This document shows, one piece after another, positions 1-64,000 of a DNA stretch of 64,000 nt. The notes under the pieces were generated by a model, which did not search any database, was not told the origin of the DNA, and saw only the letters and a program-made list of their open reading frames with translations. This stretch comes from Aphanothece saxicola GSE-SYN-MK-01-06B (lineage in GTDB: Bacteria; Cyanobacteriota; Cyanobacteriia; PCC-6307; Cyanobiaceae). The translations under genes and the position numbers were made by a program. The stretch's first letter is position 1. Every line of letters begins with the position of its first letter. The stretch lies in assembly GCA_019359745.1 (NCBI GenBank), contig JAHHGT010000002.1, positions 62,001 through 126,000 on the forward strand. The letters are read 5' to 3'.

Positions 1-1
1 C

Positions 2-418
2 GTGGTGGATGTCGGTGTGCTGAGCACCCAGCTGCATTGCCTCGACCACCGGGTGGCCGTGGTCCAGAACAGCGCCTTCGACCGGGTGGTCAACCACACC
101 AAGCTGCGCTCCGGCGAGGAGGTGAAGCTGCTGATCTCCCACCGCTGCACCGCCATCGGCCAGGCCCTGGCGGTGGTGGCCGAGGAGCTCGCCGCCTTCC
201 ACGCCGACCTCACCTGGGGCCCCCGCCTGCTCGCGCCACCCCTGTTGCGGGGCGTCAGCGCCACCGGCCCGCTGGGCATCACCGTGAGCGCCCTGCTCAC
301 CACCGTGGCCGGTGAGCAGTGGGCCTGCTCCCGGGAGCTGCAGGGGCGGCTGGTGGCCCGCTTCCAGCGGGAGGGGATCCCCCTGGCCGATGGCCTGGAG
401 CTGGCCAGCCGGAGCTGA
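2..418 (+). CDS. MscS-family mechanosensitive channel, C-terminal part (5' end outside window)
   Basis: This is the last 138 residues of a protein cut by the left edge of the window. The opening segment (VVDVGVLSTQLHCLDHRVAVVQNS) matches the end of the MscS beta domain, where the pattern 'G.V..IG..ST.....D...V..PNS' is typical. It is followed by an alpha/beta C-terminal domain ending in the usual 'REL..RL...F..EGIP' motif. MscS proteins are membrane channels that release solutes on hypo-osmotic shock. The GTG at the first in-frame position is not a real start, because the membrane helices and pore must lie upstream. The gene is convergent with the next one, and the stop codons sit side by side. 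Confidence 0.75.
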   Translation: MVDVGVLSTQLHCLDHRVAVVQNSAFDRVVNHTKLRSGEEVKLLISHRCTAIGQALAVVAEELAAFHADLTWGPRLLAPPLLRGVSATGPLGITVSALLTTVAGEQWACSRELQGRLVARFQREGIPLADGLELASRS

Positions 419-835
419 TCAGGGCGACCCCATCCCCCGCGGGTCGCGCCAGAGCAGCACGCCCTCGCGGCGCTGCGCGTGGAAATCGCCCGCCCGGCCA
501 TCCCCCCTGCCGGTGAGGCCCCCATCCGGGGCGCCGATCACCCGGCCTTCGGCATCGAAAAGCACGCTGGTCTGGTCGCAGCACTGGGGCGGCAGGTAGT
601 ACACCACCTGGCCCCGGTACCAATAGCGCCATACCGACTGGGGCGGGTTGCCCGGCGGCCTGGCCTTGATCTGCCCGATCAGCCGCTGCAGCCAGGACGG
701 CGGGCCGGCGGGGGAGGCCAGGGCGGCAGGTCCGGCCAGGGCCAGGGCGGCGGTGGTCGTGGCGGCCAGGAGGATCACCCCCCCGGCCAGGCCGAGCCGA
801 GCCAGGCACCGCCTCTTCTGCGGGCGCTCGATCAT
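419..835 (-). CDS. Secreted DUF6970-like protein
   Basis: A protein of about 138 residues. A positively charged start (KRR) and a long Ala/Leu-rich hydrophobic stretch at residues 15-40 look like a signal peptide or membrane anchor. The mature part carries a conserved-looking core: a Trp-Leu helix (WLQRLIGQIKA), 'VVYYLPPQCCDQ' with a Cys-Cys pair, then 'GAPDGGLTGRGDGRAGDF' and 'LLWRDPR' at the end. This pattern fits the small DUF6970 family of unknown function. I chose the ATG at 835 because it places the n-region just before the hydrophobic core; an in-frame ATG at 862 and TTG at 865 are alternatives. It is divergent from the deaminase gene. Confidence 0.6.
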   Translation of the reverse strand: MIERPQKRRCLARLGLAGGVILLAATTTAALALAGPAALASPAGPPSWLQRLIGQIKARPPGNPPQSVWRYWYRGQVVYYLPPQCCDQTSVLFDAEGRVIGAPDGGLTGRGDGRAGDFHAQRREGVLLWRDPRGMGSP

Positions 836-895
836 TCGCGGCACGACGACTGGCCTGGCCATCAACGGTACGCTGATTCGGCCGGAGGAAGGTGC

Positions 896-1387
896 ATGGC
901 TTCAACGATGGCAAACCACGAAACCTTCATCCGCCAGGCCATCCGGCTGTCGCGAAAAGCCGCCATCGATTACGGCACCGGCGGAGCCTTCGGCGCGGTG
1001 ATCGTCAAGGACGGGGTGGTCATCTCCCAGGGGATGAACCGGGTCGTGGCCAGCCATGACCCCACCTGGCACGGAGAAATGGAGGCGATCCGGCTGGCCT
1101 GCATCACCCTGCAGAGTTTCAAGCTGCCCGGCTGCATTCTCTACACCTCCGCCGAGCCTTGTCCGATGTGCATGGCCACCTGCTACTGGGCAGGAATCGA
1201 GGAGGTTTACTACGCGGCGACCGTGGAAGATGCCCTTGAATACGGTGATTTCGATGATCGCCCGATCTACGAGCAGCTGGCCCTGCCCAAGGAAAAACGC
1301 TCGATCCGGCTGCACCAGATCCTGAGAGAGGAAGCGGTGGAGGTCTGGAAGGAGTACCAGGCCAGACCCGACCGGGTCCGCTACTGA
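896..1387 (+). CDS. Guanine deaminase-like nucleoside deaminase
   Basis: A 163-residue zinc-dependent deaminase of the cytidine deaminase-like fold. The zinc/catalytic motifs are complete: HGE at residues 59-61 (zinc His and proton-shuttling Glu) and PCPMC at 88-92 (two zinc Cys). Length, the 'AFGAVIVKDG' strand and the C-terminal Tyr-rich tail resemble small bacterial GuaD-type guanine deaminases (guanine to xanthine plus ammonia) more than tRNA adenosine deaminase. The ATG at 896 follows a strong GGAGGAAGG ribosome-binding site at 884-892; the in-frame ATG at 908 has a poorer spacing. The longer open frame upstream runs antisense to the neighbouring gene and is not used. Release of ammonia from purines would fit the nitrogen-scavenging genes elsewhere in the window, but that is inference. 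Confidence 0.85.
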   Translation: MASTMANHETFIRQAIRLSRKAAIDYGTGGAFGAVIVKDGVVISQGMNRVVASHDPTWHGEMEAIRLACITLQSFKLPGCILYTSAEPCPMCMATCYWAGIEEVYYAATVEDALEYGDFDDRPIYEQLALPKEKRSIRLHQILREEAVEVWKEYQARPDRVRY

Positions 1388-1417
1388 GTCTTCCGGGGGT
1401 CTGCAGCGGTCGGGCGC

Positions 1418-2083
1418 TCAGGAGCTGGTGGCGGGAAGGACGCGGAACAGCTGCAGCATCAGCGCCAGGCTCGCCAGGAGCGTCACCAGGGTCAACCGGC
1501 GGCCAAGGCGGCTGCCGGTGCCCTCCAGCCAGGGCCGGCAGCGCCGGCTGATCCAGGGCACCAACCACCAGCCGGTGAGCGCCACGGTGCAGACATTGCC
1601 CAGCAGCAGGCCGGTGGGGCCATCCAGCGGCAGGGGCCGCAGCAGCACCCGCAACACCGCCACGGTGGGGTAGAGAACCACCAGCACCAGCAGGTTCACC
1701 TTCCAGATGGGCTCGGACGCCTGGCCGGCCGCCCCCAGCCAGCGGGCGTAGCCCTCCCAGTCGGAGCGGCCTTCGTAGCGGTAGCCGCCGCGCTCGGCGG
1801 CGCTGAGCAGATCGCGCCGTTCCTGGCAGTCCATCCAGCCCATGAAGGTGCCGGGGGTGGTGAAGCTCAGCTCCGACGCGTACAGCAGCCGGCCGTCATG
1901 GGGTTCACGGCCCAGGGGGGAGGGGGCGGTTTCGGCCACGAAGCCCGGATGGCGGCGGGCGGCCGCCATCAGCCGGTCCTCCATCGCCAGGAACGCCGCC
2001 AGCCCCGCCGGTTCGACGCGATGCAGGAAGCGGTGGGTGAACGGGGGCGCCGTCTCGCTGGGGTGGGCGGGCGAGGCGGGCAT
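1418..2083 (-). CDS. Antibiotic-biosynthesis-monooxygenase-like domain protein with C-terminal membrane helices
   Basis: 221 residues. The N-terminal half looks like an ABM (dimeric alpha-beta barrel) domain, with 'VEPAGLAAFLAMEDRLMAAA' and 'HPGF' as seen in COG3224-type proteins. The second half has three hydrophobic stretches (around residues 118-140, 145-165 and 185-210) likely to be membrane helices. The start at 2083 puts the ABM domain near the N-terminus; the upstream extension would overlap the phnE frame. It lies 34 nt downstream of phnE on the same strand and could be co-transcribed with it. Members of this family are mostly uncharacterised, so no reaction is assigned. Confidence 0.6.
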   Translation of the reverse strand: MPASPAHPSETAPPFTHRFLHRVEPAGLAAFLAMEDRLMAAARRHPGFVAETAPSPLGREPHDGRLLYASELSFTTPGTFMGWMDCQERRDLLSAAERGGYRYEGRSDWEGYARWLGAAGQASEPIWKVNLLVLVVLYPTVAVLRVLLRPLPLDGPTGLLLGNVCTVALTGWWLVPWISRRCRPWLEGTGSRLGRRLTLVTLLASLALMLQLFRVLPATSS

Positions 2084-2117
2084 CGCGGCATCGCGGCGGC
2101 GGCTCCACCATGGGCCA

Positions 2118-3662
2118 TCAGGCCGCCGCCAGCCAGCGGCGCCGGGCCCGGTCACTGAGGTCCTCGCCCACCAGGGTGAGCAGGGCATACACCGCCACCA
2201 GCGCCAGCAGCTGGTCCCAGGCAAAGGAGCTGAGGCTCTCCAGCAGCTGGCTGCCCAGCCCCGTGGCCCCCGCCAGTCCCACCACCACCGATTCCCGCAG
2301 GATCACATCGGCCCGGTAGGCGCCGTAGGCCAGGTAGGGCCGGGCCAGGGCGCTGAAGCGGCCGTAGAGCAGGGCCAGCCGTGGCCCGCTGCCGCCGCAG
2401 GCCAGGGCCTCCTCGGCGGCCGGATCGGTGGCGTCGGCGCTTTCCAGCAGCAGCCTGCCCAGCACCCCCAGGTTGTGGAACCCCAGGGCCAGGGCGGCGG
2501 TGATCACCCCCGGCTGCAGCACGAACAGCAGCAGCAGGGCACTCAACGGCGGCGGCCACAGCCGCCCCATGGCCCACAGCAGCCGCAGTCCCTGCCGGGC
2601 CCAGGCCAGAGGCGCCACCAGCAGCAGCAGCAGCGGCGCCAGACCCACCGCCAGGCAGGCCGCCAGGGCGGTGAGCAGCAGGGTGCCGCCCACCAGCCGC
2701 GGCCAGGGCAGGGCCGCGGTGGCGGCCCAGTCGCCACTGCCCAGGCCGGGCAGGAGTTGCCAGTGGAGCAGGGCCGAAGGATCCACCCCCAGGCCGCGCC
2801 CCACCAGAACGCAGAGGGGCACCAGGGCGGCCAGGGTCAGCAGCATCTCCCGACTGCGCTCCCCCACCCCCCGCCGGGCCAGCACGAAACGGCTGGGCAC
2901 CAGCCAGCGACGGCGCAGCAGGCTGATGCCCGCCTCCAGGGCCAGCATCATCGCCAGCAGCAGCCACAGGCCGCTCCACAGTTCATGGAACTCCAGCGAC
3001 TGCAGCGTCAGCTTGAGATCGGTGCCCAGGCCCCCGAGGCCGAACACCCCCAACAGGGTGGCGCTGCGCAGGGCGCACTCCAGCCGGTAGCCGCCATAGC
3101 TGAGCACCCCGGGCAGCAGGGCCGGCCCCAGGGCCGTGAGCAGGGCGGCCGGTGCCGGGGCGCCCGCCGCCCGCAGCGCCTCCAGGTTGGCGGTGGGCAG
3201 GGCATCGAGCAGGTCGGACAGCACCCGCGCCACCAGGGCCCCGAAAGGCAGGGCGATTGCCAGCACCGCCACCGCCGGCTGCAGCCCCACCAGCTGGAGC
3301 AGCAGCAGGCCCCAGATCAGTTCATGGATCGCCCGGGGCAGGGCCAGCAGCCGGCGGATCAGCTCCGCCGGCAGGGCGCTGCCGGTCAGGGTGTGCCACA
3401 CAGTGCGGGAGCTGGCCGCCCCCAGCAGCAGCCCCAGCACCAGGCTGCCCGCCCAACCCAGCAGGGCCATGCCGGCCGTCACCCCCAGCCCCTTCAGCAG
3501 CGACGCAAGCACCACCGGATCCAGCGAGGGGGTCACCGCCGCCAGCGCGAAGTTGCCGATCAGCTCCCAGCCGCCCCCGTGCACCAGGGGCGGCAGCAGG
3601 ACGGCCAGCGGCACCAGCACCAGGGCCGGCAGCAGCATCAGCAGTGGCGGTGCCGGCTTCAA
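2118..3662 (-). CDS. phnE: Phosphonate/phosphite-type ABC transporter permease, two PhnE domains fused
   Basis: 514 residues, about twice the usual PhnE length. Two homologous permease halves can be seen (about residues 10-260 and 275-510). Each carries multiple Leu/Ala-rich helices and a cytoplasmic EAA-type loop ('LEALRAAGAP' in the first, 'AEEALACGGSG' in the second). A single fused chain would form the whole membrane channel in the inner membrane. It overlaps the upstream phnC by 4 nt (ATGA), so the two are translationally coupled. The matching binding protein gene phnD lies about 4.6 kb away. Substrate could be phosphonate, phosphite or phosphate; no C-P lyase or phosphite dehydrogenase is in the window to decide. 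Confidence 0.85.
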   Translation of the reverse strand: MKPAPPLLMLLPALVLVPLAVLLPPLVHGGGWELIGNFALAAVTPSLDPVVLASLLKGLGVTAGMALLGWAGSLVLGLLLGAASSRTVWHTLTGSALPAELIRRLLALPRAIHELIWGLLLLQLVGLQPAVAVLAIALPFGALVARVLSDLLDALPTANLEALRAAGAPAPAALLTALGPALLPGVLSYGGYRLECALRSATLLGVFGLGGLGTDLKLTLQSLEFHELWSGLWLLLAMMLALEAGISLLRRRWLVPSRFVLARRGVGERSREMLLTLAALVPLCVLVGRGLGVDPSALLHWQLLPGLGSGDWAATAALPWPRLVGGTLLLTALAACLAVGLAPLLLLLVAPLAWARQGLRLLWAMGRLWPPPLSALLLLFVLQPGVITAALALGFHNLGVLGRLLLESADATDPAAEEALACGGSGPRLALLYGRFSALARPYLAYGAYRADVILRESVVVGLAGATGLGSQLLESLSSFAWDQLLALVAVYALLTLVGEDLSDRARRRWLAAA

Positions 3663-4429
3663 GACGTCACGCCGGGCGGGGTTCCCCCGTAGAGGTCCGC
3701 CAGCAGGGCGGCATTCACCTGCGCCACCGGCCCGTCGAACAGCACCCGGCCGTCCTTGAGACCGACGGCCCGATCGAAGCCGTCGAGCAGATCGTGGCGG
3801 TGCAGGCTCAGCAGCAGGGCCCGGGGGGCCACAGCCTGGGCCAGCAGCAGGGCCAGCAACTCGCCGGCCAGGCGCGGATCAAGGCTGGCCAGGGGTTCAT
3901 CAGCCAGCAGCAGCGTGGGCTCCTGGCGCAGCAGACGGGCCATCGCCACCCGCTGGCGCTGGCCGCCGGAGAGGGCCGTCACCGGCTGCTCCAGCAGGGC
4001 CGGCTCCAGGTCCATCGCCCGCAGGGCCACCACGCAGGCGTCGGTGTCGAGGGGCAGCAGCAGGTTGAGCAAGGCCCTGGGCCAGCCCCAGCGGGCCAGG
4101 CGGGCGGCGTTGAGGTTCTGCTGCACGGTCAGCTCCTCGATCAGGCGCAGGTCCTGCCAGAGGGTGCCGATGCGGGCCTGCTGGCGGCGCCGGCCACGGC
4201 GGGAGCGGGCGGGGGCCTGCCCCTCCCACAGCACCGTGCCCGCCGCCGGCGCCAGCAGACCGTTGGCCACCGCCAGCAGGGTGCTCTTGCCGGCGCCGCT
4301 GGCCCCCAGCAGCGCCACGCGCTCACCGGGGGCCAGGCTCAGATCAACGTCCTCCAGCCGGGGCCGCTCCCGGCCGCTGACGCGGATGCCCCGCAGCGCG
4401 AGCACGGCGGTGGGGGGGCCGGCGGCCAT
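3659..4429 (-). CDS. phnC: Phosphonate/phosphite-type ABC transporter ATP-binding protein
   Basis: 256 residues with a complete ABC ATPase motif set: Walker A GASGAGKST at about residues 42-50, Q-loop region 'TLWQDLRLIEELTV', signature LSGGQRQR, Walker B LLLADEP followed by the D-loop SLDP, and the switch His in 'LSLHRHD'. The 'LIEELTVQQNLNAARL' segment is typical of the PhnC subgroup. It energises the fused PhnE permease just downstream, with which it overlaps by 4 nt. It is divergent from the DoxX gene across 127 nt that hold no recognisable signal. Confidence 0.88.
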   Translation of the reverse strand: MAAGPPTAVLALRGIRVSGRERPRLEDVDLSLAPGERVALLGASGAGKSTLLAVANGLLAPAAGTVLWEGQAPARSRRGRRRQQARIGTLWQDLRLIEELTVQQNLNAARLARWGWPRALLNLLLPLDTDACVVALRAMDLEPALLEQPVTALSGGQRQRVAMARLLRQEPTLLLADEPLASLDPRLAGELLALLLAQAVAPRALLLSLHRHDLLDGFDRAVGLKDGRVLFDGPVAQVNAALLADLYGGTPPGVTS

Positions 4430-4556
4430 CGGGGGCGAACAGCGTGAACGTCGGGTCCAGATTGCCAGCCATCCGGCCCGGGTCCCGGGCTCGTCAGGCC
4501 GAAGGAAGCCCCAGCAGAATCAACCCCACAACCCCGTCCTGCGCCCGCGGCCACCG

Positions 4557-4931
4557 ATGACCTCCTCCAGCCGATCCAGGCCATCGCTCCTCGATGGCAT
4601 CGCCCGGGTGCTGCTCTGCCTGGTGTTCCTCCACGCCGTGATCGGCAAGCTGACGGGCTTCGCCGGGGTGGCCGGGATGATCGCCGGCCGGGGCCTGCCG
4701 CTCGCGCCGGTGCTGCTGGCGGCGGCCATGGCGCTGATGGCCGTGGGTTCGGTGCTGGTGATCAGCGGCGTCCGGGTGCGGCTCGGGGCGATCCTGCTGC
4801 TGCTGTTCCTGGTGCCCACCACCCTGCTCTTCCACAACGACGCGGGCGACCCCCAGGAGCGGATCGCGCTGTTGAAGAACCTCTCGATCATGGGGGGCCT
4901 GCTGCTGGTGGCGGAGCGTCCCCCGGCCTGA
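4557..4931 (+). CDS. DoxX-family small membrane protein
   Basis: 124 residues with four predicted membrane helices. The first contains 'LLCLVFLHAVIGKLTGFAGV', matching the DoxX family pattern (helix, G-K, then a short loop). 'FHNDAGDPQERIALLKNLSIMGGLLL' near the end is the most conserved part of the family ('..KNLAL.GGLL'). DoxX-like proteins are inner-membrane proteins, some linked to redox or thiol stress, with roles unknown in most species. The ATG at 4557 was chosen because the family begins right before the first helix; the long upstream open frame is antisense to phnC. It is followed 41 nt later by a cation efflux gene on the same strand. Confidence 0.75.
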   Translation: MTSSSRSRPSLLDGIARVLLCLVFLHAVIGKLTGFAGVAGMIAGRGLPLAPVLLAAAMALMAVGSVLVISGVRVRLGAILLLLFLVPTTLLFHNDAGDPQERIALLKNLSIMGGLLLVAERPPA

Positions 4932-4972
4932 TCGGCTGACGGCTCGCGGCGCCGCAGCCAGGCTGGTTCAAC

Positions 4973-5905
4973 ATGCCCTGGCAGGCTCCTCACCCCATGG
5001 CCTTCGCCTCCCCCCGCGCCTACATCCTTCTGTCGGTGGCGGCGGCGGTGGCCACGATCGTGCTCAAGACCGCGGCCTGGCGCTACACCGGCTCGGTGGG
5101 CCTGCTCTCGGATGCGATGGAATCCGGGGTGAATCTGGTGGCGGCCCTGGGGGCCTTCTGGGCCCTGAGCCTGGCCGCCAAGCCCGCCGACCGCACCCAC
5201 CACTACGGCCATTTCAAGGCCGAATACTTCTCCAGCGGCCTGGAGAGCGTGCTGATCGTGCTGGCGGCGCTGGCCATCATCTATTCAGCCGTTGGGCGCC
5301 TGCAGCACCCGGAGCCGCTGGAACAACTGGGGCTGGGCATGGCCCTCTCCCTGGTGGCCACGGCGCTCAACGGCCTGGTGGCCTGGGTGCTGCTGCGGGC
5401 CTCCCGCCACTTCCACTCGATCACCCTGCGGGCCGACGCCCACCACCTGTTCACCGACGTCTGGACCTCCTGCGGGGTGCTGCTGGGCATCGGCCTGGTG
5501 AAGCTCACCGGCGTGACGATGCTCGACCCGTTGATCGCCATCGCCGTGGCGCTCAACATCACCCTCACCGGTTGGAACCTGCTGCGGGAAACGGCCTCCG
5601 GCCTGCTCGACCGCTCGCTTCCCATCGACGAGCAGGAACGGCTGGAGGCGCTGCTGGCTTCCCATGCAACCGAGGGCATCCGCTTCCACGCCCTGCGTAC
5701 GCGGGTCGCGGGATCACGCCGCTTCGTGGCCTTCCACGTGCTGGTGCCGGGGCAATGGACGGTCCAGGACGGCCATGACCTCTGCGAGCGGCTGGAGCAG
5801 GAGATCGCCATCGCCCTGCCCCGCAGCGATGTGCTCACCCATCTCGAGCCGATCGAGGATCCCAGGGCCTGGGACGACCAGGGATTCCGCTGGGAGGAGG
5901 GTTGA
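4973..5905 (+). CDS. Cation diffusion facilitator (CDF) metal efflux protein
   Basis: 310 residues. Typical CDF architecture: about six membrane helices in the first 210 residues and a C-terminal cytoplasmic alpha/beta domain. Metal-site motifs are visible: 'GLLSDAMES' in helix 2 (SDA..S), 'HHYGHFKAEYFS' after it, and 'DAHHLFTDVWTS' in helix 5 (HH..TDVWTS). These are those of Zn/Fe/Mn transporting members. The protein would export divalent metal against a proton gradient. An alternative start at 4997 begins at 'MAFASPRAY'. The downstream SDR gene starts 37 nt later on the same strand. Confidence 0.88.
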   Translation: MPWQAPHPMAFASPRAYILLSVAAAVATIVLKTAAWRYTGSVGLLSDAMESGVNLVAALGAFWALSLAAKPADRTHHYGHFKAEYFSSGLESVLIVLAALAIIYSAVGRLQHPEPLEQLGLGMALSLVATALNGLVAWVLLRASRHFHSITLRADAHHLFTDVWTSCGVLLGIGLVKLTGVTMLDPLIAIAVALNITLTGWNLLRETASGLLDRSLPIDEQERLEALLASHATEGIRFHALRTRVAGSRRFVAFHVLVPGQWTVQDGHDLCERLEQEIAIALPRSDVLTHLEPIEDPRAWDDQGFRWEEG

Positions 5906-5942
5906 GCCCCATACGATCCAGGCAGCAGCAAGCCCGTCCCCT

Positions 5943-6608
5943 ATGGCCACCGTTCTGATCACCGGCACCAACCGCGGCATCGGCCTGGAATACTGCCGCC
6001 AGCTCCAGGCGAGGGGCGACACGGTGGTGGCGGTCTGCCGCGACCCGTCGCCGGAGCTGGAGGCGCTCGGGGTGCGCATCGAGGCTGGCGTCGATCTCAC
6101 CGATGGGGCCGCCATCGCCGATCTGGTGGACCGGCTCGGCCCGCTGGCCATCGACGCCCTGATTCTCAACGCGGGCCTGCTGGAGCCCACCAGCCTGGAC
6201 GACCTCGACGTCGCGAGCCTGCGGCGCCAGTTCGAGGTGAACGCTGTCGCCCCCCTGCGGCTCACCCAGGCCCTGCTGGGCCATCTCCCCGCCGGCGCCA
6301 AGGTGATCCTGATGACCAGCCGCATGGGCTCGATCGACGACAACAGCTCCGGCGGCGCCTACGGCTACCGGATGTCGAAGGTGGCGCTGTGCATGGCCGG
6401 CAAGTCACTGGCCATCGACCTGCGGCCCCGCGGCATCGCCGTGGCCCTGCTCCATCCCGGCCTGGTGCGCACCCGCATGACGGGCTTCAGTGCGCAGGGC
6501 ATCAGCACCGAAGAATCGGTGCATGGCCTGCTGGCCCGCATCGATGCCCTGACCCTGGAGACGAGCGGCAGCTTCTGGCACGCCAACGGCCAGCTGCTGC
6601 CCTGGTAG
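5943..6608 (+). CDS. Short-chain dehydrogenase/reductase (SDR)
   Basis: 221 residues, classical SDR. Nucleotide-binding motif TGTNRGIG at residues 7-14, the NAG motif in 'LILNAGLLEP', the catalytic Ser in 'ILMTSRMGS', and YGYRMSK giving the YxxxK pair. It resembles the C-factor/sniffer-like small SDRs. Substrate cannot be told from sequence. The ATG at 5943 places the first beta strand (ATVLITG) at the very N-terminus. It may belong to a plus-strand unit with the DoxX and CDF genes. Confidence 0.85.
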   Translation: MATVLITGTNRGIGLEYCRQLQARGDTVVAVCRDPSPELEALGVRIEAGVDLTDGAAIADLVDRLGPLAIDALILNAGLLEPTSLDDLDVASLRRQFEVNAVAPLRLTQALLGHLPAGAKVILMTSRMGSIDDNSSGGAYGYRMSKVALCMAGKSLAIDLRPRGIAVALLHPGLVRTRMTGFSAQGISTEESVHGLLARIDALTLETSGSFWHANGQLLPW

Positions 6609-6627
6609 GGCAGCCGTGAAAGCGCGA

Positions 6628-7194
6628 TCAGACCGCCGCCGTCTGAGGCGGCACGTCGTAGTGGAGTTCAGCGAACGCCTCACCAAGGGCCTGCACCGAT
6701 GTGAGCCTCAGAGGCGGGAAGGCGATCCGCCTGGGAAGGAGCGGAAATCCCTGGCCCAACGTCACGGAGGCCACCTGAATGATCAGCTCATCCAGCAGGC
6801 CGGCATCGAAGAACTGACCCGCCAATTCGCCCCCACCGGCAATCCAGATGTTCTTACCGTCCGCAGCGGCGACCATCTGCTGGTGCACAGGCGAGACAGC
6901 ACCCTGCACGACGCGCAGATCCGCGTTCCGCACGGAGGCAAGCTTGCGGCTCGTGAAAATCCACGTGGGTTGTTCAAAGCGCCAGGGCTTTTCCTCCGAT
7001 GTTCCAGCTTTGATGTAATGATCCACCAGCCACTGATAGGTGGCTGAACCCATGGCAATCGCCCCAACCTCAGCCAGGAAGTTCTTATAGCCTGGACCTT
7101 CCGCTTCACCGAACTGAAGCAACCAGTCCAGGGAGTGATCTGTGGTTGCGATGAACCCATCCAGGCTGCATGCGGCGTAATACTGAGTTTTCAC
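6628..7194 (-). CDS. Dihydrofolate-reductase-like (RibD C-terminal type) protein
   Basis: About 188 residues of the RibD_C/DHFR-like fold. Recognisable parts are 'YYAACSLDGFIA' at the N-terminus, 'LDWLLQF', 'AIAMGSATYQWL' and the nucleotide-binding 'NIWIAGGGELAGQFFDAGLLDELII'-type region split across residues 120-150. These proteins reduce pyrimidine or pterin-like substrates, or have unknown roles. A GTG at 7194 fits the family's usual N-terminus; an in-frame ATG at 7269 adds 25 residues without a clear domain. Base composition is visibly less GC-rich than the neighbouring genes. It is divergent from a pterin dehydratase gene, and convergent with the SDR 20 nt away. Confidence 0.72.
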   Translation of the reverse strand: MKTQYYAACSLDGFIATTDHSLDWLLQFGEAEGPGYKNFLAEVGAIAMGSATYQWLVDHYIKAGTSEEKPWRFEQPTWIFTSRKLASVRNADLRVVQGAVSPVHQQMVAAADGKNIWIAGGGELAGQFFDAGLLDELIIQVASVTLGQGFPLLPRRIAFPPLRLTSVQALGEAFAELHYDVPPQTAAV

Positions 7195-7269
7195 TGAGAG
7201 GTTGACACAGTTGGTGATCGAGGTCAACGCCGAGGCCAAGGGAGCATGATCACATCGGCGAACCTCCAT

Positions 7270-7425
7270 TAAAGGCTGCTGGTTTTACAGGGATGAGGGC
7301 AAGATGCTAAGCGCCATATGTGCCGCAGATCAGCACCTTGACTGCGTCTTCAGTAACCAGAAAAACTCCTTCAGTCGGCATGTCCTTCGCTAGGTTGATT
7401 CCAGCCCAAATAAATCGAACCGAAG
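7270..7425. promoter_or_regulatory. Divergent intergenic region between DHFR-like and pterin dehydratase genes
   Basis: 156 nt separating two divergently transcribed genes. It is richer in A+T than the surroundings and should hold both promoters. A TTGACT hexamer at 7338-7343 resembles a -35 box, but I see no convincing -10 box at the right spacing, so the promoters are not placed exactly. Confidence 0.3.
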
Positions 7426-7761
7426 ATGGTGTTAGCCGACAAGGTCAACAGCCCCGAGGATATTGGTGCCAACCTGACTCCGGATGAGATCAAAGATTCC
7501 CTTGGCTCACTCCCAGGCTGGGATCTGGTGGATGGCCATCACTTGCACAAAGCCTGGACCTTTCAGGACTTCAGCTCAGCTCTCGACTGGGTGGGTCACG
7601 CTGGCGCCATCTGTGAGAAACAGGGCCACCATGCCGACTTCAAGTTGGGCTGGGGTTATGCGGAAGCGATCACCTACACCCACCAGTCTGAAGGACTCAC
7701 CCGAGCTGATATCGCTCTGGCGACAGAACTTGATTGCATCGAAGGGGTCGACATGAGCTGA
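7426..7761 (+). CDS. Pterin-4a-carbinolamine dehydratase family protein
   Basis: 111 residues, the usual length of PCD/DCoH proteins. Family landmarks are 'GWDLVDGHHLHKAWTFQDFSSALDWV' (split as two strands and a helix around residues 32-58) and the active-site region 'EKQGHHADFKLGWGYAEAITYTH'-like stretch at residues 64-87, where the His-His pair and following Tyr are conserved. The usual Pro after HH is Ala here. The enzyme dehydrates 4a-hydroxytetrahydropterin; in cyanobacteria lacking phenylalanine hydroxylase the PCD-like proteins may have other roles. Lower GC than its neighbours. Divergent from the DHFR-like gene, also a pterin-type fold. Confidence 0.8.
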   Translation: MVLADKVNSPEDIGANLTPDEIKDSLGSLPGWDLVDGHHLHKAWTFQDFSSALDWVGHAGAICEKQGHHADFKLGWGYAEAITYTHQSEGLTRADIALATELDCIEGVDMS

Positions 7762-7828
7762 GGAGAACGTATTCCTCGATTCCGATCTGGCGGATCCATA
7801 GGGCCACCAGTTCGTGACGACATCTGCA

Positions 7829-7876
7829 GGTTGGGGACTTCCCACACCAAGACGGGATCGCCCCTGATCCCCAACC
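7829..7876. terminator. Hairpin between convergent genes
   Basis: Perfect 9-bp inverted repeat GGTTGGGGA (7829-7837) and TCCCCAACC (7868-7876), with a second short pairing GGGATC/GATCCC inside. It sits between the stops of the pterin dehydratase (+) and the ChaN-like gene (-), where a bidirectional terminator is expected. No long T-tract. Confidence 0.4.
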
Positions 7877-7913
7877 GGTTCTGCCTCTCCGGTACGGACG
7901 GCCGCGAGGGATC

Positions 7914-9101
7914 TCAGCGGCCCGGCAGGGTCAGCTGCAGCGTCAGCAGCCGCCCATCACGCCGCAGGGTGAGGCCCAGGGGCCGGCCCACGGGGTGGGC
8001 GGCCAGCCGATCGATCACCTGGCGGGCGCTGCTCACGGGCTGGCCATTGATCGCCGCGATGCCATCCCCGACCCGCAGACCGGAGCGCTCCGCCAGCGAA
8101 CCGGGGGCCACCTGGCGGATCTCCACCCGGCCGCCGTGGGTCTCCAGATACACCCCGAGCTTGAGGCCTGCCGGTGGCGGTGACACCACCCCGAACACCG
8201 CCGTGGCCAGCCCCGGCTGCAGCAGGTCGCAGTCGAGACCGGCGTCCCAGGGCAGCAGCCAGGCCGCCTCGCCCAGCCCCAGGGCCCGCAGCTGATGGGG
8301 CACGCCGTGGCCCCCGGCCAGGTGGCCATGGCCGATGAGCCCCACCACCGGGGCGCCGGGGTGGCGACGGCGCCGCTCGGCGATGGCCTCGGCCATGGCC
8401 CGATCCCACAGCTGCTGGCTCTCCACGAAACGGACGAAAGAGGGATCCTCCAGGCCGGGCCGCCCCTGGCCGCTGTCGGGAACGAAGGGGTGGTGCTGCC
8501 AGAGCCGGTGCAGCTGGGCCCGGTAGGCCGCGCTGGCCGGTGCCGGTGGGCCCACCCCCTCCCGCTCGCTGGCGGGCACGGCCGCGAGCCCCTCAGCCCG
8601 CACCCGCCGCACCAGCTGGCGGTCCACGTTCAGGGCCAGAAGCGGCACGCGTCGGTCGCGGGCGAAGCGCAGGATCGGCAGGTAGAGGTTGGCGTCGTAG
8701 CCCCAGATGGCCGACCAGTCGAGGGCCTCAAGGAAGGCGCGCTCCTCCAGCTCCCCGGCCACCCAGCGGTCGAGCACCGGCTGGAGTCGGCGCGGCACCA
8801 TCTCCAGGCCGAGGCTGAGGCTGGGGCTGCGCGCCAGCAATGCCTGGAGCGTGGCCAGCTGCCACTGATGGTGGGCGGCACTGTCGTGGCGTTCTCCCAG
8901 TAGCACCGCCGGCCGCCCGGCCAGGCGATCGAGCAGGTCGCCCGCCGCCACAGCACGGGGGCCGGCGGATGTGGGCTCCACCCAGGTGCCACCTGTCACA
9001 CACACACTGGCGGCCCCAGGCCCAGCCGCGCCCAGCAGGGCGACCAGAACCAGCCCGGCGGTGCTGGTCCCGCGGCGGTGCCAGCGGCCGAGCGGGATCA
9101 G
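7914..9101 (-). CDS. ChaN-family (Tiki-like) lipoprotein/periplasmic protein with C-terminal PDZ domain
   Basis: About 395 residues. A hydrophobic N-terminus (residues ~12-28) looks like a signal peptide. The central domain has the ChaN/DUF399 signature: 'VLLGERHDSAAHH' (the GE..H metal/haem site), 'LGLEMVPRR', 'GYDANLYLPIL', 'LNVDRQLV' and 'VGLIGHGHLAGG'. The last 95 residues form a PDZ domain ('VAPGSLAERSGLRVGDGIAAINGQ'-like core). ChaN proteins bind haem or act as peptidase-like Tiki folds. The frame has no ATG near its beginning; the start is set at about 9101 (CTG/ATC), where it overlaps the phnD stop, so it is uncertain. The overlap suggests co-transcription with phnD. Confidence 0.7.
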   Translation of the reverse strand: MIPLGRWHRRGTSTAGLVLVALLGAAGPGAASVCVTGGTWVEPTSAGPRAVAAGDLLDRLAGRPAVLLGERHDSAAHHQWQLATLQALLARSPSLSLGLEMVPRRLQPVLDRWVAGELEERAFLEALDWSAIWGYDANLYLPILRFARDRRVPLLALNVDRQLVRRVRAEGLAAVPASEREGVGPPAPASAAYRAQLHRLWQHHPFVPDSGQGRPGLEDPSFVRFVESQQLWDRAMAEAIAERRRRHPGAPVVGLIGHGHLAGGHGVPHQLRALGLGEAAWLLPWDAGLDCDLLQPGLATAVFGVVSPPPAGLKLGVYLETHGGRVEIRQVAPGSLAERSGLRVGDGIAAINGQPVSSARQVIDRLAAHPVGRPLGLTLRRDGRLLTLQLTLPGR

Positions 9102-10045
9102 CGGATCTTGCCGATCTGGCGGCCCACCTGCTCGATCATGGTGTAGGCCTTGGCGTTGGCCCCGGTGAACTGCTGGGCACCGAACAGGGCCAGGATCTGC
9201 TTCTGGGTGGGGTTGCTGGCGCGCCAGCTGAGGATCGCCCGCTGCACCTTGGCGGTGAAGCCCTTGCCAAAGCGCTTGTCGAGGTCCGGCTGGGCGATCC
9301 AGTGGTAATCGGGGTAGCCCGTCGACCTCCAGAGGGCGATCACCTTGGCGGGGTTGGCCTTGCCGTCGCGCAGGCTGGCACTCCACACCTGCTCGTTCAC
9401 GGCACCGGCGTCATAGGCGCCGCTCTGCACCAGGGCGATGGTGGCGTCGTGGCTGCCGCTGAACCCGGGCGAACCGCCGGCGAAGTCCGAGAGTTTCACC
9501 CCCGCCTTGGCCAGGAAGAACTGGGGCATGAGCCGGCCGGAGGTGGAGCTTTCGGAGCCGAAGGTGAAGCGCTTGCCCTTCAGTTCACTCAGGCCCTTGG
9601 CGTTGCTGATGGGCTTGAGGCCGCTGCGGCTGTTGGCGATGAAGATCGTGCGGAACGAGACGTCGATGTCGCGCTGGGCGATCACACGGGCGCCGGGTTT
9701 CTGCAGCCGGGCCTGTACGCCGGTGAGCCCGCCGAACCAGACCAGATCGAGGGCGCCGGTGCGGAAGGCGCTGACGGCGGCGGCATAGTCGACCACCGGC
9801 ACATAGACCACCTTCACCCCAAGCTGCCGGCCGAGTTCATTTGCCACAAGCGGATAGAGGCGGTTGAGCTTCTCCGGCTTCTGGTCGGGGATGGCGCCGA
9901 TGCGCAGCACCTTCTGGCTCTGCTGGGCCGCCGCCGGAGCCAGCAGGCTGCCCAGGGGCGGGGCGGGGGGCGCCAGCAGCGGAAGCAGCGCCAGCGAAAC
10001 CCCCATCAGGGCGGCGGTGGCGGTGGCGCGGATCCGGAGTTGCAT
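9098..10045 (-). CDS. phnD: Phosphate/phosphite/phosphonate ABC transporter substrate-binding protein
   Basis: 315 residues. Signal peptide at residues 1-41 ending in 'PAAAQQ'. Mature protein has the PhnD/PtxB fold: 'LRIGAIPDQKPEKL' at the start, 'YPLVANELGRQLGVKV', 'YAAAVSAFRTGALDLVWFGG', and 'KGKRFTFGSESSTSGRLMPQ' (the Ser/Thr-rich oxyanion-binding loop). It would deliver the ligand to a PhnCE transporter; the phnC-phnE pair lies at 2118-4429. The longer frame upstream of 10045 is rejected because the signal peptide begins at MQLRIRA. The following ChaN-like gene overlaps its stop. Phosphonate and phosphite cannot be told apart here. Confidence 0.85.
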   Translation of the reverse strand: MQLRIRATATAALMGVSLALLPLLAPPAPPLGSLLAPAAAQQSQKVLRIGAIPDQKPEKLNRLYPLVANELGRQLGVKVVYVPVVDYAAAVSAFRTGALDLVWFGGLTGVQARLQKPGARVIAQRDIDVSFRTIFIANSRSGLKPISNAKGLSELKGKRFTFGSESSTSGRLMPQFFLAKAGVKLSDFAGGSPGFSGSHDATIALVQSGAYDAGAVNEQVWSASLRDGKANPAKVIALWRSTGYPDYHWIAQPDLDKRFGKGFTAKVQRAILSWRASNPTQKQILALFGAQQFTGANAKAYTMIEQVGRQIGKIR

Positions 10046-10151
10046 CGGGAGGGGGTAAGGGGTATCGGCCTTTGGACCACTATGGCGATCAGGTGGGTGC
10101 CGGCCCGGTCCCCTCTCTCTGCGTTGACCTCCCCTGCCTGTTTCCAGCACC

Positions 10152-11192
10152 GTGGCGGCCTGCCTCCCCATCGATGCGTTCCTGGCGCGAGGCGGCGCGC
10201 TGATCGACGTGCGCACGCCGGCTGAATTCCGCCAGGGCCACATCCCCGGGGCCGCCAATCTGCCCCTGTTCAGTGACGCGGAACGGGCGGAGGTGGGCAC
10301 CCTCTACAAACAGCAGGGCCGCCAGGCCGCCGTGCTGCGGGGTCTGGCCCTGGTGGGTCCGCGGATGGAGGCCCTGGCGGCCGCGCTGGTGGCCTCGAGC
10401 GAGCGCTCGGCCGGGGCGCCCCTGCGGCTGCACTGCTGGCGCGGCGGCATGCGTTCGGGCAGCGTCGCCTGGCTGGCCCAGCAGCTGGAGCTGCCAGTGC
10501 TGCTGCTGGAGGGCGGCTACAAGAGCTATCGGCGCTGGGTGCTGGAGCTGTTCGACCAGCCCTGGCCCCTGCGGCTGCTGGGGGGCCGCACCGGCTGCGG
10601 CAAGACCGAACTGCTGCTGGCCCTGCGGGAGCGGGGGGCGGCGGTGGTGGATCTGGAGGGGCTGGCCCACCACCGCGGCAGCAGCTTCGGCGGGCTGGGG
10701 CTGCCGGAGCAGCCGAGCAGCGAGCACTACGAGAACCAGCTGGCCGCCGCCCTGGCCCCCCTGGCCGGGGCGGAACAGATCTGGCTGGAGGCCGAGAGCG
10801 CCATGGTGGGCCGCTGCCGCATTCCCGCTGGCCTGTGGCGCCAGATGAAGGCCGCGCCGGTGCTGGCGGTGCAGCGGCCCCTGACGGAGCGGGTGGCCCA
10901 TCTGGTGGAGATCTACGGCGCCCAGGATCCCCTCGCCCTGGCGGAGGCCACCCGGCGCATCGCCAAGCGGCTGGGGCCCCAGCGCACCGCCCTGGCCCTC
11001 GAGGCGATCGAGCGGGGCGACTGGGCCACCGCCTGCCGGCAGATGCTCGATTACTACGACCGCTGCTACGACCACGACCTCGACGGCCATGCCTGTTCGG
11101 CGGTGGATCTCGGCGGTCTGGCGGCGCCGGAGGCCGCTCGGCAGCTGATCAGCCAGGGGTTGGTGACGCAGCAGCAGCCTGCCTGCGGCTGA
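10152..11192 (+). CDS. mnmH: tRNA 2-selenouridine synthase
   Basis: 346 residues. An N-terminal rhodanese domain with the catalytic Cys95 in 'LHCWRGGMRS' is followed by a P-loop domain, GGRTGCGKT at residues 144-152. This two-domain order is diagnostic of MnmH/SelU, which replaces sulfur by selenium at the wobble 2-thiouridine of tRNA-Lys, -Glu and -Gln using selenophosphate. The start is GTG at 10152. Its 3' end overlaps the convergent selD fusion gene by 44 nt, and SelD makes its substrate, so the pair forms a selenium module. Confidence 0.92.
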   Translation: MAACLPIDAFLARGGALIDVRTPAEFRQGHIPGAANLPLFSDAERAEVGTLYKQQGRQAAVLRGLALVGPRMEALAAALVASSERSAGAPLRLHCWRGGMRSGSVAWLAQQLELPVLLLEGGYKSYRRWVLELFDQPWPLRLLGGRTGCGKTELLLALRERGAAVVDLEGLAHHRGSSFGGLGLPEQPSSEHYENQLAAALAPLAGAEQIWLEAESAMVGRCRIPAGLWRQMKAAPVLAVQRPLTERVAHLVEIYGAQDPLALAEATRRIAKRLGPQRTALALEAIERGDWATACRQMLDYYDRCYDHDLDGHACSAVDLGGLAAPEAARQLISQGLVTQQQPACG

Positions 11193-13266
11193 CCACCCGA
11201 CCGATCAGGCGAGCCTCGGGGAAGCCAGCCTGATGCAGGGCGGCCAGGGCGGCTTGAGCCCGCACCGCCGGCAGGGCCGCCAGCAGCGGTCCGCAGGTCT
11301 GGGGGTCGATCAAGAGCCCCGCCAGGGCCGCCAGCCCACCGCCCCCCATCAGCCGCACCGGCCCCTCCAGCAAGGGCAGGGCCGCAGCGTTGGCGGCGGC
11401 CAGGGAGCTGGCGAAGCCCCGCTCCAGCAACTCCAGGGCGCCGGGATAGGCCGTGATGGCGGCCGCGTCGAGCTCCACGGCCACCGCCGCGCCGCTGGCG
11501 TCCAGCATCTCGCCCAGGTGGCCCAGCAGGCCGAAGCCAGTCACGTCCGTACAGGCGCCGCAGCCATGGGCGGCCAGCAGCGGCACCAGGGGGGCCTGGC
11601 TGTGCTGCATCGCCACCAGCACCGCCTCCATCCAGGCGGGGGCAGCGGCGCCGGCCATGGCGGCGGCGAACAGCACGCCGGTGCCCAGGGACCGGCTCAG
11701 CAGCAGGGCATCGCCGGGGCGCAGTGGCCCCTTGCCCCAGGGCACCGCCGGCGTGACCGTGCCGTTCACGGTGAGACCCAGGGCCAGCCCCGCCCCGTCG
11801 CGGCCCTCCAGGGTGTGGCCGCCGGCCAGGGAGGCGCCAAGGGGCTGCAGCACCGAGCGCACCCCGGCCAGGGTCTGCAGCAGCAGCTCCTCCTGGATGG
11901 CGGCGGCCGCCTCCGGCACCGTCACCAGGGCCTGCACACTTGTCACCGCCGCGCCGCTGGCCCAGAGGTCGCTGCAGGCATGCAGGGTGGTGAGCCGGCC
12001 GTTCAGCCAGGGGTCGTCCACCAGGGCCGGGAAGCCATCAACGCTCTGCAGCAGCAGGGAGCCATCGGCGCCGGTGCCCACCGCGGCCGCGTCTTCCACC
12101 GCCGGCGGCTGACCGCCTGGATCGAGCCTGGTCAGGGCGGCCGTCAGGGGGGCGGCCCCCAGCTTGGCGGCGCAGCCGCGGCAGGCCATGGCGGCCGCGG
12201 CCATCGGCTGGAGCGCGGCGAAGCGGGCCATGAAGGCCCGATCGATGCGCTGCTTCCAGCGCCAGATCCACCCCGCTGGCCCCAGGGCCCAGGGCCCGAG
12301 GAGGGCCAGGGCCCGGGGGCCAGCGGCCTGCCAACCGCCGTCGCCCAGCAACTGCAGGGCCCGCGCCTGGGGCCGCCAGGGCCGCAACGGCCTGGGGGGA
12401 TCGCCCAGGCTGCGGCAGAGGTTGTCCGCCAGCACCGGCGCCGCCCGCACGGCCCACACCCCCGAGGGGGGCCGGGGATCGGTGGCGATCAGGCCGCAAT
12501 CGCCGCTGGCGAACAGCTCCGGATGGCCAATCACCTGGAGGCTGGATGTGGTCAGCACCCGGCCAGTCGCCGGGTCCACCGGCAGGCCGGCGGCCGCCAG
12601 CCAGGCCGGGGCGCGGCTGCCGGTGCAGGCCAGATCGGCCGGGGCATCAGGCGGCGCCCGCCGCTGGACCGGGATGGCGGCCTCGGCCAGCATCCGTTCA
12701 CCGGCCCGGTTCGCTGCCGTCGATCCCAGCTGCAGGCCCTCCCCCTTGAGCAGCAGGCGGCAGACCATCCCCCGGGCCCGGAAGGCCAAAGCCAGCTCCA
12801 CGGCGGCGGCCCCACCGCCGCGGATCACCAGGGGCTGACCGGCATGGCGCCGCTCCGCCCAGGCCAGGAAGGGCTCCAGCGGCTTGACGGCCATCGCCTC
12901 CCCTGCCGTGGCGGTCACGGCGCCCAGATCAAGGCTGAGCCGGTCGAACCGCAGCGAGGGGCGCCCCGCCAGTTGCAGCTCCCGGGCCGCCGGATCCAGA
13001 CCGGTGATCTCCGCCTGCACAAAGATGACGCCGGCCAGGGTGCAGAGGCGGCGCAGGTCGATGGTGGCGGCCTCCGGGAGTTCCAGCCCCGCCACCACGG
13101 CGGGCAGCAGGCCCGAATAGAGGGCAGTGCCGTGGCGGCTCACCAGCCAGAGGCGGGTGCGCGGCGGCTTGGTGCGCGGGCGCATCAGCCAGCGCCGCAG
13201 CACCAGCACGTGGCTGTGGCCGCCCCCCGCCAGGACCAGCTGCTGCCGCTCCAGGGCCGCGCTCAT
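11149..13266 (-). CDS. selD: SelD selenide,water dikinase fused to an N-terminal FAD-dependent oxidoreductase domain
   Basis: 705 residues. Residues 1-355 are a pyridine-nucleotide-disulfide-oxidoreductase-like flavoprotein: FAD site 'LVLAGGGHSHVLVL' near residue 10, 'VIRGGGAAAVELAL' as second nucleotide site, and 'ELFASGDCG' as the late FAD motif. From residue 360 a complete SelD follows: 'CRGCAAKLG' with Cys362/Cys365 and Lys368 at the active site, 'GGHTLEGRD' and 'DVTGFGLLGHLGEM'. SelD makes selenophosphate from selenide and ATP; the flavoprotein half is thought to help supply reduced selenium. A Cys, not Sec, occupies the active site. It overlaps SulP upstream by 4 nt and mnmH downstream by 44 nt (tail to tail). 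Confidence 0.9.
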   Translation of the reverse strand: MSAALERQQLVLAGGGHSHVLVLRRWLMRPRTKPPRTRLWLVSRHGTALYSGLLPAVVAGLELPEAATIDLRRLCTLAGVIFVQAEITGLDPAARELQLAGRPSLRFDRLSLDLGAVTATAGEAMAVKPLEPFLAWAERRHAGQPLVIRGGGAAAVELALAFRARGMVCRLLLKGEGLQLGSTAANRAGERMLAEAAIPVQRRAPPDAPADLACTGSRAPAWLAAAGLPVDPATGRVLTTSSLQVIGHPELFASGDCGLIATDPRPPSGVWAVRAAPVLADNLCRSLGDPPRPLRPWRPQARALQLLGDGGWQAAGPRALALLGPWALGPAGWIWRWKQRIDRAFMARFAALQPMAAAAMACRGCAAKLGAAPLTAALTRLDPGGQPPAVEDAAAVGTGADGSLLLQSVDGFPALVDDPWLNGRLTTLHACSDLWASGAAVTSVQALVTVPEAAAAIQEELLLQTLAGVRSVLQPLGASLAGGHTLEGRDGAGLALGLTVNGTVTPAVPWGKGPLRPGDALLLSRSLGTGVLFAAAMAGAAAPAWMEAVLVAMQHSQAPLVPLLAAHGCGACTDVTGFGLLGHLGEMLDASGAAVAVELDAAAITAYPGALELLERGFASSLAAANAAALPLLEGPVRLMGGGGLAALAGLLIDPQTCGPLLAALPAVRAQAALAALHQAGFPEARLIGRVVSRRQAAAASPTPG

Positions 13267-14969
13267 GGGCTGGGCGCGGCGATCGCCCTGGCCTGGTAGG
13301 CCGCGATCGCCGTGGGCAAGGTGGGAAAGAACAGGCGGGTTCCGATCTTCTCCACCAGGCCGGCCCGTTCGAGCTGGGAATAGAGGTCCTGCTTGACCCG
13401 CACCAGGCCGAAGGTGATGCCCTGGGCGGTCAGTTCCCGCTGCAGTTCCTCGAGCACGTCGGCGGCGGTGATGTCGATCTCCACGATCGCCTCGGCATTG
13501 AGCACGAACCAGGCCACCGGCTGGGGCTCGGCGGCGATCATCGCCAGCACCCGCTGGCGGAAATACTCAGCGTTGGCGAAACAGAGGGGCGCATCAAAGC
13601 GGAACAGCACCAGGCCAGGGATGGTGCGCGCCCCCTCCCAGTCGCGCACGTCGTGCAGGCCCGCCAGCCGGGGCACGATCCCCATGACGGCGTCGTGGGG
13701 ACGCACCAGCCGGGCGAACAGGTCGATCACCGACAGCCCCACCGCCAGGGCCACACCGATCAGCAGGTCGGTGGCCAGCACCCCCACCAGGGTGATCAGG
13801 GCGAGCCGGAATTCGCTGGGGCGGAAGCGCTGCAACCGCAGGAACTCCGGGATGTCGATCAGGCGCAGGGCGGCATAGATGACGATCGCCCCCAGGGCCG
13901 CCGTGGGGAACAGGGCCAGCACCGGCCGCAGCCACAGCAACACCGCCAGCACCACCACCAGCGCCACCAGCGAGAACAGCTGGGAGCGGCTGCCGAGGGA
14001 ATCACCGATGGCGGTGCGGCTGCCGCTGCTGCTCACCGGAAAGCCCTGCATCAGCCCATTGCCCAGGTTGCTGACGCCGAGGGCCAGCAGTTCCTGGTTG
14101 GCGTCGATGCGGTAGCTGCCCCTGGCGGCGAAGGCCCTGGCCGTGAGCACGTTGTCGGAATAGCCCACCAGGGAAATGCCCACCGCCGCCGTCAGCAGAT
14201 AGCGCAGCTGGGCTGGTGAGACCCAGGGCGGCAGCGCCGGCTGGGGCAGCCCGGCGGGGATGGCGCCGATCACGGCCACGCCGCGCTGATCCAGGTGTCC
14301 CACCGCCACCACCGCCATGGCCAGCAGCACCGCCAGCAGCGGGCCTGGCGCCCGAGGGAAGCGGCGCTGCACCAGCAACAGGAACACCAGCACCCCCAAC
14401 GCCAGCAGCAGGGTGGGCTGATGGATCTCCCCCAGCCGACGCAGCAGCTCCAGCAACTGGGCGGGGCTGGAGTCGGCCTGCAGCGTCATGCCACTGATCC
14501 GACCCAGCTGGCCGCCGATCATGATCAGGGCCACGCCGCCCAGGTAGCCCACCAGGATCGGTCGGGAGAGCAGGTCGGCCAGGAACCCCAGCCGGGCCCA
14601 GGCGCCAGCGCAGCAGACCAGCCCCACCAGCAGGGCCAGCAGGCTGCAGAAGCCGGCGTAGGCGAGCGGGTCCCCCGCCACCAGCGGCCCGACCGCCGCG
14701 GCCGTCATCACGGCGGTGGTGGATTCGGGTCCCACCGAGAGCTGGGGCGAGGACCCCAGCAGGGCATACAGAAACAGCGGTGGCAGGATCGCCCACAGGC
14801 CCGCCACCGGCGCCAGGCCGGCCACTTCGGCGTAGGCCATGCACTGGGGCACCAGGTAGGCGGCCACCGTGACACCGGCGAGCAGGTCCGGCCGCAGCCA
14901 GCTGCGCTGGTAGCCCAGCAACCTCGCGAGACCCGGCAACACACTGGCCAGGCGTTCGCGCGGCTCCAT
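13263..14969 (-). CDS. SulP-family anion transporter with STAS domain
   Basis: 568 residues. The membrane part (about residues 20-425) has the SulP hallmarks 'YLVPQCMAYAEVAGLAPVAGLWA' (read as two adjoining pieces) and 'LSVGPESTTAVMTA' in the anion-binding region. The C-terminal STAS domain (about 440-555) contains 'WFVLNAEAIVEIDITAADVL'. SulP proteins move sulfate, bicarbonate, molybdate or similar oxyanions. It overlaps selD by 4 nt (ATGA), so the two are probably co-expressed; selenate or selenite uptake is therefore conceivable but unproven. Two HIP1 octamers (GCGATCGC) lie near its 3' end at 13279-13286 and 13303-13310. Confidence 0.87.
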   Translation of the reverse strand: MEPRERLASVLPGLARLLGYQRSWLRPDLLAGVTVAAYLVPQCMAYAEVAGLAPVAGLWAILPPLFLYALLGSSPQLSVGPESTTAVMTAAAVGPLVAGDPLAYAGFCSLLALLVGLVCCAGAWARLGFLADLLSRPILVGYLGGVALIMIGGQLGRISGMTLQADSSPAQLLELLRRLGEIHQPTLLLALGVLVFLLLVQRRFPRAPGPLLAVLLAMAVVAVGHLDQRGVAVIGAIPAGLPQPALPPWVSPAQLRYLLTAAVGISLVGYSDNVLTARAFAARGSYRIDANQELLALGVSNLGNGLMQGFPVSSSGSRTAIGDSLGSRSQLFSLVALVVVLAVLLWLRPVLALFPTAALGAIVIYAALRLIDIPEFLRLQRFRPSEFRLALITLVGVLATDLLIGVALAVGLSVIDLFARLVRPHDAVMGIVPRLAGLHDVRDWEGARTIPGLVLFRFDAPLCFANAEYFRQRVLAMIAAEPQPVAWFVLNAEAIVEIDITAADVLEELQRELTAQGITFGLVRVKQDLYSQLERAGLVEKIGTRLFFPTLPTAIAAYQARAIAAPSP

Positions 14970-14988
14970 CAGCGTCCTCCGTCGGTGT

Positions 14989-15324
14989 TCATTTCCGGCG
15001 CAGCGGCAGCACCTGGCTGGGGCACAGGTCCTTGTCCTCCTCCACGCCCTTCATGCCGGCGAGCACCCCCTCCAGATCGTCCTTGGTGGAGGGGTCTCCA
15101 CTGATGATGTCCAGCTGCGCCTGGGCCAGCTTGGCGCGGGTGGCCGTGGAGATGAAGCCGTCCTTTTCCAGGTTGCACAAGGCGCTCATGTAACCGGAAC
15201 CCACCCCCACCATCACCATGAATTCCTCCCTTGGGCTGAGTTCCCCACCCTGTGGTTGCGCCGCGGCCAGTCCTGGTGTGGCGTTCAGAAGCGCCAGGAG
15301 CAGCAGTGCGAAGGGGGTGGGCAT
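14989..15324 (-). CDS. Small secreted protein of unknown function
   Basis: 111 residues. A clear signal peptide occupies residues 1-22 (MPTPFALLLLALLNATPGLA, cleavage near AAA/AQ). The mature part contains two Cys residues ('ALCNLEKDGFI' and 'KDLCPSQVL'), which may form a disulfide, and a helical stretch 'TRAKLAQAQLDII'. I recognise no family. It lies 19 nt upstream-facing of the SulP start on the same strand and 44 nt downstream of the muramidase fusion gene. Confidence 0.6.
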   Translation of the reverse strand: MPTPFALLLLALLNATPGLAAAQPQGGELSPREEFMVMVGVGSGYMSALCNLEKDGFISTATRAKLAQAQLDIISGDPSTKDDLEGVLAGMKGVEEDKDLCPSQVLPLRRK

Positions 15325-15368
15325 GCCGGGGCCAGGGCGTTGGAGTCAGGGTAGGGGTGGACTCCCGC

Positions 15369-16775
15369 TCAGGCCTCCTGGAACACCGACAGATAGACCG
15401 TGCCCTGTTCCACCAGCGGCAGCAGCTTGTCGCGCAGGTCCTCGTTGTGCAGCCGCACGCAGCCGAGGGTGGAATGCAGGGGCTGGCGAGGCGCCCAGGC
15501 CCCGGGCCAGCCGCAAGCGCTGCCGCCGCCGTGCACCATGATCCCGGCCCGGCCGAAACGCCGTTCCTGCCTCTCCAGATCCTCCAGATCAAAGCTGTAC
15601 CAGCCGTAGCTGCGGCGGTCAGCGGAGTAGGTGGGGCTGGGATCCTGCTCGTAGTCCCGGTACACCTTCTTGGCGATGCGGTAGATCCCGGGCGGGGTGT
15701 CGGTGGACGTGTCCTGGTACTGGTCCTCCCGGCCCTGGCCACGGGCCAGCGCCGGGATCTCCCACAGCAGTCGGCCCTCCGCATCGAAGGCCCGGGCCGT
15801 CTCGCTGACGTCGTTGACCACCACATGGCTGTCGGTGCCGCTGAAGCCGAAGTCCTGGGGGGTCTTCTTCGGGCCCACCAGACCGGGCGGATCGACGGGG
15901 CGCTCGGTGGCGGGCGGGGCCGTGAGGGCCTTCGCCGCCGGAGCCGAACCGTCAGCCTCCTGCTTCAACCGTTGCTCCCAGGCTTCGCAATCGTCGGGCG
16001 TGCGGATCTCCCGCTCCGCCTGGGCACAGGCGACGGCGGGCTCCATGCCACCCCACACCAGGCCCTCGGCCCGGCGACGGCGGCCCAGCCCGACCTCCAC
16101 CGTCTCGCCAGGGTTGCGATACAGCATCAGGGCCGCGGGAACGGCCCCCCAGCGGCGCTCCCGCAGGTGGCGGTCAAGGGTGTCGTGGTAGCCGTCGCCG
16201 TGAAAATGGGCGCCGTTGTTGTAGGCGAAGCTGCACAGGGCGGCCCGCTGCCGATCGGCCATGTCCGCCCAGAAGGGGATCGTGGCCTCCAGCACCTTCC
16301 AGAACCTTTCGCGGCAGTTGTGCCCGTAGAGCGCATCGGCCTGGGCCTGGGTGATCACATCCCCCAGCCGGATCGGGGAACCGTCCTGGTAGAAGGTGCT
16401 GCCCCAGCCGATCGTGATCGGCTCACCGCCGGTGCGGGGGTCGGGGTAGGCCTGCAATCGGCAACCCTCGTAGTGGTGGTTGAGCGCGGCCACCTCGGGG
16501 GGAAGCGGACCCTCGGCCGAAGCTGCCAGCCACGCATCATCGGGAATGATGAAGCGCACGGGATTGAGGTAGCGCTGCTCCCCGTCCGGCAGCGGCACCG
16601 TGCCCCCCGGACAGGTGTAGGGCCCCGCCAGCCGCACGATCGCCAGGTCCGTCCCGGAGGCCGGCCGCACCCAGGCCACAGCGATGCGGGAGCCGGCCGC
16701 CACATAGGAATCGGCATCGGCGGCGGCAGGACTGGGGCTGAGACCCGCGTCCTGGCGGGCGGTGATGTACGGCAT
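15369..16775 (-). CDS. GH24 muramidase fused to a YkuD-type L,D-transpeptidase
   Basis: 468 residues. Residues 95-260 match phage-type lysozymes (GH24): catalytic Glu103 in 'NHHYEGCRLQAYPDP', Thr121 in 'PITIGWGSTF', and 'RQRAALCSFAYNNGA'. Residues 315-468 match YkuD L,D-transpeptidases: His415 in 'GIMVHGGG' and catalytic Cys439 in 'STLGCVRLHNEDL'. One half would cut glycan strands of peptidoglycan, the other cross-link or anchor at its peptides. There is no obvious signal peptide, so export may depend on another route. Its ATG overlaps the stop of the upstream membrane protein gene by one base (TGATG), so the two are coupled. Confidence 0.8.
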   Translation of the reverse strand: MPYITARQDAGLSPSPAAADADSYVAAGSRIAVAWVRPASGTDLAIVRLAGPYTCPGGTVPLPDGEQRYLNPVRFIIPDDAWLAASAEGPLPPEVAALNHHYEGCRLQAYPDPRTGGEPITIGWGSTFYQDGSPIRLGDVITQAQADALYGHNCRERFWKVLEATIPFWADMADRQRAALCSFAYNNGAHFHGDGYHDTLDRHLRERRWGAVPAALMLYRNPGETVEVGLGRRRRAEGLVWGGMEPAVACAQAEREIRTPDDCEAWEQRLKQEADGSAPAAKALTAPPATERPVDPPGLVGPKKTPQDFGFSGTDSHVVVNDVSETARAFDAEGRLLWEIPALARGQGREDQYQDTSTDTPPGIYRIAKKVYRDYEQDPSPTYSADRRSYGWYSFDLEDLERQERRFGRAGIMVHGGGSACGWPGAWAPRQPLHSTLGCVRLHNEDLRDKLLPLVEQGTVYLSVFQEA

Positions 16776-17320
16776 CAGAGGCTTCCCCCCAGCCGGATCC
16801 GCTCCAGGGGGGTCAGGGCCGCTGCCGGCGGGGCCACGGGGGTGGCCGCGCTCACCTGGATCGGGGTGCGGCTGCGCTCGATCTCCACCCGCAGCCGCTC
16901 CACCTCCTCCAGCAACTGACGCAGGCGGGGATCTTCCGCTGGGGGCGAGACGGCGGCCGCAGCGGGCGGGCGATCCATGGAGCCGGAGACAGCGTCGAGC
17001 ACCAACTCCCGCAGGCCGGAGCCCTTGAGATCACCGAGGCGCTGCTCGGCGAACTTCTGCACCACCTTGGGGGCAAAGGCCGCCAGCAGAAAGGCGAAGC
17101 TGATGACGATCCCGGTGTCGTCCCGGGGCGGCGCGGTGAGCGTCTCCTGGCCGGATGCATCCCTGGTCAGCATCGGCGTGCTGCGCACCATGGTGACCGC
17201 GGCGAAGCCGATCGATGCCAGCAGGGCCAGCAGACACATCAACCGCATGGCGGAACGGTTGCCCGGGGATTCCTCCAGAAACCCGGTCGTCGATCCGGCG
17301 GCACGGGTAGGGGCTGTCAT
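16775..17320 (-). CDS. Small membrane protein coupled to the muramidase fusion
   Basis: About 181 residues. Two hydrophobic segments are visible: 'LMCLLALLASIGFAAVTMV' and 'GIVISFAFLLAAFAPKVVQKF'. After them comes a charged region with a probable coiled coil ('RLRQLLEEVERLRVEIERSR'). I recognise no family. The stop codon shares a base with the start of the muramidase/L,D-transpeptidase gene. A small two-helix membrane protein next to a lysozyme recalls a holin-endolysin pair, but the long C-terminal tail is not typical of holins. An in-frame codon at 17338 would give a slightly longer form. Confidence 0.6.
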   Translation of the reverse strand: MTAPTRAAGSTTGFLEESPGNRSAMRLMCLLALLASIGFAAVTMVRSTPMLTRDASGQETLTAPPRDDTGIVISFAFLLAAFAPKVVQKFAEQRLGDLKGSGLRELVLDAVSGSMDRPPAAAAVSPPAEDPRLRQLLEEVERLRVEIERSRTPIQVSAATPVAPPAAALTPLERIRLGGSL

Positions 17321-17356
17321 GGGGGCGCCGGCTGGCACGGGCTGATTTCATTTTGA

Positions 17357-19663
<2,307 letters not shown>

Positions 19664-19668
19664 ACGCC

Positions 19669-20640
19669 ATGGGTCCTCTCCTTTCCCTGCAACCGCCCCC
19701 GGAACGCCGTGAGGCCATCGGCCGGGCCGGCCTGGGCAGCCTGCTGGCGATCGCCTCCGAGGGCGGGCCGCCCAGCCCCATCGCCCTGCGCACGATCACG
19801 GCCATCCGTGATCACCTGATCCACCTGCCCATCCCCCTCGATTCGCTGGCCCCTCTCACGCCGGAGGAGCTGGCGGCGGCGGTGCCGGAGCCCGAGTGGC
19901 GCCAGCGGATCCTGCGCGGCATGACCGTGCTGGCCCTGCTCGAGGACGACCCCGGCGAGGCCTGCCTGGCCCGGCTCGAGGCCACGGCCCGGGCACTGGC
20001 GATCGACGCTGCCCCGGTGCAGGCGTTCCGCCACGTGCTCGAGCACCAGTTCAACCTGGTGCGCCTCGACATCATGCGGCGGGGCTTCCAGCGGGGGGCC
20101 GCCGCGGCCTACCTGCGCGATGAAGGCCCCGCCGGCGCCCTGCAGATCGCCCGCTCGATCCTGAAACGGGAGGACCCTGCCCTCGCCCATCGCTACCGGG
20201 CCTTGGCGGCGTTGCCCCACGGCAGCCTCGGCCGGGCCTACCTGGCCTTCATCGAGGCCAACGGGTTCAGCGTTCCCGGCGAGCTGGGCGGGCCGCCGCC
20301 GCCGGTGGTGCGCCACGACTGCTGCCACGTGCTCGGTGGCTACGGCACCACGGCGAGCGAAGAGTGCGGTGTGCTCGGCTTCCAGGCCGGCTTCGGCCGC
20401 AACGACCCCTTCTTCACGATCCTGTTCGCCCTGGCCCAGTTCCAGCTGGGCATCGGCTCCACTCCCGTCACGGCGGCCGAAACCGGCCAGGCGGATCCCG
20501 AGGTGATCTTCCGCGGCCTGGAGCACGGCCTCGGCGTCACCCGGGACCTGATCAGCGACTGGGATCCCTGGGATGACTTCCCGTTGCCCCTGGAGGAGGT
20601 GCGCCGCCAGTACGGCATCCGCCCGCGTCAGGCGGTCTGA
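19669..20640 (+). CDS. COQ4-like protein (first of two in the window)
   Basis: 323 residues. The C-terminal half resembles the COQ4 family: 'LPHGSLGRAYLAFIEANGF' at residues 182-200 and the metal-type motif HDCCH (216-220) followed by 'GGYGTTASEE' with Glu231. COQ4 proteins work in ubiquinone synthesis (recently tied to removal of the C1 carboxyl group). Cyanobacteria make plastoquinone rather than ubiquinone, so the role here is open. The N-terminal 170 residues are helical and not part of the core motif. It begins 5 nt after katG and is likely in the same transcript. A second protein with the same motifs is at 50273-50953. Confidence 0.65.
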   Translation: MGPLLSLQPPPERREAIGRAGLGSLLAIASEGGPPSPIALRTITAIRDHLIHLPIPLDSLAPLTPEELAAAVPEPEWRQRILRGMTVLALLEDDPGEACLARLEATARALAIDAAPVQAFRHVLEHQFNLVRLDIMRRGFQRGAAAAYLRDEGPAGALQIARSILKREDPALAHRYRALAALPHGSLGRAYLAFIEANGFSVPGELGGPPPPVVRHDCCHVLGGYGTTASEECGVLGFQAGFGRNDPFFTILFALAQFQLGIGSTPVTAAETGQADPEVIFRGLEHGLGVTRDLISDWDPWDDFPLPLEEVRRQYGIRPRQAV

Positions 20641-20942
20641 GGCGACGACGGGAGGGGCGGCTCCGCCCGGTGGAACTCCACGTAGAACCGCACCCCGGGG
20701 CCGGGCTCGGCCTGGTGCCGCTGGGTGGGCGCCACGATGCCGGGCCGTTCGGGCGTCAGCACCACCAGCTCCTCGTCGGGCTCCAGAAACCGGAACGGCA
20801 GCGAGCCCTCCAGCACCACGACCCGGGCCCACACCCCCGCTTTGGTGCTGTGCTGCGCCCGCAGACCCGCCGGCACGCTGTCGGCATCAAAGGTGGGCGT
20901 GCGCTGGTAGGGCGTCAGGCCGGTGGGCAGATCAGCGTGCAT
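20628..20942 (-). CDS. DUF1971 cupin-like protein
   Basis: 104 residues, typical of the DUF1971/TehB-C-terminal family. Diagnostic pieces: 'LPTGLTPYQRTPTFDADSVP', 'HSTKAGVWARVVVLEGSL' and 'RFYVEFHR'. The single-domain cupin would form a small beta barrel; function in the family is not firmly known (tellurite or nitrate-stress contexts occur). The ATG at 20942 matches the family N-terminus. Sequence upstream of it is a remnant of a sigma factor gene, not part of this protein. Its 3' end overlaps the COQ4-like gene by 13 nt, tail to tail. Confidence 0.78.
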   Translation of the reverse strand: MHADLPTGLTPYQRTPTFDADSVPAGLRAQHSTKAGVWARVVVLEGSLPFRFLEPDEELVVLTPERPGIVAPTQRHQAEPGPGVRFYVEFHRAEPPLPSSPQTA

Positions 20943-21016
20943 GGGTGTCTGCCCGTTGCCGCAGAAACGCTCGCACGGCCGGATCGTCCGCCAGGGCGAT
21001 GGCGCGCCGGTAGGCC
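20932..21016 (-). pseudogene. Remnant of the 3' end of the ECF sigma factor gene
   Basis: Read in the right frame, this stretch encodes 'AYRRAIALADDPAVRAFLRQ' and then RADTHAR and a stop. The first part is the same as the C-terminus of the intact sigma factor gene at 22584-23819, which ends in a different tail (RAGGQSA). The DNA of the shared part (20951-21016) differs from the intact copy at 4 of 66 bases. The frame is lost immediately upstream. It overlaps the start of the cupin gene. Confidence 0.7.
20951..21016. repeat. 66-bp direct repeat, left copy
   Basis: Matches 22603-22668 in the same orientation with 62 of 66 identical bases. The two copies are 1652 nt apart and bracket the trypsin-like protease gene. 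Confidence 0.85.
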
Positions 21017-21048
21017 CATCTGCTGCAGCTGATCGACCCAGCGGCTGC

Positions 21049-22518
21049 TCAGGGGAGGTTGATGGAATCAACCATCACCTGCCGTTCCGTGATGTCCAGG
21101 CTGCTTTCCAGCTGGGTGAGGAGCCCAAGCGCATAGGCAGGGTCCCTGGATGAACTGGCAATCGCCAACATGATCGAGGCCTTTTTTCGACAGCCATCCC
21201 AGACATAGGTGGTGATGCTGCCGTTCTTGATCGTGGCTTCCTTGCCGTCGCCCTGACAGTGCGTATTGAGGTCCGCAATGTCACGACCGTTGATCCTCTG
21301 CGCATGCCTGGAGATTCTTATTTCGACACCGTTGGCGAGATAACTCTTGTTGAAAGCCCCTGGATCGGGGGCAGCCAGCCTGCGCACGTAGACGCGGTCT
21401 CCCTCACCCACGGTTTCCTGATCGCTGCGGCTCCAGTTGGTGGGAACCAGCATGTCGTAGCCAGCGAAGGAAAAGGAGGTGAAGCTTGTCTTCGTTCGCA
21501 GGGGATCGGCTTTGCCAAGGGGGCCCGCCAGGATCTGACGATCGGCACGTCGGTAAAGCTCCACCATCAGCGGCTGGTCCGGCCCCCGGGAGGCGATGGT
21601 TTCGCAGAACTGCGGCACGGAGTTCTGCGGCTTGACCGCCACGTTCTGGAGTGAGGTGATCAGATCCCCTGGCTCCACCCCGGAAAGGTTCGCCGGCGAA
21701 CCCGCCTTCACGCTCGCCACCAGTAATCCGGTGATGGCACCACGGTAGGAGCCGTCGATGCCGATGCCCAGGGAGTCATCCTTCCCCTGGCGCAGGGATG
21801 GCAGCAGATTGGCCACCAGCCGGGAGGAAATCGCCAGGGGCTGTTTGTAGTCCCTGGCGCCGGCGAAATGGATGCCCACCACCTTGCCGTTGGGCCGCAC
21901 CACGGGCCCGCCAGAGTTGCCGGGCTGGGAGTCGGCGGAATGCTCGAAGGCTTCCGTCAAGACGGCCGAAGGAAGATTCACCGTGCTCTTCAGAGTGCTC
22001 ACCGCACCTGGTTTGAGGGTGTAGGTTTCGGTTCCCCTGGGGAAACCAGCCAGGAAAAGTGAATCCCCTTCCTTGATCGGCTGGCGAACGTCCAGTTCGA
22101 AGAAAGGAAGATCCCGACCCTCGATCTTCAGCAAGGCCACGTCGTTACACTGCGACGCCCCGACCAGGGACGCACTGCGGGGTGTGGGATCTCCATTCAG
22201 AAAGACTTTGAGATTGGGGGCGTTCATCGCCACGTGAAAATTGGTGAGGATCAGCCCATCAGCGGACACCAGAAAGCCACTGCCGGATCCCCCACCGGTC
22301 CCGATCTTGATCTCGCCGTTCTCCGCCCCTTCGGCCATGGGTCCCTCGGCCAGGATTCGAACCGTCGCCGCCTTCACTTCGTCGATGTTGTCGACGGCCC
22401 GGGAGCAACCGCCGGCAAACGTCAGGGCCGGCAGAAGGAGCAGCACACCCAAGCGGCTGCCTCGGCGGTGCACGGCCCGTTGACTCCGATCACGCGTTCG
22501 GTCCGTCCAACGCCGCAT
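21049..22518 (-). CDS. Trypsin-like serine protease lipoprotein with PDZ domain
   Basis: 489 residues. Signal peptide with a lipobox ending at Cys38 (ALTFAGGC), so probably membrane-anchored on the periplasmic side. Catalytic triad of an S1C/HtrA-type protease: His95 in 'LTNFHVAM', Asp126 in 'CNDVALLKIEG', Ser202 in 'DSQPGNSGGPV'. A PDZ domain follows ('VKAGSPANLSGVEPGDLI'). The last 150 residues are a further domain with two Cys ('NTHCQGDGKEA', 'VWDGCRKKAS') that I do not recognise. GC content is visibly lower than in the flanking genes. It lies between the two copies of a 66-bp repeat, which suggests it was inserted. Confidence 0.82.
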   Translation of the reverse strand: MRRWTDRTRDRSQRAVHRRGSRLGVLLLLPALTFAGGCSRAVDNIDEVKAATVRILAEGPMAEGAENGEIKIGTGGGSGSGFLVSADGLILTNFHVAMNAPNLKVFLNGDPTPRSASLVGASQCNDVALLKIEGRDLPFFELDVRQPIKEGDSLFLAGFPRGTETYTLKPGAVSTLKSTVNLPSAVLTEAFEHSADSQPGNSGGPVVRPNGKVVGIHFAGARDYKQPLAISSRLVANLLPSLRQGKDDSLGIGIDGSYRGAITGLLVASVKAGSPANLSGVEPGDLITSLQNVAVKPQNSVPQFCETIASRGPDQPLMVELYRRADRQILAGPLGKADPLRTKTSFTSFSFAGYDMLVPTNWSRSDQETVGEGDRVYVRRLAAPDPGAFNKSYLANGVEIRISRHAQRINGRDIADLNTHCQGDGKEATIKNGSITTYVWDGCRKKASIMLAIASSSRDPAYALGLLTQLESSLDITERQVMVDSINLP

Positions 22519-22583
22519 CGTCCGTCCTTCGAGGGGAGTGACCCTGACAATTCAGCCTGGCTTCAGGTTTCAGCTGCGTCAAG

Positions 22584-23819
22584 TCAGGCGCTTTGCCCCC
22601 CCGCCCGTTGCCGCAGAAACGCCCGCACTGCCGGATCATCGGCCAGGGCGATGGCGCGCCGGTAGGCCTGCTGGGCCGCGCCGGCCCGGCCGGTCCGCTG
22701 CAGCAGGTGGGCCCGCAGCGCCCACCAGGGCTGGTGCTCCTGCAGGGCCTGGTCGGCGGCCGCCAGCGCCTCCAGTTCGGCCAGGGCACGTTCGGGGCCG
22801 GCCAGCTCGGCCAGCACGGCGATCCGGCTCACCCGCCCCCCCGCACTCGGGGCCAGGGCCAGCAGGGCGTCGTAGAGCCCCAGCAGGGCCGGCCAGTCGA
22901 CCCTGCCGCTGACGGCGCGGTGGGCATGGAGCGACTGGATCGCCGCCTCCAGCTGGAAGCGCCCGGGCCGGCCCGCCCAGGAGGCCTGGGTCAGGGCCGC
23001 CTCGGCATCGGCGATCAGGCCGCTGTCCCACAGGGCCGGGTCCTGCTCCAGCAGCGGCACGTAGCTCCCGTCGGCGGCCCGCCGGGCCCCGAGGCGCGCC
23101 TCGCAGTGCAGCAACAGGGACAGCAGGCCGAGGGCCTCCGGCTCCCCGGGCAGCAGGGCGGCGCACAGCCGCGCCAGCAGCACCGCCTCCTGCGCCAGCC
23201 CCTGTGAGCGGCCGGCCTCGCCGTGGCCATCCCAGCCGCTGGTGTAGGCCGCGTAGATCGCCTGCAGCACCGCCGCCGAGCGCGCCGGTAGCGCCTCGGC
23301 ACCCGGCAGCACGAACGGAATGCCGGCATCGCGGATCTTGGCCTTGGCGCGCACCAACCGCTGCCCCATGGTGGCTGGCGCCACCAGGAACGCCGCTGCG
23401 ATCCGGCCGGCGGTGAGCCCCAGGACGGTCTGGAGCATCAGCGGAGCCTGGAGGCCCGGGTCGATCGCCGGGTGGGCGCAGAGAAACAGCAGCCGCAGCC
23501 GCTCATCGGGGATCTCCATGGCGTTCTCAGAGGTTTCCGGATCCATGCCGGGGGCCGCGGCGTCCAGCTCCGGCAGCAGCTGCTCCAGGGTCCGGTCGCG
23601 GCGGGCCCGGTCGATCAGACGCCGGCGGGCCACCACCAGCAGCCAGGCCTCGGGGGCCCGGGGCACCCCCTCGCTGGGCCAGCGCCGCAGGGCGGCGAGG
23701 AAGGCGTCGCCGAGGGCGTCCTCCGCCGCCGCCACATCGCCGCAGCGGGCGGTGAGCCAGGCCACCAGCTTGCCGAAGGACTGCCGTGCCGCCAGCTCCG
23801 CCGCCCGCCGCCCCTCCAT
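22584..23819 (-). CDS. ECF sigma factor with C-terminal extension (ECF42-like, DUF6596)
   Basis: 411 residues. The N-terminal 170 residues hold sigma region 2 ('GDVAAAEDALGDAFLAALRRWP', split across residues 27-48) and region 4 ('LMLQTVLGLTAGRIAAAFLV'). The long C-terminal extension with TPR-like helices ('EHQPWWALRAHLLQRTGRAG') is that of the ECF42 group (DUF6596). Such sigma factors are typically encoded next to YCII/DGPF-domain proteins, as here: the YCII gene ends 1 nt before this start. The ATG at 23819 follows a CCTCC-rich stretch rather than a classical site. The last codons lie in the 66-bp repeat that recurs at 20951-21016. Confidence 0.85.
   Translation of the reverse strand: MEGRRAAELAARQSFGKLVAWLTARCGDVAAAEDALGDAFLAALRRWPSEGVPRAPEAWLLVVARRRLIDRARRDRTLEQLLPELDAAAPGMDPETSENAMEIPDERLRLLFLCAHPAIDPGLQAPLMLQTVLGLTAGRIAAAFLVAPATMGQRLVRAKAKIRDAGIPFVLPGAEALPARSAAVLQAIYAAYTSGWDGHGEAGRSQGLAQEAVLLARLCAALLPGEPEALGLLSLLLHCEARLGARRAADGSYVPLLEQDPALWDSGLIADAEAALTQASWAGRPGRFQLEAAIQSLHAHRAVSGRVDWPALLGLYDALLALAPSAGGRVSRIAVLAELAGPERALAELEALAAADQALQEHQPWWALRAHLLQRTGRAGAAQQAYRRAIALADDPAVRAFLRQRAGGQSA
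22603..22668. repeat. 66-bp direct repeat, right copy (inside sigma factor gene)
   Basis: The intact copy, forming the 3' end of the ECF sigma factor reading frame. It matches 20951-21016 with four mismatches. Confidence 0.85.
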
Positions 23820-23820
23820 C

Positions 23821-24162
23821 TCAGGAGGCGGCCATGGCGAGCACGGGCCGCACCTCCACGGCGCAGCGCTCCGCCGCCGGGCAGCGGGCGGCCCAGGTGA
23901 GGGCGGCGTCGAGGTCGGGCACATCGATCAGGAAGAAGCCGCCCAGCTGCTCCTTGCTGTCGGGGAAGGGCCCGTCCTGCACCTGCCGCTCCCCGTGGCG
24001 CAGGCGCACGGTGGTGGCGGTGTGGGGGGACTGCAGGGCCTCGCCGCCCGCCATGTGGCCGGCCTCGGCCAGGGCCTGGGAGTAGGCGGCGTAGGCCGGC
24101 ATCAGGCCGGGACGGTCGGCGAAGTCCTGCTCGCTTTCGTAGATCAGAACGGCGTACTGCAT
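23821..24162 (-). CDS. YCII/DGPF-domain protein, partner of the ECF sigma factor
   Basis: 113 residues. 'MQYAVLIYESEQDF' at the start, 'LAEAGHMAGGEALQSPHTATTVR' in the middle (two pieces) and the DGPF box in 'VQDGPFPDSKEQLGGFFLID' are classic for this family. Function is not established; these small proteins are conserved genomic partners of ECF42-type sigma factors and may take part in the signal they respond to. The ATG at 24162 begins exactly at the family N-terminus. The sigma factor gene follows with 1 nt between stop and start. Confidence 0.87.
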   Translation of the reverse strand: MQYAVLIYESEQDFADRPGLMPAYAAYSQALAEAGHMAGGEALQSPHTATTVRLRHGERQVQDGPFPDSKEQLGGFFLIDVPDLDAALTWAARCPAAERCAVEVRPVLAMAAS

Positions 24163-24256
24163 GGGGGGGATTCGCGGGGTTGGGGGGGGGGTGGCGCGCG
24201 CTCCCGGGGGGCGGGCGTCATCTCCATGACGTCCGGACCGGGGCCATTTCGACAGA

Positions 24257-24553
24257 ATGACGAAACCCGACTCACCCGTGCCCTCCATGCCCAAGGTCGA
24301 GATCTACACCTGGCGCTTCTGCCCGTTCTGCATCCGGGCCAAGCAGCTGCTGGACCGCAAGGGCGTGACCTACACCGAATACGTGATTGACGGCGACGAG
24401 GACGCCCGCGACGCCATGGTGGCCCGGGGCAACGACGGCCGCCGCTCCGTGCCCCAGACCTTCATCGATGACGCCCATGTGGGCGGCTGCGACGACCTTT
24501 ACGCCCTCGAGCGCCAGGGCCGGCTGGATGCGTTGCTCGCCGTCGCCAGCTAG
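24257..24553 (+). CDS. grxC: Glutaredoxin 3
   Basis: 98 residues. Thioredoxin fold with the dithiol site CPFC in 'TWRFCPFCIRAKQLL', the cis-Pro in 'RSVPQTFIDD', and 'HVGGCDDLYAL' as glutathione-binding end. It reduces disulfides and mixed glutathione disulfides in the cytoplasm. An alternative start at 24287 begins at MPKVEIY, the usual family N-terminus. The stop codon is shared with that of the convergent VOC gene through a CTAG overlap. Confidence 0.92.
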   Translation: MTKPDSPVPSMPKVEIYTWRFCPFCIRAKQLLDRKGVTYTEYVIDGDEDARDAMVARGNDGRRSVPQTFIDDAHVGGCDDLYALERQGRLDALLAVAS

Positions 24554-24999
24554 GCGGCGGCGGCGCCCTTCCATTCCGCCAGCTCCACGGTGATGCCCTC
24601 CGGACCCCGGAGAAACACCAGCTTGCGGTGGTGGAACTCCATCACCGCGTTGCGGAGCTCCACACCCCCGGCCTGCAGCCGGGCCACCGTGGCCTCCAGG
24701 TCGTCGACGGCGAAGCAGATGTGGTTGAACCCCACCCGGGCCAGGTTGTCCATGGCCGGCTCGGGGAGGGGGTCCGGGTGGCAGTAGTGCAGCAGCTGCA
24801 CCTCCAGCCGCGGCGTGGCGTCGGCCAGCACGAGCGTCACGTGGTCCGCCTCGAGGCCCTCCACCCCCATGTAGTCGGCGAACTGGGGCCCGCTGATCAG
24901 CACCGCCTTGTCCTCGACGAAGCCCAGCAGGCCGAAGAAGCGCCGGGCCGCCGCGAGGTCCCGCACGACGACGGTGACGTGGTCGAAATGGCGGATCAT
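24550..24999 (-). CDS. VOC-family (glyoxalase-like) protein
   Basis: 149 residues forming a vicinal-oxygen-chelate fold: 'HFDHVTVVVRDLAAARRFFG' at the start, a metal-type Glu in 'PRLEVQLLHYC', then 'GFNHICFAVDDLEATVARL' and 'GPEGITVELAEW' at the end. This resembles glyoxalase/methylmalonyl-CoA epimerase-type enzymes, but the substrate is unknown. The ATG at 24999 fits the first beta strand; the extended frame upstream is low-complexity. Overlaps glutaredoxin by 4 nt, tail to tail. Confidence 0.82.
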   Translation of the reverse strand: MIRHFDHVTVVVRDLAAARRFFGLLGFVEDKAVLISGPQFADYMGVEGLEADHVTLVLADATPRLEVQLLHYCHPDPLPEPAMDNLARVGFNHICFAVDDLEATVARLQAGGVELRNAVMEFHHRKLVFLRGPEGITVELAEWKGAAAA

Positions 25000-25111
25000 G
25001 GGGATCGACGCGAGGCCCGATTCTCGCTCTACCCGGCAGCATCCGGAGGTGGCCCCAGGCCCCACGCCGGAGGCCCAGCAGCCAGAGTGAGGGCCACTTC
25101 CGGCCGGCCCC

Positions 25112-27394
25112 ATGAGCGACAACGCCAGCCCCGCCGATGCCGCCGCGCCCGGTCAGGGCGGCGGCTGGCCCCTGATCGACGGCTGGGCCAAGGCCACCCT
25201 CAGCCCCCGGGGCCCGAAGCTCTGGCAGACCCTCAACCACAGGAGCGCCTGCCTCTCCTGCGCCTGGGGCACCGGTGGCCAGCACGGCGGCTTCCGCGAC
25301 GAGCTGGGGGAGCCGCTGCAGCGCTGCCTCAAGAGCGTCGAGGCGATCATGGCCGAGCTGCAGCCGGCGGTGAGCGAGGGCGTGTTCGGCCGCCGAAGCC
25401 TGGCGGACCTCCAGCAGCTCACCTCGATGGAGGCCGACCGCCTCGGCCGCCTCAGCCATCCCCTGCTGCTGCGCGAGGGTCGCAGCCACTACGAGCGCAT
25501 CAGCTGGGACGACGTCTTCGCCATCGCCGAAGCCGCCTTCCGGGCCCCGCCGGAGCGGGTGGCCTCCTACAGCTCGGGGCGCTCCTCCAACGAGGCCGCC
25601 TACCTGCTGCAGCTGCTGCTGCGGGCCATGGGCTCCAACAACCTGGCCGACTGCTCCGACCTCTGCCACGCCCCCTCCACCGTGGGGCTGAATGCCGTCT
25701 TCGGCTCCGGCACCTCGATGGTGAGCCTGGAGAGCCTGCAGCAGGCGGATGGCGTGGTGCTGGTGGGCTCCAACGCTCCGGCCAACCACCCGCGGCTGAT
25801 GAACGAGCTGATCAAGCTGCGCCAGCGGGGCGGCACGGTGATCGTCATCAACCCGGTGATCGAGGTGGGGCTGCTGAAGTTCGGTTCGCCGGCCTTCCCG
25901 GTCTCGTCGCTGCAGGGGGGCGCGGAGATCGCTTCGCTGTTCCTGCAGCCCGTGCCCGGCAGCGACACGGCCGTGTTCCTGGGGCTGCAGAAGGCCCTGC
26001 TGGAGGCCGGCGCCGTGCAGCGCGACTTTCTGGCCGCCCACGCCGAGGGCTGGGAGGCGCTGCTGGAGCAGCTGGAGAGCACCTCCTGGGAGGCGATCAC
26101 CGGCGCCTGCGGCCTCAGTCGCCAGGAGCTGGAGCACGCCGCCGCGGTGATCGCCGGCTGCCGTGGGGTGGTGTTCGCCTGGGCGATGGGCATCACCCAC
26201 CACGCCAACGGCATCGACAACGTGCAGGCGATCGCCAACACCGCCCTGCTCAGCGGCAACGTGGGCCGGCCCGGCGCCGGCACCATGCCGATCCGGGGCC
26301 ATTCCAACGTGCAGGGCTTTGGCTCGATGGGGGTCACGGTCAAGCTGCGGGCGGAGATGCAGCAGGCCCTGGAACAGCTGATGGGCCGGCCCCTGAGCCG
26401 GGTGCCCGGCTACGACACCCGCGCCCTGATCGAGGCTGCCGCTGCCGGCCGGGTCGACAGCCTTCTGTGCCTGGGGGGCAACCTCTGGGGCGCCAACCCC
26501 GACAGCGGCGAGGCCAAACGCGCCCTGGGCCGGATCGACACGATCCTGTACCTGGCCACCAAGCCCAACCAGGGCCATTTCCACGGCCTGGCGGCCCGCC
26601 AGACCCTGGTGCTGCCGGTGTTCAACCGCTTCGAGACGCCGCACCGCACCACCACCGAATCGGGCAACAACTACGTGCGGCTCAACGAGCCCGGCTCCAC
26701 CCACCTGCGCGGCGCCGACCTGATCAGCGAGGTGGCGTTCCTGGCCGAGCTGGCCCGGCGGCGGATGGGCAGCGACCCGGTCGACTGGGGGCGGCTGCAG
26801 GATCCGTCCTACGTGCGGGAGCTGATCGGCCGCACCGTGCCCGGCTACGGCCCGATCACCCGCATCGATGCCACCCGCGAAGAGTTCAGCGTCGAAGGGC
26901 GCCTGTTCGACACCCCCCACTTCCCCACCCCCAGCGGCCGGGCCCGGATGGCGCCCACCCCCCTGCCCGAGCTCACGTTGCCGGAGGCGGAGCACTTCGG
27001 TGGCCTGGGGCCGGGGGAAGCCGGCCTGGTGCTGGCCCTGATCACGGGCCGCAGCTACGGCCAGCACAACACCGTCGTCTACAAGGCCGGCGACAGCTAC
27101 CGGGGCATGCCCCACCGCCACACGATCCTGATGAACCGCACCGACCTGCGCCGCTGCGGCCTGGCGGCCCACCAGCGGGTGACGGTGCAGGGGGAAGCGG
27201 GCGCCCTGGAGGGGGTGGAGATCATCCCCGGCGAGATCCGCGAAGGGGCGGCGCTGATGTTCTACCCGGAAGTGAACGTGCTCATGAAGGCCGTGGTCGA
27301 CCCCCGCTGCGGCACGCCGGCCTTCAAGCGGGTGCCGGTGCTGGTGCGGGGGGCGGTGGCTCCAGCGCCCGGAGCCGCTCAGCCCCCCAGGTAG
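25112..27394 (+). CDS. FdhF/YdeP-family molybdopterin oxidoreductase (formate dehydrogenase-like)
   Basis: 760 residues. Molybdopterin-binding features run through the chain: 'HYERISWDDVFAIAEAAF', 'SYSSGRSSNEAAYL', 'DCSDLCHAPSTVGL' with Cys185 as probable Mo ligand, 'ADGVVLVGSNAPANHPRLMN', 'VFAWAMGITHHANG', and the C-terminal 'LITGRSYGQHNTVVY'. The N-terminus has only a CLSC pair at 47-50 instead of the four-Cys Fe-S motif of true formate dehydrogenases, as in the YdeP group. The reaction is not established for the group. It needs bis-MGD, and moaA and mobA lie immediately downstream on the other strand, overlapping by 16 nt with moaA. Confidence 0.85.
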   Translation: MSDNASPADAAAPGQGGGWPLIDGWAKATLSPRGPKLWQTLNHRSACLSCAWGTGGQHGGFRDELGEPLQRCLKSVEAIMAELQPAVSEGVFGRRSLADLQQLTSMEADRLGRLSHPLLLREGRSHYERISWDDVFAIAEAAFRAPPERVASYSSGRSSNEAAYLLQLLLRAMGSNNLADCSDLCHAPSTVGLNAVFGSGTSMVSLESLQQADGVVLVGSNAPANHPRLMNELIKLRQRGGTVIVINPVIEVGLLKFGSPAFPVSSLQGGAEIASLFLQPVPGSDTAVFLGLQKALLEAGAVQRDFLAAHAEGWEALLEQLESTSWEAITGACGLSRQELEHAAAVIAGCRGVVFAWAMGITHHANGIDNVQAIANTALLSGNVGRPGAGTMPIRGHSNVQGFGSMGVTVKLRAEMQQALEQLMGRPLSRVPGYDTRALIEAAAAGRVDSLLCLGGNLWGANPDSGEAKRALGRIDTILYLATKPNQGHFHGLAARQTLVLPVFNRFETPHRTTTESGNNYVRLNEPGSTHLRGADLISEVAFLAELARRRMGSDPVDWGRLQDPSYVRELIGRTVPGYGPITRIDATREEFSVEGRLFDTPHFPTPSGRARMAPTPLPELTLPEAEHFGGLGPGEAGLVLALITGRSYGQHNTVVYKAGDSYRGMPHRHTILMNRTDLRRCGLAAHQRVTVQGEAGALEGVEIIPGEIREGAALMFYPEVNVLMKAVVDPRCGTPAFKRVPVLVRGAVAPAPGAAQPPR

Positions 27395-28431
27395 GCCATC
27401 TCCGCTGGTGCCGGCCTTTGGTCGGCCGCTTCCTGGCGCTCCTCGCTCCAGCGGTCGCTCCGGGTGCGCCACAACGCCTCCAGCGCCTGCTTCATCCGGG
27501 CCGGCTCGGGCCGGGGCCGCAGCCAGGGCTTCAGGTCGGTGCCGTTGGCGGCGAACAGGCAGCTGTAGGCCACTCCGTCGGCAGTGATCCGCAGCCGGTT
27601 GCAGTCGCCGCAGAAGGGCGACGTGATCGAGGCGACCACCGCCAGGTGCAGCCCGTCCCGGTCGCGATAGCGCCAGCGGTTGGCGGTGCCGTGCGGGGAG
27701 CGGCCCACCGGCTCCAGCGGCCAGGCCGCCCCGATGCGGGCCACCATCTCCGCCGCCGGCAGCACCTGCTCCGGCACCCAGCCGTTGCGGTTGCCCACGT
27801 CCATGAACTCGATCAGGCGCAACTCCAGCCCCTGCTGCCGGGCCAGTTCCGCCAGGGGCAGCAGCTGGTCGGCGTTACCCGAGCGGGTGATCACCGCGTT
27901 CAGCTTCAGCTCCCCGCGGGCCGGGTCGAAGCCGGCCTGGCGGGCGCTCTGGATCGCCGCCAGCACCTTCTCCAGCACGGCGCCGCCGGCGGCCGGGCCC
28001 GCCAGACCGGCCATGCGGGCGACGCTGGCCCCATCGGTGCCATCGAGGCTGAGGGTGATCCGGTCGAGCCCCGCCGCCTTCAGTTGCCGGGCCCGATCGG
28101 CACTGAGCAGCACGCCGTTGCTGGTGAGGGCGATCTCCCGCAGGGCGCCGCGTGGATCATTGGGTTCGCGCTGCCGCAGCGGCTGCAGGGCGGCGATCAG
28201 CTCCTCCAGGCGCCGGTGCAGCAGGGGCTCCCCGCCGGTGAGGCGCAGGGTGTGCACCCCCAGGCCCACGGTCGCCTCCACCAGGGCCAGCCGCTCCGCC
28301 AGGGTCAGCAGGTCGGGCGGGTCCTCGAGATCCGGGCAGCAGTAGGGGCAGGCCAGGTTGCAGCGGGCCGTCAGCGACAGCCGCAGCACCCCAAGGGGCC
28401 GGCCATGCAGATCCAGGGGACGCTCCGCCAT
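27379..28431 (-). CDS. moaA: GTP 3',8-cyclase, molybdenum cofactor biosynthesis
   Basis: 350 residues. Radical SAM cluster CxxxCxxC at Cys24/28/31 in 'ARCNLACPYCCP', 'TLRLTGGEPLLH' as the SAM-binding GGEP motif, a second Fe-S site in 'SPFCGDCNRLRITADG' plus the Cys of 'AYSCLFA', and the C-terminal Gly-Gly. It converts GTP to 3',8-cyclo-GTP, the first step of molybdopterin synthesis. The ATG at 28431 lies 11 nt after the mobA stop, so narM-mobA-moaA form one minus-strand operon. Confidence 0.94.
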   Translation of the reverse strand: MAERPLDLHGRPLGVLRLSLTARCNLACPYCCPDLEDPPDLLTLAERLALVEATVGLGVHTLRLTGGEPLLHRRLEELIAALQPLRQREPNDPRGALREIALTSNGVLLSADRARQLKAAGLDRITLSLDGTDGASVARMAGLAGPAAGGAVLEKVLAAIQSARQAGFDPARGELKLNAVITRSGNADQLLPLAELARQQGLELRLIEFMDVGNRNGWVPEQVLPAAEMVARIGAAWPLEPVGRSPHGTANRWRYRDRDGLHLAVVASITSPFCGDCNRLRITADGVAYSCLFAANGTDLKPWLRPRPEPARMKQALEALWRTRSDRWSEERQEAADQRPAPAEMAYLGG

Positions 28432-28441
28432 GGCAGGAAAG

Positions 28442-29047
28442 CTAGGGCCACAGACCGGTGGTGTCGTCGGGCCGGTTGGCGTTACGCAGGCCCCCGGGCG
28501 GCAGGGGCACCGGCACCACCGCCTCCCCGGCCAGCCAGTCCTGCAGCCGCCGGCCACCGGCCGCCGTGAAGGCGCCCAGCCGCAGGCGGCGGCTGGGGTG
28601 GGCCGGGTAGACCCCCAGCAACGGCTGCAGCCGCCGGCCGTCGTGGGCCAGGTGGATGGCTGCGGGGGCCGCCAGGCTTGAGGAGGCGGCAGCCACCAGC
28701 GCCTCAAGGGTGTCCGTCTCCAGCCAGGGCATGTCCACAGGGCAGAGCAGCAGGTCCTGATCCGGGTGGTGCTGCATCAACCGGTCGAGGGCCAGCAGCG
28801 GCCCCTCCCGGGGTGGCGGCTCCTCCAGGACCGTGATCGGCTGGCCCAGCCCGTCCCGCAGGGGCCGCGCCAGGGCCTGGTGGGCCCGGTGGTGGCTGAC
28901 CAGGGTGATCGGCACCGGCAACGCCGCCAGCTGGGCCAGGTGGAACTCCAGCCAGGTGCCGCCGGCGGGATGGGGCAGCAGGGCCTTGTCCGTGCCCATG
29001 CGGCGGCTGGCGCCGCCGCTGAGCAGGCAGGCCCGCAGGCCGCTCAT
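28442..29047 (-). CDS. mobA: Molybdenum cofactor guanylyltransferase
   Basis: 201 residues. Nucleotidyltransferase signature 'CLLSGGASRRMGTDKALL' at residues 7-24, then 'VLEEPPPREGPLLAL' and 'LLLCPVDMPWLE' (the DxP metal site). It adds GMP to molybdopterin, giving the MGD form used by nitrate reductase and formate dehydrogenase-like enzymes. It overlaps narM by 4 nt (ATGA) upstream and is 11 nt before moaA. Confidence 0.92.
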   Translation of the reverse strand: MSGLRACLLSGGASRRMGTDKALLPHPAGGTWLEFHLAQLAALPVPITLVSHHRAHQALARPLRDGLGQPITVLEEPPPREGPLLALDRLMQHHPDQDLLLCPVDMPWLETDTLEALVAAASSSLAAPAAIHLAHDGRRLQPLLGVYPAHPSRRLRLGAFTAAGGRRLQDWLAGEAVVPVPLPPGGLRNANRPDDTTGLWP

Positions 29048-29505
29048 GCCTCCAGGCCAAACTCGGCGAAGGCCCGCGGCAGGTTGCGGTGCTCGTGCCC
29101 CGGATGGCTGAGCTTCACCAGGGCGAAGCGCTGCAACTCATCGAGCTCCGCCCAGGCGTGCGGGGGCAGGCTCAGGCCCAGCTGCTGGCAGGAGGCGAGC
29201 AACACCTGGGGGGGGGCATCGCCCTGCTGCCACGGGGCACCGCAGGCGGGCTCCAGCCGGCCGGCGACCCCGGCGGCCATGGCGGCGGTGCGCTGGCCCA
29301 GCCAGTGGTCCAGCGCCGCCAGGGCACCGGGGTCGTCCGACCAGGCCAGCAGCCGCTGCCGCTCCTGATCGCTGAGCTCGCCCCAGTGGCTCAGCTTCAG
29401 CTTGACGCCCACCAAATCCAGCTTGCGCCGCACCGCCATCGGGATGCAGCGCAGGTCGCCGACGAAGTCGGCCTCGAAGCCGAAACAATGGTCGTGGCGG
29501 CCCAT
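29044..29505 (-). CDS. narM: Nitrate reductase-associated protein
   Basis: 153 residues. 'FGFEADFVGDLRCIPMAVRRKLDLVGVKLKLSHW' (read in consecutive pieces from residue 8) is the conserved N-terminus of the cyanobacterial NarM family, and 'FALVKLSHPGHEHRN' the conserved C-terminus. NarM is needed for activity of the ferredoxin-dependent nitrate reductase NarB. narB itself is not in this window. First gene of a narM-mobA-moaA operon, overlapping mobA by 4 nt. Confidence 0.87.
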   Translation of the reverse strand: MGRHDHCFGFEADFVGDLRCIPMAVRRKLDLVGVKLKLSHWGELSDQERQRLLAWSDDPGALAALDHWLGQRTAAMAAGVAGRLEPACGAPWQQGDAPPQVLLASCQQLGLSLPPHAWAELDELQRFALVKLSHPGHEHRNLPRAFAEFGLEA

Positions 29506-29559
29506 GGGCCCGGCCCTGAGTGGGATCAGCCTAGGCAGCCGGGGGCGGGGCTTCGGGGC

Positions 29560-30417
29560 TCAATCGAGCTGCAGCACGTCCCTGGTGCGCTGGCGGCGCT
29601 GCTGGTCCTGCTGCTCGAAGCGCGCCAGGCAGTCCCCCTGGGGCACCAGCACACAACTCACGTACTCGGAGGCGTCGATCAGGGCCGCCCTGATCGCCTT
29701 GCCGGCCGGGGTGCGCTGGGCCTGGGCCTGGTTGCTGCCGAAATTGAGCGTACCGGCGGCACCGGTGAGGGCCTGGCCGGTGCGACCCATGTTGGGTGCC
29801 ATCCAGAGGGCGAGGCCGGCCGCCGGCAGCAGGTTGACCCCGCTGGAGCTGGCGCTGGCCGTGTTGCTGGCCCTGCCTTCCACGGTGCGCGAACCGATCA
29901 CCTCGCCAGTGCTGCTGTCCACGACGCGGATGTCGATCGCCACGTAGTCCTTGGTTTCCACCTCCTGGTTTCGCTTACCGAAGCCGAGCAGGCCGAAGCT
30001 GCTGCCCGATTGCTTCTGCTCGACGTTGGTTTCATAGGAGGTGACCGTGCCGAGCACGATGTAACGCGCGCCGCGCATCTGACCCTTGCGGGCGGCGTCG
30101 GGCCCTTTCTTGACGATCCCCAGCTCGGCCAGCTCCTGTTCGGAGAGCACGTCCCGAAGCTGCTTCCGCTCCACCACCTGCAGCGTGCCCGTGCCCTGCA
30201 GTTCGTTGGCCAGGGCGGCGGCCAGGTCGTCGGCCACCGGCCCTTGCCACCACCAGGTGGGCTGGGTCACGGTGTTCTTGAAGGAGGGCACGGAAACGGT
30301 GGGTCGGCCCACGGGCTGTCGGTTCTGGGCCAGGGCGGACGGAGGGGATGCAACCAGCGCCGAGGCCAGGGCGACACCCCCCAACAGCAGACGCAGCGCT
30401 GTCTCCAGGGTAGCCAT
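29560..30417 (-). CDS. CsgG/HfaB-family secreted protein
   Basis: 285 residues. Signal peptide at residues 1-31 ending in 'PPSALAQ'. The mature part has the CsgG-like core: 'DDLAAALANELQGTGTLQVVERKQLRDVL' (two adjoining pieces), 'GARYIVLGTVTSYE' and 'VAIDIRVVDSSTGEVIGSRTV'. CsgG forms an outer-membrane secretion channel for curli, but many CsgG-like proteins in other bacteria have unknown roles, and no lipobox is visible here. I see no curli subunit genes nearby. The ATG at 30417 precedes a normal signal peptide; a TTG at 30438 is less likely. Confidence 0.75.
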   Translation of the reverse strand: MATLETALRLLLGGVALASALVASPPSALAQNRQPVGRPTVSVPSFKNTVTQPTWWWQGPVADDLAAALANELQGTGTLQVVERKQLRDVLSEQELAELGIVKKGPDAARKGQMRGARYIVLGTVTSYETNVEQKQSGSSFGLLGFGKRNQEVETKDYVAIDIRVVDSSTGEVIGSRTVEGRASNTASASSSGVNLLPAAGLALWMAPNMGRTGQALTGAAGTLNFGSNQAQAQRTPAGKAIRAALIDASEYVSCVLVPQGDCLARFEQQDQQRRQRTRDVLQLD

Positions 30418-30585
30418 GGCAAGGGTCCTGCGAATCAACCGATTTCAGCCGCGTATTTAAGCAAGTTTCACCACCACTGGAACTGGCCCAACGCCTGCGG
30501 GCTTTCGTAGCCGATCTCACCGTGGGACCCCACCAGGATTAGGTTCACTGAAGAGAACGCAGAGGCTTCCCACGAAGTCGCTCCC

Positions 30586-31143
30586 ATGACCGCCACCGTC
30601 CCGTCAAGAGACGAGCTGCAGGGCCGCCCGCCCACCGGGGCAGCCCAGGGGCCCCGCCCAGCTCCGATGTTTGAGCTGATCCCCTACGAGAAGTTCCGCG
30701 ACACCCCCTCGGTGCGGTTCTTCGATATCACCGTGCCCACCTCGAACAAGCGGGATCTGGTGGTTCACTCGGGTCCGGCGGTCAGTCCGCCGGATTGCCA
30801 GGAGTCCGGCAGCTGGCAGTTCTATCTCCATCCCCATCAGGAAGACAACCTGCTGGCCATGCACGGTGGCCGCACCTTCTTCCTGGTCAACCTGGGCTGG
30901 AACTACCCGTATCACATCGTTCGCCTCGATTGCGGCGGCGACATTCTGCGCATCCCCCCCGGCACCTTCCACCGTTCCGTCTCCGATCCCGATGGCTCCC
31001 TGGTGCTCAACCAGGCCGTGCGCGAGGAAGGCGCCAGCGTGGTGCGCGAGTTTCGCGTTTACAACAGTCACCGCATCCCACGGCTGTTTGCCGTGACCTC
31101 CAAGACCGCCCCCCTGCCCAAACTGCACGGGGTGAGCTGGTAG
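30586..31143 (+). CDS. Cupin-like protein of unknown function
   Basis: 185 residues. A probable cupin beta barrel is suggested by 'FYLHPHQEDNLLAMHGGRTF' followed by 'GGDILRIPPGTFHRSVSDPD', which give the usual H.H...E and late H positions. No enzyme family is recognised. The first 27 residues are Pro/Ala-rich and may not be structured; Met28 (MFELIPYEKF) is a possible alternative start. Convergent with the PAS-GGDEF-EAL gene, whose stop is 9 nt away; divergent from the CsgG-like gene across 168 nt. Confidence 0.6.
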   Translation: MTATVPSRDELQGRPPTGAAQGPRPAPMFELIPYEKFRDTPSVRFFDITVPTSNKRDLVVHSGPAVSPPDCQESGSWQFYLHPHQEDNLLAMHGGRTFFLVNLGWNYPYHIVRLDCGGDILRIPPGTFHRSVSDPDGSLVLNQAVREEGASVVREFRVYNSHRIPRLFAVTSKTAPLPKLHGVSW

Positions 31144-31152
31144 ACGCTGGCT

Positions 31153-33288
31153 TCAGGCGGCGGCGGCACCCCGCAACAGGGCACCGAAATCCTCGGCGGG
31201 CATGGGCCTGCCCAGCAGGAAACCCTGAAACTGGTCGCATCCCAGGTTCTGCAGCATGCGCAGCTGCTCTCGGGTTTCCACCCCTTCAGCCAGGGTCATC
31301 AGCCCCAGTTCCTTGGCCATCACGATCGTGGCTTTGACGATGGCCAGGTCGGCATCGTCGTTGCCGAGGCGATCGACGAAGAAGCGATCGATCTTGAGCT
31401 TGTCGAGGGGCAGGGAGTGGAGCATGGCCAACGAGGAGTAGCCCGTGCCGAAGTCGTCGATCGCCAGGCTGAATCCGCTCTCGGCGAGCTGCCGCAGTTG
31501 TTCGCCGGCACGGCCAGGGTCGTTGAGCAGGGCCGTTTCGGTGATCTCCAGTTCCAGATTCTGCGGAACCAGGTCGTAGCTCTGCAGCGCCCCGGCCAGC
31601 AGTTCGGACAGGGAGGGATGGTCGGCCCCCAGCTGCAGGGCCGAGATGTTGATCGCCACCTTCCCCGGCCGCAGCCCCTGGCTGTGCCACTCATGCAGTT
31701 GCCGGCAAGCCTCCTCGATCACCCAGAGGCCAATCGTGTGGATCTGGCCGGTCCTCTCCGCCAACGGAATGAACACATTCGGAGAGATCATCCGGCCGCT
31801 CTGGTCCCGCCAGCGCAGCAGGGCCTCGGCCCCGGCGATCCGGCTGCCACCCCGGTCGATCTGGGGCTGGTAGAACAAGCTCAGCTGCTCCCGATCAATG
31901 GCCCGGGCCAGGCTCAGCTCCAGCTCCAGGCGCTCGCGCAACTGCAGGCTGATCTCAGGGGTGTAGAAGCGGAGCTGGTTCTTGCCGTGCTGCTTGGCCT
32001 CCATCAGGGCCGTGTTGGCGCAGCGCAGCAGGGTGTCGGGGTCGAGACCGTGGTCCGGGGCCAGGGCCACCCCCAGCGAAGCGCTGGGCTGGACCGCCAG
32101 GCCCGTGCCCATCCCGGGGGTGTTGCCAAGGGTGCGGCGGATGTCCTCCGCCCACGGCAAAACCTGGTCCCGCTCAGCCATGGCCATGGGCCGCAGCAGG
32201 ATGAATTCATCGCTGCCCACCCGGGCCAGCCAGTCGTCCGGGCGCATCAGGTGGCGCAGGCAGGTGCCGCTGGCCCGGAGCACCTGGTTGCCGATCTCAT
32301 GGCCCAGGCTGTTGTTGATCGACTGGAAGTTGTCGAGGTCAAGGTTGATCAGGGCGATGCTGTGGTCCTTGCCGGCGGTCCGCAGCAGGCGGGCCAGCTG
32401 GCGGACGGCGGCGGCCTTGTTGGGCAGCCGGGTGAGGGGATCGACGAAGGCGATGCGCTCCAGCCGCTGCTGGATCTCGTGCTGTTCGCTGATGTCCTGA
32501 ACCGTTCCCACCGTGGAAAGCGGCTGTCCATCGCCATCCAGGGTGGTCCGCCCACGCTCGAGCACCACCTTGAGCAGGCCGCTGCTGAGCAGCAGGCGGT
32601 GTTCGATCCGGTAGGGCCGGCCGGAGCGGAAGGAGTCCTGGAAGGTGGCATCCACCAGGGAACGGTCCTCGGGATGCACCGTCCTCAGGAACACCTCGTA
32701 GGAGGGCACCGTCTGCTCCGGGTCGGTGTTGAAGATGCTGTAGGCCTCGTTCGACCAGAGCAGCTCTCCGGTGCGATGGTTCAACTCCCAGCTGCCCACA
32801 TGGGTGAGACGCTCGGCCTCCTGCAGCAGCGAGCCCAGCCGGGAGCTTTCCCGCAGGGCCGTGTCCAATTCGGTGCGGTCCCGGTGGCTCACCAGAGCCA
32901 CCAGCCGACCCTTCAACTCCAGCACCTGGTAGCTCACGGACACATCCCGGCAGGTGCCGGAACGGGCCCGGTGGCGGGTGGCGAAGCTTCCCCTGGGCTG
33001 GTGCCGCATCACCCGCAGCTGATCCTCCATCAGGTCGTCGGCCCGGTCGCCGTCCGCCTGAATCGCGGCTGGATTCAGCGTGAGGAAATGGTCCCGTTCG
33101 TAGCCAAGCCGTTCGTGGGCAGAACGGTTGCAATCGATGAAATGGCCGCTGACGAGATCAAGGACGACGAGATCATCGCTGCCCAGATCAGCGGCAAAAC
33201 GCAGGGCATCGCCGACGCTGTCGACGCAAGGAATCAGCCCCTGTTCTGCCGGGGTACTGAACCAGAAAGACTGCACTGAAGCTTCCAT
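31153..33288 (-). CDS. PAS-GGDEF-EAL cyclic-di-GMP signalling protein
   Basis: 711 residues. Two PAS-type sensor domains (about 15-130 and 150-275), then GGDEF (280-440) and EAL (455-705). The GGDEF site is degenerate (RVGSDEF instead of GGDEF, and the GHxxGD motif ends in GN). The EAL site is intact: 'GAEALLRW', 'NLELEITETALL', 'IDDFGTGYSSL' and 'LKIDRFFVDRL'. It is therefore probably a c-di-GMP phosphodiesterase whose GGDEF domain is regulatory. No membrane helix is seen. A PilZ-like effector gene lies at 41669-42187. Confidence 0.9.
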   Translation of the reverse strand: MEASVQSFWFSTPAEQGLIPCVDSVGDALRFAADLGSDDLVVLDLVSGHFIDCNRSAHERLGYERDHFLTLNPAAIQADGDRADDLMEDQLRVMRHQPRGSFATRHRARSGTCRDVSVSYQVLELKGRLVALVSHRDRTELDTALRESSRLGSLLQEAERLTHVGSWELNHRTGELLWSNEAYSIFNTDPEQTVPSYEVFLRTVHPEDRSLVDATFQDSFRSGRPYRIEHRLLLSSGLLKVVLERGRTTLDGDGQPLSTVGTVQDISEQHEIQQRLERIAFVDPLTRLPNKAAAVRQLARLLRTAGKDHSIALINLDLDNFQSINNSLGHEIGNQVLRASGTCLRHLMRPDDWLARVGSDEFILLRPMAMAERDQVLPWAEDIRRTLGNTPGMGTGLAVQPSASLGVALAPDHGLDPDTLLRCANTALMEAKQHGKNQLRFYTPEISLQLRERLELELSLARAIDREQLSLFYQPQIDRGGSRIAGAEALLRWRDQSGRMISPNVFIPLAERTGQIHTIGLWVIEEACRQLHEWHSQGLRPGKVAINISALQLGADHPSLSELLAGALQSYDLVPQNLELEITETALLNDPGRAGEQLRQLAESGFSLAIDDFGTGYSSLAMLHSLPLDKLKIDRFFVDRLGNDDADLAIVKATIVMAKELGLMTLAEGVETREQLRMLQNLGCDQFQGFLLGRPMPAEDFGALLRGAAAA

Positions 33289-33328
33289 TCACCAGGGATG
33301 TTAGGCATCGTTTTCGGTGCTGACCAGG

Positions 33329-33349
33329 ATGGGGAAGGAAATTCCCCAT
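33329..33349 (-). terminator. Short hairpin in the gap upstream of the GGDEF-EAL gene
   Basis: Perfect 8-bp inverted repeat ATGGGGAA / TTCCCCAT with a 5-nt loop, in the 221-nt gap (33289-33509) between the DUF2126 gene and the signalling gene. No T-tract follows, so it may equally be a regulatory hairpin. I see nothing else recognisable in this gap. Confidence 0.3.
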
Positions 33350-33509
33350 CACCCCTTGAGTGATTCGCGATAACTGCAGCTCTCCTGAAAATTGGACTGG
33401 AAATGTGGTCTGAGCCTGCCTGAAAAGTGAAGGAAAGAGAAGAATAGGAGGCCGCTGATCGCCAGTCCGGTCAGTGGTTTCGGTGCTTTCGCACCCCTCG
33501 CCCAGGCGA

Positions 33510-35603
33510 TCAGTCGATCCTGAGGTCGATGGTGTGGTCGGTGGGGCGCTGGCGCCCCTGCAAGGCGGGCGCGCCGGGGATGGGCCCGGGCGCCCCCGCC
33601 TTGCAGGGGTCAAAGCGGTGGCCCTCCGGGTGCAGGCGATAGCCGAACTCCCCGCCGGGCGTGCGCAGCACGAGGTCCAGCGGCATGTGCGGCTCGATCG
33701 CCGGGTGCAGGCACGGGTAGAGACGCTGGAAGCGGAAGCGCACCGCCAGTACCTGGGCCTCCCCTGCGGCGGCGGGCTCCAGCGGCAGGGGCCGGCCGTT
33801 CACCAGCAGCTGGCAGTCGCGGCGGAACGACGGATTGGCCACCACCTCGAAGCGGCGCAGGGAACCGTCGATGAACCGGCTGGTGAACCCCCCCTGCACC
33901 GGGGTGTCGCAGATCAGTGGCCAGGGCTCGGGGGCAGGCCGCAGTTCCAGGAGAGGTGCCGCGTCGGTGGAGCCCGCCTCCCCCTGCCAGCGAAGCAGGG
34001 GCGGAAAGCGCCACTCCCAGATGGCCCGGAACGGTGCCGGGTCGAGGGCCAGCCCATCCTCCGCCAGGTCGGCCAGGATGCCCTCCAGATCAGCCCAGAG
34101 CTGGCTGGGCAGCAGCTGGCGGTCGTGCAGGGTGGAGCCCCAGTCGTGCAGCTGGGTGGGGCGGTGGCGGGGCTCCAGCAGGTGGGCCGCCAGGGCCGTC
34201 CACAGCAGGGCAATGGTGCTGCTCCACGCCATGCTGGGCAGGCTTTCCAGCGCCCGGAATTCCACCAGGCCAAGACAACCGGCCGGCGCCCCGGGGTTCC
34301 AGAACTTGTCGAAGCTGATCTCGCTGCGGTGGTTGTTGCCGCTGCGGTCGGCATGGAGATGGCGCAGCGTTTCACCGATCAGGCCCCGGACATCCCCGAA
34401 GGGTTCGCTTGAGGGCTGGCCCTCCGCCTGCTCGATGGCGCGGTAGGCCAGTTCCAGATCGAAGCATTCGCCGATCGCCTCGTCCGGCCGTGGCGACTGG
34501 GAGGAGGGACCCACCCCGGGGCCGCAGAACAGGTAGGCCAGGGACGGGTGCCGTTGCCAGTAACGCAGGATCCCCGTGAGCCAGGCCGGCCGGGAGAAGA
34601 AGGGATGGTGGGCCAGGTCAGGACCGCCCCAGAGCAGGTGGTTGCCGCCGCCGGTGCCCTCCTGGCGGCCGTCACCCAGGTCCTTCCAGCTGCGCAGTCC
34701 GACCCGCTCGCCGACCTCCTCCAGCCGCTGCAGCCACTGTTGATACTCCAGCCAGCTGTGGCAGACGGGCAGGTTGATCTCCAGCACGCCCGGATCGGCC
34801 GTCAGGCCCAGCACCTGCCAGCGCTCGCCCGCATCGAAGGGCAGCACGCCGCTGAGCCGTGGCGCCGCCAGGTCGCCGAGGCTGTCGGCCACCGCCTGCA
34901 GCAACAGACGCAGGGGTTCACGTTCCAGGGGCGGCAGGAACAGTTCCCATCCCTCGGGATCGACCTCCAGGGTGAGCACCTGGCGGGGCACATCCTCCGG
35001 CAGATGCTCCAGGGGCAGGCGCAGGCCGGCCGGACCGGGGGCGCCGGTGAGCTCCCGCAGGCTCTCCTCCAGGGGCCAGGGCGCCACCTTCCAGTCCACC
35101 GACCCCGCCTCTTCAGCAGTCTCGGAGGGGGCGACGCTCAAGGGGGCCGCCCAGGCCCGCCGTTCGGGATCGAGGGGATCCCGCAGCAACACGGGCTGGA
35201 GCCTGAGGCCCAGCAGCCCCCCCAGGCGCTCCAACCAGGCCGGGCCTTCGCTGGCCTTCAGCGGTGAGCCCTCCAGACCGGGCTGGCAGAGTCCTGGCCA
35301 GCGGACCGGCGCCGTGCCGTCGTCGCCCAGGAACAGACGCAGGGCCCAGCGGGGATTGACCTCGCCGTCATAGCGCTTGCCCGGGCAATAGAGGAGCGTG
35401 CTGCCGCGCCAGACCCTCTGCTGCAGGTCCCGGGCCATGGCCCGGGCGATGGTCAGCTTGGTGGGGCCGTCGGCCGTGACACTCCACTCCGGCCCCTCCG
35501 GTTCGAGGGGCACCAGGGTGGGCTCACCGCCGAGGGTGAGCTGGATGCCAGCGGCGCGGAGGCGTGACTCAGCCGCCTCCGCCACCTGTTCCATCCAGCT
35601 CAT
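33510..35603 (-). CDS. DUF2126 protein of the transglutaminase/ATP-grasp cluster
   Basis: 697 residues. Matches the C-terminal DUF2126 part of large (about 1100-residue) transglutaminase-DUF2126 proteins: 'LTLGGEPTLVPLEPEG' at the start, 'LLYCPGKRYDGEVNPRWAL', 'GTGGGNHLLWGGPDL', 'NPGAPAGCLGLVEFRALES' and 'DWGSTLHDRQLLPSQLW'. The transglutaminase half is absent from this chain and is encoded separately at 38167-39066. The family is linked by gene context with alpha-E and circularly permuted ATP-grasp proteins, thought to make or modify a peptide-like product; its chemistry is unknown. A long DNA palindrome lies in its last codons (33555-33609). Confidence 0.82.
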   Translation of the reverse strand: MSWMEQVAEAAESRLRAAGIQLTLGGEPTLVPLEPEGPEWSVTADGPTKLTIARAMARDLQQRVWRGSTLLYCPGKRYDGEVNPRWALRLFLGDDGTAPVRWPGLCQPGLEGSPLKASEGPAWLERLGGLLGLRLQPVLLRDPLDPERRAWAAPLSVAPSETAEEAGSVDWKVAPWPLEESLRELTGAPGPAGLRLPLEHLPEDVPRQVLTLEVDPEGWELFLPPLEREPLRLLLQAVADSLGDLAAPRLSGVLPFDAGERWQVLGLTADPGVLEINLPVCHSWLEYQQWLQRLEEVGERVGLRSWKDLGDGRQEGTGGGNHLLWGGPDLAHHPFFSRPAWLTGILRYWQRHPSLAYLFCGPGVGPSSQSPRPDEAIGECFDLELAYRAIEQAEGQPSSEPFGDVRGLIGETLRHLHADRSGNNHRSEISFDKFWNPGAPAGCLGLVEFRALESLPSMAWSSTIALLWTALAAHLLEPRHRPTQLHDWGSTLHDRQLLPSQLWADLEGILADLAEDGLALDPAPFRAIWEWRFPPLLRWQGEAGSTDAAPLLELRPAPEPWPLICDTPVQGGFTSRFIDGSLRRFEVVANPSFRRDCQLLVNGRPLPLEPAAAGEAQVLAVRFRFQRLYPCLHPAIEPHMPLDLVLRTPGGEFGYRLHPEGHRFDPCKAGAPGPIPGAPALQGRQRPTDHTIDLRID
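33555..33609. repeat. 15-bp perfect inverted repeat inside the DUF2126 reading frame
   Basis: Arms CCCCTGCAAGGCGGG (33555-33569) and CCCGCCTTGCAGGGG (33595-33609) pair perfectly, and the GC-rich 25-nt interior can extend the stem with a bulge. It lies 45 nt inside the 3' end of the DUF2126 gene and encodes the odd Gly/Ala/Pro segment KAGAPGPIPGAPALQG. Confidence 0.8.
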
Positions 35604-35633
35604 GCGGGCCAGCTCATGCGGGTTGCGGAAGGC

Positions 35634-38060
35634 TCATGGGGACGGCTGGGGAATCACGCTGCAGGAATTGACGGGGACCGGGACCACCTTCCAGATGCGT
35701 TCGGCGTACTCCTGGATGGACCGGTCGCTGCTGAAGAAGCCGCAGCGGGCGGTGTTCAGCACGGACATCATGCTCCACCGTCCTGCGTCGCACCAGGCGC
35801 TGTCGACCTCGTTCTGGGCGCGGCGGTAATCGCCCAGATCGGCCATCACCCGGAAGGGGTCGCTGCTGCAGAGGTTGGCCAGCAGCGGATGGAACAGGTC
35901 ACGGTCGCCTTCGCTGAAGTGGCCCGAACCGATCAGGTCGATGGCCTCCTTGGCCAGGGCGTCGTTCTCCAGCCAGGGCATCGGGTGGTACCCGTTGCGG
36001 TTGATCGCGGCCAGCTGCTCGGCGGTGTGGCCGAATAGGAAGAAGTTGTCGTCGCCGACCCGGTCCCGGATTTCGATGTTGGCCCCATCGAGGGTGCCGA
36101 TCGTGAGTGCCCCATTGAGGGACATCTTCATGTTGCCGGTGCCGGAGGCCTCCATGCCGGCGGTGGAGATCTGCTCGGAGAGATCCACCGCCGGATAGAT
36201 CTTCTGACCCAGCTTGACGCTGAAGTTGGGCAGGAAGACCACCCGCAGGCGGCCGTCCATCGCCGGGTCGATGTTGATGATCTCCGCCATGCCCACGATC
36301 AGGCGGATGATCAGCTTGGCCATGGCGTAGCCGGGGGCCGCCTTGCCGCCGAAGATCACCGTGCGCGGCGGCAGATCCTCCCCGGCCCGCAGCCGCAGGT
36401 AGCGCTCCACCACCTGCAGGGCGGCCATGTGCTGGCGCTTGTACTCGTGGATGCGCTTCACCTGGACGTCGAACAGGGAGGAGGGATCCACCAGGACGCC
36501 GGTGTCCTGGCGGATCGTGGCGGCCAGGCGTTCCTTGGCCTGCTCGCGCACCCCCTGCCAGCGCTCCAGGAAGCCGGCATCGGTGGCCAGGGGCTCCAGC
36601 TGCCGGAGCTGGTCGAGGTGCCGGCACCAGTCGGTGCCGATGGCGTCGTTGAGCAGGTCGGCCAGGGGCGGGTTGGCCACCGCCAGCCAGCGCCGCGGCG
36701 TGACGCCGTTGGTGATGTTGGTGAAGCGCTCCGGCCAGACCTGGGCGAATTCCGAGAACAGGTTCTCCTTCAGCAGCCGGCTGTGCAGCTCCGCCACGCC
36801 ATTGACCGTGTGGCTGCCCACCACCGCCAGGTGGGCCATGCGCACCTTGCGGTGCGGGCCCTCTTCGATCAGCGACAGCCGCTCCAGCAGCTCGGGCTGG
36901 CCCGGGAACCGGATGCGCAGGGTGCGCAGGAAGCGGGCATTGATCTCAAAGATGATCTGCAGCTGGCGGGGCAGCAGCTGCTGGAACAGTTCCAGTCCCC
37001 AGGCCTCCAGGGCCTCGGGCAGCAGGGTGTGGTTCGTGTAGCTGATCGTGGACGTGGTGATGCTCCAGGCGGTGTCCCAGTCGACCCCGTGGTCATCGAT
37101 CAGCAGGCGCATCAGCTCCGCCACGGCGATCGCCGGGTGGGTGTCGTTGAGCTGCACCGCGAACTTGCGGTGGAACTCCGTGACCGGAATCCCCTGGCTG
37201 CTGAGGATGCGGAACATGTCCTGCAGGGAGCAGGAGACGAAGAAGATCTGCTGACTGAGCCGCAGGCGCTTGCCCTGCTCCAGCTCATCGTTGGGATAGA
37301 GCACCTTGGAGAGGGTTTCCGACTGCACCTTGTGCAGCACGGCCCGGGTGTAGTCGCCCGCATTGAAGGAGGCGAAATCAAAGGCGTCCGGCGCCTGGGC
37401 CGACCACAGCCTCAGGGTGTTGGCGGTGTGGACGCCATAGCCCAGGATCGGGGTGTCATAGGCCACGCCGATCACGGTCTGGCCGCCGATCAGCACCGGA
37501 TAGCTCCATTCCGGCCGGATCACCTCCCAGGGGTTGCCGCGGGCCAGCCACGGGTCGGTGCTCTCCATCTGGCCGGTGGGACCGATCTGCTGGCGGAAGA
37601 TGCCGAATTCGTAGCGGATGCCGTAGCCGATGGCCGGCAGCTCCAGGGTGGCCATCGACTCCTGGAAGCAGGCCGCCAGCCGGCCGAGGCCGCCATTGCC
37701 CAGGCCCGGTTCCGGCTCCTCCGCCAGCATCTCCTCAAGGGTGAGGCCGAGGGCGGCGCAGGCGGCACGGGCTTCCTCCCGCAGCCCGAGGCTCACCAGG
37801 TTGTTCTCCAGGTGGGGCCCCAGCAGGAATTCCGCCGACATGTACGTGGCGGTGCGCACGTGCTGGCTGGAGTAAGTGTCCACGGTGTCCACCCAGCTGG
37901 TCAGCAGGATGTCCCGTACCGCCAGTGACAGACAGACGTAGTGGTCGTGGGTGGTGGCGAGGGAGGTTGACTTGGCCTGGCTGGAGAACAGATGGCGGCG
38001 CATCGCCTCCAGGAGGGCCTGCCCCTTCGGTGGGCAGGGTGCGGGAGTGGAGCTTGCCAT
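35634..38060 (-). CDS. glgP: Glycogen phosphorylase
   Basis: About 808 residues. Complete family features: 'YMSAEFLLGPHLENNL' and 'EPEPGLGNGGLGRLAACF' near the N-terminus, 'FAVQLNDTHPAIAVAELMR', 'ITNGVTPRRWL', 'DVQVKRIHEYKRQ', and the PLP-lysine in 'EASGTGNMKMSLNGALTIGT'. It releases glucose-1-phosphate from glycogen. The ATG at 38060 is preferred; an in-frame codon at 38129 would add 23 residues without homology to the family. It sits 30 nt upstream of the DUF2126 gene and 106 nt downstream of the transglutaminase gene, all on the minus strand, interrupting an otherwise typical cluster. Confidence 0.95.
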   Translation of the reverse strand: MASSTPAPCPPKGQALLEAMRRHLFSSQAKSTSLATTHDHYVCLSLAVRDILLTSWVDTVDTYSSQHVRTATYMSAEFLLGPHLENNLVSLGLREEARAACAALGLTLEEMLAEEPEPGLGNGGLGRLAACFQESMATLELPAIGYGIRYEFGIFRQQIGPTGQMESTDPWLARGNPWEVIRPEWSYPVLIGGQTVIGVAYDTPILGYGVHTANTLRLWSAQAPDAFDFASFNAGDYTRAVLHKVQSETLSKVLYPNDELEQGKRLRLSQQIFFVSCSLQDMFRILSSQGIPVTEFHRKFAVQLNDTHPAIAVAELMRLLIDDHGVDWDTAWSITTSTISYTNHTLLPEALEAWGLELFQQLLPRQLQIIFEINARFLRTLRIRFPGQPELLERLSLIEEGPHRKVRMAHLAVVGSHTVNGVAELHSRLLKENLFSEFAQVWPERFTNITNGVTPRRWLAVANPPLADLLNDAIGTDWCRHLDQLRQLEPLATDAGFLERWQGVREQAKERLAATIRQDTGVLVDPSSLFDVQVKRIHEYKRQHMAALQVVERYLRLRAGEDLPPRTVIFGGKAAPGYAMAKLIIRLIVGMAEIINIDPAMDGRLRVVFLPNFSVKLGQKIYPAVDLSEQISTAGMEASGTGNMKMSLNGALTIGTLDGANIEIRDRVGDDNFFLFGHTAEQLAAINRNGYHPMPWLENDALAKEAIDLIGSGHFSEGDRDLFHPLLANLCSSDPFRVMADLGDYRRAQNEVDSAWCDAGRWSMMSVLNTARCGFFSSDRSIQEYAERIWKVVPVPVNSCSVIPQPSP

Positions 38061-38166
38061 GGGGGAGATGCCGTGGGTGGCGACGTGGGACCTGTCCTGG
38101 CCTGGGGAGTACCGCAGCCGCTGCACCATCGGATACAGGCGGGCGCTCCTTAAGAGTGGCTTTCTT

Positions 38167-39066
38167 TCAGCGCTGCAGCACCCCGTGCCAGGAAGCGCCC
38201 ATGGGAGCAGGCTCCAGCAGCTCCGCCTCGATGGTCCAGTCCAGTTCGCTTTCCACCCCGGTGGGACCCGAAAAACTGCCGTTCACGGCCGCCGTGAGGG
38301 TGGGCTTGGAGGAGGTGGCCAGGGTGATGTAGCGATCGTCGATGCTGCCCTTGCCACTGGGGTCGAAGCCCCGCCAGCCCGCACCGGGCAGGTAAACCTC
38401 CGCCCAGGCATGCAGGTCGTACTGCTTCGGCGCCGGCTCCACCAGGTGATAACCGCTCACGAACCGGGAGGGCAGGCCGGCGCAGCGGCAGGTCTCGATC
38501 ATCAGCATCGCCAGGTCGCGGCAGGAGCCGACCCGCTCCTTGAGGGTGCGGCCCGCCGGCCAGGCCGGCCCCACGTGCCGCTGGGTGTACTTGACCCGGT
38601 CTTTGATGATCTCCACGAGCTGCTCAAGAAACATCAGCCCGCGCTGGTCGCTGCCCATCAGCGCTTCCTGGGCCAGATCCACCGCAGCGGGATCGTGCTG
38701 GCCATTGGGCAGCCACCCCTCAAGCGATCCCAGCAGATCGCCATTGAGGTGGCCCACGGGGTAGGGCAGCAGGGGCTCCTGGTCCTCCAGGCAGGCGGCG
38801 AGGGCCGGCGGCGGTGTGGTCTCCACATCGCTGATCGCCTGCACGCGGAAGTGATCGGTGCTGCCCTCGAAACGGGCACGCAGAATCTCATCGCCACTGG
38901 CCGCCACCAACGGATAGAGGAGGGACGGGTCCGGGCTGATGGCCAGGTGGAAATGGAGCAGGCGCTGGAAGCCGTGGCCCCGGGGCTTCAGGCAGAAACG
39001 GTGCGGACCCAGGAAGACCGGCGCGCTGTAGCGGTAGTTGAAGGTGTGGGTCAGGCGGGCTCGCAT
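38167..39066 (-). CDS. Transglutaminase-like protein (COG1305 type)
   Basis: 299 residues. N-terminal beta domain ('RLTHTFNYRYSAPVFLGPHR') as in bacterial transglutaminase-like proteins, then a papain-like catalytic core with Cys182 in 'RVGSCRDLAMLM', His219 in 'YDLHAWAEVYLP' and Asp235 in 'GWRGFDPSG'. Probably a cysteine peptidase or transamidase acting on peptide amides. It overlaps the alpha-E gene by 16 nt and belongs to the cluster with DUF2126, alpha-E and ATP-grasp proteins. The usual N-terminal fusion partner of DUF2126 is this kind of domain. Confidence 0.87.
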   Translation of the reverse strand: MRARLTHTFNYRYSAPVFLGPHRFCLKPRGHGFQRLLHFHLAISPDPSLLYPLVAASGDEILRARFEGSTDHFRVQAISDVETTPPPALAACLEDQEPLLPYPVGHLNGDLLGSLEGWLPNGQHDPAAVDLAQEALMGSDQRGLMFLEQLVEIIKDRVKYTQRHVGPAWPAGRTLKERVGSCRDLAMLMIETCRCAGLPSRFVSGYHLVEPAPKQYDLHAWAEVYLPGAGWRGFDPSGKGSIDDRYITLATSSKPTLTAAVNGSFSGPTGVESELDWTIEAELLEPAPMGASWHGVLQR

Positions 39067-40031
39067 GCCGCCTCTTGCGTGGAGGTGCTACTCGGAGGAG
39101 CGATGAAATAGCGCGCTTCGATCAACGCATGCAGGCGGTTCAGATCCGACTGGAAGTTGTCGATGGCTTCGTGCAGTCCGGTGGAGACGAGTTCATCGAT
39201 CCTGGTGAAACTCCAGTGGGCCAGGGTGAGCCCGATCAGGCATTCCAGGTCGTCGGCGGGCCGCGGCACCGAGCTGCCACGGATGATCCGCAACGTGTCG
39301 CTGATCCGCTCCAGGCAGTAACGCACCGAGCGGGGGAAGATCGGATCCAGCAGCAGGAAGGCGGCCACGGCCTTGGGTTCAATGGCCTGCTGGCTCGACT
39401 GCCGGAACATCTGATAGGCCCCCGCTGAGCGCAGCAGGGAGATCCACTGCAGCTCATCGAGCACCCCCCCCACCTCCTCGGGCGACGGCAGCAGCAGAAA
39501 GTATTTGACGTCCAGGATCCGGGTGGTCTTGTCGGCCCGTTCCAGCAGGCGACCCAGGCGACTGAACTGCCAGGAGAGGTCGCGGCTGAGGGTGGCGTCG
39601 GTGATCCCGTAGAACAGCTGGCAGGCGCGGCGGATCTCCCGCAGTTGCTCCTGGGGCGGTTGTTGCCAGAAGTGATCTTCCTGCAACGTCCAGTAGATGT
39701 CGTTGATCTGCTCCCACATCTCCGTGGTGATCACTTCACGGATCTGCCGGGCGTTCTCCCGGGCACTGCCGATGCAGTTGAGAACACTGCTGGGATTGTC
39801 GGCCTCCCGCACCAGGAAATGGATCACCGCCTCGGGGGTGACATCCGGGCAGAGCTCATCGAAGAGCTTGCGGTCGCCGCTGGCGTCGATCAGGGGAAGC
39901 CAGGGTTCGGCGCTGCCGGGGGGGCAGTCGAGGGCCATGGCCTCGCTCACCTCCACGAAGCGGGAGATGTTCTCGGCCCGTTCAACGTTGCGGTTGATCC
40001 AGTAGAGGGAGTCGGCGACGCGGCTCAGCAT
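39051..40031 (-). CDS. Alpha-E domain protein
   Basis: 326 residues, almost wholly helical. 'MLSRVADSLYWINRNVERAENISRFVEV' (two pieces) is the defining N-terminus of the alpha-E family, and 'YFLLLPSPEEVGGVLDELQW' and 'VRYCLERISDTLRII' are further conserved parts. It contains many acidic residues and usually accompanies a circularly permuted ATP-grasp enzyme and a transglutaminase. No catalytic role is established. It overlaps both neighbours (7 nt with ATP-grasp, 16 nt with transglutaminase), indicating tight translational coupling. Confidence 0.9.
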   Translation of the reverse strand: MLSRVADSLYWINRNVERAENISRFVEVSEAMALDCPPGSAEPWLPLIDASGDRKLFDELCPDVTPEAVIHFLVREADNPSSVLNCIGSARENARQIREVITTEMWEQINDIYWTLQEDHFWQQPPQEQLREIRRACQLFYGITDATLSRDLSWQFSRLGRLLERADKTTRILDVKYFLLLPSPEEVGGVLDELQWISLLRSAGAYQMFRQSSQQAIEPKAVAAFLLLDPIFPRSVRYCLERISDTLRIIRGSSVPRPADDLECLIGLTLAHWSFTRIDELVSTGLHEAIDNFQSDLNRLHALIEARYFIAPPSSTSTQEAACEPA

Positions 40032-41464
40032 GGGGCTTCATCCACGATCCAGGTGTCCTTGCAGCCTCCTCCCTGGGAGGAATTGACCACCAGGGAGCCG
40101 CGCCGCAGGGCCACCCGGGTGAGGCCGCCGGGGCTCACCCAGGCCTCCTTGCCGCGCAGCACATAGGGCCGCAGATCGACATGGCAGGGGTAGAGCTCGC
40201 CTTCGCTGAGGGAGGGCACGGTTGAGAGTTCCAGGGTGGGCTGGGCAATGTAGTTGCGGGGATCGGCCTGGATCTTGATGGCGAACTCGGCGATCTCCGC
40301 CTGGCTCGCATGGGGGCCGATGAGCATGCCGTAGCCACCGGCTTCCGCCACCGCCTTCACCACCAGCTCCCCGAGGTGCTCGAGAACGTAGGCCTGGTCG
40401 TCGGGCCTGGAGCAGATGTAGGTGGGAACGTTCTCGATGATCGGCTCCTCGTCCAGGTAGTAGCGGATCATCTCGCCCACATAGGCATAGATGAGCTTGT
40501 CGTCGGCCACACCGGTCCCTGGGGCATTGGCAATGGCCACCCGTCCCGCGGCGTAGGCCCCCATCAGGCCCCGCACCCCCAGCAGGGAATCAGGGCGGAA
40601 CACGGCCGGGTCGAGGAAGTCATCGTCGATGCGTCGGTAGATCACATCGACCGCCTCGAGGCCCGCGGTGCTGCGCATCCACACCCGGTCGCCTTCGCAG
40701 ACCAGGTCGCGGCCCTCCACCAGCTGAATTCCCATCTGCTGGGCGAGATAGCTGTGCTCGAAATAGGCGCTGTTGAACACCCCGGGGGTGAGCAGCACCA
40801 CCTTGGGGGTGTCGGTCCAGGGGGCCAGTTCCCGCAGGGTCTGTAGGAGGTGGGAGGGGTAATCGTCGATGGGCTGCACCGTTCTCCCGGCGAACAGGCT
40901 CGGGAACATGCGCTTCATCACCCGCCGGTTCTCGAGGAAGTAAGCCACCCCCGAGGGACAACGCAGGTTGTCCTCCAGCACCCGCCAGGTGCCATCGCCG
41001 TCCCGCACCAGATCCAGGCCCGAGATGTGGCACCAGCGGCCCAGGGGCGGCTGGAAGCCCTGCATCTGGGGCCGCCACCCCTGGGAGCTCTCCACGTCGG
41101 CCCTGGGCACCACGCCGTCGGCCAGGATTTTCTGGTCGCCGTACACGTCGGCCAGGAAGCGGTCGATCGCCTCGAGTCGCTGGATCAGGCCCCGCTCCAG
41201 ACGCTCCCACTCCCGGGCCCCGATCAGGCGGGGCAGAGGGTCGAAGGGAAGGATGCGCTCCACACCCTTGCTGTCGGAATCATTGAGGCGGAAGGTGGCT
41301 CCGAGGCGCTTGAGCAGCATGCCGGCGGCCACGTGGTTGCGGTTCAACTGGTCGAGTCCCATCTGGCCCAGGGACGAGAGGAGCGGCTTCAGGGTGGCCC
41401 GGGGCTGGTCGGTGGAGGTGAAGTACTCGTCGTATCCCTGGTTCGGTTTGTACTGACTGAACAT
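40025..41464 (-). CDS. Circularly permuted ATP-grasp (type 2) protein
   Basis: 479 residues. Starts 'MFSQYKPNQGYDEYFT', followed by 'LGATFRLNDSDSKGVERILPFDPLPRLI' (two pieces), 'GWCHISGLDLVRDGDGTWRVLEDN'-type Mg/ATP residues around residues 140-165 and 'VEAGGYGMLIGP'-like Gly loop at about 380. These are the CP_ATPgrasp_2 family landmarks. The family is predicted to form amide or peptide bonds using ATP; the substrate is unknown. First gene of a minus-strand operon with alpha-E and transglutaminase. The ATG at 41464 is the usual family start; the longer frame upstream is antisense to the PilZ gene. Confidence 0.88.
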   Translation of the reverse strand: MFSQYKPNQGYDEYFTSTDQPRATLKPLLSSLGQMGLDQLNRNHVAAGMLLKRLGATFRLNDSDSKGVERILPFDPLPRLIGAREWERLERGLIQRLEAIDRFLADVYGDQKILADGVVPRADVESSQGWRPQMQGFQPPLGRWCHISGLDLVRDGDGTWRVLEDNLRCPSGVAYFLENRRVMKRMFPSLFAGRTVQPIDDYPSHLLQTLRELAPWTDTPKVVLLTPGVFNSAYFEHSYLAQQMGIQLVEGRDLVCEGDRVWMRSTAGLEAVDVIYRRIDDDFLDPAVFRPDSLLGVRGLMGAYAAGRVAIANAPGTGVADDKLIYAYVGEMIRYYLDEEPIIENVPTYICSRPDDQAYVLEHLGELVVKAVAEAGGYGMLIGPHASQAEIAEFAIKIQADPRNYIAQPTLELSTVPSLSEGELYPCHVDLRPYVLRGKEAWVSPGGLTRVALRRGSLVVNSSQGGGCKDTWIVDEAPC

Positions 41465-41668
41465 TCCAGACCCTTCCGCGCGGTTGGATCCTGCAGTGCC
41501 GCCGGGGTGGTCACCCGTTGCCGTTGTTACGAAAACCCGGGGCGTTATCGGGTCATGGTGCCCGCCAACTCCTGAGCAGCCGCCTCTCCAGCCAGGCTGG
41601 GCCCCTACCGCTGCATAGGAATAGCGTTTTGATAAGCATCGCCCGCCGTGGGACTCAGTGGGTTCAAG

Positions 41669-42187
41669 ATGGACAAACAGGGAGAGGTTGCGCCGATGCT
41701 GGCCGACAAGACTGGGTCCCAGCCATCGCGGCCCTCCTGCGCACCGGGCGTCCTGCCGCGTGACCAGGACAGAAACGGCAGCCGCCGGGACAAGCGCGCC
41801 TACGCCCGTCATGCCATCGAGAGCTGCCGCACGATCGCCCTGCGGCGTCTGGATGACGATCGCAGGCCCAGTGGCCGCTGGTTCCTCGCCGACATCGTCG
41901 ATGTGGGCGTCGGTGGCATGTGCCTGATCGCCTCCGAAGAGCAATCCCTTTCGCTGGGGCAGTGGCTGCTGATGGACCTGCGCGCCCATCCCGGCTTCGG
42001 CCAGTTGCGGATGCAGGCCCAGTTGCGCTGGCTCACCCGGGCCCACTTTGCCCTCACCTTCGGTGTGGCCTTCGCCACCCCCCTCAAGGAGGTGCCGATG
42101 CTGTCGGTGGAGCGGCGCAACCAGCGCCGGGATCCCAACCAGGAGGACTGGGCCCTCCAGGAAGAGCGGGAACTGGCGCTGTCCTGA
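41669..42187 (+). CDS. PilZ-like domain protein
   Basis: 172 residues. After a basic linker ('RDKRAYARHAI') there is 'RWFLADIVDVGVGGMCLIAS', matching the PilZ (D/N)xSxxG region in a degenerate form, and a beta-rich end 'AQLRWLTRAHFALTFGVAF'. PilZ domains bind c-di-GMP; the RxxxR and D.S..G motifs are only partly kept, so binding is uncertain. A GTG at 41648 is an alternative start. The 183-204 nt upstream region separates it from the divergent ATP-grasp gene. Confidence 0.6.
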   Translation: MDKQGEVAPMLADKTGSQPSRPSCAPGVLPRDQDRNGSRRDKRAYARHAIESCRTIALRRLDDDRRPSGRWFLADIVDVGVGGMCLIASEEQSLSLGQWLLMDLRAHPGFGQLRMQAQLRWLTRAHFALTFGVAFATPLKEVPMLSVERRNQRRDPNQEDWALQEERELALS

Positions 42188-42194
42188 GCGGACA

Positions 42195-42211
42195 CCGGTG
42201 TGGCACACCGG
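42195..42211 (+). terminator. Hairpin after the PilZ-like gene
   Basis: Perfect 7-bp stem CCGGTGT/ACACCGG with a GGC loop, starting 8 nt after the PilZ-like stop. A short pyrimidine run (ACTCTTT) follows about 12 nt later. Possible terminator. Confidence 0.35.
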
Positions 42212-42255
42212 CGGGTGTTCACTACTCTTTAGGAAACAGTGTCGCTGGAAGCTCC

Positions 42256-43056
42256 GTGATCCGTACGCCCAAACCTGAGGCAGGCTCGGTCGCTGCTTGC
42301 GTTCTCGCGGCGGGCCTGACGTTGGCGTCGGCACCGGCCCAGGCCATCGGCACCACCTTCAGCTTCAACCTTGGCGGCGCCACCGCCACGCCAGCCGATC
42401 CCCTGGCCTCGCCCACCAAGACCTTCACCGCCAGCGCCGAGGGGATGTCCCTCAATCTGGTCTTTCAGAACGCCCTGCGACCCAACGGCAACGCCAAGCC
42501 GGTCAGTGCGAGCGCCGACGGCCTCTGCATCTACAAAGCCGGCGGGGCGGGCCTCGATGACGTCGGCCGGACCAACTGCGGCCGCCGCAACCCAGGAAAC
42601 GGCACGGGGGTGGCCAACCAGGAGTCCATCGAGTTGTTCTTTGACCAGCAGGTGGAGCTGCTCAGCTATCGCTACGGCAGCCTGCTGGTAGGCCGGGGCA
42701 ATCCCCTGCTCACCTGGGGCGACCCCAACAGCCCGGTGGTTTCGACCGAAACCCTGTTCGACAAACAGATCGACACCAGCTACGACTTCACCAACCCCTT
42801 CATCGTTCAGGCCAACCAGATCCTCACGATCACCGGCACCGGCGGCGGCCGTGGCACCAGTTCCACCGAGGCGTTGCTGAGTGGGCTGGTGGTGCGGGCC
42901 TTTCCCCAGGGACCCCCTGCCACCGAAAGCGTTCCCGCTCCCCTGCCCCTGCTCGGGGCCGCGGCGGCCTTCGGCTGGAGCCGCCGACTGCGTTCCCGCC
43001 TGAGCCACGCAGGTCCCGCCGCTTCCCCATGTGATCGCGACGGATTCCAGGCTTGA
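42256..43056 (+). CDS. Secreted protein with PEP-CTERM-like sorting signal
   Basis: 266 residues. Signal peptide at 1-30 ('VAACVLAAGLTLASAPAQA'). The mature part is Asn/Gly/Thr-rich and beta-type ('ESIELFFDQQVELLSYRYGS'), as in many cyanobacterial surface proteins. The C-terminus 'VPAPLPLLGAAAAFGWSRRL' followed by Arg-rich residues is a PEP-CTERM-like anchor (P-x-PLP-hydrophobic-SRRLR). About 28 residues follow the basic patch, more than usual. Start GTG at 42256 has a GGAAG site just upstream; the rest of the longer frame is antisense. Export may involve an exosortase-like system not seen in the window. Confidence 0.72.
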   Translation: MIRTPKPEAGSVAACVLAAGLTLASAPAQAIGTTFSFNLGGATATPADPLASPTKTFTASAEGMSLNLVFQNALRPNGNAKPVSASADGLCIYKAGGAGLDDVGRTNCGRRNPGNGTGVANQESIELFFDQQVELLSYRYGSLLVGRGNPLLTWGDPNSPVVSTETLFDKQIDTSYDFTNPFIVQANQILTITGTGGGRGTSSTEALLSGLVVRAFPQGPPATESVPAPLPLLGAAAAFGWSRRLRSRLSHAGPAASPCDRDGFQA

Positions 43057-43800
43057 GAACGGGGGCCCGTCGGGCCCCCTGTCATCGCTGGCTTCGATCC
43101 TGCTCGCCGCGGCCCTGGCCCTGGGGGGCCTGTTCGTCCTGGCTGTGGTGGCAGGGGCGCTTCCCGTTCAGGTGCTGCAACGCGACTGGCAGCAACGCTT
43201 CATCGAACTGGTGATCGCCAATTCCGGGTTTCCGCTTGTGGGTTTCGTGCTCGTGCACCTGGCGGCCCACGTGGAGCCGGAACGCCTCGTGCTCTTCCAG
43301 CTGCGCCAGCGGCTGCGGCGCTGGGCGGTGCTGATCACGGTTCTGTACCTGCTGCTCATCCCCCTGCAGCTCTCCGTCACCGTGCGGCAGTTCAGCGACC
43401 GCGCCGCCCTGCAGGCCCAGCAGCGGCGCCTGGTCAGCGATCAGTTCAGTGGCTTCGCAGCACTGATCCGCTCAGCCCCCGATGCCCCCAGCCTGCAGCG
43501 GCAACTGGCCGCAGCCGACGGACCAACCCTCTCCGCGGCCGATCTGGCCAAGCCGATGCCCCAGCTTCGCCAGGATCTGCTGGCCGCCCTGCGCCAGGCC
43601 GAGGCGGCCATGCCCGCCAACATCCAGCAGGCCACCCCCCTGGCTCCCCTGGTCTGGGCGGCCTTTCGCGATGGCCTGCGACTGATCGGCTCGGCCCTGC
43701 TGATGGCGGTCGCCTTCGCCGCCGGCGCCCAGGACCGCACCAGCAGCCGCACCCTGCTGACACGCCTGCTCATGGTCTGGCGGTCAGTCCGCCAGCGCCG

Positions 43801-43816
<16 letters not shown>
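43031..43816 (+). CDS. HpsJ-like membrane protein
   Basis: 261 residues. Four likely membrane helices (around 20-45, 65-85, 98-118 and 225-245) and a charged region between helices 3 and 4 ('[17 protein letters not shown]'). The arrangement and 'LIPLQL' after helix 3 resemble the cyanobacterial HpsJ family, first linked to hormogonium polysaccharide secretion but also found in unicellular strains. Start GTG at 43031 lies inside the previous gene, and a GC hairpin (43061-43079) falls among its first codons, so a later start is possible. Its stop overlaps the convergent ureC by 16 nt. Confidence 0.65.
43061..43079 (+). terminator. GC-rich palindrome just after the PEP-CTERM-like gene
   Basis: GGGGGCCCG-T-CGGGCCCCC, a perfect 9-bp inverted repeat 4 nt after the stop codon. 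No T-tract. It lies within the first codons assigned to the HpsJ-like gene and may separate the expression of the two. Confidence 0.4.
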
Positions 43817-45525
<1,709 letters not shown>

Positions 45526-45531
45526 GGAAGT

Positions 45532-45849
45532 TCAATCGAGGGGGCCGTTGACCAGACCGTTGAAACCGAACACGCGGCGGTCGCCGACGTAGGGCACCAG
45601 ATGCACGTCCCGCTGGTCGCCGGGCTCGAAGCGGATGGCGGTACCGGCGGGGATGTCGAGCCGCAGGCCGCGGGCCGCCTCGCGGTCGAATTCGAGGGCG
45701 CCGTTGGCCTCATGGAAGTGGAAGTGGGAGCCCACCTGCACGGGCCGGTCGCCCCGGTTCGCCACCGACAGGGTGGTGACGGGGCGGCCGGCATTGAGAT
45801 CGATCGTGCCGGGCTCGGGGATCAGTTCGCCGGGGATCAGGGGGGCCAT
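45532..45849 (-). CDS. ureB: Urease beta subunit
   Basis: 105 residues, normal length. '[21 protein letters not shown]' (two adjoining parts), '[20 protein letters not shown]' and '[18 protein letters not shown]' are characteristic. Start ATG at 45849 is 14 nt after the ureA stop; the long upstream frame overlaps ureA and is not used. Confidence 0.96.
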
Positions 45850-45863
45850 GGCGGGGTGGGGGG

Positions 45864-46166
45864 TCAGCGGATCGGTTCGTGGAGGGTGACGAGCTTGGTG
45901 CCATCGGGGAACATCGCCTCGATCTGCACCTCGGGGATCAGCTCGGGCACCCCCTCCATCACCTGATCCCGGCCCAGCCAGGTGGTGCCCTCCCGCATGA
46001 GTTCCGCCACGCTGCGGCCGTCGCGGGCCCCTTCGATCACCTGGAAGCTGAGCCAGGCCACCGCCTCGGGATGGTTGAGCTTCAGGCCCCGGCCGAGTCG
46101 CCGTTCCGCCAGCAGGGCGGCGGTGACGATCAACAGCTTGTCTTTCTCCTGGGGGGTGAGGTTCAT
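45864..46166 (-). CDS. ureA: Urease gamma subunit
   Basis: 100 residues, exact family length. Starts '[20 protein letters not shown]', with '[20 protein letters not shown]' and '[20 protein letters not shown]' following. First gene of the ureABC operon. The 78 nt upstream, shared with the end of a serine hydrolase gene on the same strand, must hold the promoter if it is not read through from that gene. Confidence 0.97.
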
Positions 46167-46244
46167 GCAGGCTGCGCTGGCCGCGCCCACTCTCGCAGCG
46201 CTCCGGCACCGGGTCAGGTTCAGAAGGAACGTTCGGCGCCCCGA

Positions 46245-47825
46245 TCAGCGCCGCTGGAGCACCCCCTGGCCGTTGAGGTTGAGGTTGTCGATCCGCACCG
46301 CCGTGGCCCGGCCGTCGGCACCCAGCGTGAAGGTGACGGCGCTGGGGCCGTAGGCGTTCTCGCCGGCGGGCTGGTAGCGGAAGGTGTCGCCGCTCACCGG
46401 GGTGAGGGGAAAGGGGGTGAGGCGGGGCCCCAGCTGCAGCTCGAGACCATCACCACGAGGCACCACCGCAACCGGGCCCACGTAGGCATTGAAGTAGCTG
46501 CCGATGTAGGCGGCGGCGGGGCGGGCCGGCAGGGGCTGGGCTGGGGTGTCCACGGTGGGGTAGTCCTGCTCCAGCATCGCCTGGAACATCGGGCGCAGGG
46601 CGTCGAGGTAATCGAACCGGACCGCTCCGGTGGTGGCCAGGTCGAGGAAGCTGAGGCTGAGGGCCTCCGGCACCCCCAACGGCTGGCCGTTGGAGAGCAC
46701 CACGATGCCGAGGGATTCCGCCGGCAGCAGGTAGACGGCCGTGGCGGCGCCGAGGTCGAAGGCGCCCGAATGGCCCAGCTGCACCGTGCCCCGGTCGGTA
46801 TAGCCCACGTTCCAGCCCAGCCCGTAGAGGCCGGCCCGATCCGTGGCCGGATCGCGGGGCGGCTGGCTGATGGTCTGGGGCCGGTGGGTCTCGGCCAGGG
46901 CGGCGGCGTCCACCACCGCACGGCCATCGAGGCGGCCGCCGCCCAGCTGCAGCCGCAGCCACTGGCCCAGATCCCGCACGCTGGAGCTCACCCCGCCGGC
47001 GGGGGCCTGGGCATCGGCATCCCGCTGGTAGCGGGCCACCCAGCGCCCCCCCTCCGGCACGTGCAGGGAGGCACGGTTGGCGGCGGCCACGAAGTCGGCG
47101 TGGCGGGAGCTGGTGCGGGTCATGCCCAGGGGCTGGTAAAGCCGTTCGCTGGAGAGGGGCTCCCAGGGGCGCCCGACGGCGTTGGCGGCGGCCACGGCGC
47201 CGGCCGTGAAGCCGAAGTTGGTGTAGGCGTAGTCGGCGCGGAAGCGGTTGCCGGTGGGCAGCAGCCGCAGGCGTTCGAGGATCGTGGCCCGATCGAAACC
47301 CAGGTCCTCGAGGTGATCGCCGGCGTGGTCGGGCAGACCGCTGCGGTGGGCCAGCAGGTCGCGGATGGTCACATCAGGCGCGATGGCCGGCGTGCCGATC
47401 CGGGCCGCAGGGAGGGTGCGCAGCACCGGGTCGTCCCAGCCCAGGCGCCCATCGCCCACCAGGCCGGCCACGACCGTGGCGGCGATCGGCTTCGAGAGCG
47501 ACGCCAGCTGGAAGATGGTGTCGGCATCCACCGCACCGGGCTCACCCACCCGCCGCAGGCCGTAGCCCTTGAGGAACACCACCCGGTCGGCGTGCACCAC
47601 CAAGATCGCCAGGCCCGGAACACCGGTGCGGCCCAGCATCGCCGTGGCCAGGGCATCGAGCCGGGGCAGGGCGGCCGCCAGGCTGGCCGCCGTCACCTGG
47701 CGCGGCGGCGGCGTAGGCCCCGAGGGGGCTTCCGCGCTGCGGGCGGCACCCGGGGGCTGGAGCGCCAGGGTCAGGCCCAGAACCAGGGCGGCCGCCCCGG
47801 GGCGGCGCAGGACGCTTGTGGCCAC
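46245..47825 (-). CDS. Beta-lactamase-family serine hydrolase
   Basis: About 526 residues. N-terminal signal peptide ('[19 protein letters not shown]'). Penicillin-binding-protein/class C type domain with SxxK in '[15 protein letters not shown]', YxN in '[13 protein letters not shown]', and HSG in '[11 protein letters not shown]'. A C-terminal domain of about 120 residues (DUF3471-like, '[16 protein letters not shown]') follows. Probably a periplasmic peptidase or esterase acting on D-amino-acid or other esters. Start GTG at 47825 has no good ribosome site; the true start is uncertain. It lies upstream of ureA on the same strand. Confidence 0.82.
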
Positions 47826-47880
47826 GGCAACGCCGGCAACTCGGGGAAAGTTAGGCCTGGCGGAGGGCCCTTCCCGGTGG

Positions 47881-49680
47881 TCAGAAGCCGCCGCCACCGC
47901 CGCCGCCATCCCCGCCGCCGGAACTGCCTCCACCGGAGCTGCCGCTGGAGCTGCTGGAGCTGCTCGGTGACGACTGCATGGCGCCGGTGGTGGTGCTGAA
48001 GCAGTCCTCGAGGCTGCTGCCGAAATCCGTCAGATCGAAGTCACCGCTGCCGACGTACCAGCTGGGGGCCACTTCGAGGATCCCCTGGAACGCGGCTGTC
48101 CATTGCCGGGTCAGGCCCGCCACCATCGCGTAGGGCAGGAAGCGCTCGAACAGCTCCGGCGTCAGCACCACCCGCTCCAGCCGCGGCGCCTCCACCCGGC
48201 GCAGGAACTCCTGGAAGCCGAGGGTCTGGCGCAGCACCGCCGTGCCGCGGGTGGTGCGGCTGGGCATGATCCAGGCGAACACGCCCACCAGCACCACCGT
48301 CAGCGCCAGGGAGCCGAAGGTCAGCCACGGGTGCGCCTCCCCCTGCAGCAGCACGATGTCGTGGGGCAGCAGCATCAGGGCCGCCAGCACCGCCGCGCCG
48401 GCCAGTCCCAGGCCGCCGAAGAAGGTGAGGGCCCGCACGGTGCCGGGCCAGCGCCGGAAGAACCTCTCGTCCAGCACCGCCTGCTTCACCAGCCGCTCGA
48501 AGCCGGGCACATGCACGTAGAAATGGTCGCGGAGCTGGTCGGTGCTGACCGACGCCCCCGGCTCCACTGAGGGGAACAGCGTCTCGATCAGGTACGCCTC
48601 ATGGGGCAGCAGCGCCCTCCGCTGGTCCGGCTCGCCCAGCAGGGTGAACACGTAGCGCTTGCCCAGGTTCAGGAACAGCAGCTTCCGCTGGTCCTGTTCG
48701 ATGCGCAGCTGGCCCTTCACCGCCAGCGCCACCAGGGTGGCCGAAAGGGCGGTTCCGCTCACCTGCTCCGCCACCAGGCTGCCCAGCACCGCCGGGGGGA
48801 GGCCTTCAGGAGGTTCGTAGGCCACCGGCACGGCGCCCACCACTGGATCCCGGCCGATGCGCCACCAGAGCGGGCCCAGCACGCCGGCGCCCAGCAGGGG
48901 CAGCAGCAGGGCCAGCCGCCCCTGCCACCAGTCGATCAGCAGAGACTGGGCCGAGGGCGGCGGCACCAGCCCCTTGGCGAAGCCCACCGCCAGGGTGAAG
49001 CCCTCGCCGGGCTCCAGCCGCCGGGTGGTGCTGCTGGCCACCGTGTCGGCGCCGATCGTCAGGGTGGCGTTCCGGTCCTTCGCGCCGCGGGGCCCGGTGT
49101 ACACCGAAGCGTGGAGTCCGGAAACAGCTGGCGGCAGCTGCACCAGGGCGGAGGCCCGCTCGATCGGCACCTCCCAGGCGTTACCGGTCACGTTCCAGTT
49201 GAACTCGTCGTGGTCCGGATAGAAGCGCAGACCCCGCTTCAGCCGGTAGGTGATCACGGCCGTGCGGCTGGCGTTCTCGGCGCCCGGGATCCAGATCTTC
49301 AGTTTCAGGTCGGAGCCGGGGTGGCTGCTCTCGTAGCGGTAGGGCCGGCCCTCGGGGTCGGTGACCGCAAGCACCCGCAGCCCGAGGGGTTCGAGCCCGC
49401 CGGGACGCCGGGCCAGCAAGGGGATCTGGCGCACCAGGCCGTTCCAGGATCCGTCGAAGCGGGCCGTGAGGGTTTCGCGCACCCGGACACTGCCGGTGGG
49501 TGCCACCACCGCCTGCATCTGGAAATCGGTGAGTGTCAGCTGGCGCTCGGCGGCGCTGAGGGCGGCACCGGCCCCCCAGGGGGCCAGGAGCAGCAGCGTC
49601 AGGGCCAGGCCGAGCAGCCCCCCCAGCCCCCAGCGCCAGCGGCGCCGCAGCCTCCGGGCGAGCGGAGGGCCCTCAGCCAT
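47881..49680 (-). CDS. DUF2207 membrane protein
   Basis: 599 residues. Signal/TM segment at 17-40, a periplasmic beta domain ('LTLTDFQMQAVVAPTGSVRV', 'GLRFYPDHDEFNWNVTGNAW', 'EGFTLAVGFAKGLV'), a helix at about 242-262, a cytoplasmic-like region, two more helices at about 410-465, and a C-terminal Ser/Gly-rich tail ending in GGGGGGGF. This is the DUF2207 ('predicted membrane protein') architecture. Function unknown; usually paired with lemA, as here with an 8-nt overlap. Confidence 0.85.
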   Translation of the reverse strand: MAEGPPLARRLRRRWRWGLGGLLGLALTLLLLAPWGAGAALSAAERQLTLTDFQMQAVVAPTGSVRVRETLTARFDGSWNGLVRQIPLLARRPGGLEPLGLRVLAVTDPEGRPYRYESSHPGSDLKLKIWIPGAENASRTAVITYRLKRGLRFYPDHDEFNWNVTGNAWEVPIERASALVQLPPAVSGLHASVYTGPRGAKDRNATLTIGADTVASSTTRRLEPGEGFTLAVGFAKGLVPPPSAQSLLIDWWQGRLALLLPLLGAGVLGPLWWRIGRDPVVGAVPVAYEPPEGLPPAVLGSLVAEQVSGTALSATLVALAVKGQLRIEQDQRKLLFLNLGKRYVFTLLGEPDQRRALLPHEAYLIETLFPSVEPGASVSTDQLRDHFYVHVPGFERLVKQAVLDERFFRRWPGTVRALTFFGGLGLAGAAVLAALMLLPHDIVLLQGEAHPWLTFGSLALTVVLVGVFAWIMPSRTTRGTAVLRQTLGFQEFLRRVEAPRLERVVLTPELFERFLPYAMVAGLTRQWTAAFQGILEVAPSWYVGSGDFDLTDFGSSLEDCFSTTTGAMQSSPSSSSSSSGSSGGGSSGGGDGGGGGGGF

Positions 49681-50224
49681 CGAAGCGGACGGCGGGAACC
49701 GCCGCTTCGGCCGGGTTCTCCAGCTCGAAGTAGGTGCGTGGGCGGAACCCGAAGCCGCCGGCCACCAGGTTGGAAGGGAACTGCACGATCGCCGTGTTGA
49801 GATCCCGGACCACGGCGTTGTAGTAGCGGCGGGCGCTCTGGAGGGTTTCTTCGATCTGGCTGAGGTTGGTCTGCAGGGTCTGGAAGCTCTCCACCGCCCG
49901 CAGGGCCGGGTAGGCCTCCGCCAGGGCGAACAGCTGGCCGAGCGACGCCCCCAGGGCCTGCTCCGCCTGCTGCTGCTCCCGGGGCCCCCGGGCGGCCACG
50001 GCGGCGTTGCGGGCTTCGATCACGGTCCGGAAACTCTCCTTTTCATGGCTGGCGTAGCCCCGCACCGTCTCCACCAGGTTGTGGATCAGGTCATGGCGCC
50101 GCTTCAGCTGCACGTCGATGTCGGCCCAGGCGTTGTCCGCCAGCACCTGCAGCTGGGCCAGGCGGTTGTAGATCAGGATCAACCCGACGGCGGCACCCGC
50201 CACCAGGATCAGCAGCAGCGGCAT
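49673..50224 (-). CDS. lemA: LemA family protein
   Basis: 183 residues. One N-terminal membrane helix (PLLLILVAGAAVGLILIYN), then helical LemA repeats: 'DNAWADIDVQLKRRHDLIHN', 'TLQTNLSQIEETLQSARRYY', 'NAVVRDLNTAIVQFPSNLVA' and 'PRTYFELENPAEAAVPAVRF'. LemA proteins are membrane-anchored and of unclear function. It overlaps the downstream DUF2207 gene by 8 nt, a common pairing. Confidence 0.93.
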   Translation of the reverse strand: MPLLLILVAGAAVGLILIYNRLAQLQVLADNAWADIDVQLKRRHDLIHNLVETVRGYASHEKESFRTVIEARNAAVAARGPREQQQAEQALGASLGQLFALAEAYPALRAVESFQTLQTNLSQIEETLQSARRYYNAVVRDLNTAIVQFPSNLVAGGFGFRPRTYFELENPAEAAVPAVRFDG

Positions 50225-50272
50225 CGGCGCAGAGGTGGGTGGTTCCCGAGCCTAGGGGGACCCCACGTTTCC

Positions 50273-50953
50273 TCAGGCGTTCGCCCCGTAGGGGGCGTCG
50301 TCGGCCGGCAGGGTCACCCCCAGCCGCTGCCGCCACTCCGCCACCGTCAGCTCCCAGCCCTCCTCCCAACGGGCCGTGGCGAAGGGACGGGCGGTGAAGC
50401 CGATCGTGGTGCCGTGGCTGATGGACCGGCTGAGGCTTTCATAACCGTCGAGCTTGAAGCGGAACCCGGCGATCTGGGCCGCATGGGTGAGGCTCACGTA
50501 GGCGGGGAAGCCGATCTGGGTGGCGGTGATGGCCAGCACGCCGTTCTCCCCTACCGGCGTCGTGCCGAAGCCGCTGACCACATGGTGGATGTCGTGAGTT
50601 GTGGCGATCCGCTGGGTGAGCCAGCGGCCCTCCGTGTCGACGGGGCGGGGACGGAAGAACTCGGGGTCGTAGTTGAAGCGGCGGATCAGGGCGGCGTAGG
50701 TGCGGCCCAGGCTCCCCTCCGGCAGCGCCTCGAGCCGCTCCAGGTCCGGCTGCAGGGGCGGAAAACGCTCGTCCATCATCGCCGCCCCGCCCGGCAGGGC
50801 CCGGAAGCGGGCGATGCAGGCCTCCATCTGGGGGGTGTCCAGGAAGCTGTCCACCAGGTCGGCGATCCGGGCGAGATCCCCCTGGCTGCGGCCCACGGCG
50901 ATCAGGTGGCGCGCCTGGCCCAGGGCCTGCAGGGAGAGCTGGAAGCGATGCAT
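50273..50953 (-). CDS. COQ4-like protein (second of two in the window)
   Basis: 226 residues, about the length of true COQ4. Motifs: 'LEALPEGSLGRTYAALI' (76-90) and 'ATTHDIHHVVSGFGTTPVGE' with His120, Asp121, His124 and Glu136, the HDxxH...E metal site. It shares 'LP.GSLGR.Y' and 'HD..H....G.GTT...E' with the protein at 19669-20640. COQ4 acts in ubiquinone synthesis, not expected in cyanobacteria, so a related role (perhaps in plastoquinone or another prenyl compound) is possible but unproven. Lies 48 nt downstream-facing of lemA and 53 nt after ureD on the same strand. Confidence 0.75.
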   Translation of the reverse strand: MHRFQLSLQALGQARHLIAVGRSQGDLARIADLVDSFLDTPQMEACIARFRALPGGAAMMDERFPPLQPDLERLEALPEGSLGRTYAALIRRFNYDPEFFRPRPVDTEGRWLTQRIATTHDIHHVVSGFGTTPVGENGVLAITATQIGFPAYVSLTHAAQIAGFRFKLDGYESLSRSISHGTTIGFTARPFATARWEEGWELTVAEWRQRLGVTLPADDAPYGANA

Positions 50954-51006
50954 CGGGGGGCTGCGCCTGAAGCGAACCTAGGCCCGCTGTTCCATCGGGC
51001 CGGTGG

Positions 51007-51921
51007 TCACCAGCTGCGGGCCGGGATCGCCAGTGGCGGCTCCTGGTCCAGGGGCTGCTCCTGGAACGGCCAGACCCGTGGCAACACGGGAGCCGCCAGC
51101 CCCCGCTCGGCCCGGATCCGGGCCCAGATCCGCGTGAACCAGAAGCGGGCGGCCTGGGTGGAGCGGCCCCGGTAGCGGGCCACCAGCCCCCGCTCCAGCC
51201 GCCCGCAGGCCATCTCCCCCTCCAGCCCGTGCCGCTCGGCGCGGCAGGCCTCCAGCAGGGACTCGCCCACCGGTCCGGGGGCGGCCCACACCAGGCTGGC
51301 AAACACCGGCTTCCCCCCCAGGCCGTGGGGGCTCTCCAGACTCTTGCCGCCCAGCTCGAGCCGGTCCACGAGCTCCCACTGGCCCTCCCGCCGGATCTCC
51401 AGCAACGAGCGCCAGCATCCGGATCCGAGCGTCTCGCCATCGGCACTGCGTCCCAGCCGCACCACCTCCGCCCCCAGCCAGCTGGCCCCTTCGGCCAGCT
51501 CCACCCGGCAGACCTGCTGGAACAGGCCATCCCGGAACACCACCAGTTCCTGGGGCAGCCATTCCAGATCGGCCTCCGCGGCGAGCCGGAAATCGAGGGT
51601 CTGATGGGTCCAGCTACCGGCGGGCACCCGCCGCGACCGGCCCACGGATCCGTAGACCTTCTGGGCCGCCACGCTGGTGATCAGGGCCCGGCTGCCCACG
51701 CCCAGGTCGGCGCTGATGGCCAGTTCGTCCCCGCCCACCAGGCCGCCGCCGGTGTGCAGCAGGGGCAGTTCGCAGCGGCCATCGGCGGCGGCGAAGGCCC
51801 GCTGGATCTTCAATGGGGCCGTCGCTCCGCCCTGGTGCCGGGTGGGACCAGCGGCGCCGTCGCTGGACTCGAAACGAAGCCGGGCCTGGGCTCTCCAGGG
51901 AGCGGGAGCAGTGAGCTGCAT
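51007..51921 (-). CDS. ureD: Urease accessory protein UreD (UreH)
   Basis: 304 residues. Landmarks: 'GGATAPLKIQRAF', 'PLLHTGGGLVGGDELAISAD', 'SVAAQKVYGS' and 'LEWLPQELVVFRDGLFQQ'. UreD binds apo-urease and, with UreF and UreG, delivers nickel. The ATG at 51921 was chosen for the family start (MQLTAPAPW); the longer frame upstream is antisense to ureE. It is divergent from ureE across 110 nt. Confidence 0.92.
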   Translation of the reverse strand: MQLTAPAPWRAQARLRFESSDGAAGPTRHQGGATAPLKIQRAFAAADGRCELPLLHTGGGLVGGDELAISADLGVGSRALITSVAAQKVYGSVGRSRRVPAGSWTHQTLDFRLAAEADLEWLPQELVVFRDGLFQQVCRVELAEGASWLGAEVVRLGRSADGETLGSGCWRSLLEIRREGQWELVDRLELGGKSLESPHGLGGKPVFASLVWAAPGPVGESLLEACRAERHGLEGEMACGRLERGLVARYRGRSTQAARFWFTRIWARIRAERGLAAPVLPRVWPFQEQPLDQEPPLAIPARSW

Positions 51922-52031
51922 GACGGTGATCGTGGGGCCCGGGGGGCCTGAATTCAGTAGCAGCCGACACAGGGCCGCCCGCCAACGGCTGGCCAGGGTG
52001 GAGGGACCCCCATCAACCGCTGGCCTGTTCC

Positions 52032-52571
52032 ATGCCCAGCCCCACTGTTTCCGAGGCCACGGTTTCCGACGCCACCGCTCCCCTGGTGCTGGTGCGGCAC
52101 CTGCGTCAGGGGGAGGTCTCGGGGCCAGATCCATCGCCGCTGCCGGAACCGCCGTTGCGGTTGCCGCTCCGGGCCGACGAGCGCACCAGCCTGCGGGGCC
52201 ATCGCCGCAGCGCCTGTGGGCGGGACCTGCTGTTGCAGCTGCCCCGCGGCGCGGCCCTGGAGCCCGGCGACCGGCTGGCACCGGAGGCCGGCGGGCCCCT
52301 GGTGGTGGTGGAGGCCGCCGCTGAGCCGCTGCTGGTGGTGCGGGCCGCCGATCCCCTGGCCCTGTTGCAGGCGGCTTATCACCTGGGCAACCGCCACGTG
52401 GCCATGGAACTGCACCGAGACGAACTGCGCCTGGGTGTCGACAACGTGCTGGAGGATCTGCTGCGGCAACGGGGTCTGGCCGTGGAGCAGGTCATGGGGC
52501 CGTTTCTGCCCGAACCCGGGGCCTACGAACCGTCCGGCCACACCCACGGCCACCACCATGGCCAGCCATGA
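52032..52571 (+). CDS. ureE: Urease accessory protein UreE, nickel chaperone
   Basis: 179 residues. N-terminal beta domain ('RADERTSLRGHRRSACGRDL', a typical UreE stretch), central ferredoxin-like domain with the nickel His in 'AAYHLGNRHVAMELHRDELR', and a His-rich C-terminal tail (SGHTHGHHHGQP). It carries nickel to the UreDFG complex. Overlaps ureF by 4 nt (ATGA). Confidence 0.93.
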   Translation: MPSPTVSEATVSDATAPLVLVRHLRQGEVSGPDPSPLPEPPLRLPLRADERTSLRGHRRSACGRDLLLQLPRGAALEPGDRLAPEAGGPLVVVEAAAEPLLVVRAADPLALLQAAYHLGNRHVAMELHRDELRLGVDNVLEDLLRQRGLAVEQVMGPFLPEPGAYEPSGHTHGHHHGQP

Positions 52572-53251
52572 GCATCGCCCGGCTGCGGCTGTTCCAACTC
52601 GTCAGCCCCGCCCTGCCGGTGGGGGCCTTCAGCTATTCCGAGGGCCTGGAGGTGCTGGTGCAGGCGGGCCAGCTGCCGGACGCCGCCAGCGTGCGCCACT
52701 GGCTGGAGGCGGAGCTGGACCGCGGCGCCCTGACGATCGAGGCGGCCAGCCTGGGCCGGCTGATGGAGGCCCTGGCCCGATGCCGTGAGACCCCGGGGGG
52801 GGACGCCTGGCACGAGGTGCTCGACCTGGACGGCTGGCTGCTGGCCCAGCGGGAGGCGGCCGAGGTGAGGGCCCAGCAACGGCAGATGGGCCTCTCGCTG
52901 CTGCAGCTGCTGGCGGATCTGGGCCTGCCCATCCCTGGGGATCGATCCCCGCGGCTGGCCTGGCCGGCGGCCTGGGCCTGGGCTGGTCTGGCCCTGGAGA
53001 TCCCCCCCCAGGAGCTTGTGGAGGCCTACCTCTACGGCTGGATCGCCACCCAGCTCAGCGCCGCCGTGCGGCTGCTGCCCCTGGGCCCCACGGCAGCCCA
53101 GCGGATGCAGCTGGCCCTGGCTCCCGCCATCGCATCGCGGGCGGCGCTGCTGGCGGCCGCTGATCCCGAAACCCTCTGGAATGGGGGGGTGGGGGCGGGC
53201 CTGGCCCAGCTGGGCCATGGTGAGCTCTACTCGCGGTTGTTCCGCAGCTGA
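52568..53251 (+). CDS. ureF: Urease accessory protein UreF
   Basis: 227 residues, helical. 'LFQLVSPALPVGAFSYSEGL' at the N-terminus and 'QRQMGLSLLQLLADL' in the middle are typical of UreF, which gates GTPase activity of UreG in urease activation. 4-nt overlap with ureE upstream. The next gene starts at the last base of its stop codon, so the substrate-binding lipoprotein is coupled to it. Confidence 0.92.
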   Translation: MSIARLRLFQLVSPALPVGAFSYSEGLEVLVQAGQLPDAASVRHWLEAELDRGALTIEAASLGRLMEALARCRETPGGDAWHEVLDLDGWLLAQREAAEVRAQQRQMGLSLLQLLADLGLPIPGDRSPRLAWPAAWAWAGLALEIPPQELVEAYLYGWIATQLSAAVRLLPLGPTAAQRMQLALAPAIASRAALLAAADPETLWNGGVGAGLAQLGHGELYSRLFRS

Positions 53252-54264
53252 TGGCCATTGCGGACGGGATCAGCCGGCGACGGGCCCTGCGTCTGCTGGG
53301 CGGTGGCGCAGCCGGAGGGGTCCTCCTGGCCGCCGGATGCACCCCCCGCTCCCGTCCCTCGGGCCCGCCCCGCCTCGGGATGCTCCAGTACGTCCGGGGT
53401 GCGGCCCCTGATGCCGCCCGCCGCGGGTTCGTGCAGGCCCTGGCCAGGGGCGGCTTCCGGCCGCCAGCCAGCCTGACGCTGCAGGAGCGCTTCGCCGATC
53501 GCAGCACGGCCACCAGCCGCGCCCAGGTGATCGAGCTGCTGGAAGACGGGGTCGACATGCTGGTGGCCATCGGCACCCCGCCCCTGGCCGCCATCCTGGC
53601 CATCGCGCCCGCCCGGGTGCCGGTGGTGTTCGCCTACTGCTCCAACCCCTGGGGGGCGGGGGCCGGCACCAGCTACACCAACCACCGGCCCAACGTCGTG
53701 GGCACGGTGAGCACCAGCCCCCTCGCCGAGCAGCTCGAGCTGGCCCGCCGGATCAGCCCTGGCCTGTCGAGCGTCGGGCTCGTCTTCAACCCCTCCGAGG
53801 CCAATGCCAGCTTCGAGGCGGAGTTGCTGCGCCGGGAAGCTACCCAGCGTTCGATCACGGTCGAGATCGAGCCGGTGTCCGGGCCGGGGGAGGTGGCCCG
53901 GGCCGCCGACGCGCTGGCCGCCCATCGGGTGGGAGCCCTGGTGCGGGTGGGCGACTACGCCACCAGCGTGGGCTTTCCCGCCCTGGCGGCGGCGGGCCTG
54001 CGCCATCGACTGCCGGTCTATTCCGTCGATCCCTCCGACAGCACCACGCTGGGCTGCCTGGCGGTGGTGGGCTGGGATCCGGAGGCCGATGGGGCCCTGG
54101 CCGGGGATCTGGCGGTCAAGGTGCTGCGGGGCCGCTCGCCCGCCGACCTGCCCTTCGAACCGGTGACCCAGAAGCTCCTGCTGCTGAATCGCCGCACGGC
54201 CCGGGCGATCGAGGTGACCTTCCCACCCGAGCTGCTGCGTCAGGCCGACCGGGTGGTGGGCTGA
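53251..54264 (+). CDS. ABC transporter substrate-binding lipoprotein (PF04392/TrpX type), orphan
   Basis: 337 residues. N-terminus 'ISRRRALRLLGGGAAGGVLL' has a Tat-like twin-arginine stretch, followed by a lipobox ending at Cys30. The mature domain is the type I periplasmic fold of the ABC_sub_bind family: 'DGVDMLVAIGTPPLAAILAI', 'RVPVVFAYCSNPWGAG', 'VVGTVSTSPLAEQLELARRI' and 'KLLLLNRRTARAIEVTFPPE'. These bind aromatic amino acids or other small molecules. No permease or ATPase partner is adjacent. The ATG shares its A with the ureF stop (TGATG), and ureG lies further on, behind two minus-strand genes. Confidence 0.8.
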   Translation: MAIADGISRRRALRLLGGGAAGGVLLAAGCTPRSRPSGPPRLGMLQYVRGAAPDAARRGFVQALARGGFRPPASLTLQERFADRSTATSRAQVIELLEDGVDMLVAIGTPPLAAILAIAPARVPVVFAYCSNPWGAGAGTSYTNHRPNVVGTVSTSPLAEQLELARRISPGLSSVGLVFNPSEANASFEAELLRREATQRSITVEIEPVSGPGEVARAADALAAHRVGALVRVGDYATSVGFPALAAAGLRHRLPVYSVDPSDSTTLGCLAVVGWDPEADGALAGDLAVKVLRGRSPADLPFEPVTQKLLLLNRRTARAIEVTFPPELLRQADRVVG

Positions 54265-54288
54265 GCCCTCCAGCGGCCGCCAGGGCGA

Positions 54289-55158
54289 TCAGGGCCTGCG
54301 GTCCTTCAGGTGGTCCCCGGGCCGGTCGATCAGCTCAAACAGCCAGCTCTCGTTGAGGGTCTTCACCAGGCGGTTGGTGGTGGCGGCCATGGTGGTCAGC
54401 TCGCGCAGGGTCTGGAGCAGCAGCGGGCGTGTCTGGGTTTCGGTGCTCTCCAGGCGCCGGATCAGGGCGGAGAGGTCGGCGGCGGTGCCGTCGGCGCGGC
54501 CCTCCAGGCGCTGCGCCAGCTGGCGGGTGGCGCCCAGGGTGCGGTTCAGCTCGCTGCTGCTGCGCTGGGCGTCGCTCTCCAGGCGGGTCGCCAGGCGGCG
54601 GCTGGCGGCCAGGGTCTGGTCCAGCTGGTCGAGGCTGCGGGGCAAGCGGGTTTCCGCCAGGCTGAGGCCGCTGCTGAGGGCCCGCTGCAGGGGGATGCGG
54701 CTGCTGGCCACCTCGGCGAGCAGATCCTCGAGATCAGGGCGACTGCTGAACACGATCGTCTCGCCATCCCCGATCGGCGGCTGGCCCACCGCCGCCGGAT
54801 CGGGGGTGATAGCGATGTAGCTGTCCCCCAGGAGGCCGATCTGGGCCAGTTCCGCCCGGCTGCGGCGCCCCACCATGGAGCGGTAAGGATCGCGTAGCTC
54901 CAGTTCCACCAGCACCTGGGCATCGGGTAGGAGCAGGATCCGGCGCACCTGGCCCACGGCGAACCCCGAGATCCGCACCGCCATGCCTGTCTGCAGGCCG
55001 GCGGCATCGAGGGTGCGGAACTGCAGGCGCACGCTGGGCGCCAGCCAGTTGCCGGCACGGGCGATCCCCAGCACGAACAGCCCCAGCAGACCCACCGCCC
55101 CCGCCAGGAAAACCAGGCTCTGGGGACCGGGGCGCCGCGGCGGAGCGGTGGGTGTCAC
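54289..55158 (-). CDS. MCE/MlaD-family protein
   Basis: 289 residues. One N-terminal membrane helix (LVFLAGAVGLLGLFVLGIAR), then the MCE domain ('LQTGMAVRISGFAVGQVRRI', 'GRRSRAELAQIGLLGDSYIA') and a helical tail with heptads ('LNRTLGATRQLAQRLEG'). Part of a lipid transport system between membranes. It starts 2 nt after the stop of the MlaE-type permease gene upstream. The Mla ATPase gene is not in this window. Confidence 0.87.
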   Translation of the reverse strand: MTPTAPPRRPGPQSLVFLAGAVGLLGLFVLGIARAGNWLAPSVRLQFRTLDAAGLQTGMAVRISGFAVGQVRRILLLPDAQVLVELELRDPYRSMVGRRSRAELAQIGLLGDSYIAITPDPAAVGQPPIGDGETIVFSSRPDLEDLLAEVASSRIPLQRALSSGLSLAETRLPRSLDQLDQTLAASRRLATRLESDAQRSSSELNRTLGATRQLAQRLEGRADGTAADLSALIRRLESTETQTRPLLLQTLRELTTMAATTNRLVKTLNESWLFELIDRPGDHLKDRRP

Positions 55159-55160
55159 CG

Positions 55161-55817
55161 TCAGCGGCCTCCCATGCGCAGGGGGTCGACGCTGATCGTC
55201 CAGAGCAGGTCGAGGCAGACCAGCAACCCCAGGCCCAGCAGGAACGACCGTGACATCCGGGAGGCCATCGCCATCGGGCCAGCGGAGGCGCGCCGCGCCT
55301 GCTGCAGACAGATGGCGGCGGTGATCGCGCCGTAAACAGCCGCCCTGGCCAGGGCGGCGGCGAAACGGGCCGGCTCCAGCTGGCCGATCAGAAAGGCCAC
55401 CTCCGCCACCACGTCGCCCTGGTTGAGGGTGAGGCTGGCGGTGATGATCACCGCCGCCATGAAATAGAGCAGCAGCACGACGCTGAGCAGGCCGCTGGCC
55501 AGCAGCTCGGGCCCCCAGGTGCCGGGGGACCGGCGTTCGCCGAGCAGCTGCGGTCCATCCCTCAGCAACAGCAGCAGGCTGACCAGCAGCGGCCCCAGGA
55601 ACAGCAGGGCCCGCACCGCCAGCAGTTCGACCGTGACCCTGGAGAGCTGCTGCAGGGGACTGCGCAGTAACTCGATGAATCCGAGGCAGACCACCACCCC
55701 CGTCCCGGTGACGGTCGCGACGAGTCGCCCATCCAGACGCTCGAAGCGGCGAATCAACCTGGGGATCGGTTCATCACTCACCGCGGCCATCGGCGCTGGC
55801 GTCAGGATGGCACCCAT
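55161..55817 (-). CDS. MlaE-family lipid transport permease
   Basis: 218 residues with five hydrophobic segments. 'LQQLSRVTVELLAVRALLFL', 'RSPGTWGPELLASGLLSVV' and 'TASLTLNQGDVVAEVAFLIG' are compatible with the MlaE permease family, although the usual GG and EE motifs of the conserved core are weakened. With MlaD downstream it would form part of an ABC-type lipid transporter. Alternative start ATG at 55790. Divergent from ureG with only 14 nt between the starts. Confidence 0.7.
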   Translation of the reverse strand: MGAILTPAPMAAVSDEPIPRLIRRFERLDGRLVATVTGTGVVVCLGFIELLRSPLQQLSRVTVELLAVRALLFLGPLLVSLLLLLRDGPQLLGERRSPGTWGPELLASGLLSVVLLLYFMAAVIITASLTLNQGDVVAEVAFLIGQLEPARFAAALARAAVYGAITAAICLQQARRASAGPMAMASRMSRSFLLGLGLLVCLDLLWTISVDPLRMGGR

Positions 55818-55831
55818 CCTGAAATCGGGCG

Positions 55832-56446
55832 ATGGGCAGCAAACTGCGGGTCGGGGTCGCGGGGCCGGTGGGTTCGGGAAAAACGGCCCTGGTGGATGCC
55901 CTCTGCCGCCGGCTGCGGGAACGGCTGCAGCTCGCGGTCGTCACCAACGACATCTACACCCAGGAGGATGCCCAGTTCCTCACCAGAGCCGGCTCCCTGG
56001 CCCCCGAGCGCATCCGCGGAGTCGAGACCGGAGGCTGTCCCCACACCGCCATCCGTGAGGACTGCTCGATCAACCGGGCGGCGGTGCAGGAACTGGAGGA
56101 GGCCTTCCCCGACCTGGACCTGGTGCTGGTGGAGAGCGGCGGCGACAACCTGGCGGCCAGCTTCAGTCCGGAACTGGTGGATCTCTGCATCTACGTGATC
56201 GACGTGGCCGCCGGCGACAAGATCCCCCGCAAGGGAGGGCCGGGCATCACCCGCTCCGATCTGCTGGTGATCAACAAGATCGACCTGGCACCCATGGTGG
56301 GGGCCAGCCTGACGGTGATGGAAGCCGACACCGACCGCATGCGCGGCGGTCGCCCCTGGTGCTTCACGAATCTGCGCAGCGGTGAAGGCCTGGATCGGGT
56401 CGAGAGCTTCCTGCTGCGGCAGCTGCCGGAGCCCGCAGCCGCCTGA
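55832..56446 (+). CDS. ureG: Urease accessory GTPase UreG
   Basis: 204 residues. P-loop [10 protein letters not shown] at residues 11-20, '[16 protein letters not shown]', '[15 protein letters not shown]' with the metal-binding CPH, and NKID in '[11 protein letters not shown]'. SIMIBI-class GTPase that powers nickel insertion into urease. Separated from ureEF by three unrelated genes. It is followed by a 213-nt gap and then urtA. Confidence 0.97.
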
Positions 56447-56495
56447 GCCCTGAAGCCACTGCATATTCGCCTGTCACCCGTTCATCACCAAAACC

Positions 56496-56509
56496 GTAGG
56501 TAATGCAAC
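56496..56509 (+). promoter_or_regulatory. Candidate NtcA-type site upstream of urtA
   Basis: GTAGGTAATGCAAC, matching GTN10AC, with one difference from the NtcA consensus GTAN8TAC. It lies 150 nt before urtA in the 213-nt gap 56447-56659. The -10-like GCAAAT about 21 nt further is weak. A second GTN10AC (GTTACGGCGACTAC, 56624-56637) runs into a -10-like TACAAT (56635-56640) just before the start codon. NtcA control of urt genes is known in cyanobacteria; site choice here is inference. Confidence 0.35.
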
Positions 56510-56659
56510 ATATCGACAGCTAAGGCACGTGCAAATCCTCACCGCAGCAAGCCCTCGGTCGCTTTCTGTCTCATTGGATACCGGGAGTAACCACGTCCTT
56601 CCTTACCTTTCATTCTGCCGTCGGTTACGGCGACTACAATTCATCTTGAACAGGCTTCA

Positions 56660-57955
56660 ATGTCTCTGCATCTTTCAAGGCGACTGGCAGCTGCAATCGC
56701 CGCATCTGCCGTGAGCGTAACCCTCGTCTCCTGCGGGGGCGAGTCCGGGTCCGGCGGCAATTTCGACGGTGAAGTGAAGGTTGGCATCCTTCATTCGCTC
56801 AGCGGCACCATGGCCATTTCCGAAACGACTTTGAAAGAAGTCGAAGAAATGGCGATCAAGGAAATCAATGACGCCGGCGGCGTCAAAGTCGGCGGTAAGT
56901 CTTACAAGATCGTCGCTGTTGCCGAAGATGGTGCCTCCGACTGGCCCACCTTCGCCGAGAAAGCCCAGAAGCTGATCGACTCCGACAAGGTTGCCGTGGT
57001 CTTCGGCGGCTGGACCTCCGCCAGCCGCAAAGCGATGCTGCCGGTCTTCGAGTCGAAGAACCACATGCTCTTCTACCCGATCCAGTACGAGGGGCAGGAG
57101 TGCTCCAGGAACATCTTCTACACCGGCGCCGTTCCGAACCAGCAGGCCGAGCCTGCCGTTCAGTGGCTGATGGACAAGTTCTCCGACAAGCTCGGCAAGA
57201 AGGTGTACCTGGTTGGCTCTGACTACGTGTACCCACGTACGGCCAACACCATCATCAAGGAGCAGATGAAGGCTCTGGGTGGTGAAACTGTCGGCGAAGA
57301 CTACATCCCTCTCGGCAACACCGAGGTGGCCCCGATCATCGCCAAGATCAAGAAGGCCTTCCCGGATGGCGGGATCATCATCAACACCCTGAACGGTGAC
57401 TCCAACGTCGCCCTCTTCAAACAGTTCAAGGCCTCGGGCATTGACCCGGCCAAGTACCCGATCATGTCCTTCTCCATCGCGGAAGAGGAGATTCGTCAGA
57501 TCGGTCCTGAGTACACCACCGGTACCTATGCCGCCTGGAACTTCTTCATGAGCCTGGACACTCCGGCTTCCAAGAAGTTCACCGCAGACTTCCAGGCCAT
57601 GTATGGCGCTGATCGGGTCACCGGTGACCCGGCGGAATCCGCCTACAACATGGTCTACCTCTGGAAGAACGCCGTCGAGAAGGCCGGCACCTTTGAGGAT
57701 CTCGACAAAGTCCGTACGGACATGATCGGGATCACCTTCGCCGCTCCCCAGGGCGAAATCAAGATGTTCCCCAACCACCACACCTCCGAGCGGGTGCTCA
57801 TCGGCGAAGCCGAGAACAGCGGCCAGTTCAAGATCCTGTACGACAGCGTCAAGGCCATCCCCCCGATTCCCTGGAACCAGTTCGTTCCTGAGACCAAGGG
57901 CTTCACCTGCGACTGGACCCAGGATCGTCCTGACGCCGGCAAGTTCAAGATGTGA
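56660..57955 (+). CDS. urtA: Urea ABC transporter substrate-binding lipoprotein
   Basis: 431 residues. Lipoprotein signal with lipobox ending at Cys25 ('VSVTLVSCGG'). Mature domain is the UrtA/Leu-Ile-Val-binding type: 'VGILHSLSGTMAISETTLKE', 'DWPTFAEKAQKLIDSDKV', 'VFGGWTSASRKAMLPVFE', 'YPIQYEGQECSRNIFYTGA' and 'EIKMFPNHHTSE'. Captures urea at very low concentration and hands it to UrtBC. It is the first gene of urtABCDE. Codon use is less GC-biased than in the neighbouring ure genes, perhaps because of high expression. Confidence 0.97.
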   Translation: MSLHLSRRLAAAIAASAVSVTLVSCGGESGSGGNFDGEVKVGILHSLSGTMAISETTLKEVEEMAIKEINDAGGVKVGGKSYKIVAVAEDGASDWPTFAEKAQKLIDSDKVAVVFGGWTSASRKAMLPVFESKNHMLFYPIQYEGQECSRNIFYTGAVPNQQAEPAVQWLMDKFSDKLGKKVYLVGSDYVYPRTANTIIKEQMKALGGETVGEDYIPLGNTEVAPIIAKIKKAFPDGGIIINTLNGDSNVALFKQFKASGIDPAKYPIMSFSIAEEEIRQIGPEYTTGTYAAWNFFMSLDTPASKKFTADFQAMYGADRVTGDPAESAYNMVYLWKNAVEKAGTFEDLDKVRTDMIGITFAAPQGEIKMFPNHHTSERVLIGEAENSGQFKILYDSVKAIPPIPWNQFVPETKGFTCDWTQDRPDAGKFKM

Positions 57956-57987
57956 TCACGGCCCAGTCCGTGCGTCCATGAAAGACA

Positions 57988-58009
57988 GGTGGTTCCTCCG
58001 GGAGCCACC
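57988..58009 (+). terminator. Hairpin between urtA and urtB
   Basis: Stem GGTGGTTCC/GGAGCCACC (9 bp with one G-U pair) and a TCCG loop, 33 nt after the urtA stop and followed by CCTTTCC. It may attenuate transcription or protect the urtA message, giving more binding protein than permease. Confidence 0.45.
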
Positions 58010-58094
58010 CCTTTCCGGTTCAACACACCACCACGTTCGACCCGATCGAGCGCCGCCCAGGCGACGCTCGATCTAACGTTCAACACTCATTCCG

Positions 58095-59252
58095 TTGGAA
58101 CTTTTCTTTTCTCAGATACTCGATGGCCTGAGCATCGGGTCGGTCCTGCTGCTTGCAGCCACGGGCCTGGCGATCGTCTTCGGGTTGATGGGCGTCATCA
58201 ATCTCGCCCACGGCGAGTTCATGATGCTCGGGGCCTATGTCACCTACGTGGTGCAGTCGGCCTTCAAGCCCATGGGTGGTGTGATCTTCGAACTGTATTT
58301 CCCGATCTCTCTGGTTCTCGCCTTCATCGTGACGGCGCTCATTGGAGTGCTGTTGGAGAGAACGTTGATCCGGCAGCTCTATGGCCGCCCTCTGGAAACA
58401 CTGCTTGCCACCTGGGGCGTCAGCCTGATTCTCATCCAGCTGATTCGTAGTGTGTCAACCGCCATGATGCTGGGCATCATTGTCGGCGTTGTGGTTGGTT
58501 TCCTTCTTTCAAAGCTACTCGGGGCCAAGTTCTCCGAGAAGCCCTTCTTCACCTATCTCAACGGACTCGGCTGGGCGATCGCCATCGGCATTGGCCTGGT
58601 CGCCGTCAACCTGTTCGACCAGATTCGGCCCCTCTCCAAGGCCTGGTTCGGCCCCCGCAACATTGACGTCACAGCGCCCAAGTGGCTGCAGGGAAGCTGG
58701 GGGATGATCGGCACCATTGAGCTGCCGGGTCTGCGCATCTTCATCATTTTGCTCTCGGCCCTGCTGCTGCTGGCCACGTATTGGTTTCTCAACAAGAGTG
58801 TCTGGGGGCTGCGAATCCGCGCCGTGACCCAGAACCGCCAGATGAGCAATTGCCTCGGTATTCCCACCGATCGCGTCGACAGCATCACCTTCGGGATTGG
58901 ATCCGGGCTGGCCGGTGTGGCTGGCTGTGCCATCACCCTGCTGGGCTCGGTGGGACCGAACCTGGGCGCCGCCTACATCGTGTCCTGCTTCATGGTCATC
59001 GTTCTCGGTGGTGTGGGCAATCTGCTGGGCACGGTGTTGGCCTCGCTGCTGCTGGGCATCATCCAGTCGGTGATCGGTTCGGGCACCCTGCTGACCATCT
59101 TCCCGGACATGCCCCTGGCGGCGAAAGGAGTGATTGAGTTCTTCGCCACCACCAGCATGTCGCTGGTGCTGGTGTTCATCTTCATCATTGTCTTCCTGCA
59201 GTTCCGCCCCAACGGCATGTTCCCCCAGAAGGGTCGCTCGGTCGATGCCTGA
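58095..59252 (+). CDS. urtB: Urea ABC transporter permease UrtB
   Basis: 385 residues, LivH-type permease with about eight membrane helices. 'LAIVFGLMGVINLAHGEFMM' near the N-terminus, 'WGLRIRAVTQNRQMSNCLGI' (the EAA-type loop) and 'GPNLGAAYIVSCFMVIVLGG' are characteristic. Start codon TTG at 58095. Works with UrtC as the membrane channel. One HIP1 octamer at 58575-58582. Confidence 0.95.
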   Translation: MELFFSQILDGLSIGSVLLLAATGLAIVFGLMGVINLAHGEFMMLGAYVTYVVQSAFKPMGGVIFELYFPISLVLAFIVTALIGVLLERTLIRQLYGRPLETLLATWGVSLILIQLIRSVSTAMMLGIIVGVVVGFLLSKLLGAKFSEKPFFTYLNGLGWAIAIGIGLVAVNLFDQIRPLSKAWFGPRNIDVTAPKWLQGSWGMIGTIELPGLRIFIILLSALLLLATYWFLNKSVWGLRIRAVTQNRQMSNCLGIPTDRVDSITFGIGSGLAGVAGCAITLLGSVGPNLGAAYIVSCFMVIVLGGVGNLLGTVLASLLLGIIQSVIGSGTLLTIFPDMPLAAKGVIEFFATTSMSLVLVFIFIIVFLQFRPNGMFPQKGRSVDA

Positions 59253-59298
59253 CCCGAACCCGCCCACGCTCTGCAGATTTCCGTTCCATCTCCCCACC

Positions 59299-59304
59299 AG
59301 GAGG
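59299..59304 (+). promoter_or_regulatory. Ribosome-binding site of urtC
   Basis: AGGAGG, 8 nt before the GTG start of urtC. A perfect Shine-Dalgarno sequence, rare in this window, which decides the GTG start. Confidence 0.75.
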
Positions 59305-59312
59305 CCCTACCT

Positions 59313-60419
59313 GTGAAACTCTTCCAACGACTCGTCCCCTGGATTCTCCTGGCGATCGCCCTGTTCATTCTTCCGGCGGCGCTCGACGATTTCCGCCTCA
59401 ACCTCTTCGGCCGCTACTTCGCGCTGTCGATCACGGCTCTGGCGATCGACCTGATCTGGGGGTACACCGGTCTGTTGAGCCTGGGGCAGGGCATCTTCTT
59501 TGCCCTGGGGGGCTATGCGGTAGCCATGAACCTGATGCTCAACACCAAGAGCCTGGCGGGCGGCAACGGCATCCCCAAGTTCTTCGAGAACTACGGCGTT
59601 GATCAGCTTCCCTTCTTCTGGCAACCCTTCTGGTCGCCGGTGTTCGCCCTGATGGCCCTCTGGGTGATTCCTGCGGCGGTGGCTGGTGTGGTGGGTTGGT
59701 TGATCTTCAGAAACCGAATCAAGGGGGTGTACTTCTCGATCATCACCCAGGCGGCGTTGATGGTCTTCTTCCACTTCTTCAACGGCCAGCAGAAACTCTT
59801 TGACGGCACCAACGGCCTCAAGACCAGCACCACCGAACTGTTCGGCCAGTTGGTGGGTTCTCCCGACATGCAGGTCTGGTTCTATCGCCTCACGGTGGTT
59901 CTTCTGCCTCTGGCGTTCCTGGTCTGTCGTTATTTCACCAGCGGCCGCTTCGGTGATGCCCTGATCGCCATCCGTGACGATGAAAGCCGCCTGCGCTTCG
60001 CGGGTTTCAACCCCGTGCCCTTCAAGACGATCGTTTTTCTGGTGGCTGGGGCCCTCTGTGGCATCTCCGGGGCCCTCTACACGGTCCAATCCGGCATCGT
60101 GTCGCCCCAGTACATGTCGATCTCCTTCTCGATCGAGATGGTGATCTGGGTGGCCGTGGGTGGTCGGGGAACGTTGGTGGGTCCGATCATCGGCGCCACG
60201 CTGGTGAACTACCTGCGCAGCCTGGTGAGTGAAGCGCTGCCTGAGGCCTGGCTGTTTGTGCAGGGGGCCCTGTTCATCTTCGTGGTTGTTCTGATGCCCG
60301 ATGGCATTTATGGCTGGATCACCAAGGGTGGGTTCCGCACCTTTCTGGCCGCCTTTGGCATCGCCAAGAAAGCAAAGACCTATCCCCAGCTGGACAAGGA
60401 GGCCATTCCGGTGGATTAG
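59313..60419 (+). CDS. urtC: Urea ABC transporter permease UrtC
   Basis: 368 residues, LivM-type permease. 'LIWGYTGLLSLGQGIFFALG' near the start, 'GDALIAIRDDESRLRFAGFN' as the cytoplasmic EAA-type loop, and 'WVAVGGRGTLVGPIIGA' near the end. GTG start at 59313 with a perfect AGGAGG site. Forms the membrane channel with UrtB. Confidence 0.95.
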   Translation: MKLFQRLVPWILLAIALFILPAALDDFRLNLFGRYFALSITALAIDLIWGYTGLLSLGQGIFFALGGYAVAMNLMLNTKSLAGGNGIPKFFENYGVDQLPFFWQPFWSPVFALMALWVIPAAVAGVVGWLIFRNRIKGVYFSIITQAALMVFFHFFNGQQKLFDGTNGLKTSTTELFGQLVGSPDMQVWFYRLTVVLLPLAFLVCRYFTSGRFGDALIAIRDDESRLRFAGFNPVPFKTIVFLVAGALCGISGALYTVQSGIVSPQYMSISFSIEMVIWVAVGGRGTLVGPIIGATLVNYLRSLVSEALPEAWLFVQGALFIFVVVLMPDGIYGWITKGGFRTFLAAFGIAKKAKTYPQLDKEAIPVD

Positions 60420-60482
60420 CCCACCAGGGAACCGGTCCTGGTTTGTCTGCTGTGACTGCTTTTTCGATTTCGCACCCTTCCG

Positions 60483-61235
60483 ATGTCCATGTCAGAACCT
60501 CTACTCGAGCTCAATGACGTCAGCGTGAGTTTCGACGGCTTTTATGCCCTCACCGACCTCAGCCTGAAGCTCTACAAGGGTGAATTGAAGTCCATCATCG
60601 GCCCCAACGGTGCTGGCAAGACCACCTTTCTGGATGTGATCACAGGCAAAGTGCGGCCCACGAAGGGGACGGTGACGTTCAAGGGGAAGTCGCTGCTCGG
60701 CGTCTCCGAGCAACAGATCTCCCGAGATGGCATCGGTCGCAAGTTTCAGACCCCCCGGGTGTTTGAGAATCTCACGGTGTTGCGCAACCTGGAACTGTCT
60801 GCCTCACCTGAAAAGAACGCCTTCAGCCTGCTGGGCTCCGGCCTGCCCCAATCCTCGAAGGATGAGGTGCATCGGATCATGAATTACGTCGGTCTGACCC
60901 CGTTTGCGACCGTCAAGGCCGGCTCGCTCTCCCACGGGCAGAAGCAATGGTTGGCGATCGCCTCACTCGTGGCCCAGGCCCCCGAGGTGCTGCTGCTGGA
61001 TGAACCTGTCGCTGGTCTCACCGACGAGGAAACCCTGCGCACCGCAGAGCTGATCAAGTCCCTGGCCGGCGACCACACCGTGGTGGTGATAGAGCACGAC
61101 ATGGAGTTCATCCGCGACCTGGGTTTTGACGTCACCGTCCTGCACCAGGGACAGGTGCTCACCGAAGGGCCGCTGGAGAAGGTCAAATCCGACCCGCGGG
61201 TGATCGAGGTCTACCTGGGGCCGCCCGAACAGTAA
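60483..61235 (+). CDS. urtD: Urea ABC transporter ATP-binding protein UrtD
   Basis: 250 residues. Walker A GPNGAGKTT in 'SIIGPNGAGKTTFLDVITGK', signature as LSHGQKQW (a common UrtD/LivG variant), Walker B LLLDEPVAGL and switch His in 'VVIEHDMEFI'. LivG-like ATPase. 63 nt after urtC. A second ATG two codons downstream is an alternative start. Confidence 0.95.
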   Translation: MSMSEPLLELNDVSVSFDGFYALTDLSLKLYKGELKSIIGPNGAGKTTFLDVITGKVRPTKGTVTFKGKSLLGVSEQQISRDGIGRKFQTPRVFENLTVLRNLELSASPEKNAFSLLGSGLPQSSKDEVHRIMNYVGLTPFATVKAGSLSHGQKQWLAIASLVAQAPEVLLLDEPVAGLTDEETLRTAELIKSLAGDHTVVVIEHDMEFIRDLGFDVTVLHQGQVLTEGPLEKVKSDPRVIEVYLGPPEQ

Positions 61236-61264
61236 TCGCTTTCCGACCATCACCCACCGACCCC

Positions 61265-61990
61265 ATGTCCACCACCAGCGCCCAACCCCTGCTCCAGGTC
61301 TCCGACCTGAATGTCTATTACGGAGAAAGCCACATTCTCCGCAACGTTGACCTGACCATCCACGAAGGCAAGATGGTCTGCCTGATCGGCCGGAACGGCG
61401 TCGGCAAGACCACCTTCCTCAAGACAGTCATCGGCCTGTTGCAGCAGCGGTCGGGGACGATCAACTACCAGGATGGTCAGCTCACGACCCAGCCGCCCTA
61501 CAGGCGCGCCCGTGCCGGGATCGGCTATGTCTCCCAGGGCCGGGACATCATTCCCCAGGTGACGGTCAAGGAGAATCTGCTGCTCGGCATGGAAGCCCTC
61601 CCCGGGGGTCTGGAAAAGAACCGCCACATCGATCCGCTGATTTTCGATCTGTTCCCGATCCTCGAAAAGTTTCTCAAGCGCAAGGGGGGTGACCTCAGTG
61701 GCGGTCAGCAACAACAGCTGGCCATCGCCCGCGCCCTGCTGGGCAAGCCCAAGTTGCTGCTCCTGGATGAACCCACCGAAGGCATTCAGCCCTCGATCAT
61801 CCTCGACATCGAGCACGCCGTGCAGCGGATCATGAAGGAAACAGGTATCAGCGTATTGCTGGTCGAACAGCATCTCCACTTCGTGCGCCAGTCCGATTTC
61901 TATTACGCCATGCAGCGCGGCGGCATCGTCTCCAGTGGCCAGACCGATCAGCTGTCCGACGACGTGATCAAGGAATTCCTCACGGTCTGA
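61265..61990 (+). CDS. urtE: Urea ABC transporter ATP-binding protein UrtE
   Basis: 241 residues. Walker A GRNGVGKTT, signature LSGGQQQQ, Walker B LLLDEPTEGIQPSI and switch His in 'LVEQHLHFVRQ'. LivF-like ATPase and the last gene of the operon, 29 nt after urtD. It is followed by a strong hairpin at 62008-62055. Confidence 0.95.
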   Translation: MSTTSAQPLLQVSDLNVYYGESHILRNVDLTIHEGKMVCLIGRNGVGKTTFLKTVIGLLQQRSGTINYQDGQLTTQPPYRRARAGIGYVSQGRDIIPQVTVKENLLLGMEALPGGLEKNRHIDPLIFDLFPILEKFLKRKGGDLSGGQQQQLAIARALLGKPKLLLLDEPTEGIQPSIILDIEHAVQRIMKETGISVLLVEQHLHFVRQSDFYYAMQRGGIVSSGQTDQLSDDVIKEFLTV

Positions 61991-62007
61991 AGCCAGCATC
62001 TCAGTCA

Positions 62008-62055
62008 AAACTCCCAGGCCAGGACCACCGCTGCGGTGGCAGGGTCTGGGAGTTT
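62008..62055. terminator. Bidirectional terminator between urtE and fmdB
   Basis: Outer stem AAACTCCCAG (62008-62017) with CTGGGAGTTT (62046-62055), perfect over 10 bp, and an inner stem CCACCGC/GCGGTGG. It sits between convergent urtE and fmdB and has A-rich and T-rich flanks suitable for termination in both directions. Confidence 0.75.
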
Positions 62056-62092
62056 CCGTTCGTCAGCACAGATCGCTGGCGACGCTAGTCGC

Positions 62093-62365
62093 TCAGCAGC
62101 CCCGATTCAGCATCCAGGGACGGGTGCCGCTCTCCTTGAGCCGCTGCTTACCAGCTGGCTCTTTTGTTTCCTTGCGCACAAGACGCGGGCCGGACTGTTC
62201 CTGCTTCAGCCTCAGCGGACCGCTGAGCGACATCACAGGAGTGAAGACGCGGACGCCTTCCGCCGTGCAGGTCGGGCAGTTGGTTTCCTTCTGGCGCTCA
62301 TCAATACTGCGCCAGACTTCGTAGTTATCGCAGCCATTGCTGCAGCTGTATTCGTAGACAGGCAT
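62093..62365 (-). CDS. FmdB-family zinc-ribbon protein
   Basis: 90 residues. 'MPVYEYSCSNGCDNYEVWRS' at the N-terminus with a Cys pair, and CPTC in 'TNCPTCTAEGVRVF', giving a four-Cys zinc ribbon as in FmdB. FmdB was named as a possible regulator of formamidase; the role is not established. Start ATG at 62365 matches the family. Lies downstream of fmdA, from which it is separated by a strong terminator, so it may be transcribed from its own promoter or by read-through. Confidence 0.85.
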   Translation of the reverse strand: MPVYEYSCSNGCDNYEVWRSIDERQKETNCPTCTAEGVRVFTPVMSLSGPLRLKQEQSGPRLVRKETKEPAGKQRLKESGTRPWMLNRGC

Positions 62366-62405
62366 GGTGCAATCGCAGAGAGAAACGGACGTAGAACGGT
62401 GGCAC

Positions 62406-62435
62406 AAAAGAAAAGGGGCCTGACGCTCAGGCCCC
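62406..62435 (-). terminator. Intrinsic terminator of fmdA
   Basis: On the minus strand, GGGGCCTGA-GCG-TCAGGCCCC (perfect 9-bp stem, 3-nt loop) is followed directly by TTTTCTTTT. It begins 17 nt after the fmdA stop and is a textbook Rho-independent terminator. Confidence 0.85.
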
Positions 62436-62452
62436 CGCATTCCACTGTCTGA

Positions 62453-63658
62453 TCAGCAGGGGAGAATGTCCTGATCGAAGATCGAGGTGGGGATGGCCAG
62501 GGTGCAACAGGCGTTGGGAATGTCAACGATGCCGCTGATCCTGCCTTCCACCGGCGCACAGCTCAGCAGCAGGTAAGCCTGCTCGCCGGTGTAGCCGAAC
62601 TTCTTGAGGTACTCGATGGCATTGAGGCAGGCACGCCGGTAGGCGATGTGCACATCCATGTAGTACTGCTTGCCTTCGAACTCATCGACGGAGATGCCTT
62701 CGAACACCAGGTAGTCGCTGTAGTGGGGTTCCACCGGGCTGGTCTTGAACATCGGGTTGACCATCCCGTACTTGGCCATGCCACCTTTGATGATCTCCAC
62801 ATGGAGATCGAGGTAACCGGACATCTCGATGGCACCACAGAAGGAGATCTCCCCATCCCCCTGGGAGAAGTGGATGTCACCCATCGAGAGCTTGGCGCCT
62901 TCGACATAGACGGGGAAGTAGATCCGCGTGCCCTTGGTGAGGTTCTTGATGTCGCAGTTGCCACCATGCTCCCGGGGCGGAACGGTACGGGCGGCTTCGT
63001 TGGCCACCCGCTCGAACTCGCTGGAGGGGAGGGTGCCAAGGATGGCGCTGTTGGGGTTGGGCAGGGCCGCCAGCACCGGCTCGCTGCCGGAGAGGCCGGC
63101 ACCGTAGGTGCGGCGGTCGGGGGCGGTCTTCACCAGTTCCGTCTCACGACGGTTCCACTCATTCAGCAGTTCCTGGGAAGGGGCGCAGCCGATCAGGCCC
63201 GGGTGGGTGATGCCGGCGAAGCGCACACCGGGAATGTGGCGGGAGGAGGTGTAAATGCCCTCCAGATCCCAGATGGCTTTGGCGGCCTTGGGGTAGTGAT
63301 CGGTGAGGAAGCCACCGCCGTTCTCCTTGGCGAAGATGCCCGTGAATCCCCATTCATCGCCCTGCAGGGCGCCGACATCGAGAATGTCAACCACCAGGAT
63401 GTCGCCGGGTTGGGCGCCATTGACCCAGATCGGTCCACTCAGGACATGGACGACCTCCAGATTGACATCTTCAATGTCCTTGGGGTCGTCGTTGTTCTTG
63501 ATCTGGCCATCGGTCCAGTCCTTGCATTCGATCCGGAACACGTCACCAGGATTCACCGAGGCCACGGCCGGGATCTCGGGATGCCAGCGGTTGTGACCGG
63601 GCATGTCCTGCTGATCCATCGGCTTGGTGAGATCGACGGAGAAGAGTGTTTTTGGCAT
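62453..63658 (-). CDS. fmdA: Formamidase
   Basis: 401 residues, family length. 'HNRWHPEIPAVASVNPGDVF', 'GDILVVDILDVGALQGDEWG', 'GFTGIFAKENGGGFLTDHYP', 'GLIGCAPSQELLNEWN' and 'GEISFCGAIEMSGYLDLHVE' are FmdA hallmarks. It hydrolyses formamide to formate and ammonia, adding to nitrogen scavenging next to the urea genes. The ATG at 63658 (MPKTLFSVDL) is the usual start. A GATAAT element on the minus strand at 63777-63782 could be a -10 box, with no good -35. Confidence 0.95.
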   Translation of the reverse strand: MPKTLFSVDLTKPMDQQDMPGHNRWHPEIPAVASVNPGDVFRIECKDWTDGQIKNNDDPKDIEDVNLEVVHVLSGPIWVNGAQPGDILVVDILDVGALQGDEWGFTGIFAKENGGGFLTDHYPKAAKAIWDLEGIYTSSRHIPGVRFAGITHPGLIGCAPSQELLNEWNRRETELVKTAPDRRTYGAGLSGSEPVLAALPNPNSAILGTLPSSEFERVANEAARTVPPREHGGNCDIKNLTKGTRIYFPVYVEGAKLSMGDIHFSQGDGEISFCGAIEMSGYLDLHVEIIKGGMAKYGMVNPMFKTSPVEPHYSDYLVFEGISVDEFEGKQYYMDVHIAYRRACLNAIEYLKKFGYTGEQAYLLLSCAPVEGRISGIVDIPNACCTLAIPTSIFDQDILPC

Positions 63659-63824
63659 CGAGAGAGCGAGGCGCAATTTCCTTTCCATCCAAAAGGAAGG
63701 CCTGCGGCTCGAAAGTGTCTGTTGTTACCGGATACTGGCGGAATGGAGCCCGCTTGATCGGATCGAAGCAGGAATCATTATCAAGCCGACGCCACGGCTT
63801 TCGACAGCTTGGTCGACAGGGTGA
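63659..63824 (-). promoter_or_regulatory. Upstream region of fmdA
   Basis: 166 nt between the fmdA start and the end of the next minus-strand reading frame. A GATAAT on the minus strand (63777-63782) resembles a -10 element. I found no GTAN8TAC site here. Confidence 0.25.
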
Positions 63825-64000
63825 TCAGGTGTCGTCGAAATCGCCTTTCCTGCACAAATTATCCTTCAGTCGTGACACCCAGCCACGGGGTTCAAGCGTT
63901 CCGATCTTTTCCGTGCGACCGTCAAAATGGAACAGGTACTGCCAGCGATTCTTGACTGGGAATGTTCTTTTCGCGTTGAGATCGCTGATTGGATCTCCGA
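63825..64000 (-). CDS. C-terminal end of an unknown protein (5' part outside window)
   Basis: An open minus-strand frame enters from the right edge and ends at a TGA at 63825-63827, giving at least 57 residues. The translated end includes 'FPVKNRWQYLFHFDGRTEKI' and 'TLEPRGWVSRLKDNLCRKGD'. It reads like genuine protein (balanced composition, no low-complexity), but I recognise no family. The other two minus-strand frames contain stops or look random. Confidence 0.45.
   Translation of the reverse strand, partial: GDPISDLNAKRTFPVKNRWQYLFHFDGRTEKIGTLEPRGWVSRLKDNLCRKGDFDDT

What the first reader, a model, noticed from the sequence alone, without database searches (positions are those of the whole stretch)
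15369..17320. Muramidase and L,D-transpeptidase joined in one protein, coupled to a small membrane protein
One 468-residue chain contains a phage-type GH24 lysozyme (Glu103, Thr121) and a YkuD L,D-transpeptidase (His415, Cys439). The start codon overlaps the stop of a two-helix membrane protein with a coiled-coil tail. A cutter and a cross-linker of peptidoglycan in one protein, with a holin-like companion, suggests a cell-wall remodelling or envelope-anchoring unit of possible phage origin.
Basis: partly seen in the sequence, partly recalled or inferred. Interest (0 to 1): 0.55.

Follow-up and report, generated by a model that had tools for sequence, protein, structure and literature searches.

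The report
Phage-like cell-wall-cutting gene pair, host-kept
A small group of freshwater cyanobacteria keeps, at a fixed place in the chromosome, a two-gene unit that looks like a virus's cell-opening kit: a small membrane protein and one enzyme that joins a cell-wall cutter to a second cell-wall enzyme of a type usually known for making cross-links.

Summary
One intact 468-aa ORF (15369-16775, minus) carries a GH24 lysozyme and a YkuD L,D-transpeptidase (LDT) domain, both above Pfam cut-offs, with the named residues. Its start overlaps by one base the stop of a 181-aa two-helix membrane protein. It is no artefact: the pair is intact in 14 genomes of one Cyanobium-like genus, at one syntenic site, under purifying selection; the membrane gene was found in 14 of 400 family genomes.

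Best reading: a host-kept, phage-type lysis or release unit rather than a cross-linking or anchoring one. The LDT subfamily is common in cyanophage contigs: in 58 of 80 viral loci it is fused to, or lies near, a GH24 or GH73 enzyme, in 9 more a weakly GH19-like one. Phage S-CRM01 has GH24 then LDT as here, split by a frameshift. The membrane protein's core matches small phage proteins, but 'holin' is inferred. Two relatives carry a diverged cassette at the same site.

Activities, cargo and role are untested. The nearest logic in print is the type 10 secretion of typhoid toxin.

The parts
15369..16775 (-). FUS: 468-aa single-chain enzyme (N-terminal region + GH24 + linker + YkuD LDT)
   Evidence: conserved full length in 13 further genomes
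16500..16775 (-). FUS residues 1-92: conserved N-terminal region without a Pfam match; also in the variant cassette of two relatives
16065..16475 (-). GH24 lysozyme domain, residues 101-237 (Glu103, Asp112, Thr121)
15429..15827 (-). YkuD LDT domain, residues 317-449 (His415, Cys439, Arg441 in HGGG...TLGCVR)
16775..17320 (-). MEM: 181-aa two-helix membrane protein, stop overlaps the FUS start by 1 nt
   Evidence: in the same 12 of 60 genomes as full-length FUS
17177..17254 (-). MEM hydrophobic stretch 1 (about residues 23-48)
17054..17116 (-). MEM hydrophobic stretch 2 (about residues 69-89), followed by the FAPKxxQKFAEQ-type motif shared with phage proteins
16871..16930 (-). MEM C-terminal charged helix, candidate coiled coil (about residues 131-150)
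   Evidence: low-confidence model
17441..19663 (+). flank: peroxidase gene (PF00141, two stretches; name KatG recalled), divergent; neighbour in 12 of 13 other genomes
14989..15324 (-). flank: 111-aa protein with a signal-peptide-like start (by eye), just downstream; found in 11 of 13 other genomes
13263..14969 (-). flank: SulP-type transporter (PF00916 + STAS); neighbour in 13 of 13 other genomes

Best explanation
MEM-FUS is a phage-type wall-opening unit that a lineage of Cyanobium-like cyanobacteria has kept as a chromosomal gene pair. Shown: the two domains, the strict co-occurrence and coupling with MEM, the fixed site, purifying selection, and kinship of the LDT domain and the MEM core with viral proteins. 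Inferred: FUS accumulates in the cytoplasm (no signal peptide or helix); MEM, a two-helix protein with both ends probably cytoplasmic, lets it reach the wall the way a holin does; GH24 then cuts glycan strands, while the YkuD domain acts on the peptide stems, either by hydrolysis or by converting cross-links into a form the muramidase prefers. The outcome is controlled opening of the wall, to release cargo or to lyse the cell.
For: Both domains pass Pfam cut-offs and both are under purifying selection: median pairwise dN/dS 0.12 for GH24, 0.16 for LDT, 0.19 for FUS as a whole, 0.39 for MEM, 0.23 for the KatG neighbour (12 genomes for FUS and MEM, 11 for KatG). MEM is in 12 of 60 genomes (own included), exactly those with full-length FUS, and in 14 of 400 family genomes, all of one genus. 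The site is conserved in 13 of 13 other genomes on the SulP side and 12 of 13 on the KatG side. Of the best 80 of 511 viral LDT loci, 58 have a GH24 or GH73 enzyme fused or nearby: GH24 as a neighbouring gene 24 (23 with a 4-nt overlap if the first start codon is taken), GH73 fused 20, a second GH24 type 0.3-0.7 kb downstream 14; 9 more have a homologue of the weakly GH19-like part of phage B23, fused 4, separate 5 (Pfam checks of examples). S-CRM01 aligns over residues 71-466 of the 467-residue query at 50.5%. The LDT tree joins the FUS clade to one viral and one prophage-like LDT at 98/86, apart from an 18-row host LDT clade. The MEM core matches two viral-contig proteins at 44% and 35% and a third viral protein is 61% identical to one of these. 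FUS has no hydrophobic segment (highest 19-residue mean 1.03). [quoted passage not shown] phage-derived muramidase/holin units reused for secretion (PMC13284979, passages).
Against: No activity, expression or localisation data. Of four phage contexts of MEM relatives, one lies beside an annotated structural protein, two beside ORFs that I read as capsid-like without a family search, and one beside a 1328-aa ORF; none is a proven lysis cassette. PHROGs gave MEM no match under E 0.02 and three phage relatives none under 0.01. The charge pattern for MEM topology is weak. The GH24 part sits in a host-only clade apart from the LDT-adjacent phage GH24s, so the fusion may have been assembled in the host. 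No intact one-chain GH24-LDT was seen among the 80 viral loci. The conserved motif arginine also fits a cross-linking enzyme. I did not search for spanins. The Mic1 LDT was not among the hits of this subfamily at E 1e-3 (only S-CRM01, B23, S-CBS4); I did not check that the collection holds Mic1.
Confidence: 0.5

Rival explanations
1. A wall-remodelling or envelope-anchoring enzyme: GH24 opens strands, the LDT makes 3-3 cross-links or attaches proteins to peptidoglycan, and MEM only tethers it.
For: [quoted passage not shown] The motif arginine Arg441 (R440 in the 467-residue numbering) is invariant in 12 of 12 FUS rows and in 8 of 8 LDT rows. That it is the DpaA-missing one is my assignment by motif. 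Vertical retention at one site.
Against: No signal peptide or helix; the same LDT subfamily is common in viral contigs beside glycosidases; MEM-FUS is in only 14 of 42 genus genomes, so not a core wall function.
Confidence: 0.2
2. A self-killing (abortive infection) module: the unit lyses the cell when a phage infects.
For: Cassette exchange at a fixed site in G024 and G203: flanks 92-96% identical, N-region + GH24 57%, different membrane partner and C-terminus. A GH24 69% identical to that of FUS is built into an 1185-aa protein with an FGE-sulfatase domain, next to an AAA ATPase and a VMAP-C protein in G024, a class described as conflict systems (PMC7159879, passages).
Against: No PADLOC match for FUS, MEM, the G024 variant pair or the 1185-aa protein; no sensor gene in the pair; the exchange also fits recombination without such a role.
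Confidence: 0.2
3. A decaying prophage remnant without host function.
For: Phage-type domains; the own genome has a second LDT gene near a major head protein gene; one relative (G203) keeps only a short relic of the LDT tail.
Against: Intact in 14 genomes at one site, dN/dS 0.19; the neighbours scanned by Pfam are a peroxidase, SulP, an AIR-synthase-type protein and a trypsin-PDZ protein; two others scanned had no family above cut-off.
Confidence: 0.05
4. The YkuD domain is a substrate-binding module only and GH24 does all the work.
For: A modest Pfam score, and TLGC where THGC is commoner: 14 of 14 FUS rows against 18 TLGC, 58 THGC and 4 TYGC of 80 viral LDTs.
Against: His, Cys and Arg are invariant; TLGC also occurs in viral LDTs; the domain is under constraint.
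Confidence: 0.05

Closest known systems
Type 10 secretion system of typhoid toxin (TtsA muramidase, YcbB/LdtD LDT, unidentified holin; PMC12729407 and PMC13284979, passages)
   Same: Phage-lysis-derived logic: muramidase without signal sequence, an LDT, and a holin to pass the inner membrane.
   Different: There the muramidase is of another family (GH108, recalled) and the LDT is a separately exported host enzyme; here GH24 and LDT are one chain coupled to MEM. No cargo known.
Cyanophage S-CRM01 g113-g112 (NC_015569)
   Same: GH24 then LDT, 50.5% identity over residues 71-466 of the 467-residue query.
   Different: Split into two reading frames by a frameshift inside GH24, different N-terminal region; MEM found no match in the phage collection at E 1.
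Cyanophage S-CBS4 gp63 and B23 gp319
   Same: Same LDT subfamily (61.4% identity) fused to a glycosidase-type domain.
   Different: GH73 in S-CBS4; weakly GH19-like (below the Pfam cut-off) and C-terminal in B23.
Cyanophage Mic1 gp80 L,D-transpeptidase (PMC11237433, passages)
   Same: An LDT in a late expression cluster; the authors suggest a part in lysis.
   Different: A phage gene of its own; not among the hits of this subfamily.
Host GH24 + C39-like peptidase proteins of the same genus, with membrane helices in the same chain (L260, L272, L261)
   Same: GH24 plus a second cysteine enzyme in one chain, membrane-linked.
   Different: Second domain is C39-like; helices are in the same chain; other genes.

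Membership tests
GH24 phage lysozyme (PF00959) | Profile match above the curated cut-off | tested here: met
   70 bits vs 22.3; PDB lysozymes and endolysins match
GH24 phage lysozyme (PF00959) | Catalytic Glu/Asp/Thr in place | tested here: met
   E103, D112, T121, invariant in 12 of 12 rows. The roles are recalled
GH24 phage lysozyme (PF00959) | Muramidase activity | not testable with these tools
   needs an assay
YkuD L,D-transpeptidase (PF03734) | Profile match above the curated cut-off | tested here: met
   36.3 bits vs 23.4; but no PDB chain matched by the LDT alignment at E 0.01
YkuD L,D-transpeptidase (PF03734) | Catalytic His and Cys of the H...[ST]xGCxR motif | tested here: met
   H415, C439, R441; invariant in 12 of 12 and 8 of 8
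YkuD L,D-transpeptidase (PF03734) | Cross-linking rather than hydrolytic activity | not testable with these tools
   needs muropeptide analysis
Holin | Small protein with one to three membrane helices beside a lysin gene lacking a signal peptide | tested here: met
   two hydrophobic segments, 1-nt overlap with FUS, no signal in FUS
Holin | Sequence match to a known holin family | tested here: not met
   no Pfam or NCBIfam match; no PHROG match under E 0.02 in 12 members
Holin | Forms membrane lesions and releases an endolysin | not testable with these tools
   needs a lysis assay
Type 10 secretion system | Holin + peptidoglycan hydrolase + secreted cargo | tested here: inconclusive
   first two by anatomy only; no cargo identified
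Prophage | Phage structural or integration genes around it and mobile position | tested here: not met
   same site in 13 of 13 other genomes on the SulP side, 12 of 13 on the KatG side; neighbours scanned by Pfam show no phage family
Known defence system | PADLOC match | tested here: not met
   none for FUS or MEM at E 0.1

The most novel reading that the evidence does not exclude
A cyanobacterial, one-chain version of the typhoid-toxin logic: a domesticated phage-type unit in which an LDT edits cross-links and a muramidase in the same polypeptide cuts the edited wall, let through the membrane by its coupled partner, for non-lytic release of cargo or for programmed lysis. It would rest on a widespread cyanophage module in which an LDT serves wall opening rather than wall building.
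Probability: 0.25. Interest if true: 0.75.

Novelty: new variant of a known kind. Interest (0 to 1): 0.5.

Why it matters
LDTs are usually studied as wall builders. Here one subfamily is repeatedly tied, in viral contigs and in a host chromosome, to enzymes that cut the wall. If it hydrolyses or edits cross-links to help lysis, that is a little-explored role for the fold in phages and a ready test case for how muramidase and LDT cooperate. A host-kept unit in free-living picocyanobacteria would also extend phage-derived release systems beyond the bacteria in which the passages I read describe them.

Tried and rejected
Structure prediction gave unusable models (FUS mean pLDDT 39; MEM 57), probably because only 12 close homologues were in each alignment; no fold search was run. 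PDB search with the LDT alignment found nothing at E 0.01, so active-site geometry was not checked. PHROGs did not cover the LDT part at E 0.1 and gave only weak, scattered hits to MEM. NCBIfam matched GH24 to a gene-transfer-agent endolysin model far below its cut-off (51.5 vs 315 bits); not taken up. PADLOC gave no match. The C-terminal domain of the G024 variant (H..SAGC motif, seen by eye) showed no homology to the LDT profile. A direct phage source of the GH24 part was not found (S-CRM01's split GH24 is not in that tree). A frameshift or fusion artefact was rejected (14 intact genomes). In the trees the rows L192-L195 and L197 are labelled 'host_other' although they are orthologues of FUS; I read them as FUS. 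The LDT tree's bootstrap had not settled, and its root is the midpoint. Viral counts rest on the best 80 of 511 loci, ranked by similarity, and include near-copies: 57 distinct LDT proteins, of which 39 have GH24 or GH73 fused or nearby and 8 the GH19-like part. The GH19 label is weak: below cut-off in two fused examples, and no Pfam match in two separate-gene examples. Of the 13 loci with none of these, 6 end within 0.7 kb of the LDT on one side, so absence there says little. Of the 30 family genomes that have this LDT but no MEM, the best LDT locus of 18 was fetched and scanned; none showed GH24 over 120 residues or more; the other 12 were not checked. and score only the best candidates of a first look, so a diverged MEM could be missed. 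A survey of GH24-YkuD chains in all cyanobacteria was not made: one search covers 23 genera outside the own one, one genome each, with no full-length match.
Full report
WHAT IS THERE. The window lies in a 3.25-Mb genome (G000); the named genomes that encode full-length relatives are mostly Cyanobium and Synechococcus strains. On the minus strand, 15369-16775 is one open frame of 468 aa (FUS). Pfam finds GH24 lysozyme at residues 101-237 (E 3.1e-19) and YkuD LDT at 317-449 (E 1e-8), both above the curated cut-offs. Glu103, Asp112, Thr121, His415, Cys439 and Arg441 are in place. Residues 1-92 form a conserved N-terminal region without a Pfam match. The upstream gene, MEM, is 181 aa from the conserved ATG at 17320; it has two hydrophobic segments and a charged C-terminal tail, and its TGA shares one base with the FUS ATG. 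FUS has no hydrophobic segment (highest 19-residue mean 1.03), hence no sign of a signal peptide.

HOW REAL AND HOW KEPT. Full-length FUS is in 12 of 60 genomes, the own one included, and MEM in exactly the same 12. In 400 family genomes MEM was found in 14, all of one genus; the two added ones also hold full-length FUS. The genus has 42 genomes held, so 14 of 42 carry the pair. The order KatG - MEM - FUS - (a Na/Ca-exchanger-type gene in some) - 111-aa gene - SulP is conserved: in the 13 other genomes SulP is found in 13, KatG in 12 and the 111-aa gene in 11. MEM and FUS overlap by one base in 11 and are separated by about 13 bases in 2 of these 13 (two MEM alignments are cut short, and one search gives their ends). 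Identity of FUS is 80-92%. Median pairwise dN/dS is 0.19 for FUS (GH24 0.12, LDT 0.16, N-region 0.23, linker 0.29), 0.39 for MEM and 0.23 for KatG. The pair is thus a kept chromosomal unit and neither an artefact nor a decaying prophage.

PHAGE KINSHIP. In 50,697 phage records, 182 match FUS somewhere, and two records, both S-CRM01, are covered over at least 80% of the query: 50.5% identity over residues 71-466 of the 467-residue query. There GH24 and LDT lie in two overlapping genes; g112 begins with the last part of GH24, so the pair reads as one GH24-LDT gene interrupted by a frameshift near a run of A. Whether this is a sequencing error, a real break or programmed frameshifting cannot be told here. 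With the LDT alone as query, three isolates match at E 1e-3: S-CRM01, B23 and S-CBS4. In S-CBS4 it is fused to a GH73 glucosaminidase, in B23 to a part that matches GH19 only below its cut-off. In IMG/VR 511 stretches encode a relative; the best 80 were kept. In those 80 the LDT is fused to GH73 (20) or lies near a GH24 gene of the first type (24) or of a second type (14), 58 in all; in 9 more a homologue of the B23 GH19-like part is fused (4) or separate (5); 13 show none of these. In 23 of the 24 first-type neighbours the LDT stop overlaps the GH24 start by 4 bases; in the other (L155) GH24 comes first, as in FUS. The second GH24 type lies some hundreds of bases downstream, not adjoining. 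Two first-type and one second-type neighbour were checked and pass the Pfam GH24 cut-off. No intact one-chain GH24-LDT was seen among the 80.

TREES. In the LDT tree (90 rows) the FUS clade (100/99) joins one viral LDT and one LDT from a relative's endolysin-like protein at 98/86; an 18-row clade of other host LDTs lies apart on a branch of 0.58 (midpoint root). The endolysin-like reading of that relative's gene rests on a PHROG endolysin match (E 1.1e-10). In the GH24 tree (57 rows) the 16-row clade with FUS holds host proteins only (100/99); 16 LDT-adjacent phage GH24s form their own clade (93/98), and L155 lies elsewhere. A fair reading is a phage-type LDT joined to a GH24 lineage of these hosts. 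Phage ancestry of the GH24 part is not shown.

THE MEMBRANE PARTNER. The MEM core (GFLEE..GNRS.MRLM ... FAPKxxQKFAEQ) matches proteins of 70-79 aa in two viral contigs (44% and 35% identity); a 71-aa protein in a third contig is 61% identical to one of these, and a stretch without an annotated gene in Salisaeta icosahedral phage 1 matches it weakly (37.7%, E 3e-4). The Salisaeta stretch adjoins an annotated structural protein; in two contigs the neighbours look capsid-like to me, without a family search, and in one a 1328-aa ORF precedes it. MEM itself found nothing in the phage collection at E 1. Kinship with phage proteins is supported; a holin function is inferred from size, topology and position only.

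A VARIABLE CASSETTE. In G024 and G203 the same site holds a 473-aa protein with four hydrophobic stretches and no detectable MEM match and, overlapping it by one base, a 619/621-aa protein with the same N-region and GH24 (57% identity over 1-298), a peptidoglycan-binding domain (PF01471: above cut-off in G024, just below in G203) and a different C-terminal domain. The flanks are 92-96% identical (SulP, 111-aa gene, KatG), and G203 keeps a short relic of the FUS LDT tail downstream. Membrane partner and C-terminal domain thus change together, which suggests, but does not prove, that they work together. Other genomes of the genus carry GH24 plus C39-like peptidase chains with membrane helices of their own, so joining GH24 to a second wall enzyme near a membrane segment recurs in these hosts.

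MECHANISM. Most likely FUS waits in the cytoplasm and MEM gates or carries it to the wall, where GH24 cuts glycan and the LDT domain acts on stem peptides. The review of LDTs lists transpeptidase, carboxypeptidase and endopeptidase activities for YkuD enzymes, and notes that the hydrolase DpaA lacks a catalytic-site arginine conserved in the cross-linking enzymes (PMC12729407, passages); the arginine of the GCxR motif is kept here, which leaves transpeptidation possible. Two modes remain open: hydrolysis, as in two-activity lysins, or editing of cross-links for the muramidase. The second has a precedent in typhoid toxin release, where a muramidase without signal sequence, an LDT and a still unidentified holin cooperate (PMC13284979, passages; PMC12729407, passages). 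The two sources differ in wording on which cross-links TtsA cleaves; the title of the original paper (reference seen, paper not held) speaks of LDT editing that controls muramidase-dependent secretion.

KNOWN OR NEW. Cyanophage Mic1 expresses an LDT late, and its authors suggest a part in lysis (PMC11237433, passages). A hot-spring virome study lists YkuD among its endolysin domain types (PMC5017753, passages). PhaLP lists 10 YkuD-bearing phage lytic proteins (PMC8310338, one passage); a gut-phage survey reports one GH25-YkuD protein (PMC13284279, one passage). So YkuD in phage lytic proteins is known but rare in those lists. A search for Cyanobium with endolysin and holin found no paper; searches for cyanophage with transpeptidase (6 papers), YkuD with endolysin (8), D-transpeptidase with phage, endolysin and lysis (23, 20 listed), S-CRM01 with endolysin (6) and Synechococcus with D-transpeptidase and phage (5) showed no description of a GH24-LDT chain in the listings or in the passages I read. 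I read none of those papers whole, and subscription papers are mostly absent from the library. I rate it a new variant of a known kind: a two-activity lysin with a membrane partner, host-kept and unusual in its second domain.

CONFIDENCE. Observation: near certain. Host-kept pair: about 0.95. Phage-type LDT: about 0.8. MEM acting like a holin: about 0.5. Release or lysis as the physiological role, self-killing included: about 0.7, of which the reading given as best has 0.5.

Noticed in passing
L041 (G024:C9) 3153-9494: A GH24 domain 69% identical to that of FUS sits inside an 1185-aa protein with an FGE-sulfatase domain, next to an AAA ATPase (MoxR-like by eye) and a DUF4062-VMAP-C protein: a lysozyme apparently built into a VMAP-type conflict system. 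A vWA domain was not matched by Pfam.
   Followed up: partly
L040 7736-11022 and L257 6571-9851 (same site in G024 and G203): Variant cassette at the FUS site: a 473-aa membrane protein of unknown family plus N-region-GH24-PG_binding-unknown domain with an H..SAGC motif; flanks 92-96% identical, cassette 57%.
   Followed up: partly
L034 3887-5196 (Synechococcus phage S-CRM01 g113-g112): The phage GH24-LDT gene is split by a frameshift near a run of A inside GH24; sequencing error, real break or programmed frameshift.
   Followed up: partly
L098-L177 (viral contigs): The same LDT subfamily is widespread in viral contigs with GH24, GH73 or a weakly GH19-like enzyme; in 23 of 80 loci LDT and GH24 genes overlap by 4 bases.
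   Followed up: yes
L049 9232-12101 (G000:C7): The window's own genome has a second LDT gene of this family (52% identity, Pfam score a hair below the cut-off), about 1.1 kb from a gene matching a phage major head protein (phrog_212).
   Followed up: partly
L260, L272, L261, L262, L265, L276, L277: Host proteins with two or more predicted membrane helices and GH24; the three scanned by Pfam (L260, L272, L261) also have a C39-like peptidase; in L260, L272 and L277 an approximately 300-aa multi-helix protein of unknown family is encoded just upstream.
   Followed up: partly
L117 6066-6212 and similar places in L119, L133: A 48-aa hydrophobic protein is encoded near the LDT and a second GH24 gene in siphophage-like contigs; candidate holin.
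   Followed up: no
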